From: Dysgonomonas sp. 520
GTDB taxonomy: Bacteria; Bacteroidota; Bacteroidia; Bacteroidales; Dysgonomonadaceae
Length of the DNA: 64,000 nt
NCBI RefSeq assembly: GCF_010501095.1
Contig: NZ_QVMP01000024.1
Location: 1 to 64,000, forward strand
Direction: 5' to 3'
In this document: piece after piece, positions 1 through 64,000 of the stretch
Position numbering within the stretch: the first letter of the stretch is position 1
Layout of the letters: each line of letters opens with the position of its first letter
Notes under the pieces: model-generated
The model's database searches: none
The model's input: the letters and a program-made list of their open reading frames with translations, nothing else
Told to the model about the DNA's origin: nothing
Made by a program: the position numbers and the translations under genes

Positions 1-1
1 T

Positions 2-91
2 AAGAATGGTACAGGTAGTAATAAGATGAAATATAATAGTGGTATTACATTTTTAGCAAATAGAGCAAGAAAAACCATTGGAAATTTATAA
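2..91 (+). CDS. C-terminal fragment of an unidentified phage gene
   Basis: An open frame runs from the window edge to a TAA at 89-91 and encodes about 29 residues ending RKTIGNL. No start is needed inside the window, so this is probably the end of a larger gene to the left. The family cannot be recognised. Its position just before a holin-like gene and an endolysin suggests the end of the phage structural/tail module (inference). A short chance frame cannot be excluded. Confidence 0.4.
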   Translation, partial: KNGTGSNKMKYNSGITFLANRARKTIGNL

Positions 92-113
92 TTCTAATTA
101 TCAATAAAATAAA

Positions 114-353
114 GTGTGTAAGTTAAAAATGAAACATAAAATAAAGTTCCAATATATAATATCCTGTATTCTTATAATTGTGGGGTGCTTTCTATTAATT
201 TGTGGTTTATTCATACCACCAATAGGTATAATTGATAATTCTATATTAATCGCATTTGGTGAAATTTTGACTTTCGTAGGTGCATTATTTGGAATTGACA
301 CCAATTATAAAACAAATATATATAACAAGATAAAAGGAGATAAAGAAGAATAA
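114..353 (+). CDS. Small two-TM membrane protein, holin candidate
   Basis: A 79-residue protein with two hydrophobic stretches (about residues 15-35 and 42-60) separated by a short turn containing FIPPIG, and a charged tail rich in Lys and Glu. Size, topology and position 0.85 kb before the endolysin fit a phage holin or lysis-accessory protein, but this is inference from shape and context. A second ATG at 129 (MKHKIKF) may be the true start, because the first five residues are not hydrophobic or conserved-looking. A strong terminator follows at 388-411. Confidence 0.65.
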   Translation: MCKLKMKHKIKFQYIISCILIIVGCFLLICGLFIPPIGIIDNSILIAFGEILTFVGALFGIDTNYKTNIYNKIKGDKEE

Positions 354-387
354 AAATTCAATTTATAATTGAAAAATTGATGTATAG

Positions 388-411
388 GGCGTTCACATGA
401 ACGCCTTTTTT
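388..411 (+). terminator. Rho-independent terminator after the holin-like gene
   Basis: GGCGTTC (388-394) pairs with GAACGCC (399-405) around a four-base loop, followed by six T (406-411). It ends the plus-strand transcript of the holin-like gene. Confidence 0.85.
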
Positions 412-420
412 GATGGAGAT

Positions 421-447
421 AAAAAAAGGGTTGGAATAAACCAACCC
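421..447 (-). terminator. Rho-independent terminator for the DUF5053 transcript
   Basis: Read on the minus strand, GGGTTGG (447-441) pairs with CCAACCC (434-428) around six bases and is followed by seven T (427-421). It sits 36 bases past the DUF5053 stop and converges with the plus-strand terminator at 388-411, so the two transcripts are insulated from each other. Confidence 0.85.
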
Positions 448-482
448 TGAAAAAACTTCTTAATCGTCAAATTAATAAAGTA

Positions 483-875
483 TCACCCCATCAAAATAGA
501 TGAAGATGCTATTTGAAGTTTTTTCTCTATGTCTTTAATAGCAAACTTTAATGTATCTAATTCAGCGTCTGTAAATTTAGCAGGTTTCCCATTTACAATA
601 TTCCCATTTACTTTTTGGTATAACCAATTTCTACTTTTTCCAAAATATTCTTTGGCAACAGTGGATAAAGAAATATATGGTAATATAGGTTCTAATTTTT
701 GTTTGATGGTTAATTCATCAATCCTATCACTAATTACCTGTAAGTTCTCCATAGCTTCATCAGCAGATAAATTTGAATGTTTTTCAAATAAATATTTTTC
801 AAATTCTGCTTTTTCTTCAGGTGTCTTACAGGCTTTATATTTTTCTAAATCACTAAAATAATCTTTTGCACTCAT
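483..875 (-). CDS. DUF5053 family protein
   Basis: A 130-residue protein whose C-terminal half (about residues 65-122) has the DUF5053 pattern: ISLSTVAKEYFGKSRNWLYQ, then VNGKPAKFT, then a Leu/Lys-rich helix. The segment reads like a helix-turn-helix (STVAKEYFGKSRNWLYQKV), so DNA binding is possible but unproven. DUF5053 genes are common in Bacteroidetes prophages and mobile elements and have no known function. It lies on the strand opposite to the rest of the phage genes, behind a 59-codon gene (905-1084), with its own host-type promoter and terminator, which suggests expression in the lysogen (inference). Confidence 0.8.
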   Translation of the reverse strand: MSAKDYFSDLEKYKACKTPEEKAEFEKYLFEKHSNLSADEAMENLQVISDRIDELTIKQKLEPILPYISLSTVAKEYFGKSRNWLYQKVNGNIVNGKPAKFTDAELDTLKFAIKDIEKKLQIASSSILMG

Positions 876-897
876 ATTATTTATTTTTTAAGGGTTA

Positions 898-918
898 ACC
901 CCTCTTATTCAGAGGGGT
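898..918 (-). other. Intercistronic hairpin between the 59-aa gene and DUF5053
   Basis: ACCCCTC (898-904) and GAGGGGT (912-918) form a perfect seven-base stem with a seven-base loop. It overlaps the stop of the 59-codon gene and lies just before DUF5053 on the minus strand. There is no adjacent U-run in that direction, so it may be a processing or attenuation hairpin rather than a full terminator. Confidence 0.5.
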
Positions 919-1084
919 CTTTTTCATCATTTTCTTCTTCGTTTTCTAACTCATTCAACCTGTCAAGTAGGCTATCAATGTATTCTTGTGCCCCTTTTCG
1001 ATTTTTTAATTCCTCTTTGGAATTGTAAGCATCAAGAATAATTTTAATCATTCTTTTTTCTTCATCATTTTCTTTTCCCATCAT
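905..1084 (-). CDS. 59-residue acidic, coiled-coil-like microprotein
   Basis: An ATG at 1084-1082 opens a 59-codon frame ending with TAA at 907-905. The product is very rich in Glu, Asp and Lys, with a long predicted helix (LDRLNELENEEEN near the end) typical of a coiled coil. It follows a good host-type promoter (1131-1162) by about 45 bases and precedes DUF5053 by 29 bases, so the two probably form one operon. No family is recognised. A second in-frame ATG follows the first. The frame is short, but the promoter, operon position and protein-like composition support it. Confidence 0.6.
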   Translation of the reverse strand: MMGKENDEEKRMIKIILDAYNSKEELKNRKGAQEYIDSLLDRLNELENEEENDEKDPSE

Positions 1085-1130
1085 TTCAAATTTTTGGTTG
1101 GTTAATACTCTTATTATTAATTTGACTCTA

Positions 1131-1162
1131 CAAATATAATAAGCATTTGCTTAATATGCAAA
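1131..1162 (-). promoter_or_regulatory. Host-type promoter of the 59-aa/DUF5053 operon
   Basis: On the minus strand TTTG (1162-1159) is followed after 20 bases by TATATTTG (1138-1131), matching the Bacteroidetes primary-sigma pattern TTTG / TAnnTTTG. The spacer contains one half of an inverted repeat (see 1145-1163). Confidence 0.7.
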
Positions 1163-1163
1163 T
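1145..1163. promoter_or_regulatory. Possible operator ATTTGC-N7-GCAAAT
   Basis: A perfect inverted repeat, ATTTGC (1145-1150) and GCAAAT (1158-1163), lies inside the promoter spacer and overlaps the -33 box of the minus-strand promoter. A dimeric repressor bound here would block that promoter. The binding protein is unknown. Confidence 0.4.
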
Positions 1164-1200
1164 TTATTTGAAGAAAAATTATCCATATTATAAAAAAAGT

Positions 1201-1737
1201 ATGGAAATTACACTTGAACAATTAAAACAGATATATCCTTCATCTACAATGATTAACAGAGAAAAATATATTGAATATCTTAATCAATATATGCAAGAAT
1301 TTGAAATCAATACACCCAATAGAATATGTATGTTTTTGGCTCAAATAGGGCACGAATCAGGACAATTAAAATACAATGAAGAACTTGCATCAGGTGCAGC
1401 ATACGAGGGGCGCAAAGACCTTGGAAACACTGAAAAAGGGGATGGAAGAAAATATAAAGGTCGTGGACTTATACAGATAACAGGAAGGGCAAATTATACA
1501 CAATTATCTATGGCTTGGGGCGTTCCATTCGTCAATCAACCTGAACTATTGGCAACACCTGAATTTGCTGTTAAGTCTGCCTGTTGGTGGTGGAACAACA
1601 GAAAACTAAATAACATTGTTGATAATGGTGATGAAACAGCATTTAAACGAGTTACTAAAATTATAAATGGTGGATATAATGGATTAACTGATAGATTGAA
1701 TATTTGGAATAGATGTAAGAAGATATTTACAAATTAA
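1201..1737 (+). CDS. GH19 family endolysin (phage lysozyme/chitinase-like)
   Basis: A 178-residue protein filling one GH19 chitinase/endolysin domain. Visible are the first catalytic Glu in GHESG (about residue 52), a second Glu in AAYEGR (about 69), the substrate-cleft motif KYKGRGLIQITGRANY, and INGGYNGL near the end. GH19 endolysins cut glycan strands of peptidoglycan to release phage. The frame is open upstream to a TTG at 1147 and an ATG at 1156, but those lie within the minus-strand promoter and operator; the ATG at 1201 gives the usual start METLEQ-like helix of the family (MEITLEQLKQ). There is no signal peptide, so export would rely on the holin. Confidence 0.9.
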   Translation: MEITLEQLKQIYPSSTMINREKYIEYLNQYMQEFEINTPNRICMFLAQIGHESGQLKYNEELASGAAYEGRKDLGNTEKGDGRKYKGRGLIQITGRANYTQLSMAWGVPFVNQPELLATPEFAVKSACWWWNNRKLNNIVDNGDETAFKRVTKIINGGYNGLTDRLNIWNRCKKIFTN

Positions 1738-2111
1738 CATTGGTTAAAATAAGTTTTTTGTATATTATTATTTTAACTAATTATATTAATATACAAAATA
1801 TAACTCACACTACCAAAGGATTTTAATTGATGTAATTGATGAGGAAAAGTCCATTTTTCTTTGGTCGCCTAAACACAAAAATATATCTTTGTATTATTAA
1901 AATTTAACACTACTTGTGAGGTGTTGGTTTAAAAATGAATACTGTGTTACCCACCAACAGTATTTATAATTAATAAAATTATAAGGCATAAATAAAACTA
2001 TAATTAGCGAATTATGGTAATGGGTAAACTATGTCTTGATTGGAGGGATAAACAAATATAATTTTTTAATAATTTAAAACCTGATGGTGTACAGGTAACC
2101 ATAAAAAAGTT
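1738..2111. other. Gene-free phage stretch with several hairpins
   Basis: No credible gene is seen. Inverted repeats include GTTAAAATAA (1743-1752) with TTATTTTAAC (1768-1777), and AATACTGT (1938-1945) with ACAGTATT (1957-1964). TGTTGG (1922-1927) could instead pair with CCAACA (1954-1959), so the second hairpin has a competing fold. This could be the structured leader of the 2112 gene; no known riboswitch class is recognised. Confidence 0.4.
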
Positions 2112-2792
2112 ATGAAAAATGTAGTGAAAAAATTTGGTGCAATTTTAGAAGAAAATTATCCAATAGGATATAAGTATTTAATCAAGTATTTCGAAAAAAA
2201 TAAAGAGATGTCATATCCTGAACAAAAAAATGAAATAATTGATGGAATTAAAACCCTGTTTAAATTAGAAAATGAATTAATGCCTGATGCAGTTATAAGT
2301 AGTGATGTGGATGGGATGTTTGAATTAATTGATGCCAAATTGGAACTTAAAAAAAAATTGGCAAACAAAAATGTGATGTGTGGTTTTAAGATAGATATTC
2401 AAACATTAAGGGAATATGATATTGATATTCAAACATTAGGTGATGGTAGTATTGCTGATTGGGGTCTAAATCCTTGGGATTGGTCAAAAGAGATTTTAAG
2501 GGTTGTTGATTCTGCTGATAGAAGTTCAATTTGTAAATTGGGCGAATTTCTAACAGATAAAGAAATAGAAGAAATTGGTGTTTTCAAAAATCATTTTTCA
2601 TTAGAACTTGAATCTTTAAAACAAGAAATATTAGTAAAGTTGAATAATCTGAATGAATGCGCTGAGAGTAAAGGAAAACTTCTTGAAGAATTAAAAGAAC
2701 TTGTTGAAAATTATAATTATAAAGTTGAAGTGTGTTGTGATGCTTTTGTTACAATAATAGAACGTGGAATCAAACGATTTACAAGTAATTAA
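2112..2792 (+). CDS. Unknown phage protein, 226 aa
   Basis: An unrecognised soluble protein, acidic and predicted mostly helical; the last 70 residues (from about FKNHFSLELESLKQ) look like a coiled coil. A short internal repeat is visible: DIQTL occurs twice near residues 93-110, and the encoding DNA repeats as well. There is no signal peptide or membrane segment. It stands alone between two gene-poor stretches and is followed by a terminator at 2808-2844. No function can be assigned. Confidence 0.7.
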   Translation: MKNVVKKFGAILEENYPIGYKYLIKYFEKNKEMSYPEQKNEIIDGIKTLFKLENELMPDAVISSDVDGMFELIDAKLELKKKLANKNVMCGFKIDIQTLREYDIDIQTLGDGSIADWGLNPWDWSKEILRVVDSADRSSICKLGEFLTDKEIEEIGVFKNHFSLELESLKQEILVKLNNLNECAESKGKLLEELKELVENYNYKVEVCCDAFVTIIERGIKRFTSN

Positions 2793-2807
2793 AATGAAAA
2801 CAGTAGT

Positions 2808-2844
2808 AAAAGGTTGGAATGAAAAACAGTAGTTTCAACCTTTT
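2808..2844 (+). terminator. Terminator after the 226-aa gene
   Basis: AAAAGGTTG (2808-2816) pairs with CAACCTTTT (2836-2844), with two further A-T pairs beyond a mismatch, followed by a T-rich tract. The loop contains ACAGTAGT, a copy of sequence just upstream of the stem (2800-2807). Confidence 0.6.
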
Positions 2845-2994
2845 CTTTCTTAATCTTCTATAAGAGATTCAGTTTTTGCATCTACAAGGAAGTATAAATT
2901 ATTTCATTTCTTATAGATGTTAACAAATTCTGCATTTCCTCTTAATAGTTAGTATTATTATTAATATGAAAATAGTTATAATAATAAAGTTATA

Positions 2995-3023
2995 TTATAA
3001 TTATAAAATAAATTTATAATTAT
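2995..3023. promoter_or_regulatory. AT-rich palindrome, phage regulatory motif copy 1
   Basis: TTATAATTATAA (2995-3006) is a perfect palindrome and is followed by a second partial copy, TTTATAATTAT (3013-3023). The same core occurs in longer form before the genes at 4078 and 5238. Confidence 0.4.
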
Positions 3024-3116
3024 GTGGAATGAGGGTTTCACGATGGTTCACCCCTCCAACCATTTATTTGAATATTTCTTTTCTTTATTTTTATTAATTA
3101 ATTTAATTACAATAAA

Positions 3117-3143
3117 GGCAATCAACATGGCTATGTTGTTGCC
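3117..3143 (+). other. Strong hairpin of unknown role
   Basis: GGCAA (3117-3121) and CAACAT (3123-3128) pair with ATGTTG (3133-3138) and TTGCC (3139-3143), giving an 11-base-pair stem with one bulged T and a GGCT loop. No T-run follows. It falls inside a hydrophobic 60-codon frame (3022-3204) and argues against that frame being a gene. Confidence 0.45.
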
Positions 3144-3205
3144 ATATCAATTAATAATTATTAATTTTTTATTTATATTTATTTTCTCTTATCCTTTTTG
3201 GTAGG

Positions 3206-3371
3206 ATGAAGCCAGAAGAAGAAAAAAACACACCAATATCAAAACCTAAAAAACCTCAAACAAGATGATTTAAGAACGAATTTTGATGTTTTTATTTGGA
3301 AGTTAAACAAGACTTCAAAGCAGAAATTTAAAGGCTTTAAATCGACTGAAAAACGAGGGTTGCAAATTTAG
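3206..3371 (+). pseudogene. Possible small gene split by an A-tract frameshift
   Basis: ATG at 3206 opens a lysine-rich frame (MKPEEEKN) that stops after 20 codons. Just before the stop, an A6 tract (in CCTAAAAAACCT) would, if one A shorter, connect it to a downstream frame of about 35 more codons with protein-like content (FDVFIWKLNKTS) ending at a TAG at 3369-3371. The joined product would be about 54 residues. It could be a decayed gene, a gene using slippage on the A-tract, or chance. No family is recognised. Confidence 0.3.
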
Positions 3372-3434
3372 CAAACAAATTAATTACTCCAAAATTAATT
3401 AACTTAAAATAAATTGAAAAAAGTTAGCAGAATA

Positions 3435-3466
3435 TTTGGTAGTGTGAAAAAATGTTAGTATATTTG
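3435..3466 (+). promoter_or_regulatory. Host-type promoter for the replication-region leader
   Basis: TTTG (3435-3438), 20 bases, then TATATTTG (3459-3466) is an excellent match to the Bacteroidetes consensus. Transcription would begin near 3473 and produce a leader of more than 300 bases before the 49-codon gene at 3790. Confidence 0.75.
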
Positions 3467-3472
3467 CAGTGT

Positions 3473-3789
3473 AATCAATAAACAAAGTAGTATCGCAACC
3501 ATAGCATTGGTTGTTGTTCTTCCAAGACTTAATTAATTAAAACTTGGATAGTGATATAAATTTTGTTTATGTTCTTCCAAACTTGTTATTGCTTTATTCC
3601 CTTCAACCTCGAAGTGGTGAAATAACAAATCCTCGAATAACATAATAATATATAAGGTAGAATTACGCACAGTCAGATGATGATTGTGCTGATGCTTATT
3701 CTATCCCCTTTTACCTCAATTCACCTGCGTTGAGGCTATAAGCTATTGTGTGTTGTTGCAGGGATGTTAAACAATTAAATTAATTGAAA
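3473..3789 (+). ncRNA. Long structured leader or small RNA, unknown class
   Basis: About 315 bases between the promoter at 3435-3466 and the next start codon hold no credible gene but are rich in pairing: CAACCA (3496-3501) with TGGTTG (3508-3513), and CCAAG (3522-3526) with CTTGG (3543-3547) enclosing a self-complementary TTAATTAATTAA. GTTCTTCCAA occurs twice (3516-3525, 3571-3580), each overlapping or following a hairpin strand. It could be a regulatory leader, a small RNA or part of a replication origin. Confidence 0.35.
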
Positions 3790-3939
3790 ATGAGTAAAAT
3801 AAACAGAAATTACCAACAGCAGTTGGACTACATAACATACAGTGAACTAATTGAAAATAATCTTCCAACAGAAGAGGATTATGCAGAATATTGTGAGTGG
3901 CAGAAAGAAAAAGACATTGAAGATTTTTACCAATGTTGA
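3790..3939 (+). CDS. 49-residue acidic phage microprotein
   Basis: ATG at 3790 opens a 49-codon frame ending with TGA at 3937-3939. The product is acidic, with YITYSELIENNLPTEEDY followed by a charged helix and a Cys at its very end. Codon content is like the neighbouring phage genes, and the gene lies between a strong promoter and a hairpin terminator, so it is likely real. No family is recognised. Small acidic phage proteins are often inhibitors or DNA mimics, but nothing here proves that. Confidence 0.6.
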   Translation: MSKINRNYQQQLDYITYSELIENNLPTEEDYAEYCEWQKEKDIEDFYQC

Positions 3940-3952
3940 AAAAAATGAAAAA

Positions 3953-3976
3953 AAAATTCACCAAAAAGTGAATTTT
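3953..3976. terminator. Terminator-like hairpin after the 49-aa gene
   Basis: AAAATTCAC (3953-3961) pairs with GTGAATTTT (3968-3976), a nine-base stem with a six-base loop. The plus strand ends in four T within the stem; the minus strand has a longer T-run, so it may work in both directions. Confidence 0.55.
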
Positions 3977-3992
3977 CGCAGATGGTGACATA

Positions 3993-4006
3993 TTTATAAT
4001 TATAAA
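3993..4006. promoter_or_regulatory. Palindrome TTTATAATTATAAA, copy 2
   Basis: A perfect 14-base palindrome (within TATTTATAATTATAAA) about 70 bases before the gene at 4078. The identical 16-mer recurs at 5211-5226 before the next gene, which suggests a phage promoter or operator. Confidence 0.5.
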
Positions 4007-4019
4007 GGTTGAAGAAACA

Positions 4020-4057
4020 GGGATTGGGAGTTTTATCTTTCGTCTTATCTCAATCCC
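4020..4057 (+). other. 5'-UTR hairpin upstream of the winged-helix gene
   Basis: GGGATTGGGA (4020-4029) pairs with TCTCAATCCC (4048-4057), ten pairs including one G-T, with an 18-base loop, 20 bases before the ATG at 4078. It may control translation or be an attenuator; no U-run follows. Confidence 0.45.
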
Positions 4058-4077
4058 AAACAACCTGATAACCAAAG

Positions 4078-4980
4078 ATGAAAGGATTAAATAAAAAGAA
4101 AAAACAAAAGAAGATGAAAGAAATAAAAGTAAAATTCCAAGAGTTTAGCGTTAATTGCCTAGACCTGTTGAAGATAAACAACTTCAACATAACAGATATG
4201 ATGATATTCAGTTATCTAATATCCTTAGCAGGTTCAAATTATGAATTGAAAAGATATTACAACAACGAAAGTAAACAATTCCACCTGATGTTAAAAACAG
4301 AAGCATTGGAGAATAAATTTAAATTATCGAAGAATACTGTTTTATCCTTCTTCAAGAAAATGAACGAGTTAGGTTATATCAAATCATTTTTAGGTAGGTC
4401 AAACGATGGTGGAAAAACAAACTGCATTCTGATTAACTTCAATCAGTTATCAAATGATTTAGGATATTCATTTTTTGAATTTAGTAGAGAAAACTTAATT
4501 GAGGCTTGGGAGAAATTCAGATACAACAAATCACAACAACAAGAACCAATTAAAAAAATTGAAGAAACCACCTCAATAACTGAGGTAAAAAAAGAAACTA
4601 AAATAATTAATATGGCAGATAGGCAGCCTGTTAAGATTGCAATGAGCAAGCAACACCCAATATATGAAGAAGTTGCATTAACACAGGAAGAAGAAAACGA
4701 ACAAAGACAAAAACAAATGGCAGAAAATATAAAAGTATTAATAAATAATGCAATCCCAACATCTGCACCTGATGAAGAAATTTCTACACCAAATACAGAA
4801 AAAGAAATTGATGATTTCATTGATGGTGTTATTCCTGATGAGGCATACAATGAAAACAACTTCGATTGGGATAAAATAAAAGACCAACCAACGACAGTTG
4901 ATATATTGAAAAAAACATTGAAAGATAGAAAAATGACACCAAGGCAGATTAAAAATCTAATAAACGAATATGCAAGTTAA
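4078..4980 (+). CDS. Winged-helix phage replication/regulatory protein
   Basis: A 300-residue protein. Residues about 35-130 look like a winged helix: a hydrophobic helical start (NITDMMIFSYLISLAG), a recognition-type segment (KLSKNTVLSFFKKMNELGYI) and a beta-wing (GGKTNCILINF). The middle (about 150-255) is low-complexity, rich in Glu, Lys and Gln, likely a disordered linker. The end (about 270-300) is a small helical unit, DILKKTLKDRKMTPRQ. This layout is common in phage replication-organiser or initiator proteins, which is the favoured but unproven role. Some of the first 14 residues are lysine-rich, and an internal ATG (MKEIKVK) at 4114 is an alternative start. Confidence 0.65.
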   Translation: MKGLNKKKKQKKMKEIKVKFQEFSVNCLDLLKINNFNITDMMIFSYLISLAGSNYELKRYYNNESKQFHLMLKTEALENKFKLSKNTVLSFFKKMNELGYIKSFLGRSNDGGKTNCILINFNQLSNDLGYSFFEFSRENLIEAWEKFRYNKSQQQEPIKKIEETTSITEVKKETKIINMADRQPVKIAMSKQHPIYEEVALTQEEENEQRQKQMAENIKVLINNAIPTSAPDEEISTPNTEKEIDDFIDGVIPDEAYNENNFDWDKIKDQPTTVDILKKTLKDRKMTPRQIKNLINEYAS

Positions 4981-5023
4981 ATAATTAAATATAAACAGGT
5001 AGCACCACTGCAACAGGTGCTTG

Positions 5024-5107
5024 AAAATCTTTCATAGATTTTTATTTTATTAATTTTTTATTGTTTAGATAACCCTAAGTCGTGATGATTTGGGGTTATT
5101 GTTTTTT
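5024..5107 (+). terminator. Tandem terminators after the winged-helix gene
   Basis: Two hairpins follow the stop: AAAATCT (5024-5030) with AGATTTT (5036-5042) and a T-rich tail, then ATAACCC (5069-5075) with GGGTTAT (5093-5099) followed by TGTTTTTT. A third stem, AGCACC with GGTGCT, lies just upstream (5001-5021). Confidence 0.7.
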
Positions 5108-5212
5108 ATATAACTATTTACTTTCTCCTATATTTTTCTATTTATATATAAACAGAAAAAATAATTGAAAAATAATTATTCAAAATATGTCACTTTTCAA
5201 TTTACCAAACTA

Positions 5213-5226
5213 TTTATAATTATAAA
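5213..5226. promoter_or_regulatory. Palindrome TTTATAATTATAAA, copy 3
   Basis: The same 16-mer as at 3991-4006, here only 12 bases before the ATG at 5238, so a protein bound to it would sit at the start of this four- to five-gene transcript. Confidence 0.5.
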
Positions 5227-5237
5227 CAAAAAAGAAT

Positions 5238-5519
5238 ATGGATAAAATATTAAAAGAATTATTAGAAAGATATATCAACAAACTAATAAAAGTGGTTGAT
5301 ATAAAGGAATACATCACCAACAACACAGATGTATATACATTTCTAGCCTGTAACATCCCTTACGATGTAATCAAAAATCAATTACTAATTGAATCATCAA
5401 AATATGGCTTAAATACAGAAGAAGTTAGATTATTATATAGAGAACAAGTAATTGAATATTACAAACACCAACAATTAAAAGAAGCTTTAAAAAGTATTGA
5501 AGAATTAATATTTTTTTAA
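5238..5519 (+). CDS. Small helical phage protein, 93 aa
   Basis: An unrecognised 93-residue protein, predicted almost fully helical, with no membrane segment or cysteine cluster. It is the first gene of a compact block (5238-7462) that continues with the nuclease-like, sigma-like, membrane and CxxC proteins, and it starts right after the palindrome at 5213-5226. The ending is hydrophobic (ELIFF). Function unknown. Confidence 0.65.
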   Translation: MDKILKELLERYINKLIKVVDIKEYITNNTDVYTFLACNIPYDVIKNQLLIESSKYGLNTEEVRLLYREQVIEYYKHQQLKEALKSIEELIFF

Positions 5520-5554
5520 ACACAAATAAATAAAAAGAAAAACTATGAAAGAAA

Positions 5555-6157
5555 ATGAGTACCAACAACTTAAAAGAAAGAGTAAATGAAATAGATAATA
5601 AATTAAAAGAAAGAAAATATACAGATAAAGAAAAACACCTTATCCAAGAATTTTTAAGTAGGTCTATAATTGCTAATTATTATCTAAAACCACAAGGTTA
5701 TCAGCATCATATAGATTTTGAATATACTAATCAATTTTCAAATTGGGATATAAATATAAAAAAGACACACGCAGGTATTGAAGTAAAAGAAAGAGAAACC
5801 ACTCGTAGCACCTTTTACCTCGAAGCATTAAAATATGAAAACCTATTGTATTGTCACCAACCTTATTATGTGAATTACACATTAGACGATAATAAGGTAT
5901 ATAGATGGGACATATCAAAAATTAAAGATAAAATTGAAAATGGTGAAATAAAATCTGAAATTTCATTTTCTCCCAAAAACACAACCATTGACAGAGAGGA
6001 TAAAAAAGATAAGTTGATGTATCTGTTGCCACCTGATTTAGCAGATATATACACTGTATCCTCTATAACTCAATTTATAGATGCAAAAGAAAATCTATTA
6101 GATTTCTACCTCACAGACAATAAGATAGATAAATATATTCAAGATGAAACAGTATAA
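5555..6157 (+). CDS. PD-(D/E)XK-like nuclease (putative)
   Basis: A 200-residue protein. Around residues 65-85 the pattern NWDINI, then GIEVKERE, matches the PD-(D/E)XK nuclease signature (D, spacer, E-x-K) seen in phage recombination nucleases and Holliday-junction resolvases. The following helix (TFYLEALKYENLLYC) is also typical of that fold. The N-terminal 50 residues are a charged helix. It overlaps the sigma-like gene by 14 bases, which points to co-expression. The call rests on one motif, so another fold remains possible. Confidence 0.5.
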   Translation: MSTNNLKERVNEIDNKLKERKYTDKEKHLIQEFLSRSIIANYYLKPQGYQHHIDFEYTNQFSNWDINIKKTHAGIEVKERETTRSTFYLEALKYENLLYCHQPYYVNYTLDDNKVYRWDISKIKDKIENGEIKSEISFSPKNTTIDREDKKDKLMYLLPPDLADIYTVSSITQFIDAKENLLDFYLTDNKIDKYIQDETV

Positions 6158-6782
6158 TTATGCAGGTAATGGACGTGGTGGGGAATATGGAAACAATAAA
6201 GGAAAAACATACATCAATTATAATATTAAACCTGTAATCACCCCAGAAATAACCCAACGATTAAAAGAGTTTAATAAATGGTTTGAAGATAATTATGATG
6301 ATATCAAGACTATATTAATCAGTAAGAATAAATTTAATGATGAGGTAATTTCAGATACCTATTACAAGGTGTATAGATATATTGAATATGGTGGGGTTAT
6401 CACAAGCAATTTAAGATATTATTGGAACACAAGTTATTTTACCAATCTCTTTAATTACACCATTACCCAAACCAAGAATGAAGCAAAATTCACAACCACT
6501 TCAACAATTGATGTAATAGATGATAGTGAAGAAGATGAAATCACATATCAAAATAATATTCAATTAATTAACGATATTCAAGTATGGTTGGAAGAAAATA
6601 TTGAAGATGATATAGACAGGGAATTATTCATCATTTATATGAACCTAAAAAAGCACCCCAACTATAAAATGACTTATAAGAAGCTATCAGAGATAACTAA
6701 TATTCCTCAATCAAGGATAGCTGAGACAATAAAAAAAATAAAAGAACAAATAAATAAAGAATTTAAACACAAACGATTATGA
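6144..6782 (+). CDS. Sigma-70-like phage transcription factor (putative)
   Basis: A 212-residue protein. Residues about 155-205 (LFIIYMNLKKHPNYKMTYKK, then SEITNIPQSRIAETIKKI) look like a sigma region 4 helix-turn-helix; the central part (EVISDTYYKVYRYI) could be the region 2 helix. Small sigma-like proteins are frequent in Bacteroidetes phages and plasmids. The N-terminus is Gly/Asn-rich and probably disordered. It overlaps both neighbours (14 bases before, 4 bases after), so it belongs to a tight operon. It might instead be a terminase-type or plain HTH regulator. Confidence 0.5.
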   Translation: MKQYNYAGNGRGGEYGNNKGKTYINYNIKPVITPEITQRLKEFNKWFEDNYDDIKTILISKNKFNDEVISDTYYKVYRYIEYGGVITSNLRYYWNTSYFTNLFNYTITQTKNEAKFTTTSTIDVIDDSEEDEITYQNNIQLINDIQVWLEENIEDDIDRELFIIYMNLKKHPNYKMTYKKLSEITNIPQSRIAETIKKIKEQINKEFKHKRL

Positions 6783-7066
6783 ACATATTAATAATATTAA
6801 TCACCTACACAGCTATTAATGCAATAGCCATTACAACAGCTTGGTTGCTAACTGAAAACATTGGTACAAGAATAGCAGATTTACACCCAATATTGAATAG
6901 AAAGCCATTTAACTGTAAACCCTGCACAACATTCTGGTTAACCCTAACAGGACAAACAATATTTGCTTATACGCTTGGTTCTTGGGGCTACTTCTTATGT
7001 GGAATAATAACAGCATTCGTAATATTTTGGAAATATTATAATGAAGATAAAAACAGCATAGAATAA
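6779..7066 (+). CDS. Small membrane protein with PFNCKPCTTFW motif
   Basis: A 95-residue protein with three hydrophobic segments (about residues 3-24, 52-70 and 72-86). Between the first two sits NRKPFNCKPCTTFWL, a CxxC motif flanked by aromatics. Similar small proteins with a (R/K)PF-C-xx-C motif recur in Bacteroidetes phages next to the terminase region. It may bind metal or act as a thiol switch at the membrane. Its ATG overlaps the previous stop by four bases, so it is translationally coupled. Confidence 0.65.
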   Translation: MNILIILITYTAINAIAITTAWLLTENIGTRIADLHPILNRKPFNCKPCTTFWLTLTGQTIFAYTLGSWGYFLCGIITAFVIFWKYYNEDKNSIE

Positions 7067-7093
7067 TAATTATCAATAATTTAAAATACAAAT

Positions 7094-7462
7094 ATGGATA
7101 TAAATAAGATAAAAGAATTAATTCAACAAACAGAAAAATCAAAAATATATAAGAGCCAAATAATTACTGACTACTATAATGAAGTTTTTGGTACATCAGA
7201 AAAAAATACAAATTGTGGGTCGTGTCTTCGTGTCAAGGTGCTAAAATTGAAGAACTATGTTAAGGAACAAGAAGTAAAAATTGAAATTGAAAATCCTGTA
7301 ACATTGGAACAAGTTAGGGAGGAAATTACAAATATAAATGATGCTCTAAGAAATGAAATAATTGAACCTGATAGTGAAGATACAAAATTAAGTAATGATA
7401 GATTGGTTGATGTGATTGAACAAAAAACTGTAAAAAAGAAAAGTAAAAAGAATAAAGAATGA
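7094..7462 (+). CDS. Small phage protein with NCGSC motif
   Basis: A 122-residue protein. The N-terminal third carries NCGSCLRVKVLKLKNY (about residues 37-52), a CxxC motif inside a basic helix, as found in short proteins next to the previous membrane protein type in related phages. The rest is highly charged, with a lysine-rich end (VKKKSKKNKE). The two CxxC proteins are adjacent and may work together (inference). It is the last gene of the block; a strong terminator follows. Confidence 0.65.
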   Translation: MDINKIKELIQQTEKSKIYKSQIITDYYNEVFGTSEKNTNCGSCLRVKVLKLKNYVKEQEVKIEIENPVTLEQVREEITNINDALRNEIIEPDSEDTKLSNDRLVDVIEQKTVKKKSKKNKE

Positions 7463-7471
7463 TAGTTGAGA

Positions 7472-7494
7472 GGGTGGTTTTTCCACCCTTTTTT
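7472..7494 (+). terminator. Rho-independent terminator ending the 5.2-7.5 kb block
   Basis: GGGTGG (7472-7477) pairs with CCACCC (7483-7488) with a five-base loop and six T (7489-7494). Confidence 0.9.
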
Positions 7495-7843
7495 GTGTAA
7501 TTCTTTGAATATTAGATATTGAATTATAATGAATTGAATTTTTATAAATATCTATTTGAAAATGAAATTAATAGAATTGTAATATAATTATCTGATTATT
7601 AGGTTATTTATTTTTAATAATGATTTTGAGGTTGAAAATAGTAATGAAAAGTTGATTTTCCACCTTTTGGAAGTCCACCCTGAAAAATTCTGTTTCATTT
7701 GCAACTATTTATTCACTACATTTTCATCTTCCAACACCTGACAGAATGACATAAGTAATTGATTATCATATTAAAATATGCAGCCAATTATAATAAATGA
7801 TATATATAAATGTGTCTTATTATAATGATTATTAATCTGTTAT
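7495..7843. other. Gene-free AT-rich stretch with one TGCAGCC site
   Basis: No gene is seen on either strand. It contains TGCAGCCAATT (7779-7789), the same 11-mer as at 10155-10165 and, inverted, near 10301-10317 at the phage end. Confidence 0.4.
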
Positions 7844-7887
7844 ATAAAATAGGGTTTGGGAACTACTCATTCCACAACCTATTTTAT
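7844..7887 (-). terminator. Long hairpin at the end of the 81-aa gene
   Basis: ATAAAATAGG (7844-7853) pairs with CCTATTTTAT (7878-7887), and the inner arms pair further with mismatches. It overlaps the last bases of the minus-strand gene. No clear U-run follows on that strand, so termination may be partial. Confidence 0.5.
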
Positions 7888-8129
7888 CTATTATTCAATG
7901 CAGATAATAAATCCAATAATAGAAACTTACTTATATCTAATTGTTCTTTTGTTAATTTAATTTCATTTATCTGAATAACTTTTTCAAATTCGTAATAAAA
8001 ACCAAACCAACCATCAGTTAAGCCATTCACATATCTCTGTGCATTTATTAAAGCATCTTTAATATCATTATCATCAATACTATTAACAAGATTATTATAA
8101 GCTTTCCAATATTCAGATATATTTTTCAT
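7884..8129 (-). CDS. 81-aa unknown protein, reverse-oriented prophage cassette
   Basis: A compact, acidic, helical protein of 81 residues with an aromatic patch (LTDGWFGFYYEFEKV, about residues 36-50). No family is recognised; there is no signal peptide or membrane segment. It is encoded against the surrounding phage genes, with its own host-type promoter (8147-8177) and a closing hairpin, as expected for a gene active in the dormant prophage. Such single reverse genes often serve superinfection exclusion, defence or host fitness, but nothing in the sequence decides this. Confidence 0.65.
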   Translation of the reverse strand: MKNISEYWKAYNNLVNSIDDNDIKDALINAQRYVNGLTDGWFGFYYEFEKVIQINEIKLTKEQLDISKFLLLDLLSALNNR

Positions 8130-8146
8130 ATTAAGAATTTATTAAG

Positions 8147-8177
8147 CAAATATAATTAACCCATTCCAATTATCAAT
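8147..8177 (-). promoter_or_regulatory. Host-type promoter of the 81-aa gene
   Basis: On the minus strand ATTG (8177-8174) and TATATTTG (8154-8147) are separated by 19 bases, close to the Bacteroidetes consensus. It faces away from the small terminase gene starting at 8196. Confidence 0.6.
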
Positions 8178-8195
8178 AAAATAAATACTTAGGTG

Positions 8196-8615
8196 ATGGG
8201 AAGAATAAAGAAAACACAAAATAAAGCAGAAGTACAGGAACGAATATATCAAGTAAGCAGGGATTTAATCAATATGGAGAACTGTGAAGATATAAGACGT
8301 AAATATATGGCTGAATGGAATTGTAGTAACACCAATGTTAATTGGTATATCAAAAAAGCCTATGATTTAATTGATAAGTCCACACAGAAGAATATAGATA
8401 GGTTAATTAATAGACAAATGGCAACATTAGAAAAAATTGCTAATTCAGCTATCACTAACAATGATAGAGCTAATTCAATCAAAGCTGTTGATACTATGAA
8501 TAAATTGATGAATCTATATGTGGAAAAATCAGAGGTAACAGTTAATACAGATGCACCAATACAAATTTCATTTGGTGATTTAACTGTATCTACATCAGAA
8601 GATAATAACGAATAA
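8196..8615 (+). CDS. Phage terminase small subunit (putative)
   Basis: A 139-residue protein directly before the large terminase gene. The N-terminal part (about residues 10-60) looks like a helix-turn-helix, with NCSNTNVNWYIKKAY as the recognition helix; the middle is a long helix ending RANSIKAVDTMNKLMNLYV, typical of small terminases that form rings and recognise the packaging site. The frame is open from a GTG at 8193, but the ATG three bases on is the more likely start. Position gives most of the support; sequence similarity of small terminases is always weak. Confidence 0.7.
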   Translation: MGRIKKTQNKAEVQERIYQVSRDLINMENCEDIRRKYMAEWNCSNTNVNWYIKKAYDLIDKSTQKNIDRLINRQMATLEKIANSAITNNDRANSIKAVDTMNKLMNLYVEKSEVTVNTDAPIQISFGDLTVSTSEDNNE

Positions 8616-8644
8616 ATTATAATTGGAAGCATTTTATAATAGAG

Positions 8645-8669
8645 GGCAACATACATGATGTTGCCTTTT
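8645..8669 (+). terminator. Terminator between the two terminase genes
   Basis: GGCAACAT (8645-8652) pairs with ATGTTGCC (8658-8665), followed by TTTT. It would reduce read-through from small to large terminase. Confidence 0.75.
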
Positions 8670-8685
8670 GTATTTATACCCTTTA

Positions 8686-8709
8686 ATATCAATATTATAA
8701 AATTGATAT
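8686..8709 (+). promoter_or_regulatory. Hairpin covering the large-terminase start codon
   Basis: ATATCAAT (8686-8693) is the exact reverse complement of ATTGATAT (8702-8709), which includes the first two bases of the ATG at 8708. The fold would hide the start codon and lower translation. Confidence 0.45.
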
Positions 8710-10069
8710 GAGTAAGGCAAAACATATTAAGGGTAATATAATTAATCTACATAATAGACAAAACGAGGTAAAAAAGAATACACCAAAATCACAACCATCA
8801 GTACAACTATATACACCCCATTCAGGGCAAAAACAGATACATAATTGGTTACTGAATAATCCATCTGTTAAGTATCTTATATTGGCTTGTGGGAGGCGTT
8901 TTGGCAAGTCATTAGCAATGCTTAATCAGGCACTATTTTATGCCTTATCAAATACCAATGAGAAAATTATATTCCTTACTCCAACATACAAGTTAGCAAA
9001 AGAATTATTTGAGGTATTACACAATTCATTAGGAGATAACTTCCATTACTATCTAAGTAGGAAGGGTAATAAAGCAGTTAATGTTACAGACCTTAAATTC
9101 AAATTCAGCACCAACAGTACAATACAGTTTTTTTCATTTGAAAAACCTGAAAATCTAAGGGGTTTATCTGCATCAAGAATATTCGTAGATGAGAGTGCCT
9201 TGATGAATGATGATTGCTTTAATGCCATTGTGAAGCCAATTGCATCATTGGCTAAAACAGTAATAGCATTATCAACACCTCGTGGTAAGGTGGGTTGGTT
9301 CAGTAAGTTGTTTCAAATGGGTTTGAACTCATATTACACCAATTATAAATCTTTTACATTCCCAACTTCTGCTAATCCTATGATAAGTTCAGATGAATTA
9401 CAGGATGCGAAAGATAATTTACCTGAACATATCTACTTACAAGAATATGAAGCAGAATTTATTGATAATGCGAGTAATCTATTTAAAAATATAGACAACT
9501 GTATTAATAATGATTTTAATTATAATGTTGGTGATAGGGTAGTTTGTGGGGTTGATATAGGGCGTGTTGACGATAAAACTGTAATAACGTGTATGCGAGT
9601 ATCAGATAAGCAGGTTATATATCAGGATAGTTGGAATAAGTTAGATTACAATGTAATTGTAGATAAGGTTGCAGCAGTGATTAACCATTATAAACCAATT
9701 GACACCATTGTTGAAACAAATTCAATTGGTGATTTCTTTTTTGATGCTTTAAAATTAAAGACAAAACATAAACTAACATCATTCTATACACTGCAACAGA
9801 ATAAGAATTATATAATAGAGAATTTAATATTAGCCTTTGAAAAGGGTGATATTAAAATTCTCAATAATGCTGATTTAATAAATGAGTTGAATAATTTTTC
9901 AGCAACTTGGAATGCTGCATCAAGAACAATTAAGTATGCTGCACGTTCAGGGTGTCACGATGATTATGTAATGAGTTTAAGTTTTGCCTATGAATGTTGT
10001 AGAAGAAATACTAATATAGGCAAGCTATCTTATACAGTAGTTAATATGGGTGGTCGAAATAGGTACTAA
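8708..10069 (+). CDS. Phage terminase large subunit (TerL)
   Basis: A complete 453-residue DNA-packaging motor. ATPase part: Walker A CGRRFGKS (about residues 61-68), Walker B RIFVDES (157-163) and a coupling motif ALSTPRG (187-193). Nuclease part: Asp in GVDIGRVDD (about 281-289), ETNSIGD (about 344-350) and HDD near residue 428, the usual acidic cluster of the RNase H-like nuclease that cuts concatemers. No frameshift or missing motif, so the enzyme looks intact. It is the last phage gene before the tRNA-Ser; the portal and capsid genes that usually follow are absent on this side. Confidence 0.95.
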   Translation: MSKAKHIKGNIINLHNRQNEVKKNTPKSQPSVQLYTPHSGQKQIHNWLLNNPSVKYLILACGRRFGKSLAMLNQALFYALSNTNEKIIFLTPTYKLAKELFEVLHNSLGDNFHYYLSRKGNKAVNVTDLKFKFSTNSTIQFFSFEKPENLRGLSASRIFVDESALMNDDCFNAIVKPIASLAKTVIALSTPRGKVGWFSKLFQMGLNSYYTNYKSFTFPTSANPMISSDELQDAKDNLPEHIYLQEYEAEFIDNASNLFKNIDNCINNDFNYNVGDRVVCGVDIGRVDDKTVITCMRVSDKQVIYQDSWNKLDYNVIVDKVAAVINHYKPIDTIVETNSIGDFFFDALKLKTKHKLTSFYTLQQNKNYIIENLILAFEKGDIKILNNADLINELNNFSATWNAASRTIKYAARSGCHDDYVMSLSFAYECCRRNTNIGKLSYTVVNMGGRNRY

Positions 10070-10076
10070 GTTAAAA

Positions 10077-10317
10077 TGCAGCCTAAAATTTGACTTTTGC
10101 AGCCATATTGATTTTCAGTAAGTTATATGATTATTGGAATATTAATAGAATATTTGCAGCCAATTTTCTATGAAATGCAGCCTAATTTTTTTGGATGCTA
10201 AATCTATTATAACTATCTTTGAATGAAGGTGTTAAATAGTTCTTTTATATAATTTATAATATTATAATCGTTGCATTTTTTAATTCTAATATTAAAAATG
10301 GGCTGCAATTGGCTGCA
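10077..10317. repeat. Six TGCAGCC repeats (four direct, two inverted)
   Basis: TGCAGCC occurs at 10077-10083, 10098-10104, 10155-10161 and 10176-10182, and inverted as GGCTGCA at 10301-10307 and 10311-10317. The direct copies form two pairs each spaced exactly 21 bases; the inverted pair is spaced 10 bases. Spacing by whole helical turns suggests a cooperatively bound protein: arm-type integrase sites next to the tRNA attachment site, or a terminase packaging site next to terL. Confidence 0.7.
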
Positions 10318-10325
10318 ATCACCAA

Positions 10326-10373
10326 GTCTTGAAAACCTTTGAATGTGAGAGGTACAGGGGGTGAGAAAATCCC
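10326..10373 (+). pseudogene. Degenerate tRNA-Ser-like sequence, inverted relative to the tRNA gene
   Basis: This plus-strand stretch matches the anticodon loop, variable arm and T-arm of the neighbouring minus-strand tRNA-Ser (10489-10533): GTCTTGAAAACC is identical, then TTGA, TGT, AGGT, GGGGGT and AATCCC follow in the same order with scattered changes and about three inserted bases. The T-loop TTCGAAT is lost and the anticodon stem does not pair, so it is not a working tRNA. Flanking AAAATGGG (10295-10302) and CCCATTTT (10371-10378) are complementary and could be a relic acceptor stem. Confidence 0.6.
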
Positions 10374-10424
10374 ATTTTATAATTGCAATCAATTGTAAAT
10401 CAACGCTTATTATAATAATGGGCA

Positions 10425-10450
10425 TAAAAAAAAGCACCTGAATAGGTGCT
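10425..10450 (-). terminator. Rho-independent terminator downstream of tRNA-Ser
   Basis: On the minus strand AGCACCT (10450-10444) pairs with AGGTGCT (10439-10433) and is followed by seven T (10432-10426). It lies 29 bases past the tRNA 3' end. It may belong to the tRNA gene or have been supplied by the integrated phage. Confidence 0.85.
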
Positions 10451-10478
10451 TATAAATTGCCTTTATTTTAATAAAAAG

Positions 10479-10563
10479 CGGAGAGAGAGGGATTCGAACC
10501 CCCGGACCTGTTACAGTCAACGGTTTTCAAGACCGCCGCGATCGTCCACTCTGCCATCTCTCC
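10479..10563 (-). tRNA. tRNA-Ser(UGA)
   Basis: An 85-base class II tRNA. Acceptor GGAGAGA (from 10563) pairs with TCTCTCC, followed by discriminator G (10479); CCA is not encoded. The anticodon loop is CTTGAAA with anticodon TGA (10529-10527); the long variable arm and a T-loop TTCGAAT are present. It is intact, and its 3' end faces the phage, which fits phage integration into the 3' end with the tRNA restored. Confidence 0.95.
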
Positions 10564-10580
10564 AATGCTAGTTTAGCATT
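10564..10580 (-). other. Leader hairpin at the tRNA 5' end
   Basis: AATGCTA (10564-10570) and TAGCATT (10574-10580) form a seven-base stem immediately before the mature tRNA 5' end, likely a precursor leader structure removed by RNase P. Confidence 0.5.
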
Positions 10581-10602
10581 GTGCTTTTCCTCAAAAGCGT
10601 TG

Positions 10603-10632
10603 CAAAGATATGCACTTTTTTCTAAATACAAA
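10603..10632 (-). promoter_or_regulatory. Promoter of tRNA-Ser
   Basis: TTTG (10632-10629), 18 bases, then TATCTTTG (10610-10603) on the minus strand matches TTTG / TAnnTTTG. The start point would be about 30 bases before the mature tRNA. Confidence 0.65.
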
Positions 10633-10682
10633 ATATTTTCCGAAAATTTATGCGTATATTTTTCTTCTGCAATCCAAAGACT

Positions 10683-12371
10683 CTAATAATAAAACTCATA
10701 CGTATACTCCGACATATTATCACACCTGTCATATACGATTATTTTCAATTGATGATTCTGCCCTTTCTGTAACTTCTCATCATCAAAAGCATACGAATAC
10801 ACTGGCGATTTCACATCATTCGTCAGAAGAATATAATCTCCATCAATAGTTCCCTTCACCGATTTAATTCCACTTAGATTATCCGAAAGACGAATTTTTA
10901 TATTCTTTTGCTTTACCCATCCGATCGGCTGCACAGGCTCTATCGCAGGTGGTGTATTATCATAATACACAGCATAAGAACTACCTAACTCACGAATTGA
11001 ACCAATTAAGAATCCATCCTCATAAACTCCGCCAATCCACGACTTACTCCCATTTCTGACCCTAACAATCCCATATTGAGATTTTTGATTCAAAGTATCA
11101 ATATTAAGTTTAATTTTCATTTCCGCTTTTTTATCCAACGGAACCGCATTATTATTTACCTGATACACATCTGATAAATATTGCTGCGAAGGGATTCTCT
11201 TCAAGCTGAAACAACAATCATTATACAGATTACCTTTCTCAATAATCAACGAAAACGTGTCACTTATATATCTGTTATCCCTATCCCAAGGCATATATAA
11301 AGAACAAGCAGGCTCGGTTGGTATATTCTGCTTCTTTCCTGTTATGGAAAACTCGTATGTCGCCACATTTCCGTACAAATCAGTCAACTCATACTTCAAT
11401 TTGTATATACGTTCCTGATTTACTTCTATATAGCTACCATTTGTTGAGTTATAAAACGGAAGTTTATTACCATCTTCTATAAAAGATTTCATATACCAAT
11501 CTTTCGATTTAATCCAAGCATCATAATCGGCAAAAGTGTTGATCATCCTTGTCTGGTCAAACGAATATCCATCAATGGTGGAGTTAAATATCTCATTACC
11601 ATCCAACAATAGCCTCACATTTCTCACTCCATAAACATTTGTCGTACCGGTCATTCTATCGTACGCCTTCACTCCCACACCAATCTTACCCCATGCCTCC
11701 ATCGTGGTTTTCAATCCCTGAATTTCACCTTTCTTATTCTTTGTAATATTCTGTCTGACAGGTGATGATGAACCATTTACAACTCCTTTTCCCGATATCG
11801 GATACACAGCAATACCCCTGAATTCAGGCTTGGTTGTATCCGTTATTTGCGATTTATAATACACAAGCGGATCAAGAACTCTGCCCGATTCCGTATCCCT
11901 GATTTCGAAATGAACATGAGGACCCAACGATCCGCCCGTATTTCCGCTATATGCAATGAAATCTCCCTTTTTCAACGGAATCGCATCTTTTTCCAAAGTC
12001 AAATCGACACGATAACTTTCACTCTCATACTGTTTTTCCTTTACATACTTGGCAATTTGGGGAGCAAAACTGTTCAGGTGACCATACAAACTTGTATGCC
12101 CCGTTTTCGGATGGTCTATGTACAAAGCCAAACCATAGCCCGAAGGTGACACCACGATCCGTGACACATAACCATCTTCTATTGCATGCACCCTCTTGTT
12201 CTCAGCCATCTGAGTCTTGATATCTATACCACTATGAAAATGATTGCTTCTCAGTTCGCCAAAATTAGCACTCAGAATCATCGGGAAATCCATCGGATTC
12301 CTGTACGATTGAGAGAAAACAACATTCCAAAATGTAAAAAACAACAAGCCTCCTATATACAATCTTTTCAT
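10683..12371 (-). CDS. Secreted M23 family peptidase (LytM-type)
   Basis: A 562-residue envelope protein with a signal peptide (about residues 1-20, ending VFSQ). The M23/LytM zinc-peptidase domain occupies about residues 35-175: HSGIDIKT supplies the first His and the Asp, and GPHVHFEIRD the last His pair. Such enzymes cut peptide cross-links in peptidoglycan or act as regulators of other hydrolases. The remaining 380 residues are beta-rich repeats of an unassigned type, probably binding or partner domains. It starts 30 bases after coaBC on the same strand, so the two are likely co-transcribed. Confidence 0.9.
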   Translation of the reverse strand: MKRLYIGGLLFFTFWNVVFSQSYRNPMDFPMILSANFGELRSNHFHSGIDIKTQMAENKRVHAIEDGYVSRIVVSPSGYGLALYIDHPKTGHTSLYGHLNSFAPQIAKYVKEKQYESESYRVDLTLEKDAIPLKKGDFIAYSGNTGGSLGPHVHFEIRDTESGRVLDPLVYYKSQITDTTKPEFRGIAVYPISGKGVVNGSSSPVRQNITKNKKGEIQGLKTTMEAWGKIGVGVKAYDRMTGTTNVYGVRNVRLLLDGNEIFNSTIDGYSFDQTRMINTFADYDAWIKSKDWYMKSFIEDGNKLPFYNSTNGSYIEVNQERIYKLKYELTDLYGNVATYEFSITGKKQNIPTEPACSLYMPWDRDNRYISDTFSLIIEKGNLYNDCCFSLKRIPSQQYLSDVYQVNNNAVPLDKKAEMKIKLNIDTLNQKSQYGIVRVRNGSKSWIGGVYEDGFLIGSIRELGSSYAVYYDNTPPAIEPVQPIGWVKQKNIKIRLSDNLSGIKSVKGTIDGDYILLTNDVKSPVYSYAFDDEKLQKGQNHQLKIIVYDRCDNMSEYTYEFYY

Positions 12372-12401
12372 ACTTTCAACATTCTATCATACAACTACTT
12401 A

Positions 12402-13595
12402 TTACAGCAAAGTAGTATCTATTATATCTTTTGCCACCTCTGCTTTCGGCTTCAACTGAAAATCTACCCGATTTCCACTTCTATCCAGAATTGATATTTT
12501 ATTTGTGTCAACTTTAAATCCCGCACCAGCATCATTTAACGAATTAAGAACAATATAATCCAGATTCTTTCTTCTTAACTTATCTGTGGCATTTCGTTCC
12601 TCATCGTTTGTTTCTAAAGCAAAACCAATCATTTTTTGATGCTCCTGTTTCATTTCACCCAAACGAGCCGCAATATCTTTATTCGGAACAAGTGTTAATG
12701 TAAGGTTGTCTCCCTGACGTTTTATTTTTTTATCGGAAGCCTCCACTGGTCTGAAATCTGCAACCGCAGCGCACAATATCGCAGCATCCACATCTTTAAA
12801 GTTAGCCGTGGCCGCTTCATACATTTCGTCTGCCGATTCCACGTTTATTCTACTGATATTAGGATGTTTACACGATAAAGAAACCGGCCCTGCAATCAGA
12901 ACAACCTCTGCTCCTCTATTGGCACATTCTTCGGCCAACGCAAACCCCATTTTTCCGGAAGAATAATTGCCAATGAAACGAACCGGATCTATTTTTTCAT
13001 AAGTAGGACCTGCCGTTATCAGTATTTTTTTTTTTGACAACGAATCTCTTTTTTCAAAATATTCCTTTATCGATTTCACAATATTTTCAGGTTCCTCCAT
13101 CCTACCCTTTCCAATCAGGTGACTAGCCAATTCGCCCGATGCAGGCTCAATAATCACGTTTCCATACGATCGCAAAATATCCAGATTGCGAGTGGTGGAC
13201 GGATGTGCAAACATATCCAAATCCATTGCAGGAGCAACCAACACAGGCGCTTTCATCGACATATATGTGGTAATTAGCATATTATCTGCTATTCCGTTAG
13301 CCATTTTGCCTATCGTTGCCGCTGTTGCCGGCGCAACAACCATCATATCTGCCCACAAGCCCAAGTCGACATGGCTATGCCACGTTCCGTCGTTAGCCGT
13401 AAAAAATTCGCTAACAACAGCTTTACCTGTCAGTGCCGACAAAGTAACAGGTGTGATAAACTCTTTACCGGAAGGAGTTATTACAATCTGAACCTCAGCA
13501 CCTTCCTTAATCAGAAGGCGAGCCAAAGATGCTGCCTTATATGCAGCTATACTACCTGTTATTCCTAGAACTATATGTTTATTTTTTAGTACCAT
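12402..13595 (-). CDS. coaBC: Phosphopantothenoylcysteine decarboxylase / phosphopantothenate-cysteine ligase
   Basis: A 397-residue bifunctional enzyme for two middle steps of coenzyme A synthesis: joining phosphopantothenate to cysteine (CoaB, CTP-dependent) and decarboxylating the product (CoaC, FMN-dependent). The CoaC half (about 1-180) shows the flavoprotein start GITGSIAAYKAA, the conserved His in the WHSHVDL region, and APAMDLDMF. The CoaB half shows ITAGPTYEKIDPVRFIGNYS, SGKMGFALAEE and the lysine motif VPNKDI. Length and motifs are normal. TATCTTTG at 13624-13617 may be its -7 box. Confidence 0.95.
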   Translation of the reverse strand: MVLKNKHIVLGITGSIAAYKAASLARLLIKEGAEVQIVITPSGKEFITPVTLSALTGKAVVSEFFTANDGTWHSHVDLGLWADMMVVAPATAATIGKMANGIADNMLITTYMSMKAPVLVAPAMDLDMFAHPSTTRNLDILRSYGNVIIEPASGELASHLIGKGRMEEPENIVKSIKEYFEKRDSLSKKKILITAGPTYEKIDPVRFIGNYSSGKMGFALAEECANRGAEVVLIAGPVSLSCKHPNISRINVESADEMYEAATANFKDVDAAILCAAVADFRPVEASDKKIKRQGDNLTLTLVPNKDIAARLGEMKQEHQKMIGFALETNDEERNATDKLRRKNLDYIVLNSLNDAGAGFKVDTNKISILDRSGNRVDFQLKPKAEVAKDIIDTTLL

Positions 13596-13810
13596 TATTT
13601 GTTTTTTTTAGATGGTCAAAGATACGGCTTTCAGTTATTCTTTAAAAAGAAAAAAATCTTTTTTATAATTATCGTTACTTTTCTCTCATATCTTATACAA
13701 TATTTGGATTTATTATAAATGCCAATCAGTAGTTGAGTTTATTAATACACTGCGCGTAATCAAAGATTACTTGCATTCCTTTTGAGTCGCCTTCGCTCCT
13801 CGAACGTTGT

Positions 13811-13873
13811 TTCTGAGTGCAACGAAGAATCTAAGCTCTATAGAACAGATCCTTCACTCTGTTCAGGATGACA
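13811..13873. repeat. Dispersed REP-like palindrome
   Basis: TTCTGAGTGCAACGAAGAAT on one side and GATCCTTCACTCTG / CAGGATGACA on the other form an imperfect palindrome. Close copies lie at 14411-14479, 18649-18715 and 43970-44017. The sequence that follows (TTTACTTTTGACACACC) resembles the right end of the element at 18601-18749, so this is probably a decayed copy. Confidence 0.7.
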
Positions 13874-14354
13874 AAAAGACACTGAGATTTACTTTTGACA
13901 CACCCCCAGCAAGCCCCTCTTTTGGAGCAGGGTTGGGGAGGTGTTCAATTTTACGCCTTGTTTCGCTTAACGTGTCCCCGCCTGCGAAGCAGATGCCGTT
14001 TCGCCTGACGGGTGTAAACGTGACATTTGGCTGATTGACGGGGTACCCACACAGCGCAGATAAGCGATAAGAACAAAAAGCTGTTTGAGCATTACCAGAC
14101 CATTCTAATTTTACAGCTTCTTGGTGCGAGTTATTTTTTGTTCAGCTTATTAAGCTGTATAGTGGGTCGGCAAGAAGCCTCGGTCACAGAAAGCCTTTTT
14201 GATTCCTTTTGCGGCTTGGGGCAAAGGGGATGCAAGGAATTTTAATTCCGCGCAGGGTATTATATAAAATGATTGAACACTTTTCAACTACTGATTCACA
14301 TTATAAACAAAGAAGTATCTGTTTTTATATAACACAAGGTTGTTAACTGTTACT

Positions 14355-14536
14355 CGTAGTGCATTTAGAAAATAAAAGATAATTAACTGAAACATAATAC
14401 ATATTTACATTGTCATCCTGAGTAAAACGAAGGATCTGGATTGAAAATACACAGATTTTTCACTTCGTTCAAAATGACAAAACCAATATGAGTCTTATAA
14501 TAAATGAGTTTACATCAAAGACCTAAATGCACTACG
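14355..14536. mobile_element. MITE-like element with 14-bp terminal inverted repeats
   Basis: CGTAGTGCATTTAG (14355-14368) and CTAAATGCACTACG (14523-14536) are perfect inverted repeats bounding 182 bases with no gene. The direct repeat GTTAACTGTT lies just outside both ends (14342-14351 and 14538-14547), as in a target duplication, though a few bases separate it from each end. The interior contains a REP-like palindrome (14411-14479). No transposase is in the window. Confidence 0.55.
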
Positions 14537-14730
14537 GGTTAACTGTTGACTGTTTTTATAGATGCTTCGCGATGCTCAGCATGACAAATCTTTCGGGAAA
14601 CCAGAGGCCTACTCCCTACAAACCACCCCACCCTTCCTTTGTTCTCTGGGGTTTGCTCAATAAAAACCTGCATTTTTGAACTACCAATCCGCATATTTTT
14701 ATAATTTTACACATTTAGATATTATGACGA

Positions 14731-15306
14731 ATGGAAAATAAAGAAATGCAACGTTGCGGTTGGTGCGGAACCGATCCTTTATATGTAGATTACCACGACA
14801 ACGAATGGGGAAAGGAAGTTACCTCAGACGAAAAGATGTTCGAGTTTCTCGTTTTGGAAAGTGCACAGGCCGGACTTAGTTGGATAACAATCCTCAGAAG
14901 AAGAAAAAATTACAGAAAAGCATTTGCCGGTTTCGACGCAGAAAAAGTAGCAAACTTCACCCCCGAAGATGTTGAAAGATTGATGCTAGATGCGGGGATC
15001 ATCCGCAATAGGAAAAAGATCGAGTCAACAATTACAAACGCTCAACATTTCTTGAAAATACAAGACGAATTCGGCTCGTTTTGCAACTATCTGAAATCAT
15101 TTCTTCCCAACGGAAAACCAATCATCAACCATTGGAAGACGTTGGAGGAAATTCCTGCCTCGACGGAAATTTCTGACAAGATAAGTAAAGACATGAAGAA
15201 AAGAGGATTCAAATTCTTCGGATCTACCATTTGTTATGCTCATTTACAAGCTGTTGGATACATCAACGATCACCTTATAAATTGCATGTGCAGAAAAAAT
15301 TTATGA
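14731..15306 (+). CDS. tag: DNA-3-methyladenine glycosylase I
   Basis: A 191-residue base-excision repair enzyme that removes 3-methyladenine from alkylated DNA. The family hallmarks are present: the zinc-binding start RCGWCGTDPLYVDYHDNEWG (Cys and His ligands), the catalytic Glu in FEFLVLESAQAGLSWITIL, and the C-terminal GFKFFGSTICYAHLQAVG followed by NDHLINC, with the last zinc ligands. A second ATG at 14746 (MQRCGW) is an alternative start. Its stop overlaps the next gene's start by four bases. Confidence 0.95.
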   Translation: MENKEMQRCGWCGTDPLYVDYHDNEWGKEVTSDEKMFEFLVLESAQAGLSWITILRRRKNYRKAFAGFDAEKVANFTPEDVERLMLDAGIIRNRKKIESTITNAQHFLKIQDEFGSFCNYLKSFLPNGKPIINHWKTLEEIPASTEISDKISKDMKKRGFKFFGSTICYAHLQAVGYINDHLINCMCRKNL

Positions 15307-15644
15307 AGATTATTTATAATAAAATATTGCCCACGAAAAAGTTTAAGGCTATCAATTTGTTCGGGATCATATTTGTACGGAAAGAACATGGCACTCTGAC
15401 CAACATACAACTGAACCACGAGTCTATACACACGGCTCAGGCAAAAGAAATGCTCTTTCTTTTTTTCTATATTTTCTACGTTTTCGAATGGTTGTTCCGC
15501 CTCATTCAATACCGAAACAGCATGGAGGCATATTACAATATCTCATTCGAAAGAGAGGCTTACGAAAACCAAGACAACCCGAACTACCTAAAACAAAGAA
15601 AATTTTATTCTTTCATAAAATATTATTCGAAAAAACAGCATTGA
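15303..15644 (+). CDS. Small membrane protein with HExxH motif
   Basis: A 113-residue protein. LNHESIHTAQAKEML (about residues 36-50) has the HExxH zinc-peptidase pattern, followed by a hydrophobic segment (about 50-68, FLFFYIFYVFEWLF). The end contains ISFEREAYENQ, a Glu-rich stretch that could give a third metal ligand. Short membrane proteins of this kind occur in Bacteroidetes without assigned function. The ATG overlaps the tag stop (ATGA), so translation is coupled; this decides the start over earlier possible ones inside tag. Confidence 0.75.
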   Translation: MKIIYNKILPTKKFKAINLFGIIFVRKEHGTLTNIQLNHESIHTAQAKEMLFLFFYIFYVFEWLFRLIQYRNSMEAYYNISFEREAYENQDNPNYLKQRKFYSFIKYYSKKQH

Positions 15645-15709
15645 TTTACAGGTTCGTAATAACAAAATTAATTATATTTGCACCATAATTAAGACTAATA
15701 CGAATTGCA

Positions 15710-16600
15710 ATGAGCACCGATATAAATATTCAAAACGAAACTATTGACACTATAAAATTTGACAATAACGAAAACAATATCATATCATACAGATTCGACA
15801 GGCACGGATATCGGATAAAATACAATGCCACGATTTCTGTTCCGGAAGATTATCAGGCTATATTTTTTCATGACAAAGAAACCGGCGATATTTTCTCTTC
15901 AGGCGAATATCAATTGAACGAGAATTCCTTACCTATTTTTTCGGCACTACAAAGTTGGAGATACACATACAACCGACCTTTCGAAGCTGACATTTTTTTC
16001 TTTAGCACCGCCAGATACAAACAAATAGAGTGGAGTGCAAAACCATACTTCGCACTAGAAGACAAGGATCAGAACAAATACGAAATATACATCTCGGGAC
16101 TATATTCTTTCAACGTATCCAACCCTGTAACTCTCATTCAATCTATATCAGGACAAAAAGAGACATTTTGCATCAATGACATGAACGAGATACTTTTATC
16201 ACTCATCTCAAAAGGATTAAAAGAATCATTACTCAAGACAAACAAACTATCCGGCGATAGTGACGAAATATCAGAATTGTTGTATAGCGGAATAAAAAAT
16301 CAGTTTGAGAAAATCGGCATTGGAATTTTTGATTTTGACGTTAAAAAAATTACAATCACAACAATAAAAAAAGAAGCAGAGCCTGTTCAAAGTATACGGA
16401 AAACAAACAACCCTGACGCTGCAACTCCCAAATATTACATCGTTATCGATAAAAAACAGGCAGGACCTTTCGACCCGAACGAATTGAAACAGCTTTGTTT
16501 TGAAGGAAAACTCAGCAAAAAAACTTTAGTGTGGAAAAAAGGATTATCGAACTGGGTGATTGCCGAAGAACAATCGGACCTCAACTATCTGTGGAATTAA
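15710..16600 (+). CDS. SPFH/virion-core-like protein with GYF_2 domain
   Basis: A 296-residue cytosolic protein. Residues about 25-215 look like the SPFH (band 7) domain of the YdjI/virion-core type: GDIFSSGEYQL, then a beta-rich body and a helical KGLKESLLK region, ending in a beta strand FDVKKITI. The C-terminus (about 240-296) is a GYF_2/DUF4339 module, YYIVIDKKQAGPFDPNEL to VWKKGLSNWV, which binds partner peptides. Exact role unknown; related proteins are scaffolds. TATATTTG at 15673-15680 may be the -7 box of its promoter. Confidence 0.7.
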   Translation: MSTDINIQNETIDTIKFDNNENNIISYRFDRHGYRIKYNATISVPEDYQAIFFHDKETGDIFSSGEYQLNENSLPIFSALQSWRYTYNRPFEADIFFFSTARYKQIEWSAKPYFALEDKDQNKYEIYISGLYSFNVSNPVTLIQSISGQKETFCINDMNEILLSLISKGLKESLLKTNKLSGDSDEISELLYSGIKNQFEKIGIGIFDFDVKKITITTIKKEAEPVQSIRKTNNPDAATPKYYIVIDKKQAGPFDPNELKQLCFEGKLSKKTLVWKKGLSNWVIAEEQSDLNYLWN

Positions 16601-17073
16601 AGAGATTCTATTTTTTCTTCCTTTTTCTTGAACACTACAAACTTATTCAGCGTAAACTGAACCATAGCAACAACAACCATCGCTACTATTTTGGCAACCG
16701 TGTTGTCTATGCCCATATAATCGAGCATTATGGTCAACGATAAAGTGCTTATGATTATGCCTAAAAAGAAGACCAGCAGATAGGGCATGAAACGTTTCAG
16801 CTTATTGTCACTGACTTTGAACGTAAAATATCCATTCAGTATAAAATTGTTCACAGCTCCGAAAAACTGCCCGATAAAACTGGAAATAAGTATATTGGAA
16901 GTGGCTATATCCGATTTAACACCCAAACTTTCATATATATCGCACACCAATCCCGCAATGGGGTATGATGCAAAAAAAACAGAAGTCAGCAAATAATAAA
17001 TACCAAAATCGACAAGAGCTCCAATACCTCCCACGATTCCGTATTTGACAAGTTCCTTTAAAGTTTGATTCAT
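16597..17073 (-). CDS. GtrA-like membrane protein
   Basis: A 158-residue membrane protein with four hydrophobic helices. The N-terminal LVKYGIVGGIGALVDFGIYYLL and the later NNFILNGYFTFK and TLNKFVVFKK motifs are typical of the GtrA family, which helps flip or handle lipid-linked sugars for cell-surface polysaccharide decoration. The frame is open 14 codons further upstream, but the ATG at 17073 (MNQTLKELVKYG) fits the family. It overlaps the stop of the convergent SPFH/GYF_2 gene by four bases. Confidence 0.85.
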   Translation of the reverse strand: MNQTLKELVKYGIVGGIGALVDFGIYYLLTSVFFASYPIAGLVCDIYESLGVKSDIATSNILISSFIGQFFGAVNNFILNGYFTFKVSDNKLKRFMPYLLVFFLGIIISTLSLTIMLDYMGIDNTVAKIVAMVVVAMVQFTLNKFVVFKKKEEKIESL

Positions 17074-17240
17074 ACCAATAACTGCTAATGGGGCACAAAT
17101 ATACCTTATATTCATAAATTATTTACATTTTTTCGGCGAAATATGAACAAAAATCCGATTAAAACGTTTTCTACTAAGAAAAAAAGTTATATTTGTTGTA
17201 GTAAAAAAAGGATTGTGTAATAAGAAGAATAAGAATCAAG

Positions 17241-17852
17241 ATGGAAGTTAAAGTAAAACTATCAGTATTGGGATTCTCATTCAATCAGAGTAAATCCGGC
17301 ACTTACGGACTTGTTATGTCTGAGATTGGTGGCTTGCGTCGTCTAATGATTGTTGTCGGCACTCCCGAAGCGCAATCAATAGCATTTCGCTTGCACGAAA
17401 CCACCCCACCCCGCCCGCTAACGCACGACCTGTTTAGAACCGTTATAAACCGTTTCGAAATAAATTTACAGGAAGTGTTCATCTATAAATACGACGACGG
17501 AGTGTTCTATTCCCGCCTGCACTTGGTACAATGCGACCAGTCTATCGAAATAGAATCGAGAACTTCCGATGCCATAGCAATAGCCTTACGCACAAATTCG
17601 CCCATCTATACGACGGAAGACATTATGCGCAAGTTGGCTGTTACCGTAAAAGATAGCGAAACGGAAACGGTAGAAGCACAAGCATCTATGATTGAGGAAA
17701 TAAAAAACAGCAACTTCAATCAATATTCGGTACTGTCGAACGAAGAATTGGAAGAGATGCTTAAAGATGCCCTCGAAATTGAAGATTACGAACTGGCTTC
17801 CATTATCAGAGACGAGATCAGGAAAAAAAAGGAAGCTATTAAACACAAATAA
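17241..17852 (+). CDS. Bifunctional nuclease family protein (DUF151 with UVR motif)
   Basis: A 203-residue protein. The DUF151/BFN domain fills about residues 1-140: RRLMIVVGTPEAQSIAF, then PPRPLTHDLF and SRTSDAIAIALRTNSPIY are its signatures. A UvrB/UvrC motif (EELEEMLKDALEIEDYELAS) follows at about 167-195, with a basic end. Related proteins have been reported to have DNase and RNase activity. TATATTTG at 17188-17195 is a likely -7 box. It is 21 bases before rsmE and probably shares its transcript. Confidence 0.9.
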   Translation: MEVKVKLSVLGFSFNQSKSGTYGLVMSEIGGLRRLMIVVGTPEAQSIAFRLHETTPPRPLTHDLFRTVINRFEINLQEVFIYKYDDGVFYSRLHLVQCDQSIEIESRTSDAIAIALRTNSPIYTTEDIMRKLAVTVKDSETETVEAQASMIEEIKNSNFNQYSVLSNEELEEMLKDALEIEDYELASIIRDEIRKKKEAIKHK

Positions 17853-17873
17853 AGTCGCAGATCTATTTACTGA

Positions 17874-18578
17874 ATGGAAAAAACAATCTTTTTTGCCCCC
17901 GACATAACCATTAATAATCAACTGCCCGAAGAAGAAGCAAAACACTGTGTAAAAGTACTCCGCAAAACCGTGGGCGACGAAATATTGATAACCAATGGAC
18001 AAGGCGATTTTTTTGATGCTCAAATAGCTTCTGTGGCGGGTAAACATTGCATCGTTGAAATAATCAATACTATAAAAGCACCAAACGATTGGGCATATAA
18101 TCTGCATATTGCTTTTGCCCCAACCAAAAACAACGACCGCTCTGAGTGGTTTACCGAAAAAGCAACGGAAATAGGAATAAACAGGCTTACTCCCCTACTC
18201 TGCCGACATTCGGAACGGAAAGAAATAAAAAACTCCCGTTTCGAAAAGATACTTGTTTCGGCAATGAAACAATCGCAAAAAGCCACGTTACCTCAATTGG
18301 ACGATATGATACCCTTCTCCAAATTTATTCAACAAGAATTTGAGGGAAGAAAATTTATTGCACATTGCCATCCTCAAGAAAAATCACTCCTGAAAGACTT
18401 GTATAAACAAGGTGAGGATGCGTTGATACTGATCGGACCGGAGGGCGATTTCAGTGAAAAGGAAGTCTCCGAAGCTTTAAAAAACGGATTCGAACCCATC
18501 AGCCTGGGAACATCCAGACTACGTACCGAGACTGCGGCATTGGTGGCATGCCAGACAATACACATACTGAACCAGTAA
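17874..18578 (+). CDS. rsmE: 16S rRNA (uracil-1498-N3)-methyltransferase
   Basis: A 234-residue SPOUT methyltransferase that methylates U1498 of 16S rRNA in the 30S subunit. N-terminal PUA-like domain: HCVKVLRKTVGDEILITNGQ. The C-terminal knot holds LILIGPEGDFSEKEV and SLGTSRLRTETA, which form the S-adenosylmethionine pocket. Normal length. It is directly followed by a MITE-like element. Confidence 0.95.
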   Translation: MEKTIFFAPDITINNQLPEEEAKHCVKVLRKTVGDEILITNGQGDFFDAQIASVAGKHCIVEIINTIKAPNDWAYNLHIAFAPTKNNDRSEWFTEKATEIGINRLTPLLCRHSERKEIKNSRFEKILVSAMKQSQKATLPQLDDMIPFSKFIQQEFEGRKFIAHCHPQEKSLLKDLYKQGEDALILIGPEGDFSEKEVSEALKNGFEPISLGTSRLRTETAALVACQTIHILNQ

Positions 18579-18600
18579 CAAACGAAAATCAACAATAAAA

Positions 18601-18749
18601 GAGGTGTCCTAAAAGTAAGATTGCACTATTAAAGTGTTACTCATCCTTGTCATTCTGAGTGTAACGAAGAATCTGAACTTTCTAAAAGCAGATCCTTCAC
18701 TCTGTTCAGGATGACAAAAAGACATTGAAATTTACTTTTAGGACACCTC
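18601..18749. mobile_element. MITE-like element with 18-bp perfect terminal inverted repeats
   Basis: GAGGTGTCCTAAAAGTAA (18601-18618) and TTACTTTTAGGACACCTC (18732-18749) are exact inverted repeats bounding 149 bases. The interior carries a REP-like palindrome (18649-18715) of the dispersed family also found at 13811-13873, 14411-14479 and 43970-44017. It has no coding capacity. It lies between convergent genes (rsmE and the TonB receptor) and may also serve as their bidirectional terminator. Confidence 0.65.
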
Positions 18750-18776
18750 CGTTTTCGTTCGGTTCAATATTTTCTA

Positions 18777-20969
18777 TTAAAACTTATATTTCAAGCCAAA
18801 CTCCATAGTGAAGGGACGAATGTATGTTCCTGAAAGGATTCTGCCCTCCATGTTTTTTGCCTCATCTTCCGTATACAGGTCTGCACCCGAAATAGTACCT
18901 TGAGCACCCCGTTGGTTCAGCAGGTTGACTGCGCTTACATTCAATTCCAGATTTTTGCTTATGTTGTAATTCACTCCTGCAAAAGTTTCCCAACGACCTT
19001 TGAAAAATAAAGAGTTTGTAAGGTTAGCATACTCTTTGCTAAAGTAGCGGGCACTTGCCCAAACTCTCAAATTTCTCCATTGATAGCTGGGATCTATTTC
19101 TATCAACACCTTCGACACTCCTGTCACCGTATTGTCGTTGAAGTTATAATCAACAGATTCTCCGGTTGACCCGAAATGAACTGTTCCTGTATAATTCTTA
19201 TATTTAGGAGCTTGCAACGTTAGCAACAGGTGCAAATTGAAATTCTTAAACGGAGTAGCCATAACATCCGTAGTCCAACCTATGGTTTCTATATCGTACG
19301 ATGCCAATGCACGTTCCACAGCACCCGACGCACTCGAAAAGTTCACGGTAGAACGGTATTCGTCACGCTTGATATATGTAGCCTTAGACACTAAACTGAA
19401 CAAAGAATGATTGAAAAACACCCCGAATCCGGCTCCCGGTATTTTCGACTTCTTTATATTTGGCTCGTTACCAGCCGAATAGTTTTCCAAGTGTCCTGCC
19501 TGTTCGTTATACGTTGCTTCACCCAGCAAACCGAAATTCTTAGTCATCTTGTATACTGCGCTCAGCATAAATGCCTTATTGAACCAATCTTTGTCTATAT
19601 TGGTTTTCTTGTTCGACAAATATGGGATGTCTGCAACAATATCCTTATTGTTAATATAATTTCCTCTGAGGTTTTGATACTCGAAACGAGCCCCTAGATT
19701 CAGTGTCAAGATATTCGCTATATCCCACTTATCGGTAAGGAAAAGAGCCGTTTTATTTTCAGACCCGTCATGATATTCATTAATAGCTCCATATATTTCA
19801 CTGCCGCTTATCACTTGCGGATTGGCTTCAACAGTTTGGTTGTACAGAACACCTTCGGTGGTAAATTTGTCTATGTTGTAATTCCATTGATTAAACCCGA
19901 TTCGCCAGTCATGGTTTCCTGACTTTTTACCTACTTCGAACAATGTTGTCAACGACCTGATCGGCGTTTTTCTCGAAGCCAATGCCATTACACCCTGCGA
20001 CATACCATCTTCGCTTATTCCGGTCATGATAGGCAGATACATTCCTGATTTAGCATCATGATAACGTCCTACGAAGTTAATATTCAGCCCGTTGTTGAGC
20101 TTATTTTTCCATATCAAATCCACGGTGTTACTTTCCGACCCATAGTCATCCAAAGCGTCACGCTCTGCCAACTCTCCTGTACGGGCATCACGCACTTTAA
20201 ATTTCTGAGTAGCAATGTAGTTGTCGCTACCAATTTTAAATCCGTCAAGTTCCGATACCGATCCATCCAGATGGTATTTGTATGGAGCATATTGCTGCAT
20301 AGCCATCGACTTCGAATTTGCATATTTATAAAATGCCGAGATCGACCCTGTACCTCCATCAAACTTATAATCTTGAGTCAACGCCACTTTATAGAGTTGA
20401 GTTTGATCGCTAAAATACCTGTCTATATTATTGCTTTTCACTTTATACGTTCCGGGGTCGTAGTTAACAAATGCACCTACCGAAAACTTCAAACCTCTTT
20501 TTGTTATAGGCCCACTAAAGTTTGCCGTCCCGTTCAACAAGCCGAAGTGATTGGAATTTAACCCGATATTCCCTCCGAATTTATCAGTACCCAAGTTATT
20601 GTAAGTCCCTACCGAAAAGCCAACATCCCCGATATTGATAGCCGTCTGTCCCAAATCGAGAAGTTTTACTCCATTTGTCATGGCATCCATACGCCACGAT
20701 TTAAACGGCATCTCAGGCCAAAAGAAATACACTACCGGAAGATCGTTTTCCAACACCGTAGTACCTCCAACACTGGCAGGAAGACCGATGTTTACGTTAC
20801 GAGGCCCCGCATTGGCCGAAGCGGCATTGAGCATTACATTACGGTCACCGCCTTGTTCTGCTTTAGATGCTTTGATAGAATCGTTCGCCTCCTTATTCTG
20901 AGCATTAACATTTGCCGAAAGAAGAGCCAAAGCAACTATTAATCCTATATTTTTCAATATTGTTTTCAT
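18777..20969 (-). CDS. TonB-dependent outer-membrane receptor
   Basis: A 730-residue outer-membrane protein with a signal peptide (1-23, ending NVNA) and a C-terminal aromatic beta signature (FTMEFGLKYKF). Alternating strands such as LNLGARFEYQNL and DKWDIANILTLNLGAR fit a 22-strand TonB barrel; a plug-like part (about residues 45-130, NVNIGLPASVGGTTVLENDL) is present but short. It lacks the carboxypeptidase-like N-terminal domain of SusC proteins, and no SusD is next to it. It lies 20 bases downstream of a GH3 gene, so it probably takes up a sugar or glycoside released by that enzyme (inference). Confidence 0.8.
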   Translation of the reverse strand: MKTILKNIGLIVALALLSANVNAQNKEANDSIKASKAEQGGDRNVMLNAASANAGPRNVNIGLPASVGGTTVLENDLPVVYFFWPEMPFKSWRMDAMTNGVKLLDLGQTAINIGDVGFSVGTYNNLGTDKFGGNIGLNSNHFGLLNGTANFSGPITKRGLKFSVGAFVNYDPGTYKVKSNNIDRYFSDQTQLYKVALTQDYKFDGGTGSISAFYKYANSKSMAMQQYAPYKYHLDGSVSELDGFKIGSDNYIATQKFKVRDARTGELAERDALDDYGSESNTVDLIWKNKLNNGLNINFVGRYHDAKSGMYLPIMTGISEDGMSQGVMALASRKTPIRSLTTLFEVGKKSGNHDWRIGFNQWNYNIDKFTTEGVLYNQTVEANPQVISGSEIYGAINEYHDGSENKTALFLTDKWDIANILTLNLGARFEYQNLRGNYINNKDIVADIPYLSNKKTNIDKDWFNKAFMLSAVYKMTKNFGLLGEATYNEQAGHLENYSAGNEPNIKKSKIPGAGFGVFFNHSLFSLVSKATYIKRDEYRSTVNFSSASGAVERALASYDIETIGWTTDVMATPFKNFNLHLLLTLQAPKYKNYTGTVHFGSTGESVDYNFNDNTVTGVSKVLIEIDPSYQWRNLRVWASARYFSKEYANLTNSLFFKGRWETFAGVNYNISKNLELNVSAVNLLNQRGAQGTISGADLYTEDEAKNMEGRILSGTYIRPFTMEFGLKYKF

Positions 20970-20989
20970 ATACTTTATAAAGATTTAAT

Positions 20990-23320
20990 TCATTTTTTTA
21001 TCCCATATTTAGCTGTACGTGCATCTTTTATTACACCTTTCCAATTCAGTCCGTAACCGAAATCATATACATTACCCTCGGTATCTTTATGGCAATCCAT
21101 ATCGAACGGTACATCTTCGTATTGTTTCTCAACTGTCGACATATTAGCCGGCATTTGCATAGGGAGAAGTCCCGATGGTTCATATTTGCCCGAAATAATA
21201 TCCAATACAGCTTGCTCCTTCACCGAAAAACGTGCCAAAATAGCATCTACTTTGTCTTCAAACTCATTGAATATCATTGCACGAGATAGGTTTGTCACTA
21301 CTATAACAGGCTTGTCGCCCATCATTTCCCGTGTGTTCAATACCGATCTCAAATCCATTGTGTTGGATGCCGTAACGGTTTTGCCTTTATACGAGCGGTT
21401 TGTTATTGTCGGGGCCACCACAGGATCGCCGGCAGCAATACTATGTTCACGGGCATCCTCTGCGGTATATGTTCCATACTGAAGCGTGATAGGCACATAG
21501 CCATTACCTCCTGCTTCACGGTCTTTCTTGTCATATCCTCCTCCATCGTTATTGCTGTATGGACCGGAAATGAACACTATGGCAAAATCGGCTTTCGACG
21601 GATCGTCTGTTATATCATAATATTTTTTAAGTAAATCGAGGCTTACAGGCATTTGAAGGCTTTGTTTCGACCAATTGCCCCACCAATCCTTCACCGACGG
21701 TGAATATACTTCAGGTATATATACAGTCTTCCTTTCTTTTATAGGCAATACATTTCCTTTATTCTTCAACATCACAATCGACTTAAGCTGAGCATCATAT
21801 CCCTCTTGCATAAACTCAGGATTACCTACTATCTTTGCACTTTCCTGAGTATCAAGATATGGGTTTTCGAACAAGCCAAGACGGAAGATGTTTTTCAACA
21901 GGCGAACGGCCGATTGCTCGAACCTGTTTCTCATAAATTTCTTTCCGTGTGCTTTCACCCCCATGTTATATGCCTCAATTACAGGACCCATTTCGTTGTT
22001 TCCTCCAAACTGATCCATTCCTGCCATTAGGGCGATATAGTGCCTTTCTGCAACAGTTTTGGCTTCCACTCCCCAAGGTTTTCCCATAAAATCGCCGGGA
22101 CTTTTACCCTCATCTGCCGTAATCATCCAATCGGTACAAACAACACCATCATAGCCGTATTTTTCGCGCAAGAGGTCTGTTATAATATATTTACTGAATC
22201 CGTTTGCCAGATTTGTTCCATCTTTTGCCTGATTGTACGAAATTGTATAGTAAGGCATCACAGCCGAAGCCATATTGGTTTTGCCATCCAATTTGAACGC
22301 TCCTTCGGTAAAAGGTTTCAGGTGTGTTTCGAAATTGTTGCCGGGATAAACCGCAAACTTACCAAACGCCCAGTGCCCGTCACGTCCACCTTCTTCGGGT
22401 CCGCCACTTGGCCAGTGCTTCACCATGGCATTCACACTTTTATAACCCCAACCGTCGGCAATTTCATCTTTTCCGTACGAAGTCTGAAAACCATCAATAT
22501 AAGCACGAGCCATATCTGTAGCCAATGCAGGGCTTTCGCCAAAAGTCATGCTTGCACGATACCAGCGAGGTTCTGTTGCCAAATCAATCTGTGGAGACAA
22601 AGCCGTACCAATACCTAATGCCCGATACTCCTGAGCTGCGATTTGTCCGAATCTCTTCACCAATTCGGGTTCAAAAGTAGCCGCCATGCCCAAACCATCA
22701 GGCCAAACCGATATTTCGCCACCTGCTCCTGCATTAAACTCAGCCACGGTAGAGCCTGTAACCTGCCCTGAGTGACGAGGGTCGGAACTATTATTTGCAG
22801 GAATACCCAACCCGATACCTTCCACATAGGCTTGCATCTCGTTGCTCCATCGAGCCGCCACTTCGGGACTTTTAACTCCCACCAGCAACACATGTCGCAG
22901 ATTATCATCTTTCAAGAATTTTTTTTGCGCATCCGATAAATCCCAAGCGTTAGCACCACTTTTAGAGAAAGGCTTGCCGTTGTAAGTATCTGCTGCAAAA
23001 CCAAATTCATTAGCCGGAACAGCCTGATGACCACTATAAAGCATCAATCCGGCTATTTGCTCCACACTCATTTTCGCAGCCAAATCTTTGGCTCGTTCTT
23101 CAATGGGTAAACGCCAATCCTCGTATTTATCCAGTTTTCCGTTTTTGTTCAGGTCTTTAAATTTCAGTCCGTTTACGGTCAAAATCTTAACTCCGGATTT
23201 CAGAGAATAGCCCAATGCTGGCCCATTGTCATTCTTTACAATCTCAAAGTTTCCGGATCCCTGAGAATAACCATTCATGGACAACAATATAATTCCAATA
23301 GCTAAAACTAATTTTTTCAT
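20990..23320 (-). CDS. GH3 family glycosidase
   Basis: A 776-residue secreted enzyme (signal peptide 1-19). N-terminal barrel: RAKDLAAKMSVEQIAGLM, RHSGQVTGS region and KYGYDGVVCTDW, whose Asp is the expected nucleophile. C-terminal alpha/beta domain: KSIVMLKNKGNVLPI and LARFSVKEQAVLDIISGKYE. GH3 enzymes remove terminal beta-glucosyl, xylosyl or similar residues; the specificity cannot be told. It is the first gene of a two-gene operon with the TonB receptor, under the operator cluster 23341-23450. Confidence 0.9.
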   Translation of the reverse strand: MKKLVLAIGIILLSMNGYSQGSGNFEIVKNDNGPALGYSLKSGVKILTVNGLKFKDLNKNGKLDKYEDWRLPIEERAKDLAAKMSVEQIAGLMLYSGHQAVPANEFGFAADTYNGKPFSKSGANAWDLSDAQKKFLKDDNLRHVLLVGVKSPEVAARWSNEMQAYVEGIGLGIPANNSSDPRHSGQVTGSTVAEFNAGAGGEISVWPDGLGMAATFEPELVKRFGQIAAQEYRALGIGTALSPQIDLATEPRWYRASMTFGESPALATDMARAYIDGFQTSYGKDEIADGWGYKSVNAMVKHWPSGGPEEGGRDGHWAFGKFAVYPGNNFETHLKPFTEGAFKLDGKTNMASAVMPYYTISYNQAKDGTNLANGFSKYIITDLLREKYGYDGVVCTDWMITADEGKSPGDFMGKPWGVEAKTVAERHYIALMAGMDQFGGNNEMGPVIEAYNMGVKAHGKKFMRNRFEQSAVRLLKNIFRLGLFENPYLDTQESAKIVGNPEFMQEGYDAQLKSIVMLKNKGNVLPIKERKTVYIPEVYSPSVKDWWGNWSKQSLQMPVSLDLLKKYYDITDDPSKADFAIVFISGPYSNNDGGGYDKKDREAGGNGYVPITLQYGTYTAEDAREHSIAAGDPVVAPTITNRSYKGKTVTASNTMDLRSVLNTREMMGDKPVIVVTNLSRAMIFNEFEDKVDAILARFSVKEQAVLDIISGKYEPSGLLPMQMPANMSTVEKQYEDVPFDMDCHKDTEGNVYDFGYGLNWKGVIKDARTAKYGIKK

Positions 23321-23340
23321 AATTTCCTCATTTTAAAAAC

Positions 23341-23357
23341 TGCGTTAATATGACGCA
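23341..23357. promoter_or_regulatory. Operator site 1, TGCGT-N7-ACGCA
   Basis: TGCGT (23341-23345) and ACGCA (23353-23357) form an inverted repeat. It overlaps the likely -7 box of the GH3 promoter (TATATTTG on the minus strand, 23363-23356), so binding would block transcription. Confidence 0.6.
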
Positions 23358-23393
23358 AATATAAATATTGTATTTTGAATCAAAACAATTATC

Positions 23394-23410
23394 TGCGTAA
23401 TAAATACACA
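23394..23410. promoter_or_regulatory. Operator site 2, degenerate TGCGT-N7-ACACA
   Basis: Same layout as sites 1 and 3 with one changed base in the right half; extended symmetry ATCTG (23391-23395) / CAGAT (23409-23413) supports it. Confidence 0.5.
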
Positions 23411-23433
23411 GATATGTTTTCAAACATATATTC

Positions 23434-23450
23434 TGCGTTTTTGATACGCA
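23434..23450. promoter_or_regulatory. Operator site 3, TGCGT-N7-ACGCA
   Basis: TGCGT (23434-23438) and ACGCA (23446-23450), identical half-sites to site 1. It lies upstream of the plus-strand Nudix-regulator gene, whose likely -7 box is TACTTTTG (23480-23487). Confidence 0.6.
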
Positions 23451-23560
23451 TTTATATTTCTACATAACATTTGTTTTATTACTTTTGTTTTACATAAAGT
23501 TACTTCCTTGGTTAGTAAGTATTTTATGTGTTTCGAATAATAATATAAACAAACCTAAGC

Positions 23561-24325
23561 ATGACCAGAAAGAGCTTGTTTCATTCGTATACAGAGGATA
23601 GTATTCATCCCGGATTTTCGATCGACTGTGTAATTTTAAGTTTTCACAAAAAGAAAATTCGTATTCTTCTAAATAAATTCGATATAAGCAACTTTTGGCA
23701 ATTGCCGGGCGGTTTTATGTTCAAGGAAGAAACTTCTGACGATGCTGCTTCAAGAATATTAACCAGCCGTACCGGTTTAACAAACGTCTATTTGAAACAA
23801 TTCTATCTGTTCAGCGACCCCAATAGAACCAAGATGGATCAGAATGTGGAATATCTGGAGAAAGAGACAAACAAAGCTCAAGATGTAGGAGATATTGATA
23901 AATGGTTCTTACAGAGATTTATAAGTCTAGGGTATTATGCTTTTGTAAAATATAATGAAGTTAAATTGGTTTCGGTGAAGGAAGATACCGCCAAATGGTT
24001 CGATATCGACCATCTACCACCATTGTATTCCGACCATGAGAATATAATAAGAACTGCTATCGAAACCATACAAGCAATACTACCCATTGTTCCTGTGGGA
24101 TACGAATTGCTTCCCGAAAAATTTACAATGAGCGAACTTAGAAAAATATATGAGGTCTTTTTAGGCAAGCCTCTTGACAGGCGCAATTTTCAGCGAAAGG
24201 TACTAGCCACGGGAGCAGTTATTCAATTGGATGAGATAAAAAGTACAAGCCCATACAACCCTCCCATATTATATTCATTTGATAAGGATAGAAAAGATAT
24301 GCTTGAACCTCTTTTTATTAAATAA
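23561..24325 (+). CDS. Nudix-type transcriptional regulator (NrtR/AraR-like)
   Basis: A 254-residue protein. The first 150 residues are a Nudix-fold ligand sensor (WQLPGGFMFKEETSDDAASR), but the Nudix catalytic pattern REXXEE is degraded (DDAASRILTSRTGL), so it probably binds but does not cleave its ligand. The last 80 residues form a winged helix: LPEKFTMSELRKIYEVFLGK then DRRNFQRKV, the DNA-reading helix. In Bacteroides, AraR of this family senses arabinose; others sense ADP-ribose. Divergent to the GH3/TonB operon, with three inverted-repeat sites between them. Confidence 0.85.
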   Translation: MTRKSLFHSYTEDSIHPGFSIDCVILSFHKKKIRILLNKFDISNFWQLPGGFMFKEETSDDAASRILTSRTGLTNVYLKQFYLFSDPNRTKMDQNVEYLEKETNKAQDVGDIDKWFLQRFISLGYYAFVKYNEVKLVSVKEDTAKWFDIDHLPPLYSDHENIIRTAIETIQAILPIVPVGYELLPEKFTMSELRKIYEVFLGKPLDRRNFQRKVLATGAVIQLDEIKSTSPYNPPILYSFDKDRKDMLEPLFIK

Positions 24326-24361
24326 GAGAATCTGGTAGTTCAAAAATATTGGCATAAATAA

Positions 24362-24408
24362 TGAGGTTGTGAAACAGGTCACATATAGAATGAACTGCCA
24401 CAACCTCA
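24362..24408. terminator. Bidirectional terminator between convergent genes
   Basis: TGAGGTTGTG (24362-24371) pairs with CACAACCTCA (24399-24408), ten bases. TTTGGTTTTT follows on the plus strand. It separates the Nudix regulator from the end of the large minus-strand locus. Confidence 0.7.
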
Positions 24409-24451
24409 CTTTGGTTTTTATAAGTATTTTAACTTATTACGTCAAAAAAAG

Positions 24452-27400
24452 TTATTTAAAACTTCTCAAAACCTTAACATTCCCTATTTTTTCATTATCC
24501 GAGTATACATGCAAAAAATAAACACCTTCTGCCAACTCTTTCAAAGAAACACGTCCATTCAATATTTCTTTAGAGGTTATAAGCATACCCGAAACATTGT
24601 ATACGTCCGTTCTTTTTAACTTTTCAGTTTGCGGATATTGAATATACAACTCATCTCTGACAGGATTGGGATAAACCTTCAGTTGTTCCGAGTTTATCGG
24701 AGTTGTTGTTATACCTGTATTATCATTGTCTACAACAACATGCAATATTGTAAAATCAATATCTTTTCCATCATCAACAGTCAATTTGAAATAGTACGAA
24801 CCTTTCAGAGCATTAGAGATTGTTGCCGTAGCCTTATCCGCATCGGTAACATCTACAAAAGCCGGACCTGTTATCTGCTCCCATTGGTAAGTCAGGTTAT
24901 CTCCATCGGCATCGGAACTTTTGCCAGCATCAAGAGTAATTACATCGCCCGATGCATTAGCACTATAACTAGCTTTAGCTACAGGAACCTGATTTGTATT
25001 TGTAACAAAATCGCCATACAAATTGAATGTCTTAATAGAATTTTCCCACTGACCGGAACGTTCTACACAATTGAGCCTTACGTATCGTCCCGAAACATTG
25101 CCTTCATTACTGCTATTTGATGTTCCGCCTCCGAAAGAGTCATTTGTTGCATAAGTATTCCATGTATTTCCATCGGCTGATATCTGAATATTGAACTTTT
25201 TAGCATACTCAGAATGCCAAAGAATAGAAATTTTCGACGGCTTAACCTGATGCTGTAAATCTACTTGCCACCATTCGCCGTTTCTATGTGCCGACGACCA
25301 ACGAGTATTGGCATTGGCATCAACGGCAGCCTGTGGATACATATTAACCTTTTCGGAAGAAGACGCAGATGTTGGCTTCAAGAGTGCCAAGTCATTAGCC
25401 GTAGTCGGATTTGTTACTGTAATAGAAAAATCCGAGAAAGCCTTGTTTGTGCCATTAGACACCGTCAGACGAAGCACATAAGTTCCGGCGGTATTGAAAT
25501 GCAATTCTGTCAAAGGCAGATCGGGAGATAATATAGACGCTTGCACCGGTCCGCTGATTTGCTCCCACTTATAGGTCAGTTCACCATCTTCAGTGTTTGT
25601 TGATGCTGTGCCATCTACATAAGTTTTAGCATGAGGTAGCAACACCACTTTTTCCGGTAAAATTACTTTTGCGGCAGGCATCTTTTCTTCTTCAGTTCCT
25701 AAAACACGAATTTCACGCAAAGAGAATTTACCGGCACCCGTCTTACGTTCTGTAAAATTGATACGGATATAACGTGTATCAAATTTTTCGAGGCTATGAT
25801 ATTCGGCTTCGCCAACACTGTTCGAAACTTTTTTCAGTTCCGTCCAGCTTGTACCGTCCATAGATTTCTCAAGAACATATCCTTTGGCATAATCGGCATC
25901 CCAATACAGCTCTATTTTATCAACCTTACACAAAGCAGCCAGATCGACAACAGCCGATGCTGTGGTGCCATTCTCCGAATCCCAACGAGTGGACAAGTCG
26001 CCATCCACCAATTGTTTGCCAATGTACTTACCAACCTCTGATGATACGGTAACCTCTTTCAGAAATGCCAGATTCTTATGTTCGGAAGCAACAACCTGAG
26101 GATCGAACACCTCGATATCAGTAGCATAAGAATTATTGCTTGCATCCCATTCTGTGCTTTCGTTTGAGAATGCCAGTTTAGCTGCAATTTGCATCTGACC
26201 TGCTGTTTCGGCGGTCCATTCTCCTTCCGAAGCTATCAGTTTAACCTGTCCCGGAGCAATAACAGTTTTTGTTTGCCCAGTAGAAGCAACATCTTTTCCG
26301 GCAACAGAAAACGAGATATTATAAGGAGTAGTTGATTTAGTAGCTGCATTTCCTTGATTTTTCACCAAAGCGTAGAAACTTACTTTCTGTCCTTCAAGTG
26401 GATAACGAGGCATAGTATAGATACGGGTAACTCGCAAATCAGGTTTTTCCGATCCCGATTTGAAGGTTACACTTTTAGTAAGCGGTAAATTATCTGAAGA
26501 ACCACCTACACGGAAAGTATAATTGCCTGCCTGTACGCTATATTTACGGCTTGTCTGAATCCAATAATAAAAATCATCGGCACAAAAATCGAACGTAACC
26601 TTTTTTGTTTCGCCCGGTTCAAGGGCAATACGTCTGAACCCGCGCAACTCTTTTTTAGGCATCCATACCTTATCGGATGGAGCACTTATATAAACCTGAA
26701 CCACCTCTTCTCCGGCACGAGAACCTGTATTTTTAACATCAACCGTAAGGCTGAAAGGTTGTCCTGCTACTACGTCGGTAGGCATTTGTAGATTTGAATA
26801 CTCAAAAGTTGTATAGCTCAAACCATAACCAAAAGCATATCGGGGCATGGTTCCCTTTTCATCTAACCAACGATAGCCTCCATCCTTATTTTGCTCAAAC
26901 TTGCGGAATACATCTTCTTTCCATTCAGGAAAATCGCTGTCTTTCATTGGCATCGAAAGAGGCATACGTCCTGCCGGATTGTAATCTCCAAAAACAACAT
27001 CAGCGATGGCTCGCCCTGCTTCCTGTGCTGCATAGAACGAATATATGAATCCTTTTATATTAGGCAAGCAGTCGTTGAAAGTACATACTCCCCCACTCTG
27101 TATTACAGCTATCAGGTTCGGGTTGACACCGGCTAACTCATTGATCAATTCCTGTTGTATGGCAGGAAGTGCAAAAGAGCCGCCAACACGGTCGTTATGT
27201 GCGCCAAAACTTTGTTCTCCTTCCTGAGTGTTGTCCAATCCTCCCGCAAAAATCACATAATCTGCGGCAGCAGCAAGTGTTTTAGCTTCTGCAAAACCTG
27301 TTTTTGATGTCGAATTAATGTCGCAACCTTTAGCGTAAGTGATATTCGCACTACCTATCTTGTCTTCCAACCCTTTTTTCACACTAATGGCATAAGGCGG

Positions 27401-28540
27401 ATTGGTAGCACTACTACCCGAACAGTTGAGGTTTTCGGCAGTGGCATTAGGCCCTATAATCGCTATTTTAATTCCCGATTTTTGAAGTGGTAAAATAGGA
27501 TTAGCGCCCGACTTTTCATTTTTCAACAAAACAACCGACTTCTGAGCTGCCAACAAGTTCAAATCAGTAATTTCCTGAGTTTGCGTATTCGACTCATTTC
27601 CTGCCGGATAGTAATCTAACATACCGTTCAGAATCTTAGTCTTCAATATGCTTTTCACAGCACTGTCTATCTGTGCCATTGTAACATGACCATTTTCGAC
27701 CAATGCCGGCAAATCGGCTTCGTAGTTGGATGATCCCATGCAAATATCAGTTCCGGCACGCACAGCATTTCTTGCTTCGTCAATGCTGGCCCAGTCAGAA
27801 ACTATATAGAACGGGAATCCCCATCGCTCACGCAATATCGTTTTCTGCAAAATACTGCTTTCGGCAGCTTTTTCTCCATTGATTTTGTTGTACGAATTCA
27901 TCACAGACATAGCTCCGGCTTCTTGTATTGGAATACGGAAATTATATCCTGAGAAATCCATCAGCCAACGCTGGCTTGCTATTACATCCATCTTCAAACG
28001 ATTCACCTGCATACTTTCACCCATAAAATGCTTGAGAGTAGCAATAATCGGATATTTTTGCATACCGATAGTGAATGATTTGGCCAAATGTCCTGCCAGA
28101 TAAGGGTCTTCGCCACCGCTTTCGGCAGTACGTCCTCCACGAGAGTCACGAGCAAGGTCGAGACATGGACCCAAAGCCTGTTGGCGGCCATACGACCAGA
28201 ACTCAAGTCCCATATATTCACCTATTTTCCCTACAACGGCTTCATCCCAAGTGGCAGCCATAGCTACTCCCGTAGGAAAAGCCGTAGCCGAACGCCCGTA
28301 ACGATCGGAAGTAAGTCGAACTCCATGAGGACTATCGCCCATCACAAAACCGGGAATACCGAGTCGAACATTGGCAGGTGTGCCGCCAAAACTGGTACGA
28401 TTGTTACGCATCTGATCTAATTTCTCCTGAGTAGTCATGGATTTTACCAGTGCATCAATTCGCTGATCCAACGGAGACTGAGCATACGTGTTTATGAAAC
28501 AGATGCTCAATGCTATAATTAAAAATATTTTGTTTTTCAT
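24452..28540 (-). CDS. Multidomain GH3 glycosidase with discoidin, PKD-like and T9SS domains
   Basis: A 1362-residue secreted enzyme. Order: signal peptide (1-20); GH3 barrel with nucleophile Asp in YIVSDWASI (about 249); GH3 C-terminal domain (QKSVVLLKNE onward, about 330-560); fibronectin-like cap (GYGLSYTTFEYSNL onward); CARDB-like domain (PDLRVTRIYTMPRYPLEGQ); two F5/8-C/discoidin (CBM32-like) domains (about 850-970 and 1080-1190), each followed by a PKD-like beta domain (YKWEQISGP, YQWEQITGP); then a type A T9SS sorting domain starting LKVYPNPVRDELYIQ. It is exported by T9SS to the surface. Last gene of the locus in transcription order. Confidence 0.9.
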   Translation of the reverse strand: MKNKIFLIIALSICFINTYAQSPLDQRIDALVKSMTTQEKLDQMRNNRTSFGGTPANVRLGIPGFVMGDSPHGVRLTSDRYGRSATAFPTGVAMAATWDEAVVGKIGEYMGLEFWSYGRQQALGPCLDLARDSRGGRTAESGGEDPYLAGHLAKSFTIGMQKYPIIATLKHFMGESMQVNRLKMDVIASQRWLMDFSGYNFRIPIQEAGAMSVMNSYNKINGEKAAESSILQKTILRERWGFPFYIVSDWASIDEARNAVRAGTDICMGSSNYEADLPALVENGHVTMAQIDSAVKSILKTKILNGMLDYYPAGNESNTQTQEITDLNLLAAQKSVVLLKNEKSGANPILPLQKSGIKIAIIGPNATAENLNCSGSSATNPPYAISVKKGLEDKIGSANITYAKGCDINSTSKTGFAEAKTLAAAADYVIFAGGLDNTQEGEQSFGAHNDRVGGSFALPAIQQELINELAGVNPNLIAVIQSGGVCTFNDCLPNIKGFIYSFYAAQEAGRAIADVVFGDYNPAGRMPLSMPMKDSDFPEWKEDVFRKFEQNKDGGYRWLDEKGTMPRYAFGYGLSYTTFEYSNLQMPTDVVAGQPFSLTVDVKNTGSRAGEEVVQVYISAPSDKVWMPKKELRGFRRIALEPGETKKVTFDFCADDFYYWIQTSRKYSVQAGNYTFRVGGSSDNLPLTKSVTFKSGSEKPDLRVTRIYTMPRYPLEGQKVSFYALVKNQGNAATKSTTPYNISFSVAGKDVASTGQTKTVIAPGQVKLIASEGEWTAETAGQMQIAAKLAFSNESTEWDASNNSYATDIEVFDPQVVASEHKNLAFLKEVTVSSEVGKYIGKQLVDGDLSTRWDSENGTTASAVVDLAALCKVDKIELYWDADYAKGYVLEKSMDGTSWTELKKVSNSVGEAEYHSLEKFDTRYIRINFTERKTGAGKFSLREIRVLGTEEEKMPAAKVILPEKVVLLPHAKTYVDGTASTNTEDGELTYKWEQISGPVQASILSPDLPLTELHFNTAGTYVLRLTVSNGTNKAFSDFSITVTNPTTANDLALLKPTSASSSEKVNMYPQAAVDANANTRWSSAHRNGEWWQVDLQHQVKPSKISILWHSEYAKKFNIQISADGNTWNTYATNDSFGGGTSNSSNEGNVSGRYVRLNCVERSGQWENSIKTFNLYGDFVTNTNQVPVAKASYSANASGDVITLDAGKSSDADGDNLTYQWEQITGPAFVDVTDADKATATISNALKGSYYFKLTVDDGKDIDFTILHVVVDNDNTGITTTPINSEQLKVYPNPVRDELYIQYPQTEKLKRTDVYNVSGMLITSKEILNGRVSLKELAEGVYFLHVYSDNEKIGNVKVLRSFK

Positions 28541-28574
28541 CTTTATAAAGGATATATTAAGGTTTTACACCTTA

Positions 28575-30536
28575 TTATTTCATTATTTTTGTTGTAGTTA
28601 CTATATCACCTTTACTCACTTTACAGATATAGATACCTTTTGTTAAAGAAGCAGTATCAACTAATTCCTTATCACCATTCAATTTGATTTCGGTTACCTT
28701 TCTTCCTCCAATATTATAAAGCGACAGTGTTGCTCCATCCGCATTCGACACTTGTACGTAGTCGGGAAAAGATACAACTGTTACTTTATCTCTTTCAGGA
28801 ACGGAAATAGACGATAGAGGATTATATATTGCTGACAATACGGCATTTGCCTGAGCTACTTCAATGGGTTCGGATACAATAACATCGTTAGTTTCATCTG
28901 TCAACTTAATGGCTACTTTATAGTTTCCTGCGGCGGTTGCCGTGTAAGTGGCTTCGTTGGCATCATTTATCAATACATTATCTTTATACCAATAATATGC
29001 GGCGCACTTAGATGAGGTCTTCGTGCTGTTTATTTCTATCGTTGGTTTTTCCAACAACATGATGTCTGCTATCTTTCGAGCCATAATACCCAGTCCTTTA
29101 TCTTTCGGATGAATTCCGTCGGACGCCATCAGGTTTGCAATATCTGTTGTTACAGCATACAGGTCGATAAGAGGAAGTCCCATTTCTTTCGAAATTTCCT
29201 GCATCACAGGAGTCACTTTCTCACGTATTGTCTGATCGTTTATAGACCAACTGCTACTATACGCTTTGATAGGTATTGCCATATAAATTTCAGGTTCGGC
29301 TGAGTAACCTTTAAATTCATTGATCAAGTCGACGTATGATTTTTTAAATTTCACGGCATCCCAATAGTTGTCTTTCGAATCGTTCGTACCCAAAGCAATT
29401 ACGATTATATCCGGATCATACGATTTATTGTCGCTGTAAGCTGTTTTATTCTTCCAGGCATCATTTAAATGATTCATCATAAGAGCCGAATTCACACCAA
29501 AGTTGCGGGTTTCGTATTTGTCGCCCAACATACTGCGTATTTGTATAGGCCATGCATATTTTGAGCGGTCGGAAGCCTCTGCTCCATACGTATTGCTGTC
29601 GCCTACACATCCCACTTTTATGAAATCGTATTTAAATGCCCAACCCGAATAGAAGCCGTTATTGATTGTTCTTACATACACAACGTCATTAGGGTCCAAA
29701 CCAGCCAAAGAATATGATTTTTCGGTTACGTTTGCTGTCCGTACAACAGAATTATCGACAGACGAGCGTACTTCTATATCCCAGCTTTCGCCTTCGGCCT
29801 CCCATGTCAGCTTATTGTCGGCAATTGCAAGTTTAACAGGTCTTTGAGCAAACACCTCATCCTCGAAAGTGTAGTACTTTTGCAGACCCGGCTCTTTTTC
29901 CGATTGTACTTTTTTATAATTATCTTTTATATTTTCCTTTGTCCGAACTGTATTCCACACTCTTACATCAGCCAGCTTTCCATGAAACTTAGGAGATTCG
30001 TACCATGCAGCCAACCACAAATCGCCGACGTTGCTTCCATTCGATTTGATATTGCCTAGCCAATCGCCATTGAAATCTTCGACAGTACTATGAAGTTCTG
30101 TATTCAAATACAATGACGCTTTTTTGTCTTTCGACGAAATAACAAAAGCGATATGATTCCACTTGTTAGAAAGCTCGTCACGAGACACCCAACATGCATA
30201 GGCAGCATTATTGACTGTTTTAAACCACAAGCGAAGATCTACCTTATTGTCGTTCTGAGCATTTGTATTCAGGCTGGCAGTAAAGCCATGACTTCCGTCA
30301 TGCCTATTGCTCACGATGGATGTTCCATTAATGTTTTTTCCGTCTTGTTCGTCAAGGTAAATCCAGAACTCTAATGTGAGGTCCTTTTCTGTAGAACCTA
30401 CATTGCCACAATTCATGCCATTGTGGTCGCCCATTAGGTTCCATGCCCCAAAATCGCCGGCTGCACTTACATGATTTGTGCTAAAGGCAAGTGTTAAAAA
30501 CAAAATAAGATAAGAGAGTATTTTTATTTTTTTCAT
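28575..30536 (-). CDS. LamG + SGNH esterase secreted protein
   Basis: A 653-residue secreted protein: signal peptide (1-25), LamG/concanavalin-like domain (about 30-215, ending with the ADVRVWNTVRT strand), fibronectin-like linker (about 220-300), then a GDSL/SGNH hydrolase (about 308-500) with Ser in CVGDSNTYG, Asn in ALGTND, and Asp/His in SDGIHP, all catalytic residues present. An Ig-like piece (YYWYKDN) and a C-terminal T9SS-like domain (ATLSLYNIGGRKV, GIYICKVSKG) follow. It likely removes acetyl or other ester groups from the polysaccharide. Confidence 0.85.
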   Translation of the reverse strand: MKKIKILSYLILFLTLAFSTNHVSAAGDFGAWNLMGDHNGMNCGNVGSTEKDLTLEFWIYLDEQDGKNINGTSIVSNRHDGSHGFTASLNTNAQNDNKVDLRLWFKTVNNAAYACWVSRDELSNKWNHIAFVISSKDKKASLYLNTELHSTVEDFNGDWLGNIKSNGSNVGDLWLAAWYESPKFHGKLADVRVWNTVRTKENIKDNYKKVQSEKEPGLQKYYTFEDEVFAQRPVKLAIADNKLTWEAEGESWDIEVRSSVDNSVVRTANVTEKSYSLAGLDPNDVVYVRTINNGFYSGWAFKYDFIKVGCVGDSNTYGAEASDRSKYAWPIQIRSMLGDKYETRNFGVNSALMMNHLNDAWKNKTAYSDNKSYDPDIIVIALGTNDSKDNYWDAVKFKKSYVDLINEFKGYSAEPEIYMAIPIKAYSSSWSINDQTIREKVTPVMQEISKEMGLPLIDLYAVTTDIANLMASDGIHPKDKGLGIMARKIADIMLLEKPTIEINSTKTSSKCAAYYWYKDNVLINDANEATYTATAAGNYKVAIKLTDETNDVIVSEPIEVAQANAVLSAIYNPLSSISVPERDKVTVVSFPDYVQVSNADGATLSLYNIGGRKVTEIKLNGDKELVDTASLTKGIYICKVSKGDIVTTTKIMK

Positions 30537-30573
30537 GGTTCAATAAAATTTAGAGCCTTAATTTATGAGAGGT

Positions 30574-30612
30574 AAAAAAAAAGCGAGGACTTTTTTGTCC
30601 CGTCCTCGCTTT
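30574..30612 (-). terminator. Strong terminator inside the LamG gene run
   Basis: On the minus strand AAAGCGAGGAC (30612-30602) pairs with GTCCTCGCTTT (30590-30580), a perfect 11-base stem, followed by six more T (30579-30574). It lies 47 bases after the 427-aa LamG gene and before the LamG/SGNH gene, so downstream genes need read-through or their own promoter. Confidence 0.9.
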
Positions 30613-30658
30613 ACAAATATGTCTGCAGTGAGATAAACAAATATCTCGTTGCTCTATT

Positions 30659-31942
30659 TTATCGGATAATTATTTTTTGATTATTAGCCAAATAGAAACC
30701 TTTAGGCAAACCATTTATAACGTTTTCTCCTGCAACAATGTCAATGCTACGAACCAATTGTCCGCTAAGAGCATAGATATTTAGAGTTTGAGCGCTTTCT
30801 GCATTCACAATAAGAGAACCATTGTTTACATAGAATGTTGCACCTATTTCAGTCTCACCTATACCGGTTGTTGCTTTCGTAAAGTTATCAGAAGTTACGA
30901 ATCCTGAATAGACGCCATTATTTAAAGTTCTTACTTTTGCATAATAAGTAGTACCATCACTTAAAGCATCAATATCATTCATTGAAATTGAGTTTGTAGC
31001 AACTGTTTCTGAATGTACTTCTTGATCATCAGTATCAAAGATTGTCACTTCCCATGTTCCATCACTTGTATCCCATGAAAGAACCTGATCAGAGAATGCT
31101 ATATTTCTAGGATATGCAGATAGCGTTTCTAGTCCGTGAAGTTCCTTCCAATTTCCGACATTAGGATTAGCCCAGCCTCTGTTTATTTCATCATTAGAAT
31201 CAGCTGTTCGAGGATTAGCATCATTATTAAAAGGTCTAATGAAAGCATCAAATCTATAATTCAGATACAAACCAGGATTCTCTTCATGGGTACCTGTCAG
31301 ATGTTTATTATAATTAGCTTTAATCTCTTCCGCTGTACGAGCTACAGACCAAACACGAACATCAGCTAATTTAGTATCAATGAGTGCCGGATTGTTGTTA
31401 TTCCAAAATAAACCTCCTAAGTTAAAGGTTCGACGAGCATTATCCGATTTTCTATAATTACCATAATATCCACCTGTAGCTGTAGCTTCGCCAAATTGCT
31501 CACCATTCACATATACAAATGCTTTATTTTCTGCTTCAGAAACTACAAATGCAATATGCGCCCATTTTTCTATATAATATTCAGTTGGTATAAAAAAGGA
31601 GATAGCCTGAGGTGTAGGACTCGTCGCATCTTTAAGAAATAGTCTCATTTCTAAAGCATTCCCCTTCTCCGAATTTTCTCTAACATTTATGTTAATTCCA
31701 TATGGATCCCCAAATGTCTCCATAATATTCGTGTTTTTGACAAGTCCGGTTGGAGCCATATTTATCCAATACTCCACAGTTATTGAATTTGAAACAAAGT
31801 CAAGTCCATGTGCAGAACCAATTCCATTACTTCCACTCTTAAATTCCCATGCATTAAAATCCGTTTGTGCAAACAATCCGCTAGTCACTAGCAATGCTGA
31901 AACTATCAGCACCACGCGATTAAAAAAGTTCATTTTTTTCAT
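30659..31942 (-). CDS. LamG-family secreted protein, 427 aa
   Basis: Signal peptide (1-25, ending GLFAQ), one LamG domain (about 28-245, closing with KLADVRVWSVART), a fibronectin-like domain (about 265-355) and a C-terminal T9SS-like domain (about 365-427: NGSLIVNAESAQTLNIYALS, LPKGFYLANNQKIIIR). No catalytic motif is seen; LamG domains often bind sugars, so it may be a surface glycan-binding protein. Paralogue of the neighbours at 32033, 34118 and 35397. Confidence 0.8.
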   Translation of the reverse strand: MKKMNFFNRVVLIVSALLVTSGLFAQTDFNAWEFKSGSNGIGSAHGLDFVSNSITVEYWINMAPTGLVKNTNIMETFGDPYGININVRENSEKGNALEMRLFLKDATSPTPQAISFFIPTEYYIEKWAHIAFVVSEAENKAFVYVNGEQFGEATATGGYYGNYRKSDNARRTFNLGGLFWNNNNPALIDTKLADVRVWSVARTAEEIKANYNKHLTGTHEENPGLYLNYRFDAFIRPFNNDANPRTADSNDEINRGWANPNVGNWKELHGLETLSAYPRNIAFSDQVLSWDTSDGTWEVTIFDTDDQEVHSETVATNSISMNDIDALSDGTTYYAKVRTLNNGVYSGFVTSDNFTKATTGIGETEIGATFYVNNGSLIVNAESAQTLNIYALSGQLVRSIDIVAGENVINGLPKGFYLANNQKIIIR

Positions 31943-32032
31943 AATACAATTTTTTTATGTTTATTAATAATCCGGCTATATCAAAAGTTTATCAGTGTAG
32001 TTTCCCTGTATTTTTTTGATACCACCCAGTTT

Positions 32033-34060
32033 TTATTTTAGAATAATTTTTTGATTGTCAACCAGATAAAATCCTTTTTGCAATCCTTCAATAATTGTTT
32101 TTCCTGCTTTCAGGTTTACAGACTGCACCAAGCGTCCGTCAACAGCATATACGTTCAGCAAACGCTCCGAATCGGAATTAACGATAAGAGAACCGGCTTC
32201 GGAATAGATGTTCAGTTTATCAATTGTAGAATTCGCTATACCCGATTGTTTGTCATTGAAAAGAGTTAATGCCCAATCTGAATAAAACAAAGTGGTTTTT
32301 GCTCTTACCTTCATTTCGTATTCTTTCTTTTCATCAAGAGTAAGGCCTGTCAACGAATAAGAATTTTCTGTCGCAACATCTGTCTTCACAATGTCGCCGC
32401 TTTCTTTTTCCACAATTTCTACCTCGAAGCTGTCGGCATCGCCATCCCAAGAAAACACATCATTTGCAACCTGAAGATTTGTTGGTCTTGCAGAAAGCAC
32501 TTCGCTTGAGTGTACATCTCTCCACGTAGCGGCAGGAAGCAAAGACCCGTTGTTAGTACCGGGGTTAGCCACGTTCATGACAATCTGGTCGAAATTGTCG
32601 AAGTTGTAGTAAACATACAAGCCTTCTTCCGTTCCTTTCAAGCGCTGATTGTAGTTATCTGCAATCTCTTCATCGGAGCGGGCAACATTCCAAACACGAA
32701 AGTCTGCCATTTTTCCATAAAAAATGGGACTATCCTTATACCAACGTCCTACCCACAATTCGTCTGTTATCCTATTGCCTACCCAGTCTGTAAAGAAATC
32801 TTCGATAACATCATAAACTTCGCCATTCACATAGGCATAAGCCTTTTTATCAGTCGAAGAAATTACAAAAGCTAAATGCCCCCACTTGTCAGAAAATTCT
32901 TCGCGAGGCAAGAACAAGGTATAAGCCTGATCGTAAGTTCCATCGTTTTTAGTATTCTTAAAAACAAATGCAAGGTCTTCATTGCTGGTTGCACTATTGT
33001 TTCTAAGATTTACAGAAAAACCCTGATTACCATTGTGTCTGTTAGATATAATATTCACACCTGTCTTATTCAGACCTCCTTTGTCATCGATATAGAGCCA
33101 AGTTTCCAATGTCATATTTTTTTCAGTAAATTCGAGCTTACCAACATTCAGTCCATTATGACCTGTTGTAGTCAAATTCCACGCATTGAAATCGCCTTTC
33201 GCTTCTTCCATCTCCACATCTATGTCGGTAACACTAAGCGGAGTTTGTACTGCACTGTGCGCCGATTTATGAGCCACTTCCAAACTTTTGTCCGAAAGGC
33301 TAGCCAGCACATAGGTATTGTCAAGTATATTTTTTCCTGTCAATTTTTCGTACCAAGTACAAGCAGCAATAAAACGTCCGATATTAGTATCAAGATGATA
33401 GCCGTCACGACAAAGGTTGTCTCCTACGAAGCTAGTACGGGCATTTTGTATTGCTGTGCCCGAAGGTATTACGATGCTAATCCCAACCTCCGTAGCTGCA
33501 CGATTCGAAGCATCGACAATTGCATTATACATAGTCATCTGATCTTTACCATAGTTGGCAAAGCCGGAATGAGTTGAGTTTTGCTGATAGGCCCAAGTTG
33601 AATGAAACGCATACTTCACATTGGGGTTGGTAGCTTTTGTTTTCACATACGCCAACAGATTGGTCAGATATGGAAAATAGGTATTGTATTGTCCCGAATT
33701 TGGGCTCGCTTGCTGAAAAGAAATGTAATCCCAATCTTCATCAGCAATTGCCGTTTCCAGTTTTGTATCTTTTGTATTCGTTTTTGTTCCGTCTACTATT
33801 TTTCGGTATTCGTAACTGGCTTTGTTGTCGTTTGCATTATTCCAGTGAGTTTCAAGATTACAACCACCAATATACATGTTACCAATAATGAGTGTAACAT
33901 CATCAGCTTTTCCTATTTCGTACAAATAGTTTTCAACGGCATCTTCCGAAAAACTGTTTCCTATAGCCAAAATCTTAATTGTTTCCGCATTAGCACCAAA
34001 GCTAACAGCTAGTAACAAAAGAGTTAGCAAAAATTTACTTCTCAACATTTGTATATTCAT
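32033..34060 (-). CDS. SGNH-like (DUF4886) + LamG secreted protein
   Basis: A 675-residue protein. After the signal peptide (1-25) comes a DUF4886-type SGNH domain (about 26-270): KILAIGNSFSEDAVENYLYE has the nucleophile Ser, ISFQQASPNSG the oxyanion region, and DGYHLDTNIGRF the Asp/His pair. A LamG domain (about 285-500), a fibronectin-like domain (about 520-610) and a T9SS-like end (KGFYLVDNQKIILK) follow. The module order is the reverse of the LamG/SGNH protein at 28575, so esterase modules were joined to LamG at least twice. Confidence 0.85.
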   Translation of the reverse strand: MNIQMLRSKFLLTLLLLAVSFGANAETIKILAIGNSFSEDAVENYLYEIGKADDVTLIIGNMYIGGCNLETHWNNANDNKASYEYRKIVDGTKTNTKDTKLETAIADEDWDYISFQQASPNSGQYNTYFPYLTNLLAYVKTKATNPNVKYAFHSTWAYQQNSTHSGFANYGKDQMTMYNAIVDASNRAATEVGISIVIPSGTAIQNARTSFVGDNLCRDGYHLDTNIGRFIAACTWYEKLTGKNILDNTYVLASLSDKSLEVAHKSAHSAVQTPLSVTDIDVEMEEAKGDFNAWNLTTTGHNGLNVGKLEFTEKNMTLETWLYIDDKGGLNKTGVNIISNRHNGNQGFSVNLRNNSATSNEDLAFVFKNTKNDGTYDQAYTLFLPREEFSDKWGHLAFVISSTDKKAYAYVNGEVYDVIEDFFTDWVGNRITDELWVGRWYKDSPIFYGKMADFRVWNVARSDEEIADNYNQRLKGTEEGLYVYYNFDNFDQIVMNVANPGTNNGSLLPAATWRDVHSSEVLSARPTNLQVANDVFSWDGDADSFEVEIVEKESGDIVKTDVATENSYSLTGLTLDEKKEYEMKVRAKTTLFYSDWALTLFNDKQSGIANSTIDKLNIYSEAGSLIVNSDSERLLNVYAVDGRLVQSVNLKAGKTIIEGLQKGFYLVDNQKIILK

Positions 34061-34080
34061 ATTTATTTGATTTTATATCA

Positions 34081-34107
34081 GTTACAGGTAAACGAGTTAC
34101 CTGTAAC
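34081..34107 (-). other. Intercistronic hairpin, 11-bp perfect stem
   Basis: GTTACAGGTAA (34081-34091) pairs with TTACCTGTAAC (34097-34107) around five bases, between two LamG genes. There is no U-run, so it may protect or process mRNA ends rather than terminate. Confidence 0.55.
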
Positions 34108-34117
34108 CAAATTAATA

Positions 34118-35326
34118 TTAGCGAACAATAACTTTTTGTTTACCAACAATATATACACCTTTCGATATATTGCTAATCACATTTTCACCTTCTGCTAGAT
34201 CGACAGAACGTACCAAACATCCGTCAATAGCAAATACATTAATGCTCTGAGCGATATCAGAATTTATAATGATTGAATTGTCTTTTGTGTATACAGAGAA
34301 GCTCTCAACACTTGGGTTCCATATAGCAGATGATCCGCTCGACAAAGCCCAATCGGAACAAAACTGTGCATTTTTTGCTCTTACTCTTGCATAATATGTT
34401 TCGTTTGCGTCAAGACCAAGATCTGTTAACGAATAAGAATTTCCGGTTGCAACATCTTCTTTCACCACATTGCCTGTTCCTGCTTCAACTATTTCTATAT
34501 CAAAGCTATCTGCAGCACCACTCCAAGTAAGCGCACTGCTCGACATTGACACATTTGTAGGAATAGCCGCAAGTACTTCGTAAGCAAACACATCGCTCCA
34601 AGTAGCAACAGGAGATAGAGAACCATCATTAGTTCCGGGCTTGGCTACGTTAGTTATAACCTGATCGAAGTTGTCGAAATTGTAATACAGATACAAACCT
34701 TCTTCTTTTCCGGTCAAACGCTTGTCATAGTTTTCAGCTATCTGATCTCCCGTACGGGCTACGTTCCAGATACGAATTTCTGCCATTTTACCATTAGGTT
34801 TCGGATCGCTCCACCACTGAGCAATGCTCAAATCGACAGAACTGTTGCCAAAATATCCTCCGACAGCACTTTTTTCGTCAGCATATCCTCCATTCAAATA
34901 CATATATGCTTTTTCATCTTCTGCAGAAATTACATAGGCAACGTGTACCCATTTATTCACAAACTCTTCGCGCGGAACAAAGAAATGAGCAGTGTTTTTC
35001 TCTGTATCTTTAGCAAACAACCTCAACTCCAACGCATTGTCATTTAATGAGTTTGCTCTCACACTTACAAGAAAACCTGCGTCTCCGTTTGTTGTACCCA
35101 TAATAGCAGTTTTTTCAACTGATGTATCTTCGTTTACATTCAGCCAAAACTCTATGGTTATCGACTTTTCTGTAAACCCAACAGGTGAGCTTTTCATACC
35201 TCCGTGTCCGGTTTTTAGCTCCCAAGCACCAAAATCGCCCTTCGCCGCACTCACTGATAATACGCTAGCGAACACCAATGCAGTAACTAATACTACACGG
35301 GAAATAGTGTAAATAGTTTTCATCAT
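34118..35326 (-). CDS. LamG-family secreted protein, 402 aa
   Basis: Signal peptide (MMKTIYTISRVVLVTALVFA, cleaved after VSAA), LamG domain (about 30-235), fibronectin-like domain with LTWSGAADSFDIEI (about 255-330), and a T9SS-like C-terminal domain (NVFAIDGCLVRSVDL, KGVYIVGKQKVIVR). The frame is open 19 codons further up, but only the ATG at 35326 gives a proper signal peptide. Likely a surface-exposed glycan-binding protein; closest paralogue of the LamG part at 32033 (both contain FDNFDQ and PGTN motifs). Confidence 0.8.
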   Translation of the reverse strand: MMKTIYTISRVVLVTALVFASVLSVSAAKGDFGAWELKTGHGGMKSSPVGFTEKSITIEFWLNVNEDTSVEKTAIMGTTNGDAGFLVSVRANSLNDNALELRLFAKDTEKNTAHFFVPREEFVNKWVHVAYVISAEDEKAYMYLNGGYADEKSAVGGYFGNSSVDLSIAQWWSDPKPNGKMAEIRIWNVARTGDQIAENYDKRLTGKEEGLYLYYNFDNFDQVITNVAKPGTNDGSLSPVATWSDVFAYEVLAAIPTNVSMSSSALTWSGAADSFDIEIVEAGTGNVVKEDVATGNSYSLTDLGLDANETYYARVRAKNAQFCSDWALSSGSSAIWNPSVESFSVYTKDNSIIINSDIAQSINVFAIDGCLVRSVDLAEGENVISNISKGVYIVGKQKVIVR

Positions 35327-35396
35327 ACAATTTGTTTTTAAAGGTTTTAATAATAAGGACGAGAGTAAGGTTTTCATACCCACACTCTTATCCCGT

Positions 35397-37664
35397 TTAT
35401 TTTATTTTCACATCAAACAGTTTCAACCATCCTGAAGATGTTATATTTTCTTTCGCCGAAATTTCAATTCCTTTTATGTTGTTTCGGGTTACATCAACAA
35501 TGGCTACACCCCATGTATACGTGCCGGCAGAAACTTTACTTATCTCCGTTTCAAAATCGTACGAAACCGGTGTGCCTTTCATCCATTTCGACAAATCGGT
35601 ACGGCTATCGACAAATGTGGCAACTACGTTGTCATTCGCATCCAGCAAGCCAAAGGCAACCTTATATTTTTGATTCCAACACGGAATGTTAGTCGGGCAA
35701 TATCCCCACCCCAGATTGTTCCAACGATGTGCTATGGTTATTGTAGAATTACGGTTTACCTCCTTAGGCAATGATAAACGGTCAGGATAGAGTCGGTAAC
35801 CTCCTTCGGAAATAAACTCCTGAACCAAGTTGAAAGAATTTTGAAACCAAGAGTCCACCTCGCCAATACGAAAATCCATCATGTTGACACGGGCTTCCTT
35901 CGAATCATCAAATTCTCCCTGACGAACATCCGCAACAGTTTCGTATCCCCGTGGATCGTTCCACCAGCTATGCGAATTGGTAACCCATCCTCCTTCCATG
36001 ATGATCGGACGTTTGAAAATCCATTCTTTAGCTACATTCTTTTCCCATTTCTGATAATAGTCAGACATACCGAACGCATCCTGACGCAGTACATATCCTT
36101 TATTGAAAGCATACTCCAACAATCCTTTCGATTGCTTGTCTGCACTACCCCAACTTTGTTCCGTGCCAATCAGGCGGTGATAGTTAACAGCCAATGGTAT
36201 TTTTGTGAAATGCTTTGTATATAAATCAACTACCCATTTGAAAACACTTTCACGGTTCGAATAATTTTTATACTTCATATTATGAGCCTCGCCCCATAAT
36301 CCCAAGCCAAAACCATCAATAAAATCTACCACATCGGGGTCATTAAACTTTTTGGCAAAAGCCTCAACAAATTTTGCATACTTCTCCTGAAACACCGGGT
36401 CATCGGGATATGGCGACCAACGCTGATTGTTAGAACCCGAAGTAAACCCTTCTGCTCCGGCATCTTTCACATATCTGGGAGAGAAATCTTCGCTTTTGTC
36501 ACGGCTATCTACAACCACCCGAAAAGCAAGGCGCATACCTCTCTTCCGAGCGTTTTCGATCATCCATTTCAGTCCGGGGTTTGTGTCCCATCCATAAACA
36601 TTTTCGCTCGGATTCAAGGATGTCCAGCTTGTACGGATATAAAGCGTATTGGCATAATCCTCAATCTTCACAGGCTCACTGATGCCCGGTACTTTTATAT
36701 TATCGAGCTTATTCCAAAAGTCTGATTGAGCAACAGTTCCCCCACTTCCATAAAGTGCCCATCCGGTTAATGGGTTACGCAAGTTTTTTTGAGTTTCGGG
36801 TTCAACAGTTATGATGTAATTTCCGGCTATTTCATTATCTGCTGCTAATGTATTTTTTCCACTCCATGTAATTTCATTCTTTGCAATTGAAATATCTGTC
36901 GGCTTTTGAGCCAGAATTTTCCGACTGTGATAGATATTCCAGTTCGATTCGGGATTGCAGAGCGCATTATTCTCCGAACCGGCTGAATTAACTATTTCTC
37001 GCTCATAAGAAGTAAACTTGTAATTAACAACCAGATCCGAAGTGTTTTCGGAAAGATATTTGTTATAATTTTCCTTTATTTCGTTTGCAGTCCGTGCAGT
37101 TTTCCAGATACGCAAATCTGCAATCTTTCCATACAATTTCGGATCGCTATACCAGTTTCCGATCGATAGGGCAATGTTAGAATTTCCTATCCATCCTCCC
37201 ACGGCATCGGTTTTGCTCAATAGTTCGCCATTAACATAGGCATAGGCTTTGTTTTCCTTTTCGGAAATCACAAACGCCAGATGCCCCCATTTTCCTGTAA
37301 ACTTGTTGCATGGAATAGAGAACACTATATTCTTTTTCTGCGGATTAACTGCATAAAAACGTATTTCGAGCGCTCCATTATTTTCTGCATTTTTGCGCAA
37401 ACTCAACAACACTCCTTTGTTTCCGCTATCCATCGTTCCCAGAATAGTTGTTTTTTCCGTATCATTTTTTCCCTCATTCATATTCAACCACAACTCAAGG
37501 GTCATTGATTTTTCGGCAAAGGTGAGCGGAGTACCTACTATTCCTTCATGTCCGGTTTTTAATTCCCATCCACAAAAATTATCTGCTGCATAGGCCGACT
37601 TGCCTGCAACTATCAATATAAATACAGACAAAATGAAATGAATGGGAAAGCAATATTTCTTCAT
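35397..37664 (-). CDS. LamG domain fused to a DUF4874/DUF4832 glycosidase-like domain
   Basis: A 755-residue chimera. Signal peptide (1-26), LamG (about 28-235), the first strands of a fibronectin-like domain (up to ITWSGK, about 269), then abruptly a DUF4874/DUF4832 region (about 285-755) like the stand-alone lipoprotein at 57776. That region has barrel-type motifs RNPLTGW, LYIRTSWTSLNP, GLWGEAHN (Glu about 459) and RPIIMEGGW (Glu about 557), two glutamates placed as in clan GH-A glycosidases, and a beta-rich end. Unlike its LamG neighbours it has no T9SS domain. Confidence 0.8.
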   Translation of the reverse strand: MKKYCFPIHFILSVFILIVAGKSAYAADNFCGWELKTGHEGIVGTPLTFAEKSMTLELWLNMNEGKNDTEKTTILGTMDSGNKGVLLSLRKNAENNGALEIRFYAVNPQKKNIVFSIPCNKFTGKWGHLAFVISEKENKAYAYVNGELLSKTDAVGGWIGNSNIALSIGNWYSDPKLYGKIADLRIWKTARTANEIKENYNKYLSENTSDLVVNYKFTSYEREIVNSAGSENNALCNPESNWNIYHSRKILAQKPTDISIAKNEITWSGKNTLAADNEIAGNYIITVEPETQKNLRNPLTGWALYGSGGTVAQSDFWNKLDNIKVPGISEPVKIEDYANTLYIRTSWTSLNPSENVYGWDTNPGLKWMIENARKRGMRLAFRVVVDSRDKSEDFSPRYVKDAGAEGFTSGSNNQRWSPYPDDPVFQEKYAKFVEAFAKKFNDPDVVDFIDGFGLGLWGEAHNMKYKNYSNRESVFKWVVDLYTKHFTKIPLAVNYHRLIGTEQSWGSADKQSKGLLEYAFNKGYVLRQDAFGMSDYYQKWEKNVAKEWIFKRPIIMEGGWVTNSHSWWNDPRGYETVADVRQGEFDDSKEARVNMMDFRIGEVDSWFQNSFNLVQEFISEGGYRLYPDRLSLPKEVNRNSTITIAHRWNNLGWGYCPTNIPCWNQKYKVAFGLLDANDNVVATFVDSRTDLSKWMKGTPVSYDFETEISKVSAGTYTWGVAIVDVTRNNIKGIEISAKENITSSGWLKLFDVKIK

Positions 37665-37671
37665 AATATTT

Positions 37672-38157
37672 TTATTTTACTATTATCTTCCGACCATCTA
37701 TCAGGTACAATCCTTTCTCCAATCCGGTTACACTTGTTTCTCCTGTTGGCAAGGAAACCAAACGTTGCAAACGACCATCAACGGTATAAATATTTATCTC
37801 CTGCTCTTTTTCGGATGAAATAAAAAGTACTCCATCGTTTGAACTCAAAATCAGATTAGTTGCACAAACCGGAACAATGTTGGACATTCGGTCGATCAAA
37901 AAATCATCTGAGATTTCCCAATCGGACAGAAAAGTGTTTTTTGTCCTGATTTTTGCAAAATATTCTACATCATATTCCAATCCGTTGAGTGGAAATAAAT
38001 TTGTACTTACAACTTCCGATTTAACTACTTCGCCTGTTTCTTTTTTTATTATCTCCACCTCCCAGCTATCACTACCTTCGGCTTCAGAAAACGGTATGTA
38101 CGTAATCAATAGCAAGGCTATCAGCATCGCCCGGAATATTTCATGTGTGTGTTTCAT
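37672..38157 (-). CDS. Mini-protein: signal peptide, half Fn3 and T9SS-like end
   Basis: A 161-residue protein with a signal peptide (about 1-25), then directly GSDSWEVEIIKKETGEVV, which is the second half of the fibronectin-like domain seen in the LamG paralogues, and a T9SS-like end (INIYTVDGRLQRLVSL, KGLYLIDGRKIIVK). The LamG part and the first half of the Fn3 domain are missing. It resumes where the neighbouring chimera at 35397 breaks off, so the two are probably rearrangement products of one ancestral LamG gene. The frame is intact; it may be a relic or a small exported protein. Confidence 0.65.
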   Translation of the reverse strand: MKHTHEIFRAMLIALLLITYIPFSEAEGSDSWEVEIIKKETGEVVKSEVVSTNLFPLNGLEYDVEYFAKIRTKNTFLSDWEISDDFLIDRMSNIVPVCATNLILSSNDGVLFISSEKEQEINIYTVDGRLQRLVSLPTGETSVTGLEKGLYLIDGRKIIVK

Positions 38158-38185
38158 AGTATTTGCGACGTTAATTATTTAAGGA

Positions 38186-40381
38186 TCAATCTAATTCTAT
38201 TTTTATTTTCTTATCTTTCACAATCACATAGTAATCGCCCGATTCCAGAAAACGTTTACCTGTACCATCCACAAATCCAAAGTCACGCTCCAGGTCAACT
38301 TCAAACCTGAATGTTTTACTTTCTCCGGCTTTTATCAATTGTTTTTCAAAGTGTTTCAATTCTTTCACAGGGCGGGATATTGTGGAAACCGGATCATAAA
38401 TAAACCAGTGTACTGTTTCCTTTCCATCCATTTTGCCCGAATTTGATACCGTGATATCAAGCGATAATTTATCTCCTCGTTTTATCTTGGTAGCCGAAGC
38501 CTTTATATCGCCATATTCATAATTTGTATAGCTCAAACCATGCGTAAACTCATAAAGAGGAGTTGTGGGTATGTCCTGATATTTGCCTTGATGTGTACGC
38601 CCGCTTTGACGCATATTGTAGTAGATCGGAATCTGCCCCGTAGAATATGGAAATGTTATCGACAACTTACCCGACGGGTTTACCCTTCCGCTAAGAATAC
38701 CTGCCACGGCCTGACCCGACATGATGCCCGGTTGCCATATTTCAAGCATAGCGTCGCTCAATTTTTCCAAACGATTTAGTTCGAGAGGGCGTCCGCTCGA
38801 AAGAAGCAAAACGATAGGCTTTCCTGTTTTTTTCAACTCCAACACCAAGTCTTCCTGAATTTTAGGTAATGCCAGAGTCGAGCGAGAGGCATTTTCGCCA
38901 CTCCATCCTTTTTTCTCTCCCAAGCAAAGGATAATGACTTCCGATTTATTGGCAACGCTTACTGCTTCAGCAAATTTAGATGTGTTATCTCCGTCAAACT
39001 CACACCCTTCGGCATACGAGAGTTTTACTTTTTTACCTAACTCGGCTACCAGCCCGTCATAAATTGAGGTAACATCATCCTGTTTTCCATGTGCCGACCA
39101 CGAACCCAGCAGATTTAACTTATCCTTAGCCATTGGCCCGATAACTGCAACGTTCGATTGTTTCGTCAAAGGCAAAATATTGTTATCGTTCTTGAGCAAG
39201 ACAATTGATTCTTCGGCTAATTGTTGAGCAATCTTCAAGTTTGCAGGCAACAAGAAACGTTCTTTCTCGGTTGTTGTGGAAGTGTAAGGTTTTTCGAAAA
39301 GACCTAAACGGAATTTCACTCGCAACACTCGTTTCACGGCATCGTCAACCATCGCCATCGGAACTTTTCCTTCGTTTACCAGATCAACCAAATGTTTGTC
39401 ATACGAATTGTTCATCATATCCATTTCCACACCCGCAGTAAATGCTTTGAGTCCCGCCTCTTTCAGATCTTTTGCCACTCCTTGCGACCGAAGTTGCTGA
39501 ATAGCACCCCAATCGGAAACAACAAAACCATCGTGCTTCCAACGATTTTTCAATATTTCGCGCAGGATGTATGAGTTTGCCGTACCGGGAGTTCCGCTTA
39601 TATCATTGAAACAACTCATCAAGGTAGCTGCTCCGGCTTTCACCCCTTCTTCATAAGGCAACATATACGTATCCCACAAGGTTTGAGGGGAAATTTCGGT
39701 GTATACATAGTCCCGTCCACCTTCCGAAGCTCCATAACCGACATAATGCTTCAGGCATGCAGCTACTCTTTGCGAGTCTGACATATCATTTCCCTGATAA
39801 CCTTTGATAGAGGCAACACCAAAAACCGCATTTGCGTAAGGATCTTCTCCATACCCCTCCGACACTCGTCCCCAACGTCCGTCACGGGCAACGTCTACCA
39901 TCGGAGAAAAAGTCCAGTCAACTCCCGACATTCTGGCTTCCTGAGCAGCCACAGCACATGCCTGCTCCACCAAACCGGAATTCCAAGAACAAGCCTGAGC
40001 CAACGAAATCGGATAAACGGTTCTGTAACCATGAATAACGTCATATCCAAATATCATAGGAATGCCCAATCGAGACTTTTCCATTGCTTGCCGTTGCACC
40101 TGATTGCGAAGGTCGGGATCGCTATTGAAATAGATTACCGAGCCTAGTTCTGCCGGAAGTTTTTTCAAAATCTCGGCAACATTATTTACGTTATCATTAC
40201 GCCCAAGTGTATATTGATTCAATTGAAGAACCTTTTCTTCGAGTGTCATCCGGGCAACAAGATCTTCTACACGCTTTTCGATAGGCTGAGATGCATCTTT
40301 ATAAATCACATTATCAGCTTTCGCCGAAATGGCTGTCAAGGCTAACAATATACATGCGCTAAAAACTTTAAAGTTTCTCAT
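38186..40381 (-). CDS. GH3 family beta-glycosidase (BglX-like)
   Basis: A 731-residue periplasmic enzyme with signal peptide (1-22, ending SAKA). It has the complete GH3 layout of BglX: VEDLVARMTLEEKVLQL, GIPMIFGYDVIHGYRTVYPI, KHYVGYGASEGGRDY, nucleophile Asp in GFVVSDWGAIQQL, then the second domain (ESIVLLKNDNNILPL) and the fibronectin cap (YGLSYTNYEYG equivalent). BglX-type GH3 enzymes are exo-beta-glucosidases or related. One of four GH3 genes in the window. Confidence 0.92.
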   Translation of the reverse strand: MRNFKVFSACILLALTAISAKADNVIYKDASQPIEKRVEDLVARMTLEEKVLQLNQYTLGRNDNVNNVAEILKKLPAELGSVIYFNSDPDLRNQVQRQAMEKSRLGIPMIFGYDVIHGYRTVYPISLAQACSWNSGLVEQACAVAAQEARMSGVDWTFSPMVDVARDGRWGRVSEGYGEDPYANAVFGVASIKGYQGNDMSDSQRVAACLKHYVGYGASEGGRDYVYTEISPQTLWDTYMLPYEEGVKAGAATLMSCFNDISGTPGTANSYILREILKNRWKHDGFVVSDWGAIQQLRSQGVAKDLKEAGLKAFTAGVEMDMMNNSYDKHLVDLVNEGKVPMAMVDDAVKRVLRVKFRLGLFEKPYTSTTTEKERFLLPANLKIAQQLAEESIVLLKNDNNILPLTKQSNVAVIGPMAKDKLNLLGSWSAHGKQDDVTSIYDGLVAELGKKVKLSYAEGCEFDGDNTSKFAEAVSVANKSEVIILCLGEKKGWSGENASRSTLALPKIQEDLVLELKKTGKPIVLLLSSGRPLELNRLEKLSDAMLEIWQPGIMSGQAVAGILSGRVNPSGKLSITFPYSTGQIPIYYNMRQSGRTHQGKYQDIPTTPLYEFTHGLSYTNYEYGDIKASATKIKRGDKLSLDITVSNSGKMDGKETVHWFIYDPVSTISRPVKELKHFEKQLIKAGESKTFRFEVDLERDFGFVDGTGKRFLESGDYYVIVKDKKIKIELD

Positions 40382-40390
40382 ATTCTAAGT

Positions 40391-41158
40391 TTATTTGAAT
40401 ATCGGCTCTTCGGAGAACCTCATAGTATTTTGTTTATTATTTTTAAGTTCAAAAACAATCAGTTCATTTTTTCCTTTTTTCAATACGGAAGCAGGAACTT
40501 GTATCGATTGTTGTTTTTCTTCTTCCCAATACGAGCCTTGATATTGAGCATTTATCCAAACTTCGCCCATGCCCCATCCCGAAATATCCAGATACATATC
40601 TTTAGGCTCATCCAGTTCAACATATCCTTTATGAAAACAGGGAAGGTTCACCTCTTTTTGCTCGCTAAAGTTTAAATCTCCCAGATCTACATTTCTAATT
40701 TTCAGCTCTGTTATAATCCAGTTGTCAATACTTTCCCCATCAATGTTTATATCGCCGAACAATCCTTTCGAATTGTCAAGTATTTCGGGGCCATAGGTTA
40801 TCCGTCCGATATTTTCCACATAAATCCGTAAGCTATATTTTCCCGAATCCACATTCAGGGCAAGTGTTTTATTGTTATCATTCACAACTCCTTGAAGTTC
40901 TTCGTCCAGATAAACCACTGCGTAATCTCTTATATTCTCAACTTCGAGTATAGCCTCGTCCGATTCAACATTTATATCTGCCTGATAAAGCGCATAACCA
41001 AATTCAATATCTAAATCATTCATCGGCAATGGCTCGTCAGATTCTACCTGATTGCCAAAGACCTGATCTGACAAGGCTGTTTCTTGCATCACTATTTCTT
41101 GTGCAGAAACAGTTTCTACAACCAACAACAGAGAAAGAATGATTAATAAATTCTTCAT
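40391..41158 (-). CDS. Secreted GH35 beta-galactosidase C-terminal domains without the catalytic barrel
   Basis: A 255-residue protein: signal peptide (1-19), then only the two galactose-binding-like jelly-roll domains that close GH35 beta-galactosidases (DIEFGYALYQADI, AVVYLDEELQG, YVELDEPKDMYLDISGW, GEVWINAQYQGSYW, LKKGKNELIVFEL). The GH35 TIM barrel and its catalytic Glu pair are absent. The frame is open and has its own signal peptide, nine bases before the GH3 gene, so it is kept as a gene. It may act as a glycan-binding subunit, or be a decayed GH35. Confidence 0.75.
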   Translation of the reverse strand: MKNLLIILSLLLVVETVSAQEIVMQETALSDQVFGNQVESDEPLPMNDLDIEFGYALYQADINVESDEAILEVENIRDYAVVYLDEELQGVVNDNNKTLALNVDSGKYSLRIYVENIGRITYGPEILDNSKGLFGDINIDGESIDNWIITELKIRNVDLGDLNFSEQKEVNLPCFHKGYVELDEPKDMYLDISGWGMGEVWINAQYQGSYWEEEKQQSIQVPASVLKKGKNELIVFELKNNKQNTMRFSEEPIFK

Positions 41159-41171
41159 TATTCAGGTTTTC

Positions 41172-43898
41172 TTATTTTGTTAGAAATGATTGAATAAAAC
41201 TTTCATCCACAACCACTTCCGGGTCAAACTTGTTGCCCTTCACATAATCATCAATGCTTTTCAGAAGTTGCTTGGTTGCCGGACGATTTTCAATATCTTT
41301 TTTCGTATCAACTGCCAATACAAGCAGTTTACCTCCGTTTACCTTGGCTTCGAATCCGATACCCAATTTTTCATTATTATCGTAGCTGTCAATCACTTGA
41401 ATAAAGGGGCGTAGTTTGTCCGGAGCATCTTTCATCTCTATCACTTTTGCATTTTCCAGAATATCCCACCATTGCCAATCGGTATGGTACGAGGTAATGA
41501 AGTCGGCAAACATCGGCTCATCGTTATGAATCAGACAACCAATGGTTTTTGGATGCCAAGCAAACATAATCGGGTTCCAGAAGTGATTGTGGAAAGTAGA
41601 CTTACGTCCTTTTACTTTCGCAGGCAACGGACACAACACCACTTTTTTGCCTTGTGCCAGATACTCTTTTGCCTTATCGTCGTAAGTTGTTGTGTATAAA
41701 ACCTCATCCGTTGAAGTCATCAAGCCGTTATTGCGAGGATAGACCCAAATATTCCAACTATTCTTAATATTGCCATTTACCGACAGATGAACAGTCAGTT
41801 TCTGTGGAGAAGCTATTTTATTCAAAGAAAAAGAAAACTCGCCCAGAGGGAATACGCCATCATTCTGAATATTCTGAGTTTTCAATTTACCCGACCTCAA
41901 CACCTTACCCGATGTATCGGTTAAAGACCAGCTTACCTTTCCTTTTTTCAGTTCCGAATTACTGAAATTATATATTTCGGCCTTAGCCTCGAAAGTCTCG
42001 TCATCATAATATACACTTTTCGAATAGCGCAACAGAGGCACTATGGGAGCACAAAATTCCCTCCATTTTTCTGGTGTAACCAATCCTTTCGAATTCCAAA
42101 ACGGGTCGAGGATTCCTACCGGAGCATACCCTTGTCCGGGAAAATCGTTTATAGAAAGCAATTGGAATCCGGCCGATTTGGAAGAACGCAAAAGCGCTTC
42201 AATTACCGCCTTATATTCAACCACCGTTAAAGCACCCGATGCCAGGAAAAAGTCGTTTGCCTGATCCAACATGCCGTTTTCGTCAAGTAGCTCACGGAAG
42301 ACCTCAAAGTTTCGAGCCTGAACAGGTCCTGTATAGTTTTTAATTTCCTCGAAGTTCGGATACACACAACGTTGTCCCGATTCGTGCGAGATAACAGGAA
42401 CATCCACATCCGACTCCATACTTCTGTCCCAATCGGTATTAGGCAGTCCTTCATATACCTTCACCGGACCTTTATTGGTTTGTTGCGAAACATAATATTG
42501 ATCAGACTTTACACGGGTACGTGCAGTAGATCCACTATACAAATGGCGATTATCGTATTTGCTACCCGAAGCTGTCAGTTCTTCAATGAAATCGAAGTTG
42601 CCTGTAATCTCATTTCCATTACAATACAAAATAAACGACGGATGATTTCCATATTCTTTTAATATTGCCTTTTGCTCGCGACGGAAAAAATTGTAACGTG
42701 CTTCGTCCGGCTCGGCATCCTTGCCCCACATAGGCATTTCCACTTCCAGATAAATACCATGTTTATCGGCCATGCGGAAAGCGGCGCGAGGTGGGCACCA
42801 TGAATGAAAACGCATGTGATTCAGTCCATAATCTTTCATCAGAAGCATTATCCGCTCCCAAGGAGCATCATCCACGGGGGCATAGCCCGTTTTTGGGAAA
42901 ACGGCATTTTCAACATTTCCTCTCAAATGAATGGGGCGATTGTTGAGCATCACATGATTTTTTCCCTGTTGCACTTCACGCATTCCAAAGTCGGCCGACT
43001 TTTCATGTTTGAAGTTTTTCTTTTCATTTTTTGTATTAAGTGAGCATTTGATAGTGTAAAGGTTAGGACTAAATTCGTCCCACAATGCTATTCCTTCGCC
43101 CAACGATATCACGTCTTCAATATAAGTGCAAGAGTCTTTTCCCGAAACGGAAATCTCTTTTTCTATTTCTTTGCCTTTTTGTGTAATAGTAAACAGTGCC
43201 TTACCCTCAATCTGACCTTTTGTATAATTGTTTACCTGCATTTTCACTTTCACCGACTTGCTTGCTATATCGGGATATACCTGCAAATCATCTACATACA
43301 CCGGATCAAGAGCCATCAATTTCATTTCGCCGAGAATACCGTTCCAGTTTATTTGCGTAAACTCGGTATGGGCATGATTCCATTTATGCGTATTGTATTG
43401 GTAACGGTTGTCGATGCAAACGGTTATCAAATGAGTTTTTCCGGGAGTTACAAAATCGGTCAGGTCATGATTGTGCGGCACGCTTATATAGTCTATTTTG
43501 CTCACCTCTTTTGTATCCACGTAGATAGAACTCAGCCAGTGTGTTCTTTCGAAATACATAAATATGCGTTTACCTTTCCACTCTTTAGGAATGGTTATTT
43601 CGCGCTGATACCATGCCGGCCCCATATATTCGTATACACGGGTAAGCCTGTCGATATGACTGTAAGGCGATTTATAGCCTATTTTATAATCGTCAGTAAT
43701 TCCCGGAAGAGTAATTTTTTCCTGCAATTCGTGATTATATCTTGGAGATAAAGACCCCCTTCGAAAATCCATTACATCCGTTTGAAATCCCCACTCTCCG
43801 GATAAATCTATTTCCTGCGTTTGTGCATTTACGTTCAGGTTGAGTGAACTTAGAAAAATGACAATTATTAATCGGTAGTTAAAAATCCTTTTTAGCAT
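41172..43898 (-). CDS. GH2 family glycosidase, 908 aa
   Basis: A secreted GH2 enzyme with the sandwich-immunoglobulin-barrel layout: signal peptide, jelly-roll with GPAWYQREITIPKEWKGKRI and FMYFERTHWLSSIYVD, Ig-like linker, then the barrel from MLNNRPIHLRGNVENAVFP with HMRFHSWCPP, acid/base Glu in ILYCNGNEITG and nucleophile-like Glu in VISHESGQ. Extra 250 residues follow. GH2 enzymes are beta-galactosidases, glucuronidases or mannosidases; the sequence does not decide which. The start at 43898 (MLKRIFNYRL) gives a clean signal peptide; an upstream ATG at 43928 does not. Confidence 0.9.
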   Translation of the reverse strand: MLKRIFNYRLIIVIFLSSLNLNVNAQTQEIDLSGEWGFQTDVMDFRRGSLSPRYNHELQEKITLPGITDDYKIGYKSPYSHIDRLTRVYEYMGPAWYQREITIPKEWKGKRIFMYFERTHWLSSIYVDTKEVSKIDYISVPHNHDLTDFVTPGKTHLITVCIDNRYQYNTHKWNHAHTEFTQINWNGILGEMKLMALDPVYVDDLQVYPDIASKSVKVKMQVNNYTKGQIEGKALFTITQKGKEIEKEISVSGKDSCTYIEDVISLGEGIALWDEFSPNLYTIKCSLNTKNEKKNFKHEKSADFGMREVQQGKNHVMLNNRPIHLRGNVENAVFPKTGYAPVDDAPWERIMLLMKDYGLNHMRFHSWCPPRAAFRMADKHGIYLEVEMPMWGKDAEPDEARYNFFRREQKAILKEYGNHPSFILYCNGNEITGNFDFIEELTASGSKYDNRHLYSGSTARTRVKSDQYYVSQQTNKGPVKVYEGLPNTDWDRSMESDVDVPVISHESGQRCVYPNFEEIKNYTGPVQARNFEVFRELLDENGMLDQANDFFLASGALTVVEYKAVIEALLRSSKSAGFQLLSINDFPGQGYAPVGILDPFWNSKGLVTPEKWREFCAPIVPLLRYSKSVYYDDETFEAKAEIYNFSNSELKKGKVSWSLTDTSGKVLRSGKLKTQNIQNDGVFPLGEFSFSLNKIASPQKLTVHLSVNGNIKNSWNIWVYPRNNGLMTSTDEVLYTTTYDDKAKEYLAQGKKVVLCPLPAKVKGRKSTFHNHFWNPIMFAWHPKTIGCLIHNDEPMFADFITSYHTDWQWWDILENAKVIEMKDAPDKLRPFIQVIDSYDNNEKLGIGFEAKVNGGKLLVLAVDTKKDIENRPATKQLLKSIDDYVKGNKFDPEVVVDESFIQSFLTK

Positions 43899-43969
43899 GA
43901 TAGTTTTATACAATAATTTAGTAAGCAATAGAGTTAAATGATGAAGCCTTTTAGATTTTCATCCTTGAT

Positions 43970-44017
43970 TTTGTCATCCTGAACATAGGATGCTTCGACT
44001 TCGCTCAGCATGACAAA
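43970..44017. repeat. Dispersed REP-like palindrome inside the locus
   Basis: TTTGTCATCCTGA (43970-43982) and TCAGCATGACAAA (44005-44017) are near-perfect inverted repeats of the same family found at 13811, 14411 and 18649. It lies between the GH88 and GH2 genes and may form an mRNA hairpin. Confidence 0.7.
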
Positions 44018-44049
44018 AGGGAATAAAAGGTCATTCTAATAAAAATGGT

Positions 44050-45240
44050 TTATCTGTTCAGTTTTTTCTTTAATCTTGTCAACGCCTCCAGGTAATAATA
44101 ATCGGCGTATGTCAGCGGTACATCTACTTCCGACTCGAAAGGATATGCTCCGGTGCTGTGTTTCAATATAAAACAGCCATTCTCGCCCAATTTTGCCGTA
44201 TATTCGGGCGAAGCCAATGCCCGTATTTGTTTTTCAACCACGGTCATATATTCTTTTGCCCTGTCTTTGTCTACATAGTCGCTCAACTCAATCAGAGCCG
44301 AAGCCATAAGACAACCTGCCGAAGCATCTCTGTTTGTATTTGGAATATCAGGTGCATTATAATCCCAGTAAGGAATATAGTCTTCCGGCATGTTAGGATG
44401 ATGTATCAAGAGGTCGGCAATATTCTGAGCCTGTTGCAAATAACGTTCATCTTTCAACTCACGATACAGGTATGTATATCCATAAAGTCCCCAAGCCTGT
44501 CCACGGCTCCACATAGATTCATCCGAAAATCCCTGATGCGTTTGTTTTAAGTGTGGAAGACCCGAAATTGTATCGTATGAAACCACATGATATGAACTGT
44601 AATCGGGACGATAATGATGCTCCATGGTTTTATCTGCGTGAGAAACCGCAATTTCTTTAAATTTCCTGTCGCCTGTGTAGTTATAGGCCCAAAGCAACAA
44701 TTCCAGATTCATAATATTGTCAATGATAACCGGATATTGCCATCTGTCTTTATTGTGATCCCACGAACGAATCAGACCAATGTCAGATCTATAACGTGTA
44801 GCCAACGAATTTGCACCTGTAACCAATACTTTCTCGTAATGTTTATCATCCGTCAAACGCAATCCGTTTCCAAAGCTGCAATAGAGCATAAAGCCTACAT
44901 CGTGGTTATCGGTCGTATATTTTTCACGTTCTACACGGTCGGTGTATAGTTTCGCATATTTCAGAATTTCGGGATTCTTGTTGTTCTCATACAAATACCA
45001 CAACGAACCGGGGTAGAAACCGCTTGTCCACCAGCGTGAACTTGAGGTTGTATTTTCTCCATTCTCGAAAGAGCGAGGCAAAATACTGTCCTGTGCAGCA
45101 TATTTTTCTGCCATAAGCAGGCACTGTTTTTCCGAAAATTCCAGAGCATTGTCAATCACCGATTCAAGTTTTTCTTCGCCCGAACAGCCGGTAATAAGAA
45201 AAACAGCTAGCACTAGATTTAATAAATAATATCTTTTCAT
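44050..45240 (-). CDS. GH88/GH105 unsaturated uronyl hydrolase, lipoprotein
   Basis: A 396-residue lipoprotein (FLITGCSG, lipid anchor at Cys). The alpha/alpha barrel has DNHDVGFMLY with the catalytic Asp, then a second Asp in RDASAGCLMASALIEL, and the helix-rich pattern WSRGQAWGLYGYTYLYREL. Family enzymes remove unsaturated glucuronic or galacturonic acid from ends left by polysaccharide lyases, so the substrate likely contains uronic acid. No lyase gene lies in the window. The frame is open 16 codons further upstream; MKRYYLLN at 45240 gives the lipoprotein signal. Confidence 0.88.
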   Translation of the reverse strand: MKRYYLLNLVLAVFLITGCSGEEKLESVIDNALEFSEKQCLLMAEKYAAQDSILPRSFENGENTTSSSRWWTSGFYPGSLWYLYENNKNPEILKYAKLYTDRVEREKYTTDNHDVGFMLYCSFGNGLRLTDDKHYEKVLVTGANSLATRYRSDIGLIRSWDHNKDRWQYPVIIDNIMNLELLLWAYNYTGDRKFKEIAVSHADKTMEHHYRPDYSSYHVVSYDTISGLPHLKQTHQGFSDESMWSRGQAWGLYGYTYLYRELKDERYLQQAQNIADLLIHHPNMPEDYIPYWDYNAPDIPNTNRDASAGCLMASALIELSDYVDKDRAKEYMTVVEKQIRALASPEYTAKLGENGCFILKHSTGAYPFESEVDVPLTYADYYYLEALTRLKKKLNR

Positions 45241-45295
45241 GGTTTCAATTTTTATCAGACCCCGTAATGGCAACTTACAGATCTTCATGTATTTT

Positions 45296-47743
45296 TTATT
45301 TAATATTTATTTTTATTACACCTGTTTTTAATCCTTTAGCCTTGGCTTCCAATACCAGCTCTCCCGTTTTTTCTCCTGCCTGAAGAATTGTTGTCAACTG
45401 CCCGTTAAAAGCAGACATCTTAGGCAAATGAAACAACTCTAAAGAGGTTGGGTCGCCATTGGCCGATGCCCTGTATTTTCCTTCACCCTTCACTGTAAAC
45501 CGGACTTCAGTAGCATCGTGCGGACATAGATTCCCGTCTTTGTCCACGATACGGACATTGACATAAGCTAAGTCCTTACCGTCGCTGCTCAACTGTGTCC
45601 TGTCAGGAATCAATTCTATATGATGAGGTTTTCCTGCTGTTTTTACGATCTTTTCATCCGCTACTTTTCCATTCTTATCGTAAGCAACTACTTTCAACTC
45701 GCCGGGTTGGTAAACCACATCCATCCATATCAGGCGATAGCGGGTGTCAAGAGATTCTTTACTTTTCGATTTTCGTCCATAACTTTTTCCGTTTACGAAC
45801 AACTCGGCCGAATCGTGATTTGTATAGACAAATACAGGAGTAATCTCGTTCTCACGCCCTTGCCATGTCCAATGAGGTACTACGTGAAGTGTATTTTCTT
45901 TTTTATTCCAAACACTGCGGTAGAGATAGTAACGGTCTTTCGGTATGCTTGCAAGGTCAATGATTCCGAACATCGAGCTATGGTTAGGCCATGCGTCTGT
46001 GTGATAAGGCGTTGGTTCTCCCAAATAATCGAATCCTGTCCAGACGAATTGACCCAATGTCCATTCATAATCTTCAGCTAGAGCAAAGTCCTCATCGGGA
46101 ATATTAGACCACGGGCAAACTTCCCAATCGTAAGAAGACGACTGATGATCGTCGTACAGAGCATTTGCCTTTTTTTCGACAGGAAATTTATAAACCCCTC
46201 TCGAACTTACTGTCGATGCGGTTTCTGAACCCAAAATCAACTTTTGAGGTGTATTTTCATAGGTTTCAATATAACGTTGTGTGCGATAGTTAAGTCCCGG
46301 TATTTGTATGGAAGCGGCAAAACCATTTTCCAAAACACAAGTAACCTGATCTATACCCGAAGTAATAGGGCGTGTAGGGTCTTCCCGATGGCAAATATCT
46401 TGCAGAAAATCAGAAACTTTATACCCTTTATCATCGCACTGGGTAGGAACTTCGTTTCCTATACTCCACATCACAATAGAAGGATTGTTGCGGAAGTTAT
46501 GCAACATGTTTATCATGTCTTTTTCTGCCCATTCGTCGAAAAAACGATGATAGCCGTTCTTGCATTTGGCGATGTCCCATTCATCGAAATTTTCGACAAT
46601 CATCATAAATCCCATTTCATCGCACAGGCGAACTAATTCGGGAGCAGGCATGTTATGCGTAGTGCGTATGCCGTCACACCCCATGTCTTTCAATAATGTC
46701 AATTGGCGTCTCAAAGCCGCTTCGTTCACCGCAGCACCAAGAGGACCTAAATCGTGATGATTGCAAACTCCCTGAAACTTACGTCTTTCACCGTTCAGGA
46801 AAAATCCTTTCTCTGCGATAAACTTAATATCACGGATTCCTAGCGGAGTGTTATACTCATCAACAAGCTTTTCGTCCAGATAAATTTTAGAGGTTATTTT
46901 ATACAAATAAGGATTTTCGGGCGACCACAATCGGGGATTATCTACAATGAAGTTTTGCTCAAAGTCCTTCCCTTCATTCAACTTTTGTGCGTCATTTCCC
47001 TCGACTACTACATTACCCGCCTTATCAGTTATCTGAGTTTCAACCCGTACCTTTTTTCCCTCGTTATTGGCTATCGTCGTTTTCAGGCACACAGAAGCAT
47101 ATTCTTTCGATACGAAAGGAGTGGTGACATGCGTGCCCCAAACAGGCACGTGTACTTTGTTTGTCTTTATCACATGAACATTGCGATACAAACCTGCACC
47201 CGGATACCAACGGGAAGATTGCGGCAGATTCTCTAAACGCACTGCCACCAGATTGTTCTTCCCGTTAGGATTCAGATAGTTAGTTATGTTACAATGAAAA
47301 GAATTATATCCATAAGGCCAGAAACAAACTTCCTGCCCGTTTACATAAACACGAGCTTCGCTCATGGCTCCATCAAACAGGAGCCTCACTTCCTCAGAGT
47401 TTTTATCGAACAGGTCTATATCAAACTTGTTTCTATACCAACCAACCCCAACATAAGGCAAACCTCCCGTACGGCCTGTTTTCACGCTCGAAACTGTCTC
47501 GAAATTTTGAGTAACAGCCACTTCCTGCAAATCGTTGTTCCGATCGAAAGGACCATAGATAGCCCAATCGTGAGGTATTGTGACAACCTCCCAGCCCGCA
47601 TCGTTGAAATCAATATCTTTAGCGTTCGGATTATCGCCTTTAGTGAACTTCCAGTTTTTTTCCAATAGAAATTCTGTTCGTTGTGCATTACAACAAATGG
47701 CTATTGATAAAAATAATAGAAGAAGTATACTATTGGTTTTCAT
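45296..47743 (-). CDS. GH2 family beta-galactosidase-type enzyme, 815 aa
   Basis: Signal peptide (1-20), N-terminal jelly-roll with DAGWEVVTIPHDWAIYGPFD and SSRWYPGAGLYRNVHV, Ig-like domain, then the barrel: GVCNHHDLGPLGAAVNEAAL, acid/base Glu in MWSIGNEVPTQ and nucleophile Glu in ILGSETAST. The C-terminal 200 residues add the DUF4982-type and Ig-like domains usual for Bacteroidetes GH2 beta-galactosidases (YTNHDSAELFVNGKSYG). Second of three GH2 genes in the locus. Confidence 0.92.
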   Translation of the reverse strand: MKTNSILLLLFLSIAICCNAQRTEFLLEKNWKFTKGDNPNAKDIDFNDAGWEVVTIPHDWAIYGPFDRNNDLQEVAVTQNFETVSSVKTGRTGGLPYVGVGWYRNKFDIDLFDKNSEEVRLLFDGAMSEARVYVNGQEVCFWPYGYNSFHCNITNYLNPNGKNNLVAVRLENLPQSSRWYPGAGLYRNVHVIKTNKVHVPVWGTHVTTPFVSKEYASVCLKTTIANNEGKKVRVETQITDKAGNVVVEGNDAQKLNEGKDFEQNFIVDNPRLWSPENPYLYKITSKIYLDEKLVDEYNTPLGIRDIKFIAEKGFFLNGERRKFQGVCNHHDLGPLGAAVNEAALRRQLTLLKDMGCDGIRTTHNMPAPELVRLCDEMGFMMIVENFDEWDIAKCKNGYHRFFDEWAEKDMINMLHNFRNNPSIVMWSIGNEVPTQCDDKGYKVSDFLQDICHREDPTRPITSGIDQVTCVLENGFAASIQIPGLNYRTQRYIETYENTPQKLILGSETASTVSSRGVYKFPVEKKANALYDDHQSSSYDWEVCPWSNIPDEDFALAEDYEWTLGQFVWTGFDYLGEPTPYHTDAWPNHSSMFGIIDLASIPKDRYYLYRSVWNKKENTLHVVPHWTWQGRENEITPVFVYTNHDSAELFVNGKSYGRKSKSKESLDTRYRLIWMDVVYQPGELKVVAYDKNGKVADEKIVKTAGKPHHIELIPDRTQLSSDGKDLAYVNVRIVDKDGNLCPHDATEVRFTVKGEGKYRASANGDPTSLELFHLPKMSAFNGQLTTILQAGEKTGELVLEAKAKGLKTGVIKINIK

Positions 47744-47748
47744 ATCAT

Positions 47749-49536
47749 TTACTTTTTATCGTAATACTCTTTCATGATATACCATGCCTGTTTGCGATAT
47801 CCCTGATCCGAAACCAAACCTTTTCGGTTCCAATCTTCCTGATTAGTCGGGTGGAAACGGAACGGAGAACGGAAGTCGAACAGAATCCACGGAGAAACAC
47901 CACGCAGATTTGGTATATTATTGAACATGGCTATGTTATCTTCATACAACCGAGCCTGATATTCTTCGCTCCAAGAGCTGGCTACGTCTCTATCGCCCGA
48001 TTGCCCATAAAGAGCCTCGCCTCCAAATTCGGAAATAATCAACGGCTGACCGGCAGCTACATCCCACACTGCTTTGTCGGGAGCAATAGGCCACGGATGA
48101 TACCATCCCATATATTTATTCACGGCAACTACATCAAGCTCTTTCACAAAAGGATCGTCCATAAAGAATACTTGTCTTTCACGATTGAAACGAACCAAAT
48201 CGAAAGCAGCCGTTATCAGGCGAGTAGTATCAATTTCGTTGCAGCACTGAATCAAATATTTCAGAAATTCGTTGCGTGGAGCAGATGGTTGCGTTTCATT
48301 TGCAACTCCCCAGAATGCCAGTGCACACCGGTTTTTGTCACGCATCACCATTTCTTTTATCATATTTCCGGCTTTTAGGCGTGTAGCATCATTTTCAAAA
48401 TCAATACCTTGCCAGATAGGAATTTCTTCCCAAAGCAAGAATCCCATTTTTTCGGCTAATCTTACGATATACTCATTTTGCGGATAGTGAGCCAAGCGTA
48501 TCATATTGCAACCCAATGCCTTTGCCTCCGACAATAACATTACGGCATCAGCCTCCGAAAATGCACGCCCTTTGCGTTGTGGTATTTCTTCGTGAAAACT
48601 GATTGATTTCATGAAAATAGGTTTGTCATTCAAATAAATGTCTTCACCTTTCGTATAGATATTACGGAAACCGATTTTCTCTTCAATTTTTTCATTTCCC
48701 GACGATACGATTACATCATACAGTTTTGGTGAATCGGGCGACCAACGCTGCAATTTTTTTACATTGAATGAAGCCTTTGCACTACCCTGATTATCGGTCA
48801 CAAGGCTTTGTTTGACATTTAGTTCGGGTATTTCGACATTTACGGACACGTTAGCGTTAGCCGCAGATAGTTGAACACGAACATCTATTTTGTCTGATTT
48901 ATATTTGTCGAGTTGAACAAAATAATCTTTGATATAAGTTTGCGGCGTACTCACCAGAAAAACATCGCGAGTGATTCCGCCATAGTTCCACCAGTCGAAC
49001 GACATGGCAGGAATGGCATCTGTTGTACGTGTATCATTTACTTCTACTGCCAGAAAGTTGTCTTTCTCTTTCACTACATCAGTTACATCGAACTGAAAAG
49101 GAGTGAATCCACCTTCGTGTTGTCCTATTTCCGTACCGTTCAGATATACCCGGCAGCGATAGTTAACAGCACCAAAATAGAGGAACAACCGTTTATCTTT
49201 TTGTGGCTCAACATCAAATCTTCTAGCATACCAAACAGTTCCTTCATAATACTTTAATTCAGCCATTTGGCTATTCCAATCGGACGGAACATTCAATCGC
49301 AAACCATGATCGAACGAATACTCGTAAAAATCGGCTTTGCCCTCAGGTTTTTTATTCAGGTATATTTTGTTTCTACGCCCCTGATCATATAAATCTATGA
49401 TTGCATCCCATTTTCCGTTAAGGGATTGGCGTTCTCTCCCATAAACATTTGTCATGAGATCCTGAGCGGAAATATCATTACCAAACAGGGTGAATAATAA
49501 TAAGGTCAACAGGGTTTTATTGATAACTTTTCTCAT
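47749..49536 (-). CDS. GH2 family enzyme, beta-glucuronidase-like
   Basis: A 595-residue GH2 with the short three-domain layout of beta-glucuronidases: signal peptide (1-25), GTVWYARRFDVEPQKD and VEVNDTRTTDAIPAMSFDWW, Ig-like domain, barrel with KSISFHEEIPQRKGRAF, acid/base Glu in AFWGVANETQP and nucleophile Glu in LIISEFGGEALYG. The conserved YMGWYHPW region resembles uronate-binding GH2 enzymes, but the specificity is not certain. It is six bases from the preceding gene on its strand. Confidence 0.9.
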   Translation of the reverse strand: MRKVINKTLLTLLLFTLFGNDISAQDLMTNVYGRERQSLNGKWDAIIDLYDQGRRNKIYLNKKPEGKADFYEYSFDHGLRLNVPSDWNSQMAELKYYEGTVWYARRFDVEPQKDKRLFLYFGAVNYRCRVYLNGTEIGQHEGGFTPFQFDVTDVVKEKDNFLAVEVNDTRTTDAIPAMSFDWWNYGGITRDVFLVSTPQTYIKDYFVQLDKYKSDKIDVRVQLSAANANVSVNVEIPELNVKQSLVTDNQGSAKASFNVKKLQRWSPDSPKLYDVIVSSGNEKIEEKIGFRNIYTKGEDIYLNDKPIFMKSISFHEEIPQRKGRAFSEADAVMLLSEAKALGCNMIRLAHYPQNEYIVRLAEKMGFLLWEEIPIWQGIDFENDATRLKAGNMIKEMVMRDKNRCALAFWGVANETQPSAPRNEFLKYLIQCCNEIDTTRLITAAFDLVRFNRERQVFFMDDPFVKELDVVAVNKYMGWYHPWPIAPDKAVWDVAAGQPLIISEFGGEALYGQSGDRDVASSWSEEYQARLYEDNIAMFNNIPNLRGVSPWILFDFRSPFRFHPTNQEDWNRKGLVSDQGYRKQAWYIMKEYYDKK

Positions 49537-49542
49537 ATTTCG

Positions 49543-51753
49543 TTACTTTTTGATTAATTCGAATTGTGTGCTTTTCAGATTGTCGGAACTGTTTCCAACA
49601 AATATTTTAAAGTCGCCGGGTTCCGTTACAAATTCATTTTTCGCATTAAAGAATCCCAAGTCGCCGGAGGTTAGTATAAATTCAATTTCTTTTGTCTCGT
49701 TAGGTTCAAGGTCTACCCGTCTGAATCCGCATAGTTCGATAACAGGCCTTGTTATGGAACCGGCAACATCTTGCAAATAGAGCTGAACAGTTTCACAGCC
49801 TTTATATTTACCTGTGTTTTTCACTGTAACTTTAACTGATATTTTGCTGTCCATGTCATACGCATTCTTGTCAATAGTAGGCTCCGATATTTCAAACTGA
49901 GTATAGCTCAAACCGTATCCGAAAGCATAGGCAGGAAGTACGGTTGCATCCATATAACCTGTCACCCATTGAGCCTTAGGCCTCCACGGACGCCCGGTTC
50001 TCTTAGTGTTGTAATAGATTGGGCATTGTCCGCTATGTTGCGGATAAGTAACCGGCAATTTTCCCGAAGGGTTGTATTTTCCGGTAAGCACATCGGCAAT
50101 AGAATTTCCGGCTTCCACACCCAACCACCAAGTGATAAGGATAGCATCGGCATACGGTTCCATGTCTTTGAAAACCAACGGACGACCTCCCATCACCAAT
50201 GCAACCACTGGACAATCGGAGTTTTCCTTTAAGTTTTTCACCAACTGCTGATGATTCTTATTAATATTTATATCAACTTTAGATTTGGCTTCGCCCGATT
50301 CCATCGACTTTTCGCCTACGGCAACAATGATGAGATCATAATTTTTCAGGTCGGGCATTTCCAGCAATTCATTGTTGCGGAAATTATATCCTTCGTGATA
50401 CGAAATATTTGCTTTCGGTAATGCTTTCTTCAACCCGTCCAACACTGTGATAACATATTCGGGTTTGCCCAATGCCGACCAATTGCCCAGCATATCCCAT
50501 TGCGATTTGTTGAGCGGACCCACCACCGCAATATTTTTTACAGAATTTGCAATTGGTAATGCCGCTTCATTCTTGAGCAACACTATCGACTTGGCTCCCA
50601 TTTCGCGAGCAATATCCCGATATTTACCGTTTATGTTTTTATCATCCAACTCATGCTCTCTGCGATTGAAGCAGTATGGATCGTCAAATAGTCCTAATTC
50701 AAATTTTTTAGTCAGTATTCGTCTCACCGCATCATCTATCAGTGCTACATCCAACAGACCTTCTTTTATCAGTTGTTCCAAATTCTTTATGTAACTTTCC
50801 GAACACATATCCATGTCGCAGCCGGCCAAAGCCGACAACAATGCCGATTCTTTTATGTCTTTGGCATATCCGTGCTTGGCAAGATCGCCGACAGATCCCC
50901 AATCGCTGACAACAAATCCGCCGAAACCCCAGGTATCTTTTAAAAGATCGCGCTGCAAGTATTTGTGGGCTGCCGCCGGGATACCATTAATTTCGTTGAA
51001 CGAATGCATGAAAGTTGCCACCCCCGCATCTAACGCCGCCTTGAAAGGAGGAAGGTAAACCTGATGAAGCGTATTTTCCGAGATGTCCACTTCTGCATAA
51101 TCTTTTCCTGCTACGGCAGCGCCATAGGCTGCAAAATGTTTTGCACAAGCCAATATCCTGTTCCGATTCTCGTATCCGTTTCCCTGAAAACCCTCGACCC
51201 GCACTTTAGCCACCTGTTTGCCATACCAAGTGTCTTCGCCCGATGTTTCCATCACACGCCCCCAACGAGCATCCCTCGACACATCAACATTAGGTGCAAA
51301 AGTCCAGTGAACACCATGAGCAGAAGCCTCTTCGGCTGCTATTTCTGCCGTTTTTCTCATCAATTCCAAATCGAAACTGGCAGCTTCGCCCAGAGGAATA
51401 GGGAATATTGTTTTCATGCCGTGAATAACATCAAGACCAAAAAGCAATGGTATTCTCAGACGAGATTTCATCGCCTCATCCTGATATTGATTTGCCCTTG
51501 TAACGGAAGTTACATTCAGCATTGAGCCTACCCTGCCCTCCCTTATTTCTCTCAGATGATCCTGATTGTTTATGACGGGTCCGGTGTTTTGCCTGTCGTT
51601 CGAATACTGATTCATTTGCCCTATCTTTTCTTCCAGTGTCATAAGAGACAACACAGAATCGACCTGCAGGCTGTAATCCTTCTTCCGAGACTGCGAATAC
51701 AACGCAGACACGGCAAACAGAGACAATATTATGACAGATATATATCTTTTCAT
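49543..51753 (-). CDS. GH3 family beta-glycosidase
   Basis: A 736-residue BglX-like enzyme: signal peptide (MKRYISVIILSLFAVSALYS), DSVLSLMTLEEKIGQMNQY, PLLFGLDVIHGMKTIFPI, AKHFAAYGAAVAGKDY, nucleophile in GGFVVSDWGSV, second domain KSIVLLKNEAALPI and cap YGFGYGLSYTQFEI. Its ATG at 51753 overlaps the stop of the GH97 gene by four bases, which fixes the start and shows coupling; an earlier ATG at 51777 lies within GH97. Confidence 0.93.
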   Translation of the reverse strand: MKRYISVIILSLFAVSALYSQSRKKDYSLQVDSVLSLMTLEEKIGQMNQYSNDRQNTGPVINNQDHLREIREGRVGSMLNVTSVTRANQYQDEAMKSRLRIPLLFGLDVIHGMKTIFPIPLGEAASFDLELMRKTAEIAAEEASAHGVHWTFAPNVDVSRDARWGRVMETSGEDTWYGKQVAKVRVEGFQGNGYENRNRILACAKHFAAYGAAVAGKDYAEVDISENTLHQVYLPPFKAALDAGVATFMHSFNEINGIPAAAHKYLQRDLLKDTWGFGGFVVSDWGSVGDLAKHGYAKDIKESALLSALAGCDMDMCSESYIKNLEQLIKEGLLDVALIDDAVRRILTKKFELGLFDDPYCFNRREHELDDKNINGKYRDIAREMGAKSIVLLKNEAALPIANSVKNIAVVGPLNKSQWDMLGNWSALGKPEYVITVLDGLKKALPKANISYHEGYNFRNNELLEMPDLKNYDLIIVAVGEKSMESGEAKSKVDININKNHQQLVKNLKENSDCPVVALVMGGRPLVFKDMEPYADAILITWWLGVEAGNSIADVLTGKYNPSGKLPVTYPQHSGQCPIYYNTKRTGRPWRPKAQWVTGYMDATVLPAYAFGYGLSYTQFEISEPTIDKNAYDMDSKISVKVTVKNTGKYKGCETVQLYLQDVAGSITRPVIELCGFRRVDLEPNETKEIEFILTSGDLGFFNAKNEFVTEPGDFKIFVGNSSDNLKSTQFELIKK

Positions 51754-53741
51754 TTTTTGTAAATTTTCATGGCACATCCACCTCCGGAAGCCATTGATAT
51801 ATTTAATTTCCGATCTGCCGGGATGTTGATAATTTCTTTTTTATAATCAGAAGCTATCCTATTGGCATTTGCTCCATCTTTAAATATTTCGGCTTGCCAG
51901 CTACCTTCGCCAAGAAACGAAAGGTCGAGTTGCAATGTGCGTGCATCCCAATTGGTGAGCGCACCCAGATACCACACATTATCTTTCTGACGGGCAATTG
52001 ATATGTATTTTCCTATTTCGCCATTCAAGGCAATGGTTCTATCCCAAACTGTGGGAATTGCAGTTATAAATCCGGTACATTCCGGTTCCCGCTCATAATT
52101 GTTAGGACTATCGCAAAGCATATTCAAAGGCGATTCGAAAACCACATATTCTGCCAATTGATGGCAACGGGTTCCTTGGCTCATAGGCTCATTGTTGATC
52201 GCACGGAATGTCTTTTTATTACCGTTGCGCATTGCCCCTTGTGTATAATCGACCGGACCTGCTACCATGCGTATAAACGGCATGGTTACATCATAAAGCA
52301 CCTGATCTGTGTTTATATCAGACCATTTTTGCTGTTCTTGTCCGTGCACACCCTCATAGTTGATTATGTTCGGATAAGTCCGGTTAAGCCCGGTCGGTTT
52401 ATACGTCCCGTGAAAATCGATTAGTAGTTTATATTTGGCAGCTAGTTCCGCAGTTTTGTAGTGAAAATCAACCATGGGCTGATCGTCCCTGTCCATAAAG
52501 TCTATTTTGAATCCTTTAATTCCCATTTCGGAATAATGGCGGCATACACGCTCCATATCCCGTTCAAAGGCATAATATCCCGCCCAAAGTATCAGTCCTA
52601 CATTTTTAGACTTGGCATAAGAAATCAGTTTCTTCAAATCAATTGCAGGAACTACCTGAAATAGGTCTGCTTTGAGGTTTACTGCCCAGCCTTCGTCCAA
52701 GATCACGTATTCGATGTTGTTTCGAGATGCAAAATCAATGTATGCCATGTAGGTTTCGTTGTTCACTCCGGCCTCGAAGTCTACATTGTAAATTCCCCAG
52801 TTGTTCCACCATTCCCAAGCAACTTTTCCCGGTTTAATCCATGAGATATCGCTCACCCTCGAAGGCGAGGCCAGCTTGTATACCATATCACTATCTGCCA
52901 ACTCGTTGTCGTTGGTAGATACGATGGCTATACGCCAAGGGAAATTGGTTTTGGCCTTACATTTGGCAATATACGGTTCCCGTTCGGTTACAATTTGTTG
53001 CAATTCATTATGCCCACCTTGTTTTGTAGATATGGGGAAAGGCGCAAAATGCGATTTCAGAGAAGTAGACGCATTGTTGTTTTGCAGATACATTCCCGGA
53101 TAACTTTCCAAGTCTGATTCTGCTATACACAGCTTCTTACCTCCATCAAGCTCTACTACCACGGGTGTAAACATCAAGCGTTTCGGGTTGATGCCCGACA
53201 ATGGAGTTTGAGTGTATGTGTTTTCGAAAGAATTGAAATATTGGGTTTCAAAGTCTTCGTATTTTGTTTTCACATACGGGATGTATGTGTTATAGTCTTT
53301 TTTGAAATTAAATACGGCTTCCTCATTCTTTACGATAAAATCTTTTTTACCTATTGACACAAAGCGGTATGCAACTCCCTCATTATAAGCACGGAATATG
53401 AGGCTGAAATCTTCCTTGAAATTCAAAACCATTTCATTGTAATGATCTCTTATCTCCTTTCTCTTATAAAAAGGTGAGGCAATCGTATTGTCAACCGAAG
53501 TTGTTTTCACATTTTTCAGGTGCGAATCTACCCCGAAGCTTTTGGCTCCATCCAACTCCATCGAAACGGAAGAAGCAGCTATCACCTCGTCACCTTCGTG
53601 AGTGACGGTATATGTTATCTTTTTATCGACCACAACACTTACACTCAATTTTCCGTCGGGCGACTTCAATTGATTTGTTTTCTGAGCAACAACACTTGTT
53701 GTGAAAATGAACGATATTATAAGAAGAATTAAATGTCTCAT
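51750..53741 (-). CDS. GH97 family alpha-glycosidase
   Basis: A 663-residue enzyme with signal peptide (1-19) and the full GH97 layout: N-terminal beta-super-sandwich (LKSPDGKLSVSVVVDK, YNEGVAYRF), TIM barrel with WEWWNNWG, YVILDEGWA and GIKGFKIDFMDRDDQ, and a C-terminal beta domain. The Asp in FKIDFMDR is the nucleophile position of the retaining alpha-galactosidase branch of GH97, rather than the inverting SusB alpha-glucosidase branch, so galactosidase activity is favoured (inference). Confidence 0.9.
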   Translation of the reverse strand: MRHLILLIISFIFTTSVVAQKTNQLKSPDGKLSVSVVVDKKITYTVTHEGDEVIAASSVSMELDGAKSFGVDSHLKNVKTTSVDNTIASPFYKRKEIRDHYNEMVLNFKEDFSLIFRAYNEGVAYRFVSIGKKDFIVKNEEAVFNFKKDYNTYIPYVKTKYEDFETQYFNSFENTYTQTPLSGINPKRLMFTPVVVELDGGKKLCIAESDLESYPGMYLQNNNASTSLKSHFAPFPISTKQGGHNELQQIVTEREPYIAKCKAKTNFPWRIAIVSTNDNELADSDMVYKLASPSRVSDISWIKPGKVAWEWWNNWGIYNVDFEAGVNNETYMAYIDFASRNNIEYVILDEGWAVNLKADLFQVVPAIDLKKLISYAKSKNVGLILWAGYYAFERDMERVCRHYSEMGIKGFKIDFMDRDDQPMVDFHYKTAELAAKYKLLIDFHGTYKPTGLNRTYPNIINYEGVHGQEQQKWSDINTDQVLYDVTMPFIRMVAGPVDYTQGAMRNGNKKTFRAINNEPMSQGTRCHQLAEYVVFESPLNMLCDSPNNYEREPECTGFITAIPTVWDRTIALNGEIGKYISIARQKDNVWYLGALTNWDARTLQLDLSFLGEGSWQAEIFKDGANANRIASDYKKEIINIPADRKLNISMASGGGCAMKIYKK

Positions 53742-53779
53742 TGATTTGTATTTTTCTTTTTCTATTTCAAAATCTTCAA

Positions 53780-55840
53780 TTACTTTATCACCTCGTATTC
53801 GTACAAAACAAAATCGTTGATATTTGGAATTTCCACTTCTATCAAGCCTTTTCGTCCTATTGTTTTATCTATTGTTTTTTGATTTTCCAGAATAGCTTTA
53901 CAGCGGATTTTTGTTCCTTCCTCGAACCAGGTTTTGAGATATCCTTTTCTGTCGGGATTATTTTCCCTGAAAAAGAGCAAGTAACCCTTGTCTCCGTTCA
54001 GAGACTGAAAGCCTGTCCACGACTTGCCCGACGGTTCATCACCTATGGGAAGAATTGTTCCTAAATGAAAATCGTGCTGTATTTTTTTATAATTGTTTAT
54101 CAGTTTTTTGATGCTTAGTGCTTCGTTAGGCAAGCCGCTTCCTTCAAACCAAGCCAAAGGTTGTCCTGCCATTGTTATGGCAAATAAATATTCGAAAGAA
54201 TATACTGCCGGTGCGAATGGATCATTACCATACTTATCGGCATTGCGCCATTTGTTTAGAAACTCAATCTGCAGTTTTTCGGCAGGAACATATTTTGCCA
54301 ATTGCCACAAATTACGCAGTGTGTGATAGGGATAATAGTTGCCCCAATCGGTATAGCGGTTTTCGAGAAATATATTTCCATATTCAGTAAACATGTGATA
54401 ACCGGTTCTGCGTCCGGCAGTGGCATCCAGATTGAATACTACATTATTGTTTGTATTTTCAAGAACCTTATCAAATAGTTTTCTCTGGTTTTCTTCCGCT
54501 TTTTTGGTAGGAATTGCCAGACCATCAATTTTGAAAGTGCGGATTCCGTATTCATTATAAAGGTCGGTGATTGCCTGAGCATCTTTTTGCCAATCGGCAT
54601 AGTCGTCCTGAACACTAGGATTGAACCAAAGACAAATTTCAACGCCCAGTTCTTTTCCTCGTTTCACTATCGGGTGCAAACCTCTGGGATATTTTACAGG
54701 ATCGGGTTTCCAATAGTCAGGATTGTCCCAAATATTTTTGAACGATCCTTTGGCGACAGCCGAATTAGGGCTTTTGCCCACTTGCCATCCGTCATCAATC
54801 TGGAAATGAGTCATTCCCAACTCGGCAGCACGTTCAACCTCTATCAAACTAAATTTTTCATTTACTTTTGAGTCCTGGCTGCGGTCGCCCCAGGTATTCA
54901 TCATCACCATTTCGTCCCGTCCGGGCAACAAGTTGCGTATATTTTTCTGATACGAACGCAAAGCACTTAGTTGCTCCAATTCGCCACCGCTATACACTCC
55001 TATTGCCACACTATAGGTTTTCACCCATTCATCTTTTTTTATGTCATTCTCGTTAATTCCAAGACCCGTAACCGTAAAACTTCCAAATTCGGCAGTAAAA
55101 TCATTCCCTTTATAAGCAAGTTGAACGCTTGAACTTGGAGCCTCTTTCAGAAAGAAGAATCCTTTTTCGTCAATAGGATTATGAGCGAATAGAAGATTTC
55201 CCCTGTACGAATTTTTGCGGTATGGAATTACGTTTGTTTCAAAAACAAGATTGTTGTTCCAGTCGGTTACATCATAAAATTCCACAGTTTTCATTTGCCA
55301 GTGATTCCCTCCCGGATTGAACTGGTCGAGAAGCGCAGTAACTTGCTTCGATTTCATATCTTCGGCAAATTCGATATTCTTCTTATCCGCCATATTCTCT
55401 GTTCGTCCTCCAAACACACTATTGGTATAGCCTTTCAGATAGGTATCGCAAACTATTACCGAACTATTTTTATAGATACGGAAAACACGCTTCACCTGAA
55501 GTTGGTCGAGAGTAAACGACACTGTAGCCTCCAAGAAAGACGGATGGATTGCATTTTCCTTAACCTCTTGAGAACTAAAGGACGCATTAACCGCTTTGGG
55601 GGTATCTTTTGTTATGAGAAAATCGGATTTCTTATTTTTATTCAACCACGTATGCTTGCCCGGTTTATCGGTTAGGCTATACGTAATTATATTTCCGTCG
55701 TTCCATACAAATTTTCTTTCTACAAATGCATTTCCTATCACAAGAGTATCGTCTTGCAAATGGCTGTAATAACTCTCTTGTGAGTAGGATAAGGAAGAGA
55801 GAAATATAAATATGAATAATATGATTGAACTGCGTTTCAT
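53780..55840 (-). CDS. GH36-like alpha-galactosidase
   Basis: A 686-residue secreted enzyme (signal peptide 1-20). The clan GH-D core is visible: NTWGDRSQDSKV, THFQIDDGWQVG, EICLWFNPSVQDD and RTFKIDGLAIP, where the Asp of KID is the nucleophile. The N-terminal 280 residues form the beta-super-sandwich and a distinct C-terminal beta domain closes the protein. Alpha-galactosidase or alpha-N-acetylgalactosaminidase are the usual activities. With GH97 next door, two alpha-galactose-type enzymes act in this locus. Confidence 0.85.
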   Translation of the reverse strand: MKRSSIILFIFIFLSSLSYSQESYYSHLQDDTLVIGNAFVERKFVWNDGNIITYSLTDKPGKHTWLNKNKKSDFLITKDTPKAVNASFSSQEVKENAIHPSFLEATVSFTLDQLQVKRVFRIYKNSSVIVCDTYLKGYTNSVFGGRTENMADKKNIEFAEDMKSKQVTALLDQFNPGGNHWQMKTVEFYDVTDWNNNLVFETNVIPYRKNSYRGNLLFAHNPIDEKGFFFLKEAPSSSVQLAYKGNDFTAEFGSFTVTGLGINENDIKKDEWVKTYSVAIGVYSGGELEQLSALRSYQKNIRNLLPGRDEMVMMNTWGDRSQDSKVNEKFSLIEVERAAELGMTHFQIDDGWQVGKSPNSAVAKGSFKNIWDNPDYWKPDPVKYPRGLHPIVKRGKELGVEICLWFNPSVQDDYADWQKDAQAITDLYNEYGIRTFKIDGLAIPTKKAEENQRKLFDKVLENTNNNVVFNLDATAGRRTGYHMFTEYGNIFLENRYTDWGNYYPYHTLRNLWQLAKYVPAEKLQIEFLNKWRNADKYGNDPFAPAVYSFEYLFAITMAGQPLAWFEGSGLPNEALSIKKLINNYKKIQHDFHLGTILPIGDEPSGKSWTGFQSLNGDKGYLLFFRENNPDRKGYLKTWFEEGTKIRCKAILENQKTIDKTIGRKGLIEVEIPNINDFVLYEYEVIK

Positions 55841-55852
55841 GGAAATTATATA

Positions 55853-57745
55853 TTAGTCTTGTTTCAATGCTCTGGGTGCTTTTAAAAAGTTCTGTTCGTT
55901 AAAGCGTTGATTGTCGGGAATTCCGTCTGTTTTGCCTGCTCCCTCCTGCATCATCTTTTTCAATTCGTCCAGATGGTGCTGATATATTTTGCGTGGGGTT
56001 GAATTATACTTTTTACAAAGCGAAGCGGCCATACCTACTACTTCTCCCATCATTCCGGTGGTACGCATCACCCGTACAGTACCCAATGCCACATGAGTTA
56101 CGCTGATGTTGCGTCCTGCCATGAAAAGGTTGTCCACATTACGGGAATAAAGGCAACGGTATGGTGCTGCATACGGATAAATTTTAATGTGCTTGGTTGC
56201 AGCCTTAAACTCTGCGCCCGGAAATCGTTCGGAATTTACCGGATCGGGAAAATGCAGGTCTATACTCCATGAAGCGGAAAAAGACGCGTCTTCGTGAAAA
56301 ACATTTTTGTCAATATCATCCTGTTTCAGAATATAATCCCCTAGCAAGCGTCTGGATTCTCTTTTACCGGCAAAACAAGCTACCCAATCGAGGCTTCTAT
56401 CTCTATATTTTGCATTATCTTTCAACTCGTTTTTCAAGAAACTCCAGTTAGAATAAACAACCATAAGTCCATAGTCACGAATACGTTCGAAATCTTTTAT
56501 CTGATCCAGATTCATGCCTGTTTCCCATTTCCATTCGCCCATGGTTACTTTTTCGCAATTTCCTTCGTTAAAAACCACTCCGTATTTGAATTGAGGAAAA
56601 CCTGTTTTCTTTCCTGTATCTTTCGAATACCATTGCACGGAAGACCCCATAGTCATTTTATCTGCAACCTCCGGAGCGAGTTCTTCACCAAATTCGCTAC
56701 GACTTTCACGCCCCATCTTATAATCTGCACCTGCCAGGTAACCAATTGTTCCATCACCAGTACAGTCTGAGAAGAAAGGTGCTTTTAGGCGTATTTCATT
56801 TCCGTTTTCAATATGCTTGATTACGACCGAGCTTATTTTATCGCCATCCATATCCACGGCTATAGCCCGATAGTTGGCAAAAAGAGATACATTCTTTTCA
56901 TTGGCAATAAATTCGTCCTTCTTCTTATCTTCATAAACTTCGGCAGGTTGAGCATTTCCTTCTTTCGAGTGACCGAATTCGCGAATCATGCGTCCCAAGC
57001 CTTTGTTCTGTTCCAATTCGATACTACCTCCCAGATGAACCCTTATTTCGGAACTGTTATTTCCTCCCAATACCGGACGGTCGTTGACTAAAGCAACTTT
57101 GCATCCTTGTCGGGAAGCGGTGGCAGCAGCGCACATTCCGGCAATTCCTCCACCCACAACAACAAAATCGAATGTTTCTGTTTCATTAGGTGTGACTGGA
57201 ATATTCAACAGTTTTTTTCGGAACAACTCTAGCTCAGCCTGTTCTGCAGGAGGCATTTTACCCTTTTCCGTTGTAAAATAGATAGCATCACAACGTCCGT
57301 TAAAACCTGTAAGATCGTGCAATGCAACAGAAGTTTCCTTGTTTTTTATGTTTGCACTTCCTGCATATTGCCACTCCCATTGGTTTCCGCTTACGCCTAA
57401 AGCCGCCGGCAACTTTTTGCCGGCGATTTCAAGTTTAAATTTTCCTGCACCTTCTCCATTATGCCATGGACTTGTCCAGTTGAATGTGCGGACATATACA
57501 TGGTATGTTCCGGTTTCAGGGAAAAGCACAGTTGTAGAAGCATCCTTTACAGGAACACCCATACCGTGTGCATTCAAATAAGGTGACCCCATCTGATCCA
57601 TAAACTGTTGGTCGAGAATCCATCCTCCTTTATCTGCAAAACTTTCGGCCTCAACCAATACATCTGCAGCATAAGATTTTGAATGCAGAAACAGCAATAG
57701 AGAAAATAAGAATGTGTTTACTATATATTTTTTCAACGTTGTCAA
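55853..57745 (-). CDS. Secreted FAD-dependent oxidoreductase with N-terminal CBM-like domain
   Basis: A 630-residue protein with signal peptide (1-26). The first 150 residues are a beta-sandwich like CBM35 (VLVEAESFADKGGWILDQQF, GTYHVYVRTFNW). Then comes an FAD-binding Rossmann fold, VVVGGGIAGMCAAATASRQG (about 195-215), PVLGGNNSSEIRVHLGG and a C-terminal FAD contact NLFMAGRNISVTHVAL. Such FAD proteins recur in polysaccharide loci of Bacteroidetes, where they may oxidise or epimerise sugars; the reaction is not established. Confidence 0.88.
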   Translation of the reverse strand: MTTLKKYIVNTFLFSLLLFLHSKSYAADVLVEAESFADKGGWILDQQFMDQMGSPYLNAHGMGVPVKDASTTVLFPETGTYHVYVRTFNWTSPWHNGEGAGKFKLEIAGKKLPAALGVSGNQWEWQYAGSANIKNKETSVALHDLTGFNGRCDAIYFTTEKGKMPPAEQAELELFRKKLLNIPVTPNETETFDFVVVGGGIAGMCAAATASRQGCKVALVNDRPVLGGNNSSEIRVHLGGSIELEQNKGLGRMIREFGHSKEGNAQPAEVYEDKKKDEFIANEKNVSLFANYRAIAVDMDGDKISSVVIKHIENGNEIRLKAPFFSDCTGDGTIGYLAGADYKMGRESRSEFGEELAPEVADKMTMGSSVQWYSKDTGKKTGFPQFKYGVVFNEGNCEKVTMGEWKWETGMNLDQIKDFERIRDYGLMVVYSNWSFLKNELKDNAKYRDRSLDWVACFAGKRESRRLLGDYILKQDDIDKNVFHEDASFSASWSIDLHFPDPVNSERFPGAEFKAATKHIKIYPYAAPYRCLYSRNVDNLFMAGRNISVTHVALGTVRVMRTTGMMGEVVGMAASLCKKYNSTPRKIYQHHLDELKKMMQEGAGKTDGIPDNQRFNEQNFLKAPRALKQD

Positions 57746-57775
57746 CTCTTTAATTGATTATAAAAAATGGTTATG

Positions 57776-59356
57776 TTATTTTACTTGCACATCAAGAAGT
57801 TTAACCCATCCTTCGGCGGTTGTTTCATCATTTACGGCAAGTTTAATAGCCGGTGCATTTTCTTTTTCTGTGTCAACAATTGCCACAGCCCATGTATATT
57901 TTCCGGCCGGAACATTTACCTTAGTTTTGAAATCATAAGTCTTAGGATTATCTTTCAACCAATCGGAAGGCTCACATTTATCGTCTATAAATATTCCTTT
58001 CGCTTTATTATTAGAATCTAACAAGGCAAAAGCAACTTTGTATTTATAATTCCATTGCTTGATGTTGTTCGGGAAATATCCCCAACCCATATTTCTCCAG
58101 CGGTGATTTATATTCACCTCTTGTCCCGAGTTTACATTTTCGGGCAGATATAATTGGTCTGGATAAAGACGATATCCTCCTTCGGAAACGAAATTTTGCA
58201 CAAGAGAAAAACTTGTAGTGAACCATGTTTCTGTTTCATAACCAACCCTGAAGTCCATCATATTCACATGAGCTTCTCTTGAAGTTTCATATTCTCCCAA
58301 TCTTACATCTTCAGGATGTCCTTCACGATACTTCTTGCTCGAGTCGGTCCAATATCTGTGTGTTCCACCAGTTATCCATCCGCCCTCCATAATGATAGGG
58401 ACTTTGTAGTTCCAGCTTTTAGCAAAGTTTTTCTCCCAAGTTTGGTAATAATCGGTCATACCAAATGCATCTTGTCTGAGGCTGTATCCTTTTGAGATAG
58501 CTTTTGCCAACAATGTAGAACTGCTTTCGACAGCCGATGATGCCCAGCTTGCAGGGTGTCCAACCACACGGTGATAGTTGATAACTAAAGGAACTTTTGT
58601 AAATGTTTTGCTATACAAGTCAGTAACCCAATCAAAAACTTCGGCTTTAAGTTTCTCCGTATTATCAGTAACCTTTTCTCCTACGCTTTCATAAATCACA
58701 TTATGAGCCTCGCCCCATTTACCCAAGCCATAAGCATCAATAAATGCTGTACGATCAGGGTCATTAAAGTCTTCGGCCAATGCTTTAATAAATTTTTCGT
58801 AGTATTGTTGGAAAACAGGATCTTGAGGATATGGAGTTATCCTGTCTGGGTAACTAGCATCTGCCAAATAATACTTAGCTCCGGCATCGAATACAAACTG
58901 TGGAGTATTTTGACGCTGGTCGCGTCCATCAACCACAATACGGAAAGCTATTGGCAACCCTCTTTTTCTGGCTCCCTCAATCATTTTTCCTACTTTTGTA
59001 CTAGTATCTCTCCAAGCATATACACCATCCTGAGGATTCATATTAGCCCAACTCGTACGAATGTAACAAGCAGAAGCGTAGTCGATCACCTTAACTGTTT
59101 GAGCAATATCTGTAACCCAAAATTCCGTATCCCAATATGATTCGTCACCCGTACCCGAAGCATACATAACCCAACCAGTCAGCGGATTACGAAGAACTTT
59201 TGTTTTATTGTACTTGGTTTTCACCTGAGTCCCTGTAACGGGTTCATTTCCTCCTGGATCCTTATCCGAATCTGAGCAAGAATAGGATGTGAAGCTCAGA
59301 AATGCCGCTAGTATGTAGCTGATTATCATTTTACTTCTTATTTTTCTTTTGTTCAT
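57776..59356 (-). CDS. DUF4874/DUF4832 lipoprotein, glycosidase-like
   Basis: A 526-residue lipoprotein (FTSYSCSDSD, lipid anchor at Cys 27). From about residue 55 it has the DUF4874/DUF4832 pattern RNPLTGWVMYA, YIRTSWANMNP, LPIAFRIVVD, GLGKWGEAHN and VPIIMEGGW. Glu 216 (WGEAHN) and Glu 324 (IMEGGW) are conserved in the chimera at 35397 and sit where acid/base and nucleophile lie in clan GH-A barrels (ends of strands 4 and 7). Activity is undescribed as far as can be told. Position next to SusE suggests it acts at the outer membrane. Confidence 0.8.
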   Translation of the reverse strand: MNKRKIRSKMIISYILAAFLSFTSYSCSDSDKDPGGNEPVTGTQVKTKYNKTKVLRNPLTGWVMYASGTGDESYWDTEFWVTDIAQTVKVIDYASACYIRTSWANMNPQDGVYAWRDTSTKVGKMIEGARKRGLPIAFRIVVDGRDQRQNTPQFVFDAGAKYYLADASYPDRITPYPQDPVFQQYYEKFIKALAEDFNDPDRTAFIDAYGLGKWGEAHNVIYESVGEKVTDNTEKLKAEVFDWVTDLYSKTFTKVPLVINYHRVVGHPASWASSAVESSSTLLAKAISKGYSLRQDAFGMTDYYQTWEKNFAKSWNYKVPIIMEGGWITGGTHRYWTDSSKKYREGHPEDVRLGEYETSREAHVNMMDFRVGYETETWFTTSFSLVQNFVSEGGYRLYPDQLYLPENVNSGQEVNINHRWRNMGWGYFPNNIKQWNYKYKVAFALLDSNNKAKGIFIDDKCEPSDWLKDNPKTYDFKTKVNVPAGKYTWAVAIVDTEKENAPAIKLAVNDETTAEGWVKLLDVQVK

Positions 59357-59441
59357 AATTAAAAAAATGATGTTAAAAAAGTATTCGGTTTATGTAATTG
59401 TAGCTAACAAAAACACAAAATGTTAAAAAGTGTATTTCAGA

Positions 59442-59478
59442 AAATATTGCCGTACTTTTATACCATACGGCAATATTT
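59442..59478 (-). terminator. 13-bp hairpin between SusE-like and DUF4832 genes
   Basis: AAATATTGCCGTA (59442-59454) is the exact reverse complement of TACGGCAATATTT (59466-59478), loop 11 bases. On the minus strand it is followed by TTTTCTG, a weak U-run, so it may be a partial terminator or an mRNA-stability element lowering expression of the enzymes relative to SusCDE. Confidence 0.7.
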
Positions 59479-59503
59479 CGTCTAAGTATCTAAAGAGAGT
59501 TTC

Positions 59504-60745
59504 CTATTGTTTTTTTGCTAAAATTGTTTTATTTCTTAGGTCAAATACAATAAAGTTAGCTCCTGCCGGAAGTTTGTAGTACGAGTTACGGGTTTCACCG
59601 TCGTAACCACCATGCAAATCGCCTAGTTTATCTAAAGCAAGAGATAAGTTCTGACGTTTTCCATCTTCGGTTAGCGGATTTGTGTATGCATATGCAACAT
59701 TTCTAAAGTCCGGATCACCATAGACAACAAACTTCACACCGTCTCCGCTTGACAATCCAGTACCCTGATAGATAAGTATTTGAGGATCGGCCAAACTTAC
59801 CGATATTGTTCCTGGTTTTTCAGCAGAAGGCCACCAGCCCCAGCCAGTTCCTCCTCCAAAGAGCCACAAATTGGTAACAGTAGTTTGCACTTCTTCTTCA
59901 CCTTTCATCCATGTAACAACGGCCGGTTCAAGAGCTGTAGCCGGAGAGTGAATAGTAACTTCAGAGTTTTCGAAGTCTACAATAACACGATATTCACCTG
60001 CAGTCTCTATGTTCCAGGCAACACGCTTATCTTGTTGCTCAACAGACTCAGCCTTACCATCTTGCAATGTTCCTTCTCCATCTTTAGGATTAAGATAATA
60101 TTGCTTATCTCCTTCCGAAACTACCAATGGAATAACTAATTCACCGGGTTTCAGATTAACCAACACTGCATATTTGCTTTCATTTTCCAGAGTTTTCTCT
60201 ATCTCTATTGTAGCATTATCCAATGCGCTTCCCGACAGAGTCACTTTTTCCGGTACAGGAACTTCTTCTTTAAGTGCAGCTACATTTATTGTTATATTAC
60301 GCACCTCAGGAGCCTCGAAAGTTGAACCACCTTCCCACTGAGCCACAACTCTAAACTCGAGTTGAAAAGGCTTAGTTAAAGGCAATTTCCATCTATCAAC
60401 TATCCAGCTATACAGTTGCTCGGAAGTGAAACTTCTGCTGAATATGCCATCTTCTTCTGCGTTAATAATAGCTGTAGATGTTCCATAGTTATTCCCAACA
60501 ACATCCAATTTTGATGTATAGAAAACCATGTTGTCTCCTGCCGCTTCCCTAGCCGCAGTCCATTCAAAATTCAAGATATATTCTCTAGGGTTATCCAGAT
60601 CTATTACGATATCATAAGAATCTGCTTTAAGTTCTAGCTTCTCTTGAACTTTTGGGATATCCTTGATCTCATTGTCGCATGCACTCAACAGAATTCCGAC
60701 AAATAATAAAGGCAATATTTTATATATAAATTTTACTCTTTTCAT
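59504..60745 (-). CDS. SusE/SusF-like surface glycan-binding lipoprotein
   Basis: A 413-residue lipoprotein (GILLSACDNE, anchor at Cys). It begins with a SusE N-terminal Ig-like domain (LDLDNPREYILNFEWTAA pattern: DNPREYILNFEWTAARE), continues with two or more beta domains, and carries a tryptophan-rich patch LFGGGTGWGWWPSAEKPG that may form a sugar-binding site. It follows SusD, the usual place of the SusE/SusF partner that binds the substrate on the cell surface. It does not degrade glycan itself. Confidence 0.85.
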   Translation of the reverse strand: MKRVKFIYKILPLLFVGILLSACDNEIKDIPKVQEKLELKADSYDIVIDLDNPREYILNFEWTAAREAAGDNMVFYTSKLDVVGNNYGTSTAIINAEEDGIFSRSFTSEQLYSWIVDRWKLPLTKPFQLEFRVVAQWEGGSTFEAPEVRNITINVAALKEEVPVPEKVTLSGSALDNATIEIEKTLENESKYAVLVNLKPGELVIPLVVSEGDKQYYLNPKDGEGTLQDGKAESVEQQDKRVAWNIETAGEYRVIVDFENSEVTIHSPATALEPAVVTWMKGEEEVQTTVTNLWLFGGGTGWGWWPSAEKPGTISVSLADPQILIYQGTGLSSGDGVKFVVYGDPDFRNVAYAYTNPLTEDGKRQNLSLALDKLGDLHGGYDGETRNSYYKLPAGANFIVFDLRNKTILAKKQ

Positions 60746-60776
60746 AATATATTTTTTTGCGAAAACTTTTAGATTC

Positions 60777-60813
60777 AGAAACTGTCTGAACTGTATAATA
60801 TCAAACAGTTTCT
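60777..60813 (-). other. Hairpin between SusD and SusE-like genes
   Basis: AGAAACTGT (60777-60785) pairs with ACAGTTTCT (60805-60813) around 19 bases. No U-run follows on the minus strand; likely an mRNA-processing or stability element. Confidence 0.5.
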
Positions 60814-60830
60814 TCTTCTAATTTTCAATA

Positions 60831-62495
60831 TTAATTATCATATCCTGGATTTTGAGGAAACTCTGCCCCCTGATTAGCATCGATAATAGTTTGAGGAATA
60901 GGCCACAATAACAACTTATTTATTAAGCTATTATCTTTTTCAATCTTCTCTTTTATCTTTTCATTGTGTGCTTTTACACGCTCAACTATAGTTTCAGTAC
61001 GAACCAATGTGAAACGACGGCTCTCTTCTCCTACCAATTCGCGGATTCGTTCGTCAAGCAATTCATCCATTGTCATTTCTGCAGCACTAAGATCAGGAGC
61101 ACCGGCACGACGACGTACCTCATTTACCGCATCAGCAGCTTTTTGAGGATTATTTTGTCCCAGATAAGCTTCGGCAAGCAACAGATAAGTTTCCGCCAGA
61201 CGGAATTTCATTCTGTCTCTATAACTACCGGTAAGACTTAGGTTTTCTTCACGTCCATAGAAAAACTTAGTTGGTGTAGGGAACAAATGTTTTGTCGAAA
61301 ACCACGTTTGTTCCGTTATATTACATTTTTTACCAAACAAAGCCGTTTCCTCAGGGTTGTTGTAGTACCAGTCGCGTTTGATATTGTAGTTCGAATTACG
61401 AATATCATTAGCATTGAAAATACCCGGATAATCACCTTCGGCATTGGTGCCTTTAGTACCTACCCACCATTTCATCGGAACTATCTGAGCAATACCACGA
61501 CCACCCAATGTATCTGCCAATACAAAACCTTTTAGTCCGGAATAGTTAGGAATCCAAGCTCTACGTGTCCAGTCTGTTGAGTTAGTACCTCCTCCAATTG
61601 CGTTGAACTCGAGCTGTAAAACCCAAATACTTTCCCTGTTACCACTTTTTCTGTTTTGATTATTTTCTATAAACAGGTCGCTAAACACGTCTCCAGGTTT
61701 ATTCTTATTTACTCCGTAACGTGTTTTCATCAAACCATAATGCTTACTGTCAATCACTTTAAGAGCAGCTTTTTCTGCCTCCTCATAATTTTTTTGGAAA
61801 AGATACATTTCACTCAACAAGTGGTACGCAGCCCATTTGGTAAGTTTTCCATCTTTCACTTCATCAGGATTTTCCGGCAAATATTCAATTGCAAATTTCA
61901 AATCGTCTATAATATGCTCCAACACCTCAGCTTTAGGTGTACGAGTAAAATCAAATCTGAAATCATACATTATCCTTTCTACGTATGGCACATCTCCATA
62001 GAGATAGACCAATGTACGATAGGCGTAAGCACGAAAGAAACGAGCCTCAGCCTGGAAACGTTCTTTATCGGTTGGAGAATCCCAATTCGTGTTTTCTTCG
62101 GAATAACCCAAAATTAAATTAGCTGAAGCAATTAAGCTATATGCCCAATTCCAATACGAACCAACAAATCTTTCCGCTGGTGTAAGTGTGAGATTTGCGA
62201 AGTTTGTCAAAGATCCATCACTATTTATGGCCTCTACAATGTCTGTGGCAACATGCAATGCTTCATAAGCACACGCATTACCATGCATAAATGCATCTTC
62301 CTCTCCCCATGTATTATATTCGGCACGAGTAAGAGCATAAAGTCCGGCAGAACCCACTTCAAACCCATAGGTGCTGGTGTAAGTGTTGGTAGGAGCTAAT
62401 TCCCCTTTCAATTTCTCTTCCAAGAAATCGTCACATCCGGTTGTTAAAGAAGCCATTAACACAACCGCTATAGCTGTTTTTATATATTTTTTCAT
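60831..62495 (-). CDS. SusD/RagB family nutrient-binding lipoprotein
   Basis: A 554-residue lipoprotein (SLTTGCDDFLEEK, lipid anchor at Cys) of the SusD fold: tetratricopeptide-like helices, RFQAEARFFRAYAYRTLVYLYGDVPYVE, KWAAYHLLSEMYLFQKNYEEAEKAA and, near the end, RLAETYLLLAEAYLGQNN and VNEVRRRAG. It caps the SusC transporter and binds oligosaccharide at the surface. It lies 18 bases after SusC on the minus strand, the standard order. Complete length. Confidence 0.95.
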   Translation of the reverse strand: MKKYIKTAIAVVLMASLTTGCDDFLEEKLKGELAPTNTYTSTYGFEVGSAGLYALTRAEYNTWGEEDAFMHGNACAYEALHVATDIVEAINSDGSLTNFANLTLTPAERFVGSYWNWAYSLIASANLILGYSEENTNWDSPTDKERFQAEARFFRAYAYRTLVYLYGDVPYVERIMYDFRFDFTRTPKAEVLEHIIDDLKFAIEYLPENPDEVKDGKLTKWAAYHLLSEMYLFQKNYEEAEKAALKVIDSKHYGLMKTRYGVNKNKPGDVFSDLFIENNQNRKSGNRESIWVLQLEFNAIGGGTNSTDWTRRAWIPNYSGLKGFVLADTLGGRGIAQIVPMKWWVGTKGTNAEGDYPGIFNANDIRNSNYNIKRDWYYNNPEETALFGKKCNITEQTWFSTKHLFPTPTKFFYGREENLSLTGSYRDRMKFRLAETYLLLAEAYLGQNNPQKAADAVNEVRRRAGAPDLSAAEMTMDELLDERIRELVGEESRRFTLVRTETIVERVKAHNEKIKEKIEKDNSLINKLLLWPIPQTIIDANQGAEFPQNPGYDN

Positions 62496-62513
62496 TTTAA
62501 TCTCGTGTTTTAA

Positions 62514-64000
62514 TTAGAAGTTAACATTTAATCCCAACATATAAGAACGAGCTGTCGGATAAGAAGCCATCCATCCATTATCGTAGTTCAAGATTTGTCT
62601 CATGTTAGAGAATGTATGCAAATTGTTAATACTTAAATTTACATTTACAGCACTTAAACCTAATTTTTTAACCAGTTCTTTATCCAGATTATATCCTAGA
62701 GTTATATTTTTTATCTGAACGTAATTTTGTTTTTTGTAATAACCATGTCCTAAAGTATTTACATAACCAGGAGAAACAATATCGGCATTTGTATTTTCGG
62801 GAGTCCAATAGTTTGCATCACGTACATAGTTACCTATACCGTATGCCCACGATCCAATATTAGCTAAATTGTCTTCGCGCCATACACCGAATACTCCATT
62901 TACGAGGAATGAGAAATAAAACTGATCATACGTAAATGTATTACCCATCGACATAGTGAAACTTGGTCTCTTATTACCTATGATTTTTTTGTCTTTGGCA
63001 GTTATGTACCCGTTTCCATCCGTATCTTCCAGTTTTGCTGATCCGGGTGCAGCTCCTTCTTGTATTTCTTTTTCAACTCCATTTTCATCCGTATAGAAAA
63101 ATTCATCACCTTGTTGCCAAATACCTACCACATTATAGTCGTAGACAACTTGCAGAGGCTTACCTATAAACCATTTGTTATTGATATCATCCGTTTTATC
63201 GTTCTCTAGTTCTACAATTTTATCACGGTTCAAGAAAAAGTTAAGATTAGTATTCCATCTGAATTTTTTCTGATCAATATTTACCGAATTCAATGTTATT
63301 TCAATCCCTTTATTACGCGTTTTACCAACATTATCCAGAATTCTGCTGAAACCATTCATAATAGGAACATTCCGAGACATAAGCAGATCGTGTGTATTAG
63401 AGATATATCCCTCAATGGTTCCGCTCAAGCGCCCTTTGAAAAGTTGAAAATCCAAAGCAAGGTTAGTGGAATAAGTAGTTTCCCACTTCAAGTTCGGATT
63501 ACCAACACCGTTACCAGGCAGATAAACTGTATTAGCCATATCACCTCCATCACCCCAGATATATTTTACTTTAGAATGGAGACGATCTTGCGAATTATAG
63601 TGACCTATCTCATTATTACCATTGGCTCCATACGAAGCTCTTAGTTTAAGCATATCTATCCAAGCAACATTGTCTTTTATAAAATTCTCTTCACCCACAT
63701 GCCAGGCAAGTGCTGCAGACGGGAAGAATGCATATTTATTATTTTTCGCAAAAACAGAAGCTCCATCAGTACGTCCGGTCACAGTTGCCAGATACTTTCC
63801 TTTATACGCATAGTTTAGTCGGAACATATAGGACATCATTGCATATTCATCTATGCCTGAACTTGCCTTTGTTTTCCGCTCAGCAGTAGCTATCATATTA
63901 TAGCCAGGGTCGTCACTTACAAAACCTTCTGCACTTGTCGAAGATGAAAGCGTTTTATTTTCTTCCAAACTAAATAATCCTGTTACATCGAACCGATGGT
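62514..64000 (-). CDS. SusC/RagA TonB-linked outer-membrane transporter (partial)
   Basis: The frame is open to the right edge, so this is the C-terminal part of about 495 residues of a protein normally near 1000. Barrel motifs of SusC proteins are clear: NYAYKGKYLATVTGRTDGAS, FPSAALAWHVGEENF, LKLRASYGANGN, YSTNLALDFQLFKGR, NKGIEITL, and the closing VNVNLSINNLHTFSN with terminal aromatic LGLNVNF. With SusD it forms the import complex for the oligosaccharide. The plug, signal peptide and promoter lie outside the window. Confidence 0.95.
   Translation of the reverse strand, partial: HRFDVTGLFSLEENKTLSSSTSAEGFVSDDPGYNMIATAERKTKASSGIDEYAMMSYMFRLNYAYKGKYLATVTGRTDGASVFAKNNKYAFFPSAALAWHVGEENFIKDNVAWIDMLKLRASYGANGNNEIGHYNSQDRLHSKVKYIWGDGGDMANTVYLPGNGVGNPNLKWETTYSTNLALDFQLFKGRLSGTIEGYISNTHDLLMSRNVPIMNGFSRILDNVGKTRNKGIEITLNSVNIDQKKFRWNTNLNFFLNRDKIVELENDKTDDINNKWFIGKPLQVVYDYNVVGIWQQGDEFFYTDENGVEKEIQEGAAPGSAKLEDTDGNGYITAKDKKIIGNKRPSFTMSMGNTFTYDQFYFSFLVNGVFGVWREDNLANIGSWAYGIGNYVRDANYWTPENTNADIVSPGYVNTLGHGYYKKQNYVQIKNITLGYNLDKELVKKLGLSAVNVNLSINNLHTFSNMRQILNYDNGWMASYPTARSYMLGLNVNF

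Follow-up and report, generated by a model that had tools for sequence, protein, structure and literature searches.

A candidate surface glycoside hydrolase with a GH14/GH42/GH35-like barrel in a SusCD locus of Dysgonomonas sp. 520

Which protein makes the first cut in a locus that encodes many exo-enzymes and no recognized endo-hydrolase or lyase? The question is raised by a stretch of 64,000 nucleotides from Dysgonomonas sp. 520 (contig NZ_QVMP01000024.1, positions 1 to 64,000), referred to here as the window. A preliminary description of the window had pointed to this gap and had proposed that a lipoprotein encoded at 57776-59356, together with a paralogue at 35397-37664 (both on the reverse strand), is a candidate new glycoside hydrolase. 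For the lipoprotein, hereafter the target, we computed the fold, the place of two glutamates on the strands, their invariance, and the locus context. Based on the open reading frame (526 aa), an AlphaFold2 (AF2) model, and fold matches, it is predicted to be a surface lipoprotein glycoside hydrolase. Our overall reading, which we consider likely, is that it belongs to an uncharacterized GH family within a GH14/GH42/GH35-like barrel superfamily and cuts an acidic, galactose-containing heteroglycan at the cell surface.

The genes from SusC to the GH2-like protein described below are all on the reverse strand. A SusC-like TonB-dependent transporter (62514-64000), which continues past the window end and is 1007 aa long in L137, is followed by a SusD-like lipoprotein (60831-62495; Pfam SusD_RagB) and a SusE-like lipoprotein (59504-60745; Pfam SusE), the latter immediately upstream of the target. 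Next to the target on its downstream side is an FAD-dependent oxidoreductase (55853-57745; Pfam PF12831) that carries an N-terminal extension. There follow, in order, a melibiase-like/GH97-like putative glycosidase (53780-55840), a GH97 protein (51750-53741), a GH3 protein (49543-51777), two GH2 proteins (47749-49536 and 45296-47743), a GH88/GH105-like candidate unsaturated-uronyl hydrolase (44050-45288; Pfam PF07470), a GH2-like protein (41172-43928), GH35 C-terminal domains, a further GH3 protein, a small frame, and the paralogue. Upstream of SusC, beyond the window end, lies a hybrid sensor-regulator (L137:3881-5053), of which the contig, before it ends, covers a C-terminal part of 390 aa. 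With a SusC/SusD pair, part of a sensor-regulator, and glycosidases in one cluster, the locus has the features of a SusCD PUL.

The Pfam scan of the locus covered 24 proteins of at least 150 aa, encoded from 18777 up to the gene for SusC and including few of the overlapping opposite-strand frames; the threshold was in most cases E up to 0.001. The families recognized were GH3, GH2, GH97, GH88/105-like, melibiase-like, GH35 C-terminal domains, GDSL, and DUF4886. Among these 24 proteins there was no PL family and no GH family known as endo-acting, and for this set the gap noted earlier is real. The GH35 C-terminal domains belong to a 255-aa protein (40391-41158) that consists of such beta domains only, with no barrel recognized. 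A run of related LamG proteins at 28575-35383 (beginning at 28575, 30659, 32033, and 34118) includes two with putative esterase domains, GDSL (28575) and DUF4886 (32033); a T9SS tail was recognized by Pfam in 28575 only, and the other three share C-terminal sequence.

The neighbouring enzymes give hints of the substrate. The GH97 protein passes the cut-off of a model for retaining alpha-galactosidases, and the GH2 protein at 45296 reaches 901.5 bits against a cut-off of 900 for a GalB-type beta-galactosidase model. For the GH2-like protein at 41172 the nearest NCBIfam model, below its cut-off, is the BT4151 exo-beta-1,4-galactosidase. The GH2 protein at 47749 is beta-hexuronidase-like: its nearest solved relatives are 7vqm, titled 'GH2 beta-galacturonate AqGalA', and 6d8k, and it has NRK at 570, whose correspondence to the hexuronidase NxK was judged by eye. 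In the available text of PMC12243196, NxK is placed in loop 8 of group I GH2 hexuronidases. The melibiase-like neighbour had no PDB relative at E up to 0.001. Taken together, the matches of the GH97, GalB-type, BT4151-like, and 47749 proteins suggest, as far as similarity to models can, that alpha-galactose, beta-galactose, and a beta-linked uronic acid are components of the glycan. Two published leads on the substrate were set aside on the available text of their sources: the pectin RNA-seq of Bacteroides xylanisolvens XB1A (PMC4769552) could not be linked to the L073 locus, and Bxy_22780 (PMC11739564) is a GH35 enzyme from a PUL of another type.

The target begins with a hydrophobic signal followed, as read from the sequence, by a lipobox-like SYSC and then SDSDKD. 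The paralogue (755 aa) consists of a signal peptide with no clear lipobox, a LamG domain (residues 47-197; Pfam E 1.5e-19), the start of an Fn3 domain, and then a copy of the same GH module; its C-terminal part is about 52-53% identical to residues 40-526 of the target. At E up to 0.001 the genome gave these two matches and no others. As had been described, both contain WGEAHN and PIIMEGGW, whose glutamates are at 216 and 324 in the target (spacing 108) and at 459 and 557 in the paralogue (spacing 98). A neighbouring LamG-Fn3-tail protein (34118-35383) has an apparent split counterpart across 35397-38157 with the gene order swapped: residues 20-289 of the former protein can be aligned to the beginning of the 35397 protein, and residues 290-421 to the small upstream frame at 37672-38157, the GH module of the 35397 protein being joined at the break point.

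The AF2 model of the target was built with an alignment of 63 rows and had a mean pLDDT of 92.9 and a pTM of 0.88. It contains a (beta/alpha)8 barrel at about residues 45-396, with eight strands alternating with helices between about 61 and 392. In the strand order of this model, the loop that follows strand 4 (203-207) contains E216, and strand 7 (321-323) is directly followed by E324. The barrel expected in the preliminary description, which had named structure prediction as a check, is borne out by this model and by its PDB fold matches. After re-ranking of the Foldseek matches with VIA-align, the top 31 of 50 rows were beta-amylases (GH14), one of them titled non-catalytic, with Z values of 19.1-21.2 over about 280-300 residues at 11-15% identity; the best was 1vep (Z 21.2 over 293 residues, 3.5 Å). 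The remaining rows (Z 16.9-18.2) were enzymes that we take to be of the GH42 and GH35 types. Using Foldseek alone, beta-amylase, GH35, and endoglycoceramidase topped the list, and whole-model alignments were loose (TM-score about 0.3-0.4 and rmsd of at least 12.7 Å among the matches listed, 50 rows). A modest whole-model TM-score with a large rmsd can arise when one of two domains matches.

The barrel is followed by a C-terminal domain at residues 393-526 (57779-58180, reverse strand), supported by a sub-threshold DUF4832 match and by its own model. Folded alone, it is an eight-stranded beta-sandwich (pLDDT 89.1); the sandwich occupies about residues 397-526 of the target. Its best fold match comes from the O-antigen transporter Wzt, namely the carbohydrate-binding domain of that protein (3.1 Å over 109 residues), with a Z of 8.8, which is little above the tool's stated level for models without a clear match. 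The probable role of the domain is in carbohydrate binding or in packing.

Relatives of the target were collected in one scan of a genome collection, which gave 91, and the best 80 of the 91 loci were kept. Judged by their titles, nearly all of these 80 are from Bacteroidota, including Bacteroides, Prevotella, Pedobacter, and Sphingobacterium; three, two Curtobacterium and one Microbacteriaceae record, belong to Actinobacteria. Within the phylum the family is sparse: of 395 genomes in a phylum draw, five matched, one being the window's own and four giving remote or partial matches. The family profile identified these four remote relatives as L105 (E 2.2e-25), L106 (E 1.3e-14), L107, and L108. 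WGEG is kept in L105, L106, and L108; L107 is without the WGE motif. Other architectures occur among the relatives. In L056:6343-10278 (1312 aa), GH3-PA14-Fn3 is fused to the target module. In L034:9998-11986 (663 aa), which was scanned, the module is followed by a fascin/DUF7910-like C-terminal domain, and L040 and L052 were judged by length to share this architecture.

Two alignments were used to evaluate conservation. The first, of 63 rows, comprised 61 of the 80 loci and the two window copies; the second was built from a single protein cluster of the neighbourhoods, 109 members in all, with tandem paralogues and both window copies among them; three of the 80 target frames were outside that cluster or unresolved. 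Both named glutamates had been called invariant. Indeed, they are among only three of the 29 glutamates of the target that are invariant in the first alignment (E216, E324, and E355), more than expected by chance, and E216, E324, E355, and D368 are each invariant in the second (109/109). The residue before E216, Gly215, is likewise invariant (109/109), as are several tryptophans including W103, W214, W307, and W378, and the pattern G-hydrophobic-G-x-W-G-E is present in 105 of the 109.

The invariant tryptophans, the likeness of the C-terminal domain to a carbohydrate-binding domain, and the place of the gene directly after SusE would also suit a surface glycan-binding protein. Other lipoproteins encoded after susE can capture glycan for SusC/D, and a glycan-binding lipoprotein could fit the same gene position. 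That the target is such a protein, a catalytically dead barrel, is in our view improbable: binding would not require that the glutamates after strands 4 and 7 be invariant (109/109), the module is fused to GH3 in L056, and a distant DUF4832 barrel is reported to be active in the available text of PMC12345266. The target is very probably a glycoside hydrolase.

If so, the catalytic residues can be assigned provisionally. The codons of G215-E216-A217 in WGEAHN, at 58706-58714 on the reverse strand, contain the candidate acid after strand 4, and those of M323-E324-G325 in PIIMEGGW, at 58382-58390 on the same strand, contain the candidate base or nucleophile at the end of strand 7 (positions computed from the ORF start). 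Compared by eye, GLGKWGE of the target (210-216) resembles GLGPAGE of soybean beta-amylase (180-186). For the latter enzyme, PDB entries 1v3i and 1v3h carry titles on the catalytic roles of Glu186 and Glu380, and Glu380 falls in VAGEN by sequence numbering.

Profile comparisons with five GH42 proteins were also made, using hhalign. An expanded profile of 35 rows (the window pair, 30 random family members, L105, L106, and L108) gave a pairwise P of 1.8e-7 and placed E216 on the Glu of the NEP motif with low column confidence. L105, L106, and L108 alone gave a P of 4.1e-8 and placed the WGE glutamate off the NEP glutamate. L107 was left out of these profiles as it is without the WGE motif; because the other three were picked by this motif, the expanded profile leans towards WGE. 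In neither run was there a convincing alignment of the strand-7 glutamate to GH42. E216 is thus placed as candidate acid by its position in the strand order of the model, by its invariance, and by the resemblance of its motif to beta-amylase, the profiles giving mixed help; E324 is placed by the first two only. E355 or D368, also invariant, could act as the base instead of E324.

The glutamates had been described as occupying clan GH-A positions. Members of that clan use a retaining mechanism with carboxylates about 5 Å apart, and Asn is usual before the acid/base Glu; GH14 is an inverting family outside the clan. The barrel and the invariant glutamates after strands 4 and 7 agree with the description, whereas the residue before E216 is Gly rather than Asn and the best fold is GH14, and a strict clan GH-A assignment is not supported for the window proteins. 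That they are nonetheless classical retaining clan GH-A enzymes with E324 as nucleophile is a possibility that we place somewhat below even; it concerns the mechanism only and overlaps with our main reading. It is consistent with the predicted positions of the glutamates, with best-ranking folds that include GH35 and GH42 structures, with the scores of L105 and L106 above the Pfam GH42 cut-off, and with the one hhalign run of two that aligned E216 to the acid/base Glu of GH42. It sits less well with the invariant Gly before the strand-4 Glu and with the highest Z values, which belong to GH14. The mechanism is the least secure part of our reading; because of the GH14-like GE motif, we lean by a narrow margin towards an inverting one.

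The surroundings of the target homologues were compared in the best 80 of the 91 loci, neighbour families being protein clusters labelled from window members or from one scanned representative. SusE was directly upstream of the homologue in 28 of the 80, and a second SusE type in 3 more, which makes 31. The flanks contained a GH2 of the 47749 type in 33/80, a melibiase-like protein in 24/80, GH3 in 21/80, FAD oxidoreductase in 19/80 (directly downstream in 8/80), GH97 in 13/80, and GH105 in 13/80. At least one listed GH family was present in 58 of the 80 and none in 22, partly because some flanks are short. The family of the 40391-41158 protein occurred in 18 of these 80 loci, often beside a 911-aa GH2-like protein. 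The position in the PUL is consistent with a surface endo-hydrolase or backbone cutter.

The nearest folds bear on this point, as GH14 and GH42/GH35 enzymes are mostly exo-acting. The target might accordingly be a glycosidase that is exo-acting or works at the level of oligosaccharides, in the periplasm for example, and not a backbone cutter. In a crude test, a lipobox was present in just 54 of the 80 relatives (best 80 of 91; 39/80 in an earlier test), and 19 of the 80 had at least two acidic residues just after the Cys; the signal peptide of the 35397 paralogue has no clear lipobox. The target gene is, however, the first after SusC-SusD-SusE, and the 24 scanned locus proteins offer no other endo-acting family. 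We therefore regard exo-action as rather unlikely, and the target as probably the surface cutter of its locus.

For the target as a surface cutter, the following mechanism is proposed, in which hydrolysis, surface location, endo-action, and substrate are what we infer. The 526-aa protein would be exported as a lipoprotein, most likely to the cell surface because its gene is right after SusC-SusD-SusE. In its (beta/alpha)8 barrel, the general acid would be E216, after strand 4, and the base or nucleophile would be E324, where strand 7 ends. It would cut an acidic, galactose-containing heteroglycan at the surface; the pieces would be imported by SusC/D and finished by the GH2, GH3, GH97, melibiase-like, and GH88/105-like exo-enzymes. 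If this is true, the target fills the place of the missing first cutter in a kind of sugar-digestion locus that free-living Bacteroidota share with those of gut and rumen, and a testable function becomes available for proteins whose window copies pass no curated barrel cut-off.

The label DUF4874/DUF4832 that had been given to the window proteins does not hold as it stands. Pfam DUF4874 (PF16173; cut-off 30.1 bits) was absent from both proteins at E up to 1 and matched nothing in the genome, and it was rejected as a name; the model does match other Bacteroidota, in 13 of 296 genomes. DUF4832 (PF16116) gave 22.7 bits (E 9.2e-5) and 25.1 bits (E 1.7e-5), short of its cut-off of 29.2 and confined to the C-terminal domain. 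A relation to DUF4832 is nevertheless likely on sequence grounds because the intermediate L106 scores 76.1 bits (E 4.3e-21), above the cut-off; its DUF4874 score is below. Pfam Glyco_hydro_42 (cut-off 21 bits) is matched above the cut-off by L105 (2.5e-6) and L106 (3.2e-7) and below it by L107; no Pfam family was matched by L108. Neither the target nor the paralogue matched a Pfam GH family at E up to 1, including Glyco_hydro_42 and Glyco_hydro_14, or anything in NCBIfam at E up to 10. A sequence search of solved structures gave no match for the window proteins, nor did one at E up to 1 for canonical DUF4874/DUF4832 proteins.

Among the closest known systems is SIR_1591, a DUF4832 TIM-barrel protein of Streptococcus intermedius reported in 2025 to be an active glycoside hydrolase (PMC12345266). 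According to the available text of that report, the purified protein dispersed aggregates of GalNAc-rich Pel and its deletion gave no phenotype; no catalytic residue is named there. The available text of two other sources counts DUF4832 among the accessory genes of Pel operons in Gram-positive bacteria (PMC7112168) and lists a DUF4874-DUF4832-dockerin protein from a rumen Ruminococcus (PMC7480376). The likeness of SIR_1591 to the window proteins is by description, through their weak DUF4832 match, for which the window scores are under the cut-off; they differ in that SIR_1591 is from a Gram-positive Pel operon with GalNAc-rich Pel as substrate, whereas the window proteins are from a SusCD locus. 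In view of SIR_1591, as presented in that text, the general idea of such a glycoside hydrolase is not new; the PUL-linked branch to which the target belongs is uncharacterized in the literature searched. No account of this branch was found in the open-access literature, CAZy being outside that search, and open-access searches on AqGalA, GH14-like proteins, and new families gave nothing recognizable as the target family.

Canonical DUF4874-DUF4832 proteins (L085-L101) resemble the window proteins most clearly in the C-terminal domain. The first hhalign profile comparison aligned this domain only (pairwise E 7.7e-6, probability 84%). In a local hhalign run the barrels aligned weakly and colinearly, with WGE on WGE (P 0.0081), and a global run aligned 12 columns only; all hhalign values are from single pairs, with no calibration against a database. 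The window proteins differ from these canonical proteins in having no DUF4874 match.

The GH42/GH35 enzymes share with the target a barrel (Z 17-18), and the likeness to GH42 that had been proposed is upheld by these folds and by the scores of L105 and L106 above the GH42 cut-off. E216 is at the acid/base place of GH42 in one of the two hhalign runs. The differences are that the window proteins have no Pfam match, that GE replaces NE, and that the five GH42 proteins compared are 700-731 aa long against 526 for the target. The GH14 beta-amylases, which hydrolyse alpha-1,4-glucan to beta-maltose, provide the best fold (Z 19-21), and their trait of a barrel with G-E at the strand-4 acid is present in the target, the motif GLGxxGE having been matched by eye, with a second Glu further on. 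They differ in the spacing of the glutamates (194 in the soybean enzyme, from 186 to 380, against 108 in the target), and the window proteins have no Pfam Glyco_hydro_14 match and are 11-15% identical to them. We tentatively suggest, with less than even confidence, that the target represents a new GH family, bridging GH14 and GH42 at the sequence level, whose PUL members are surface endo-hydrolases opening an as yet unmatched acidic, galactose-containing heteroglycan. If so, it would be an intermediate between beta-amylases and GH42 galactosidases.
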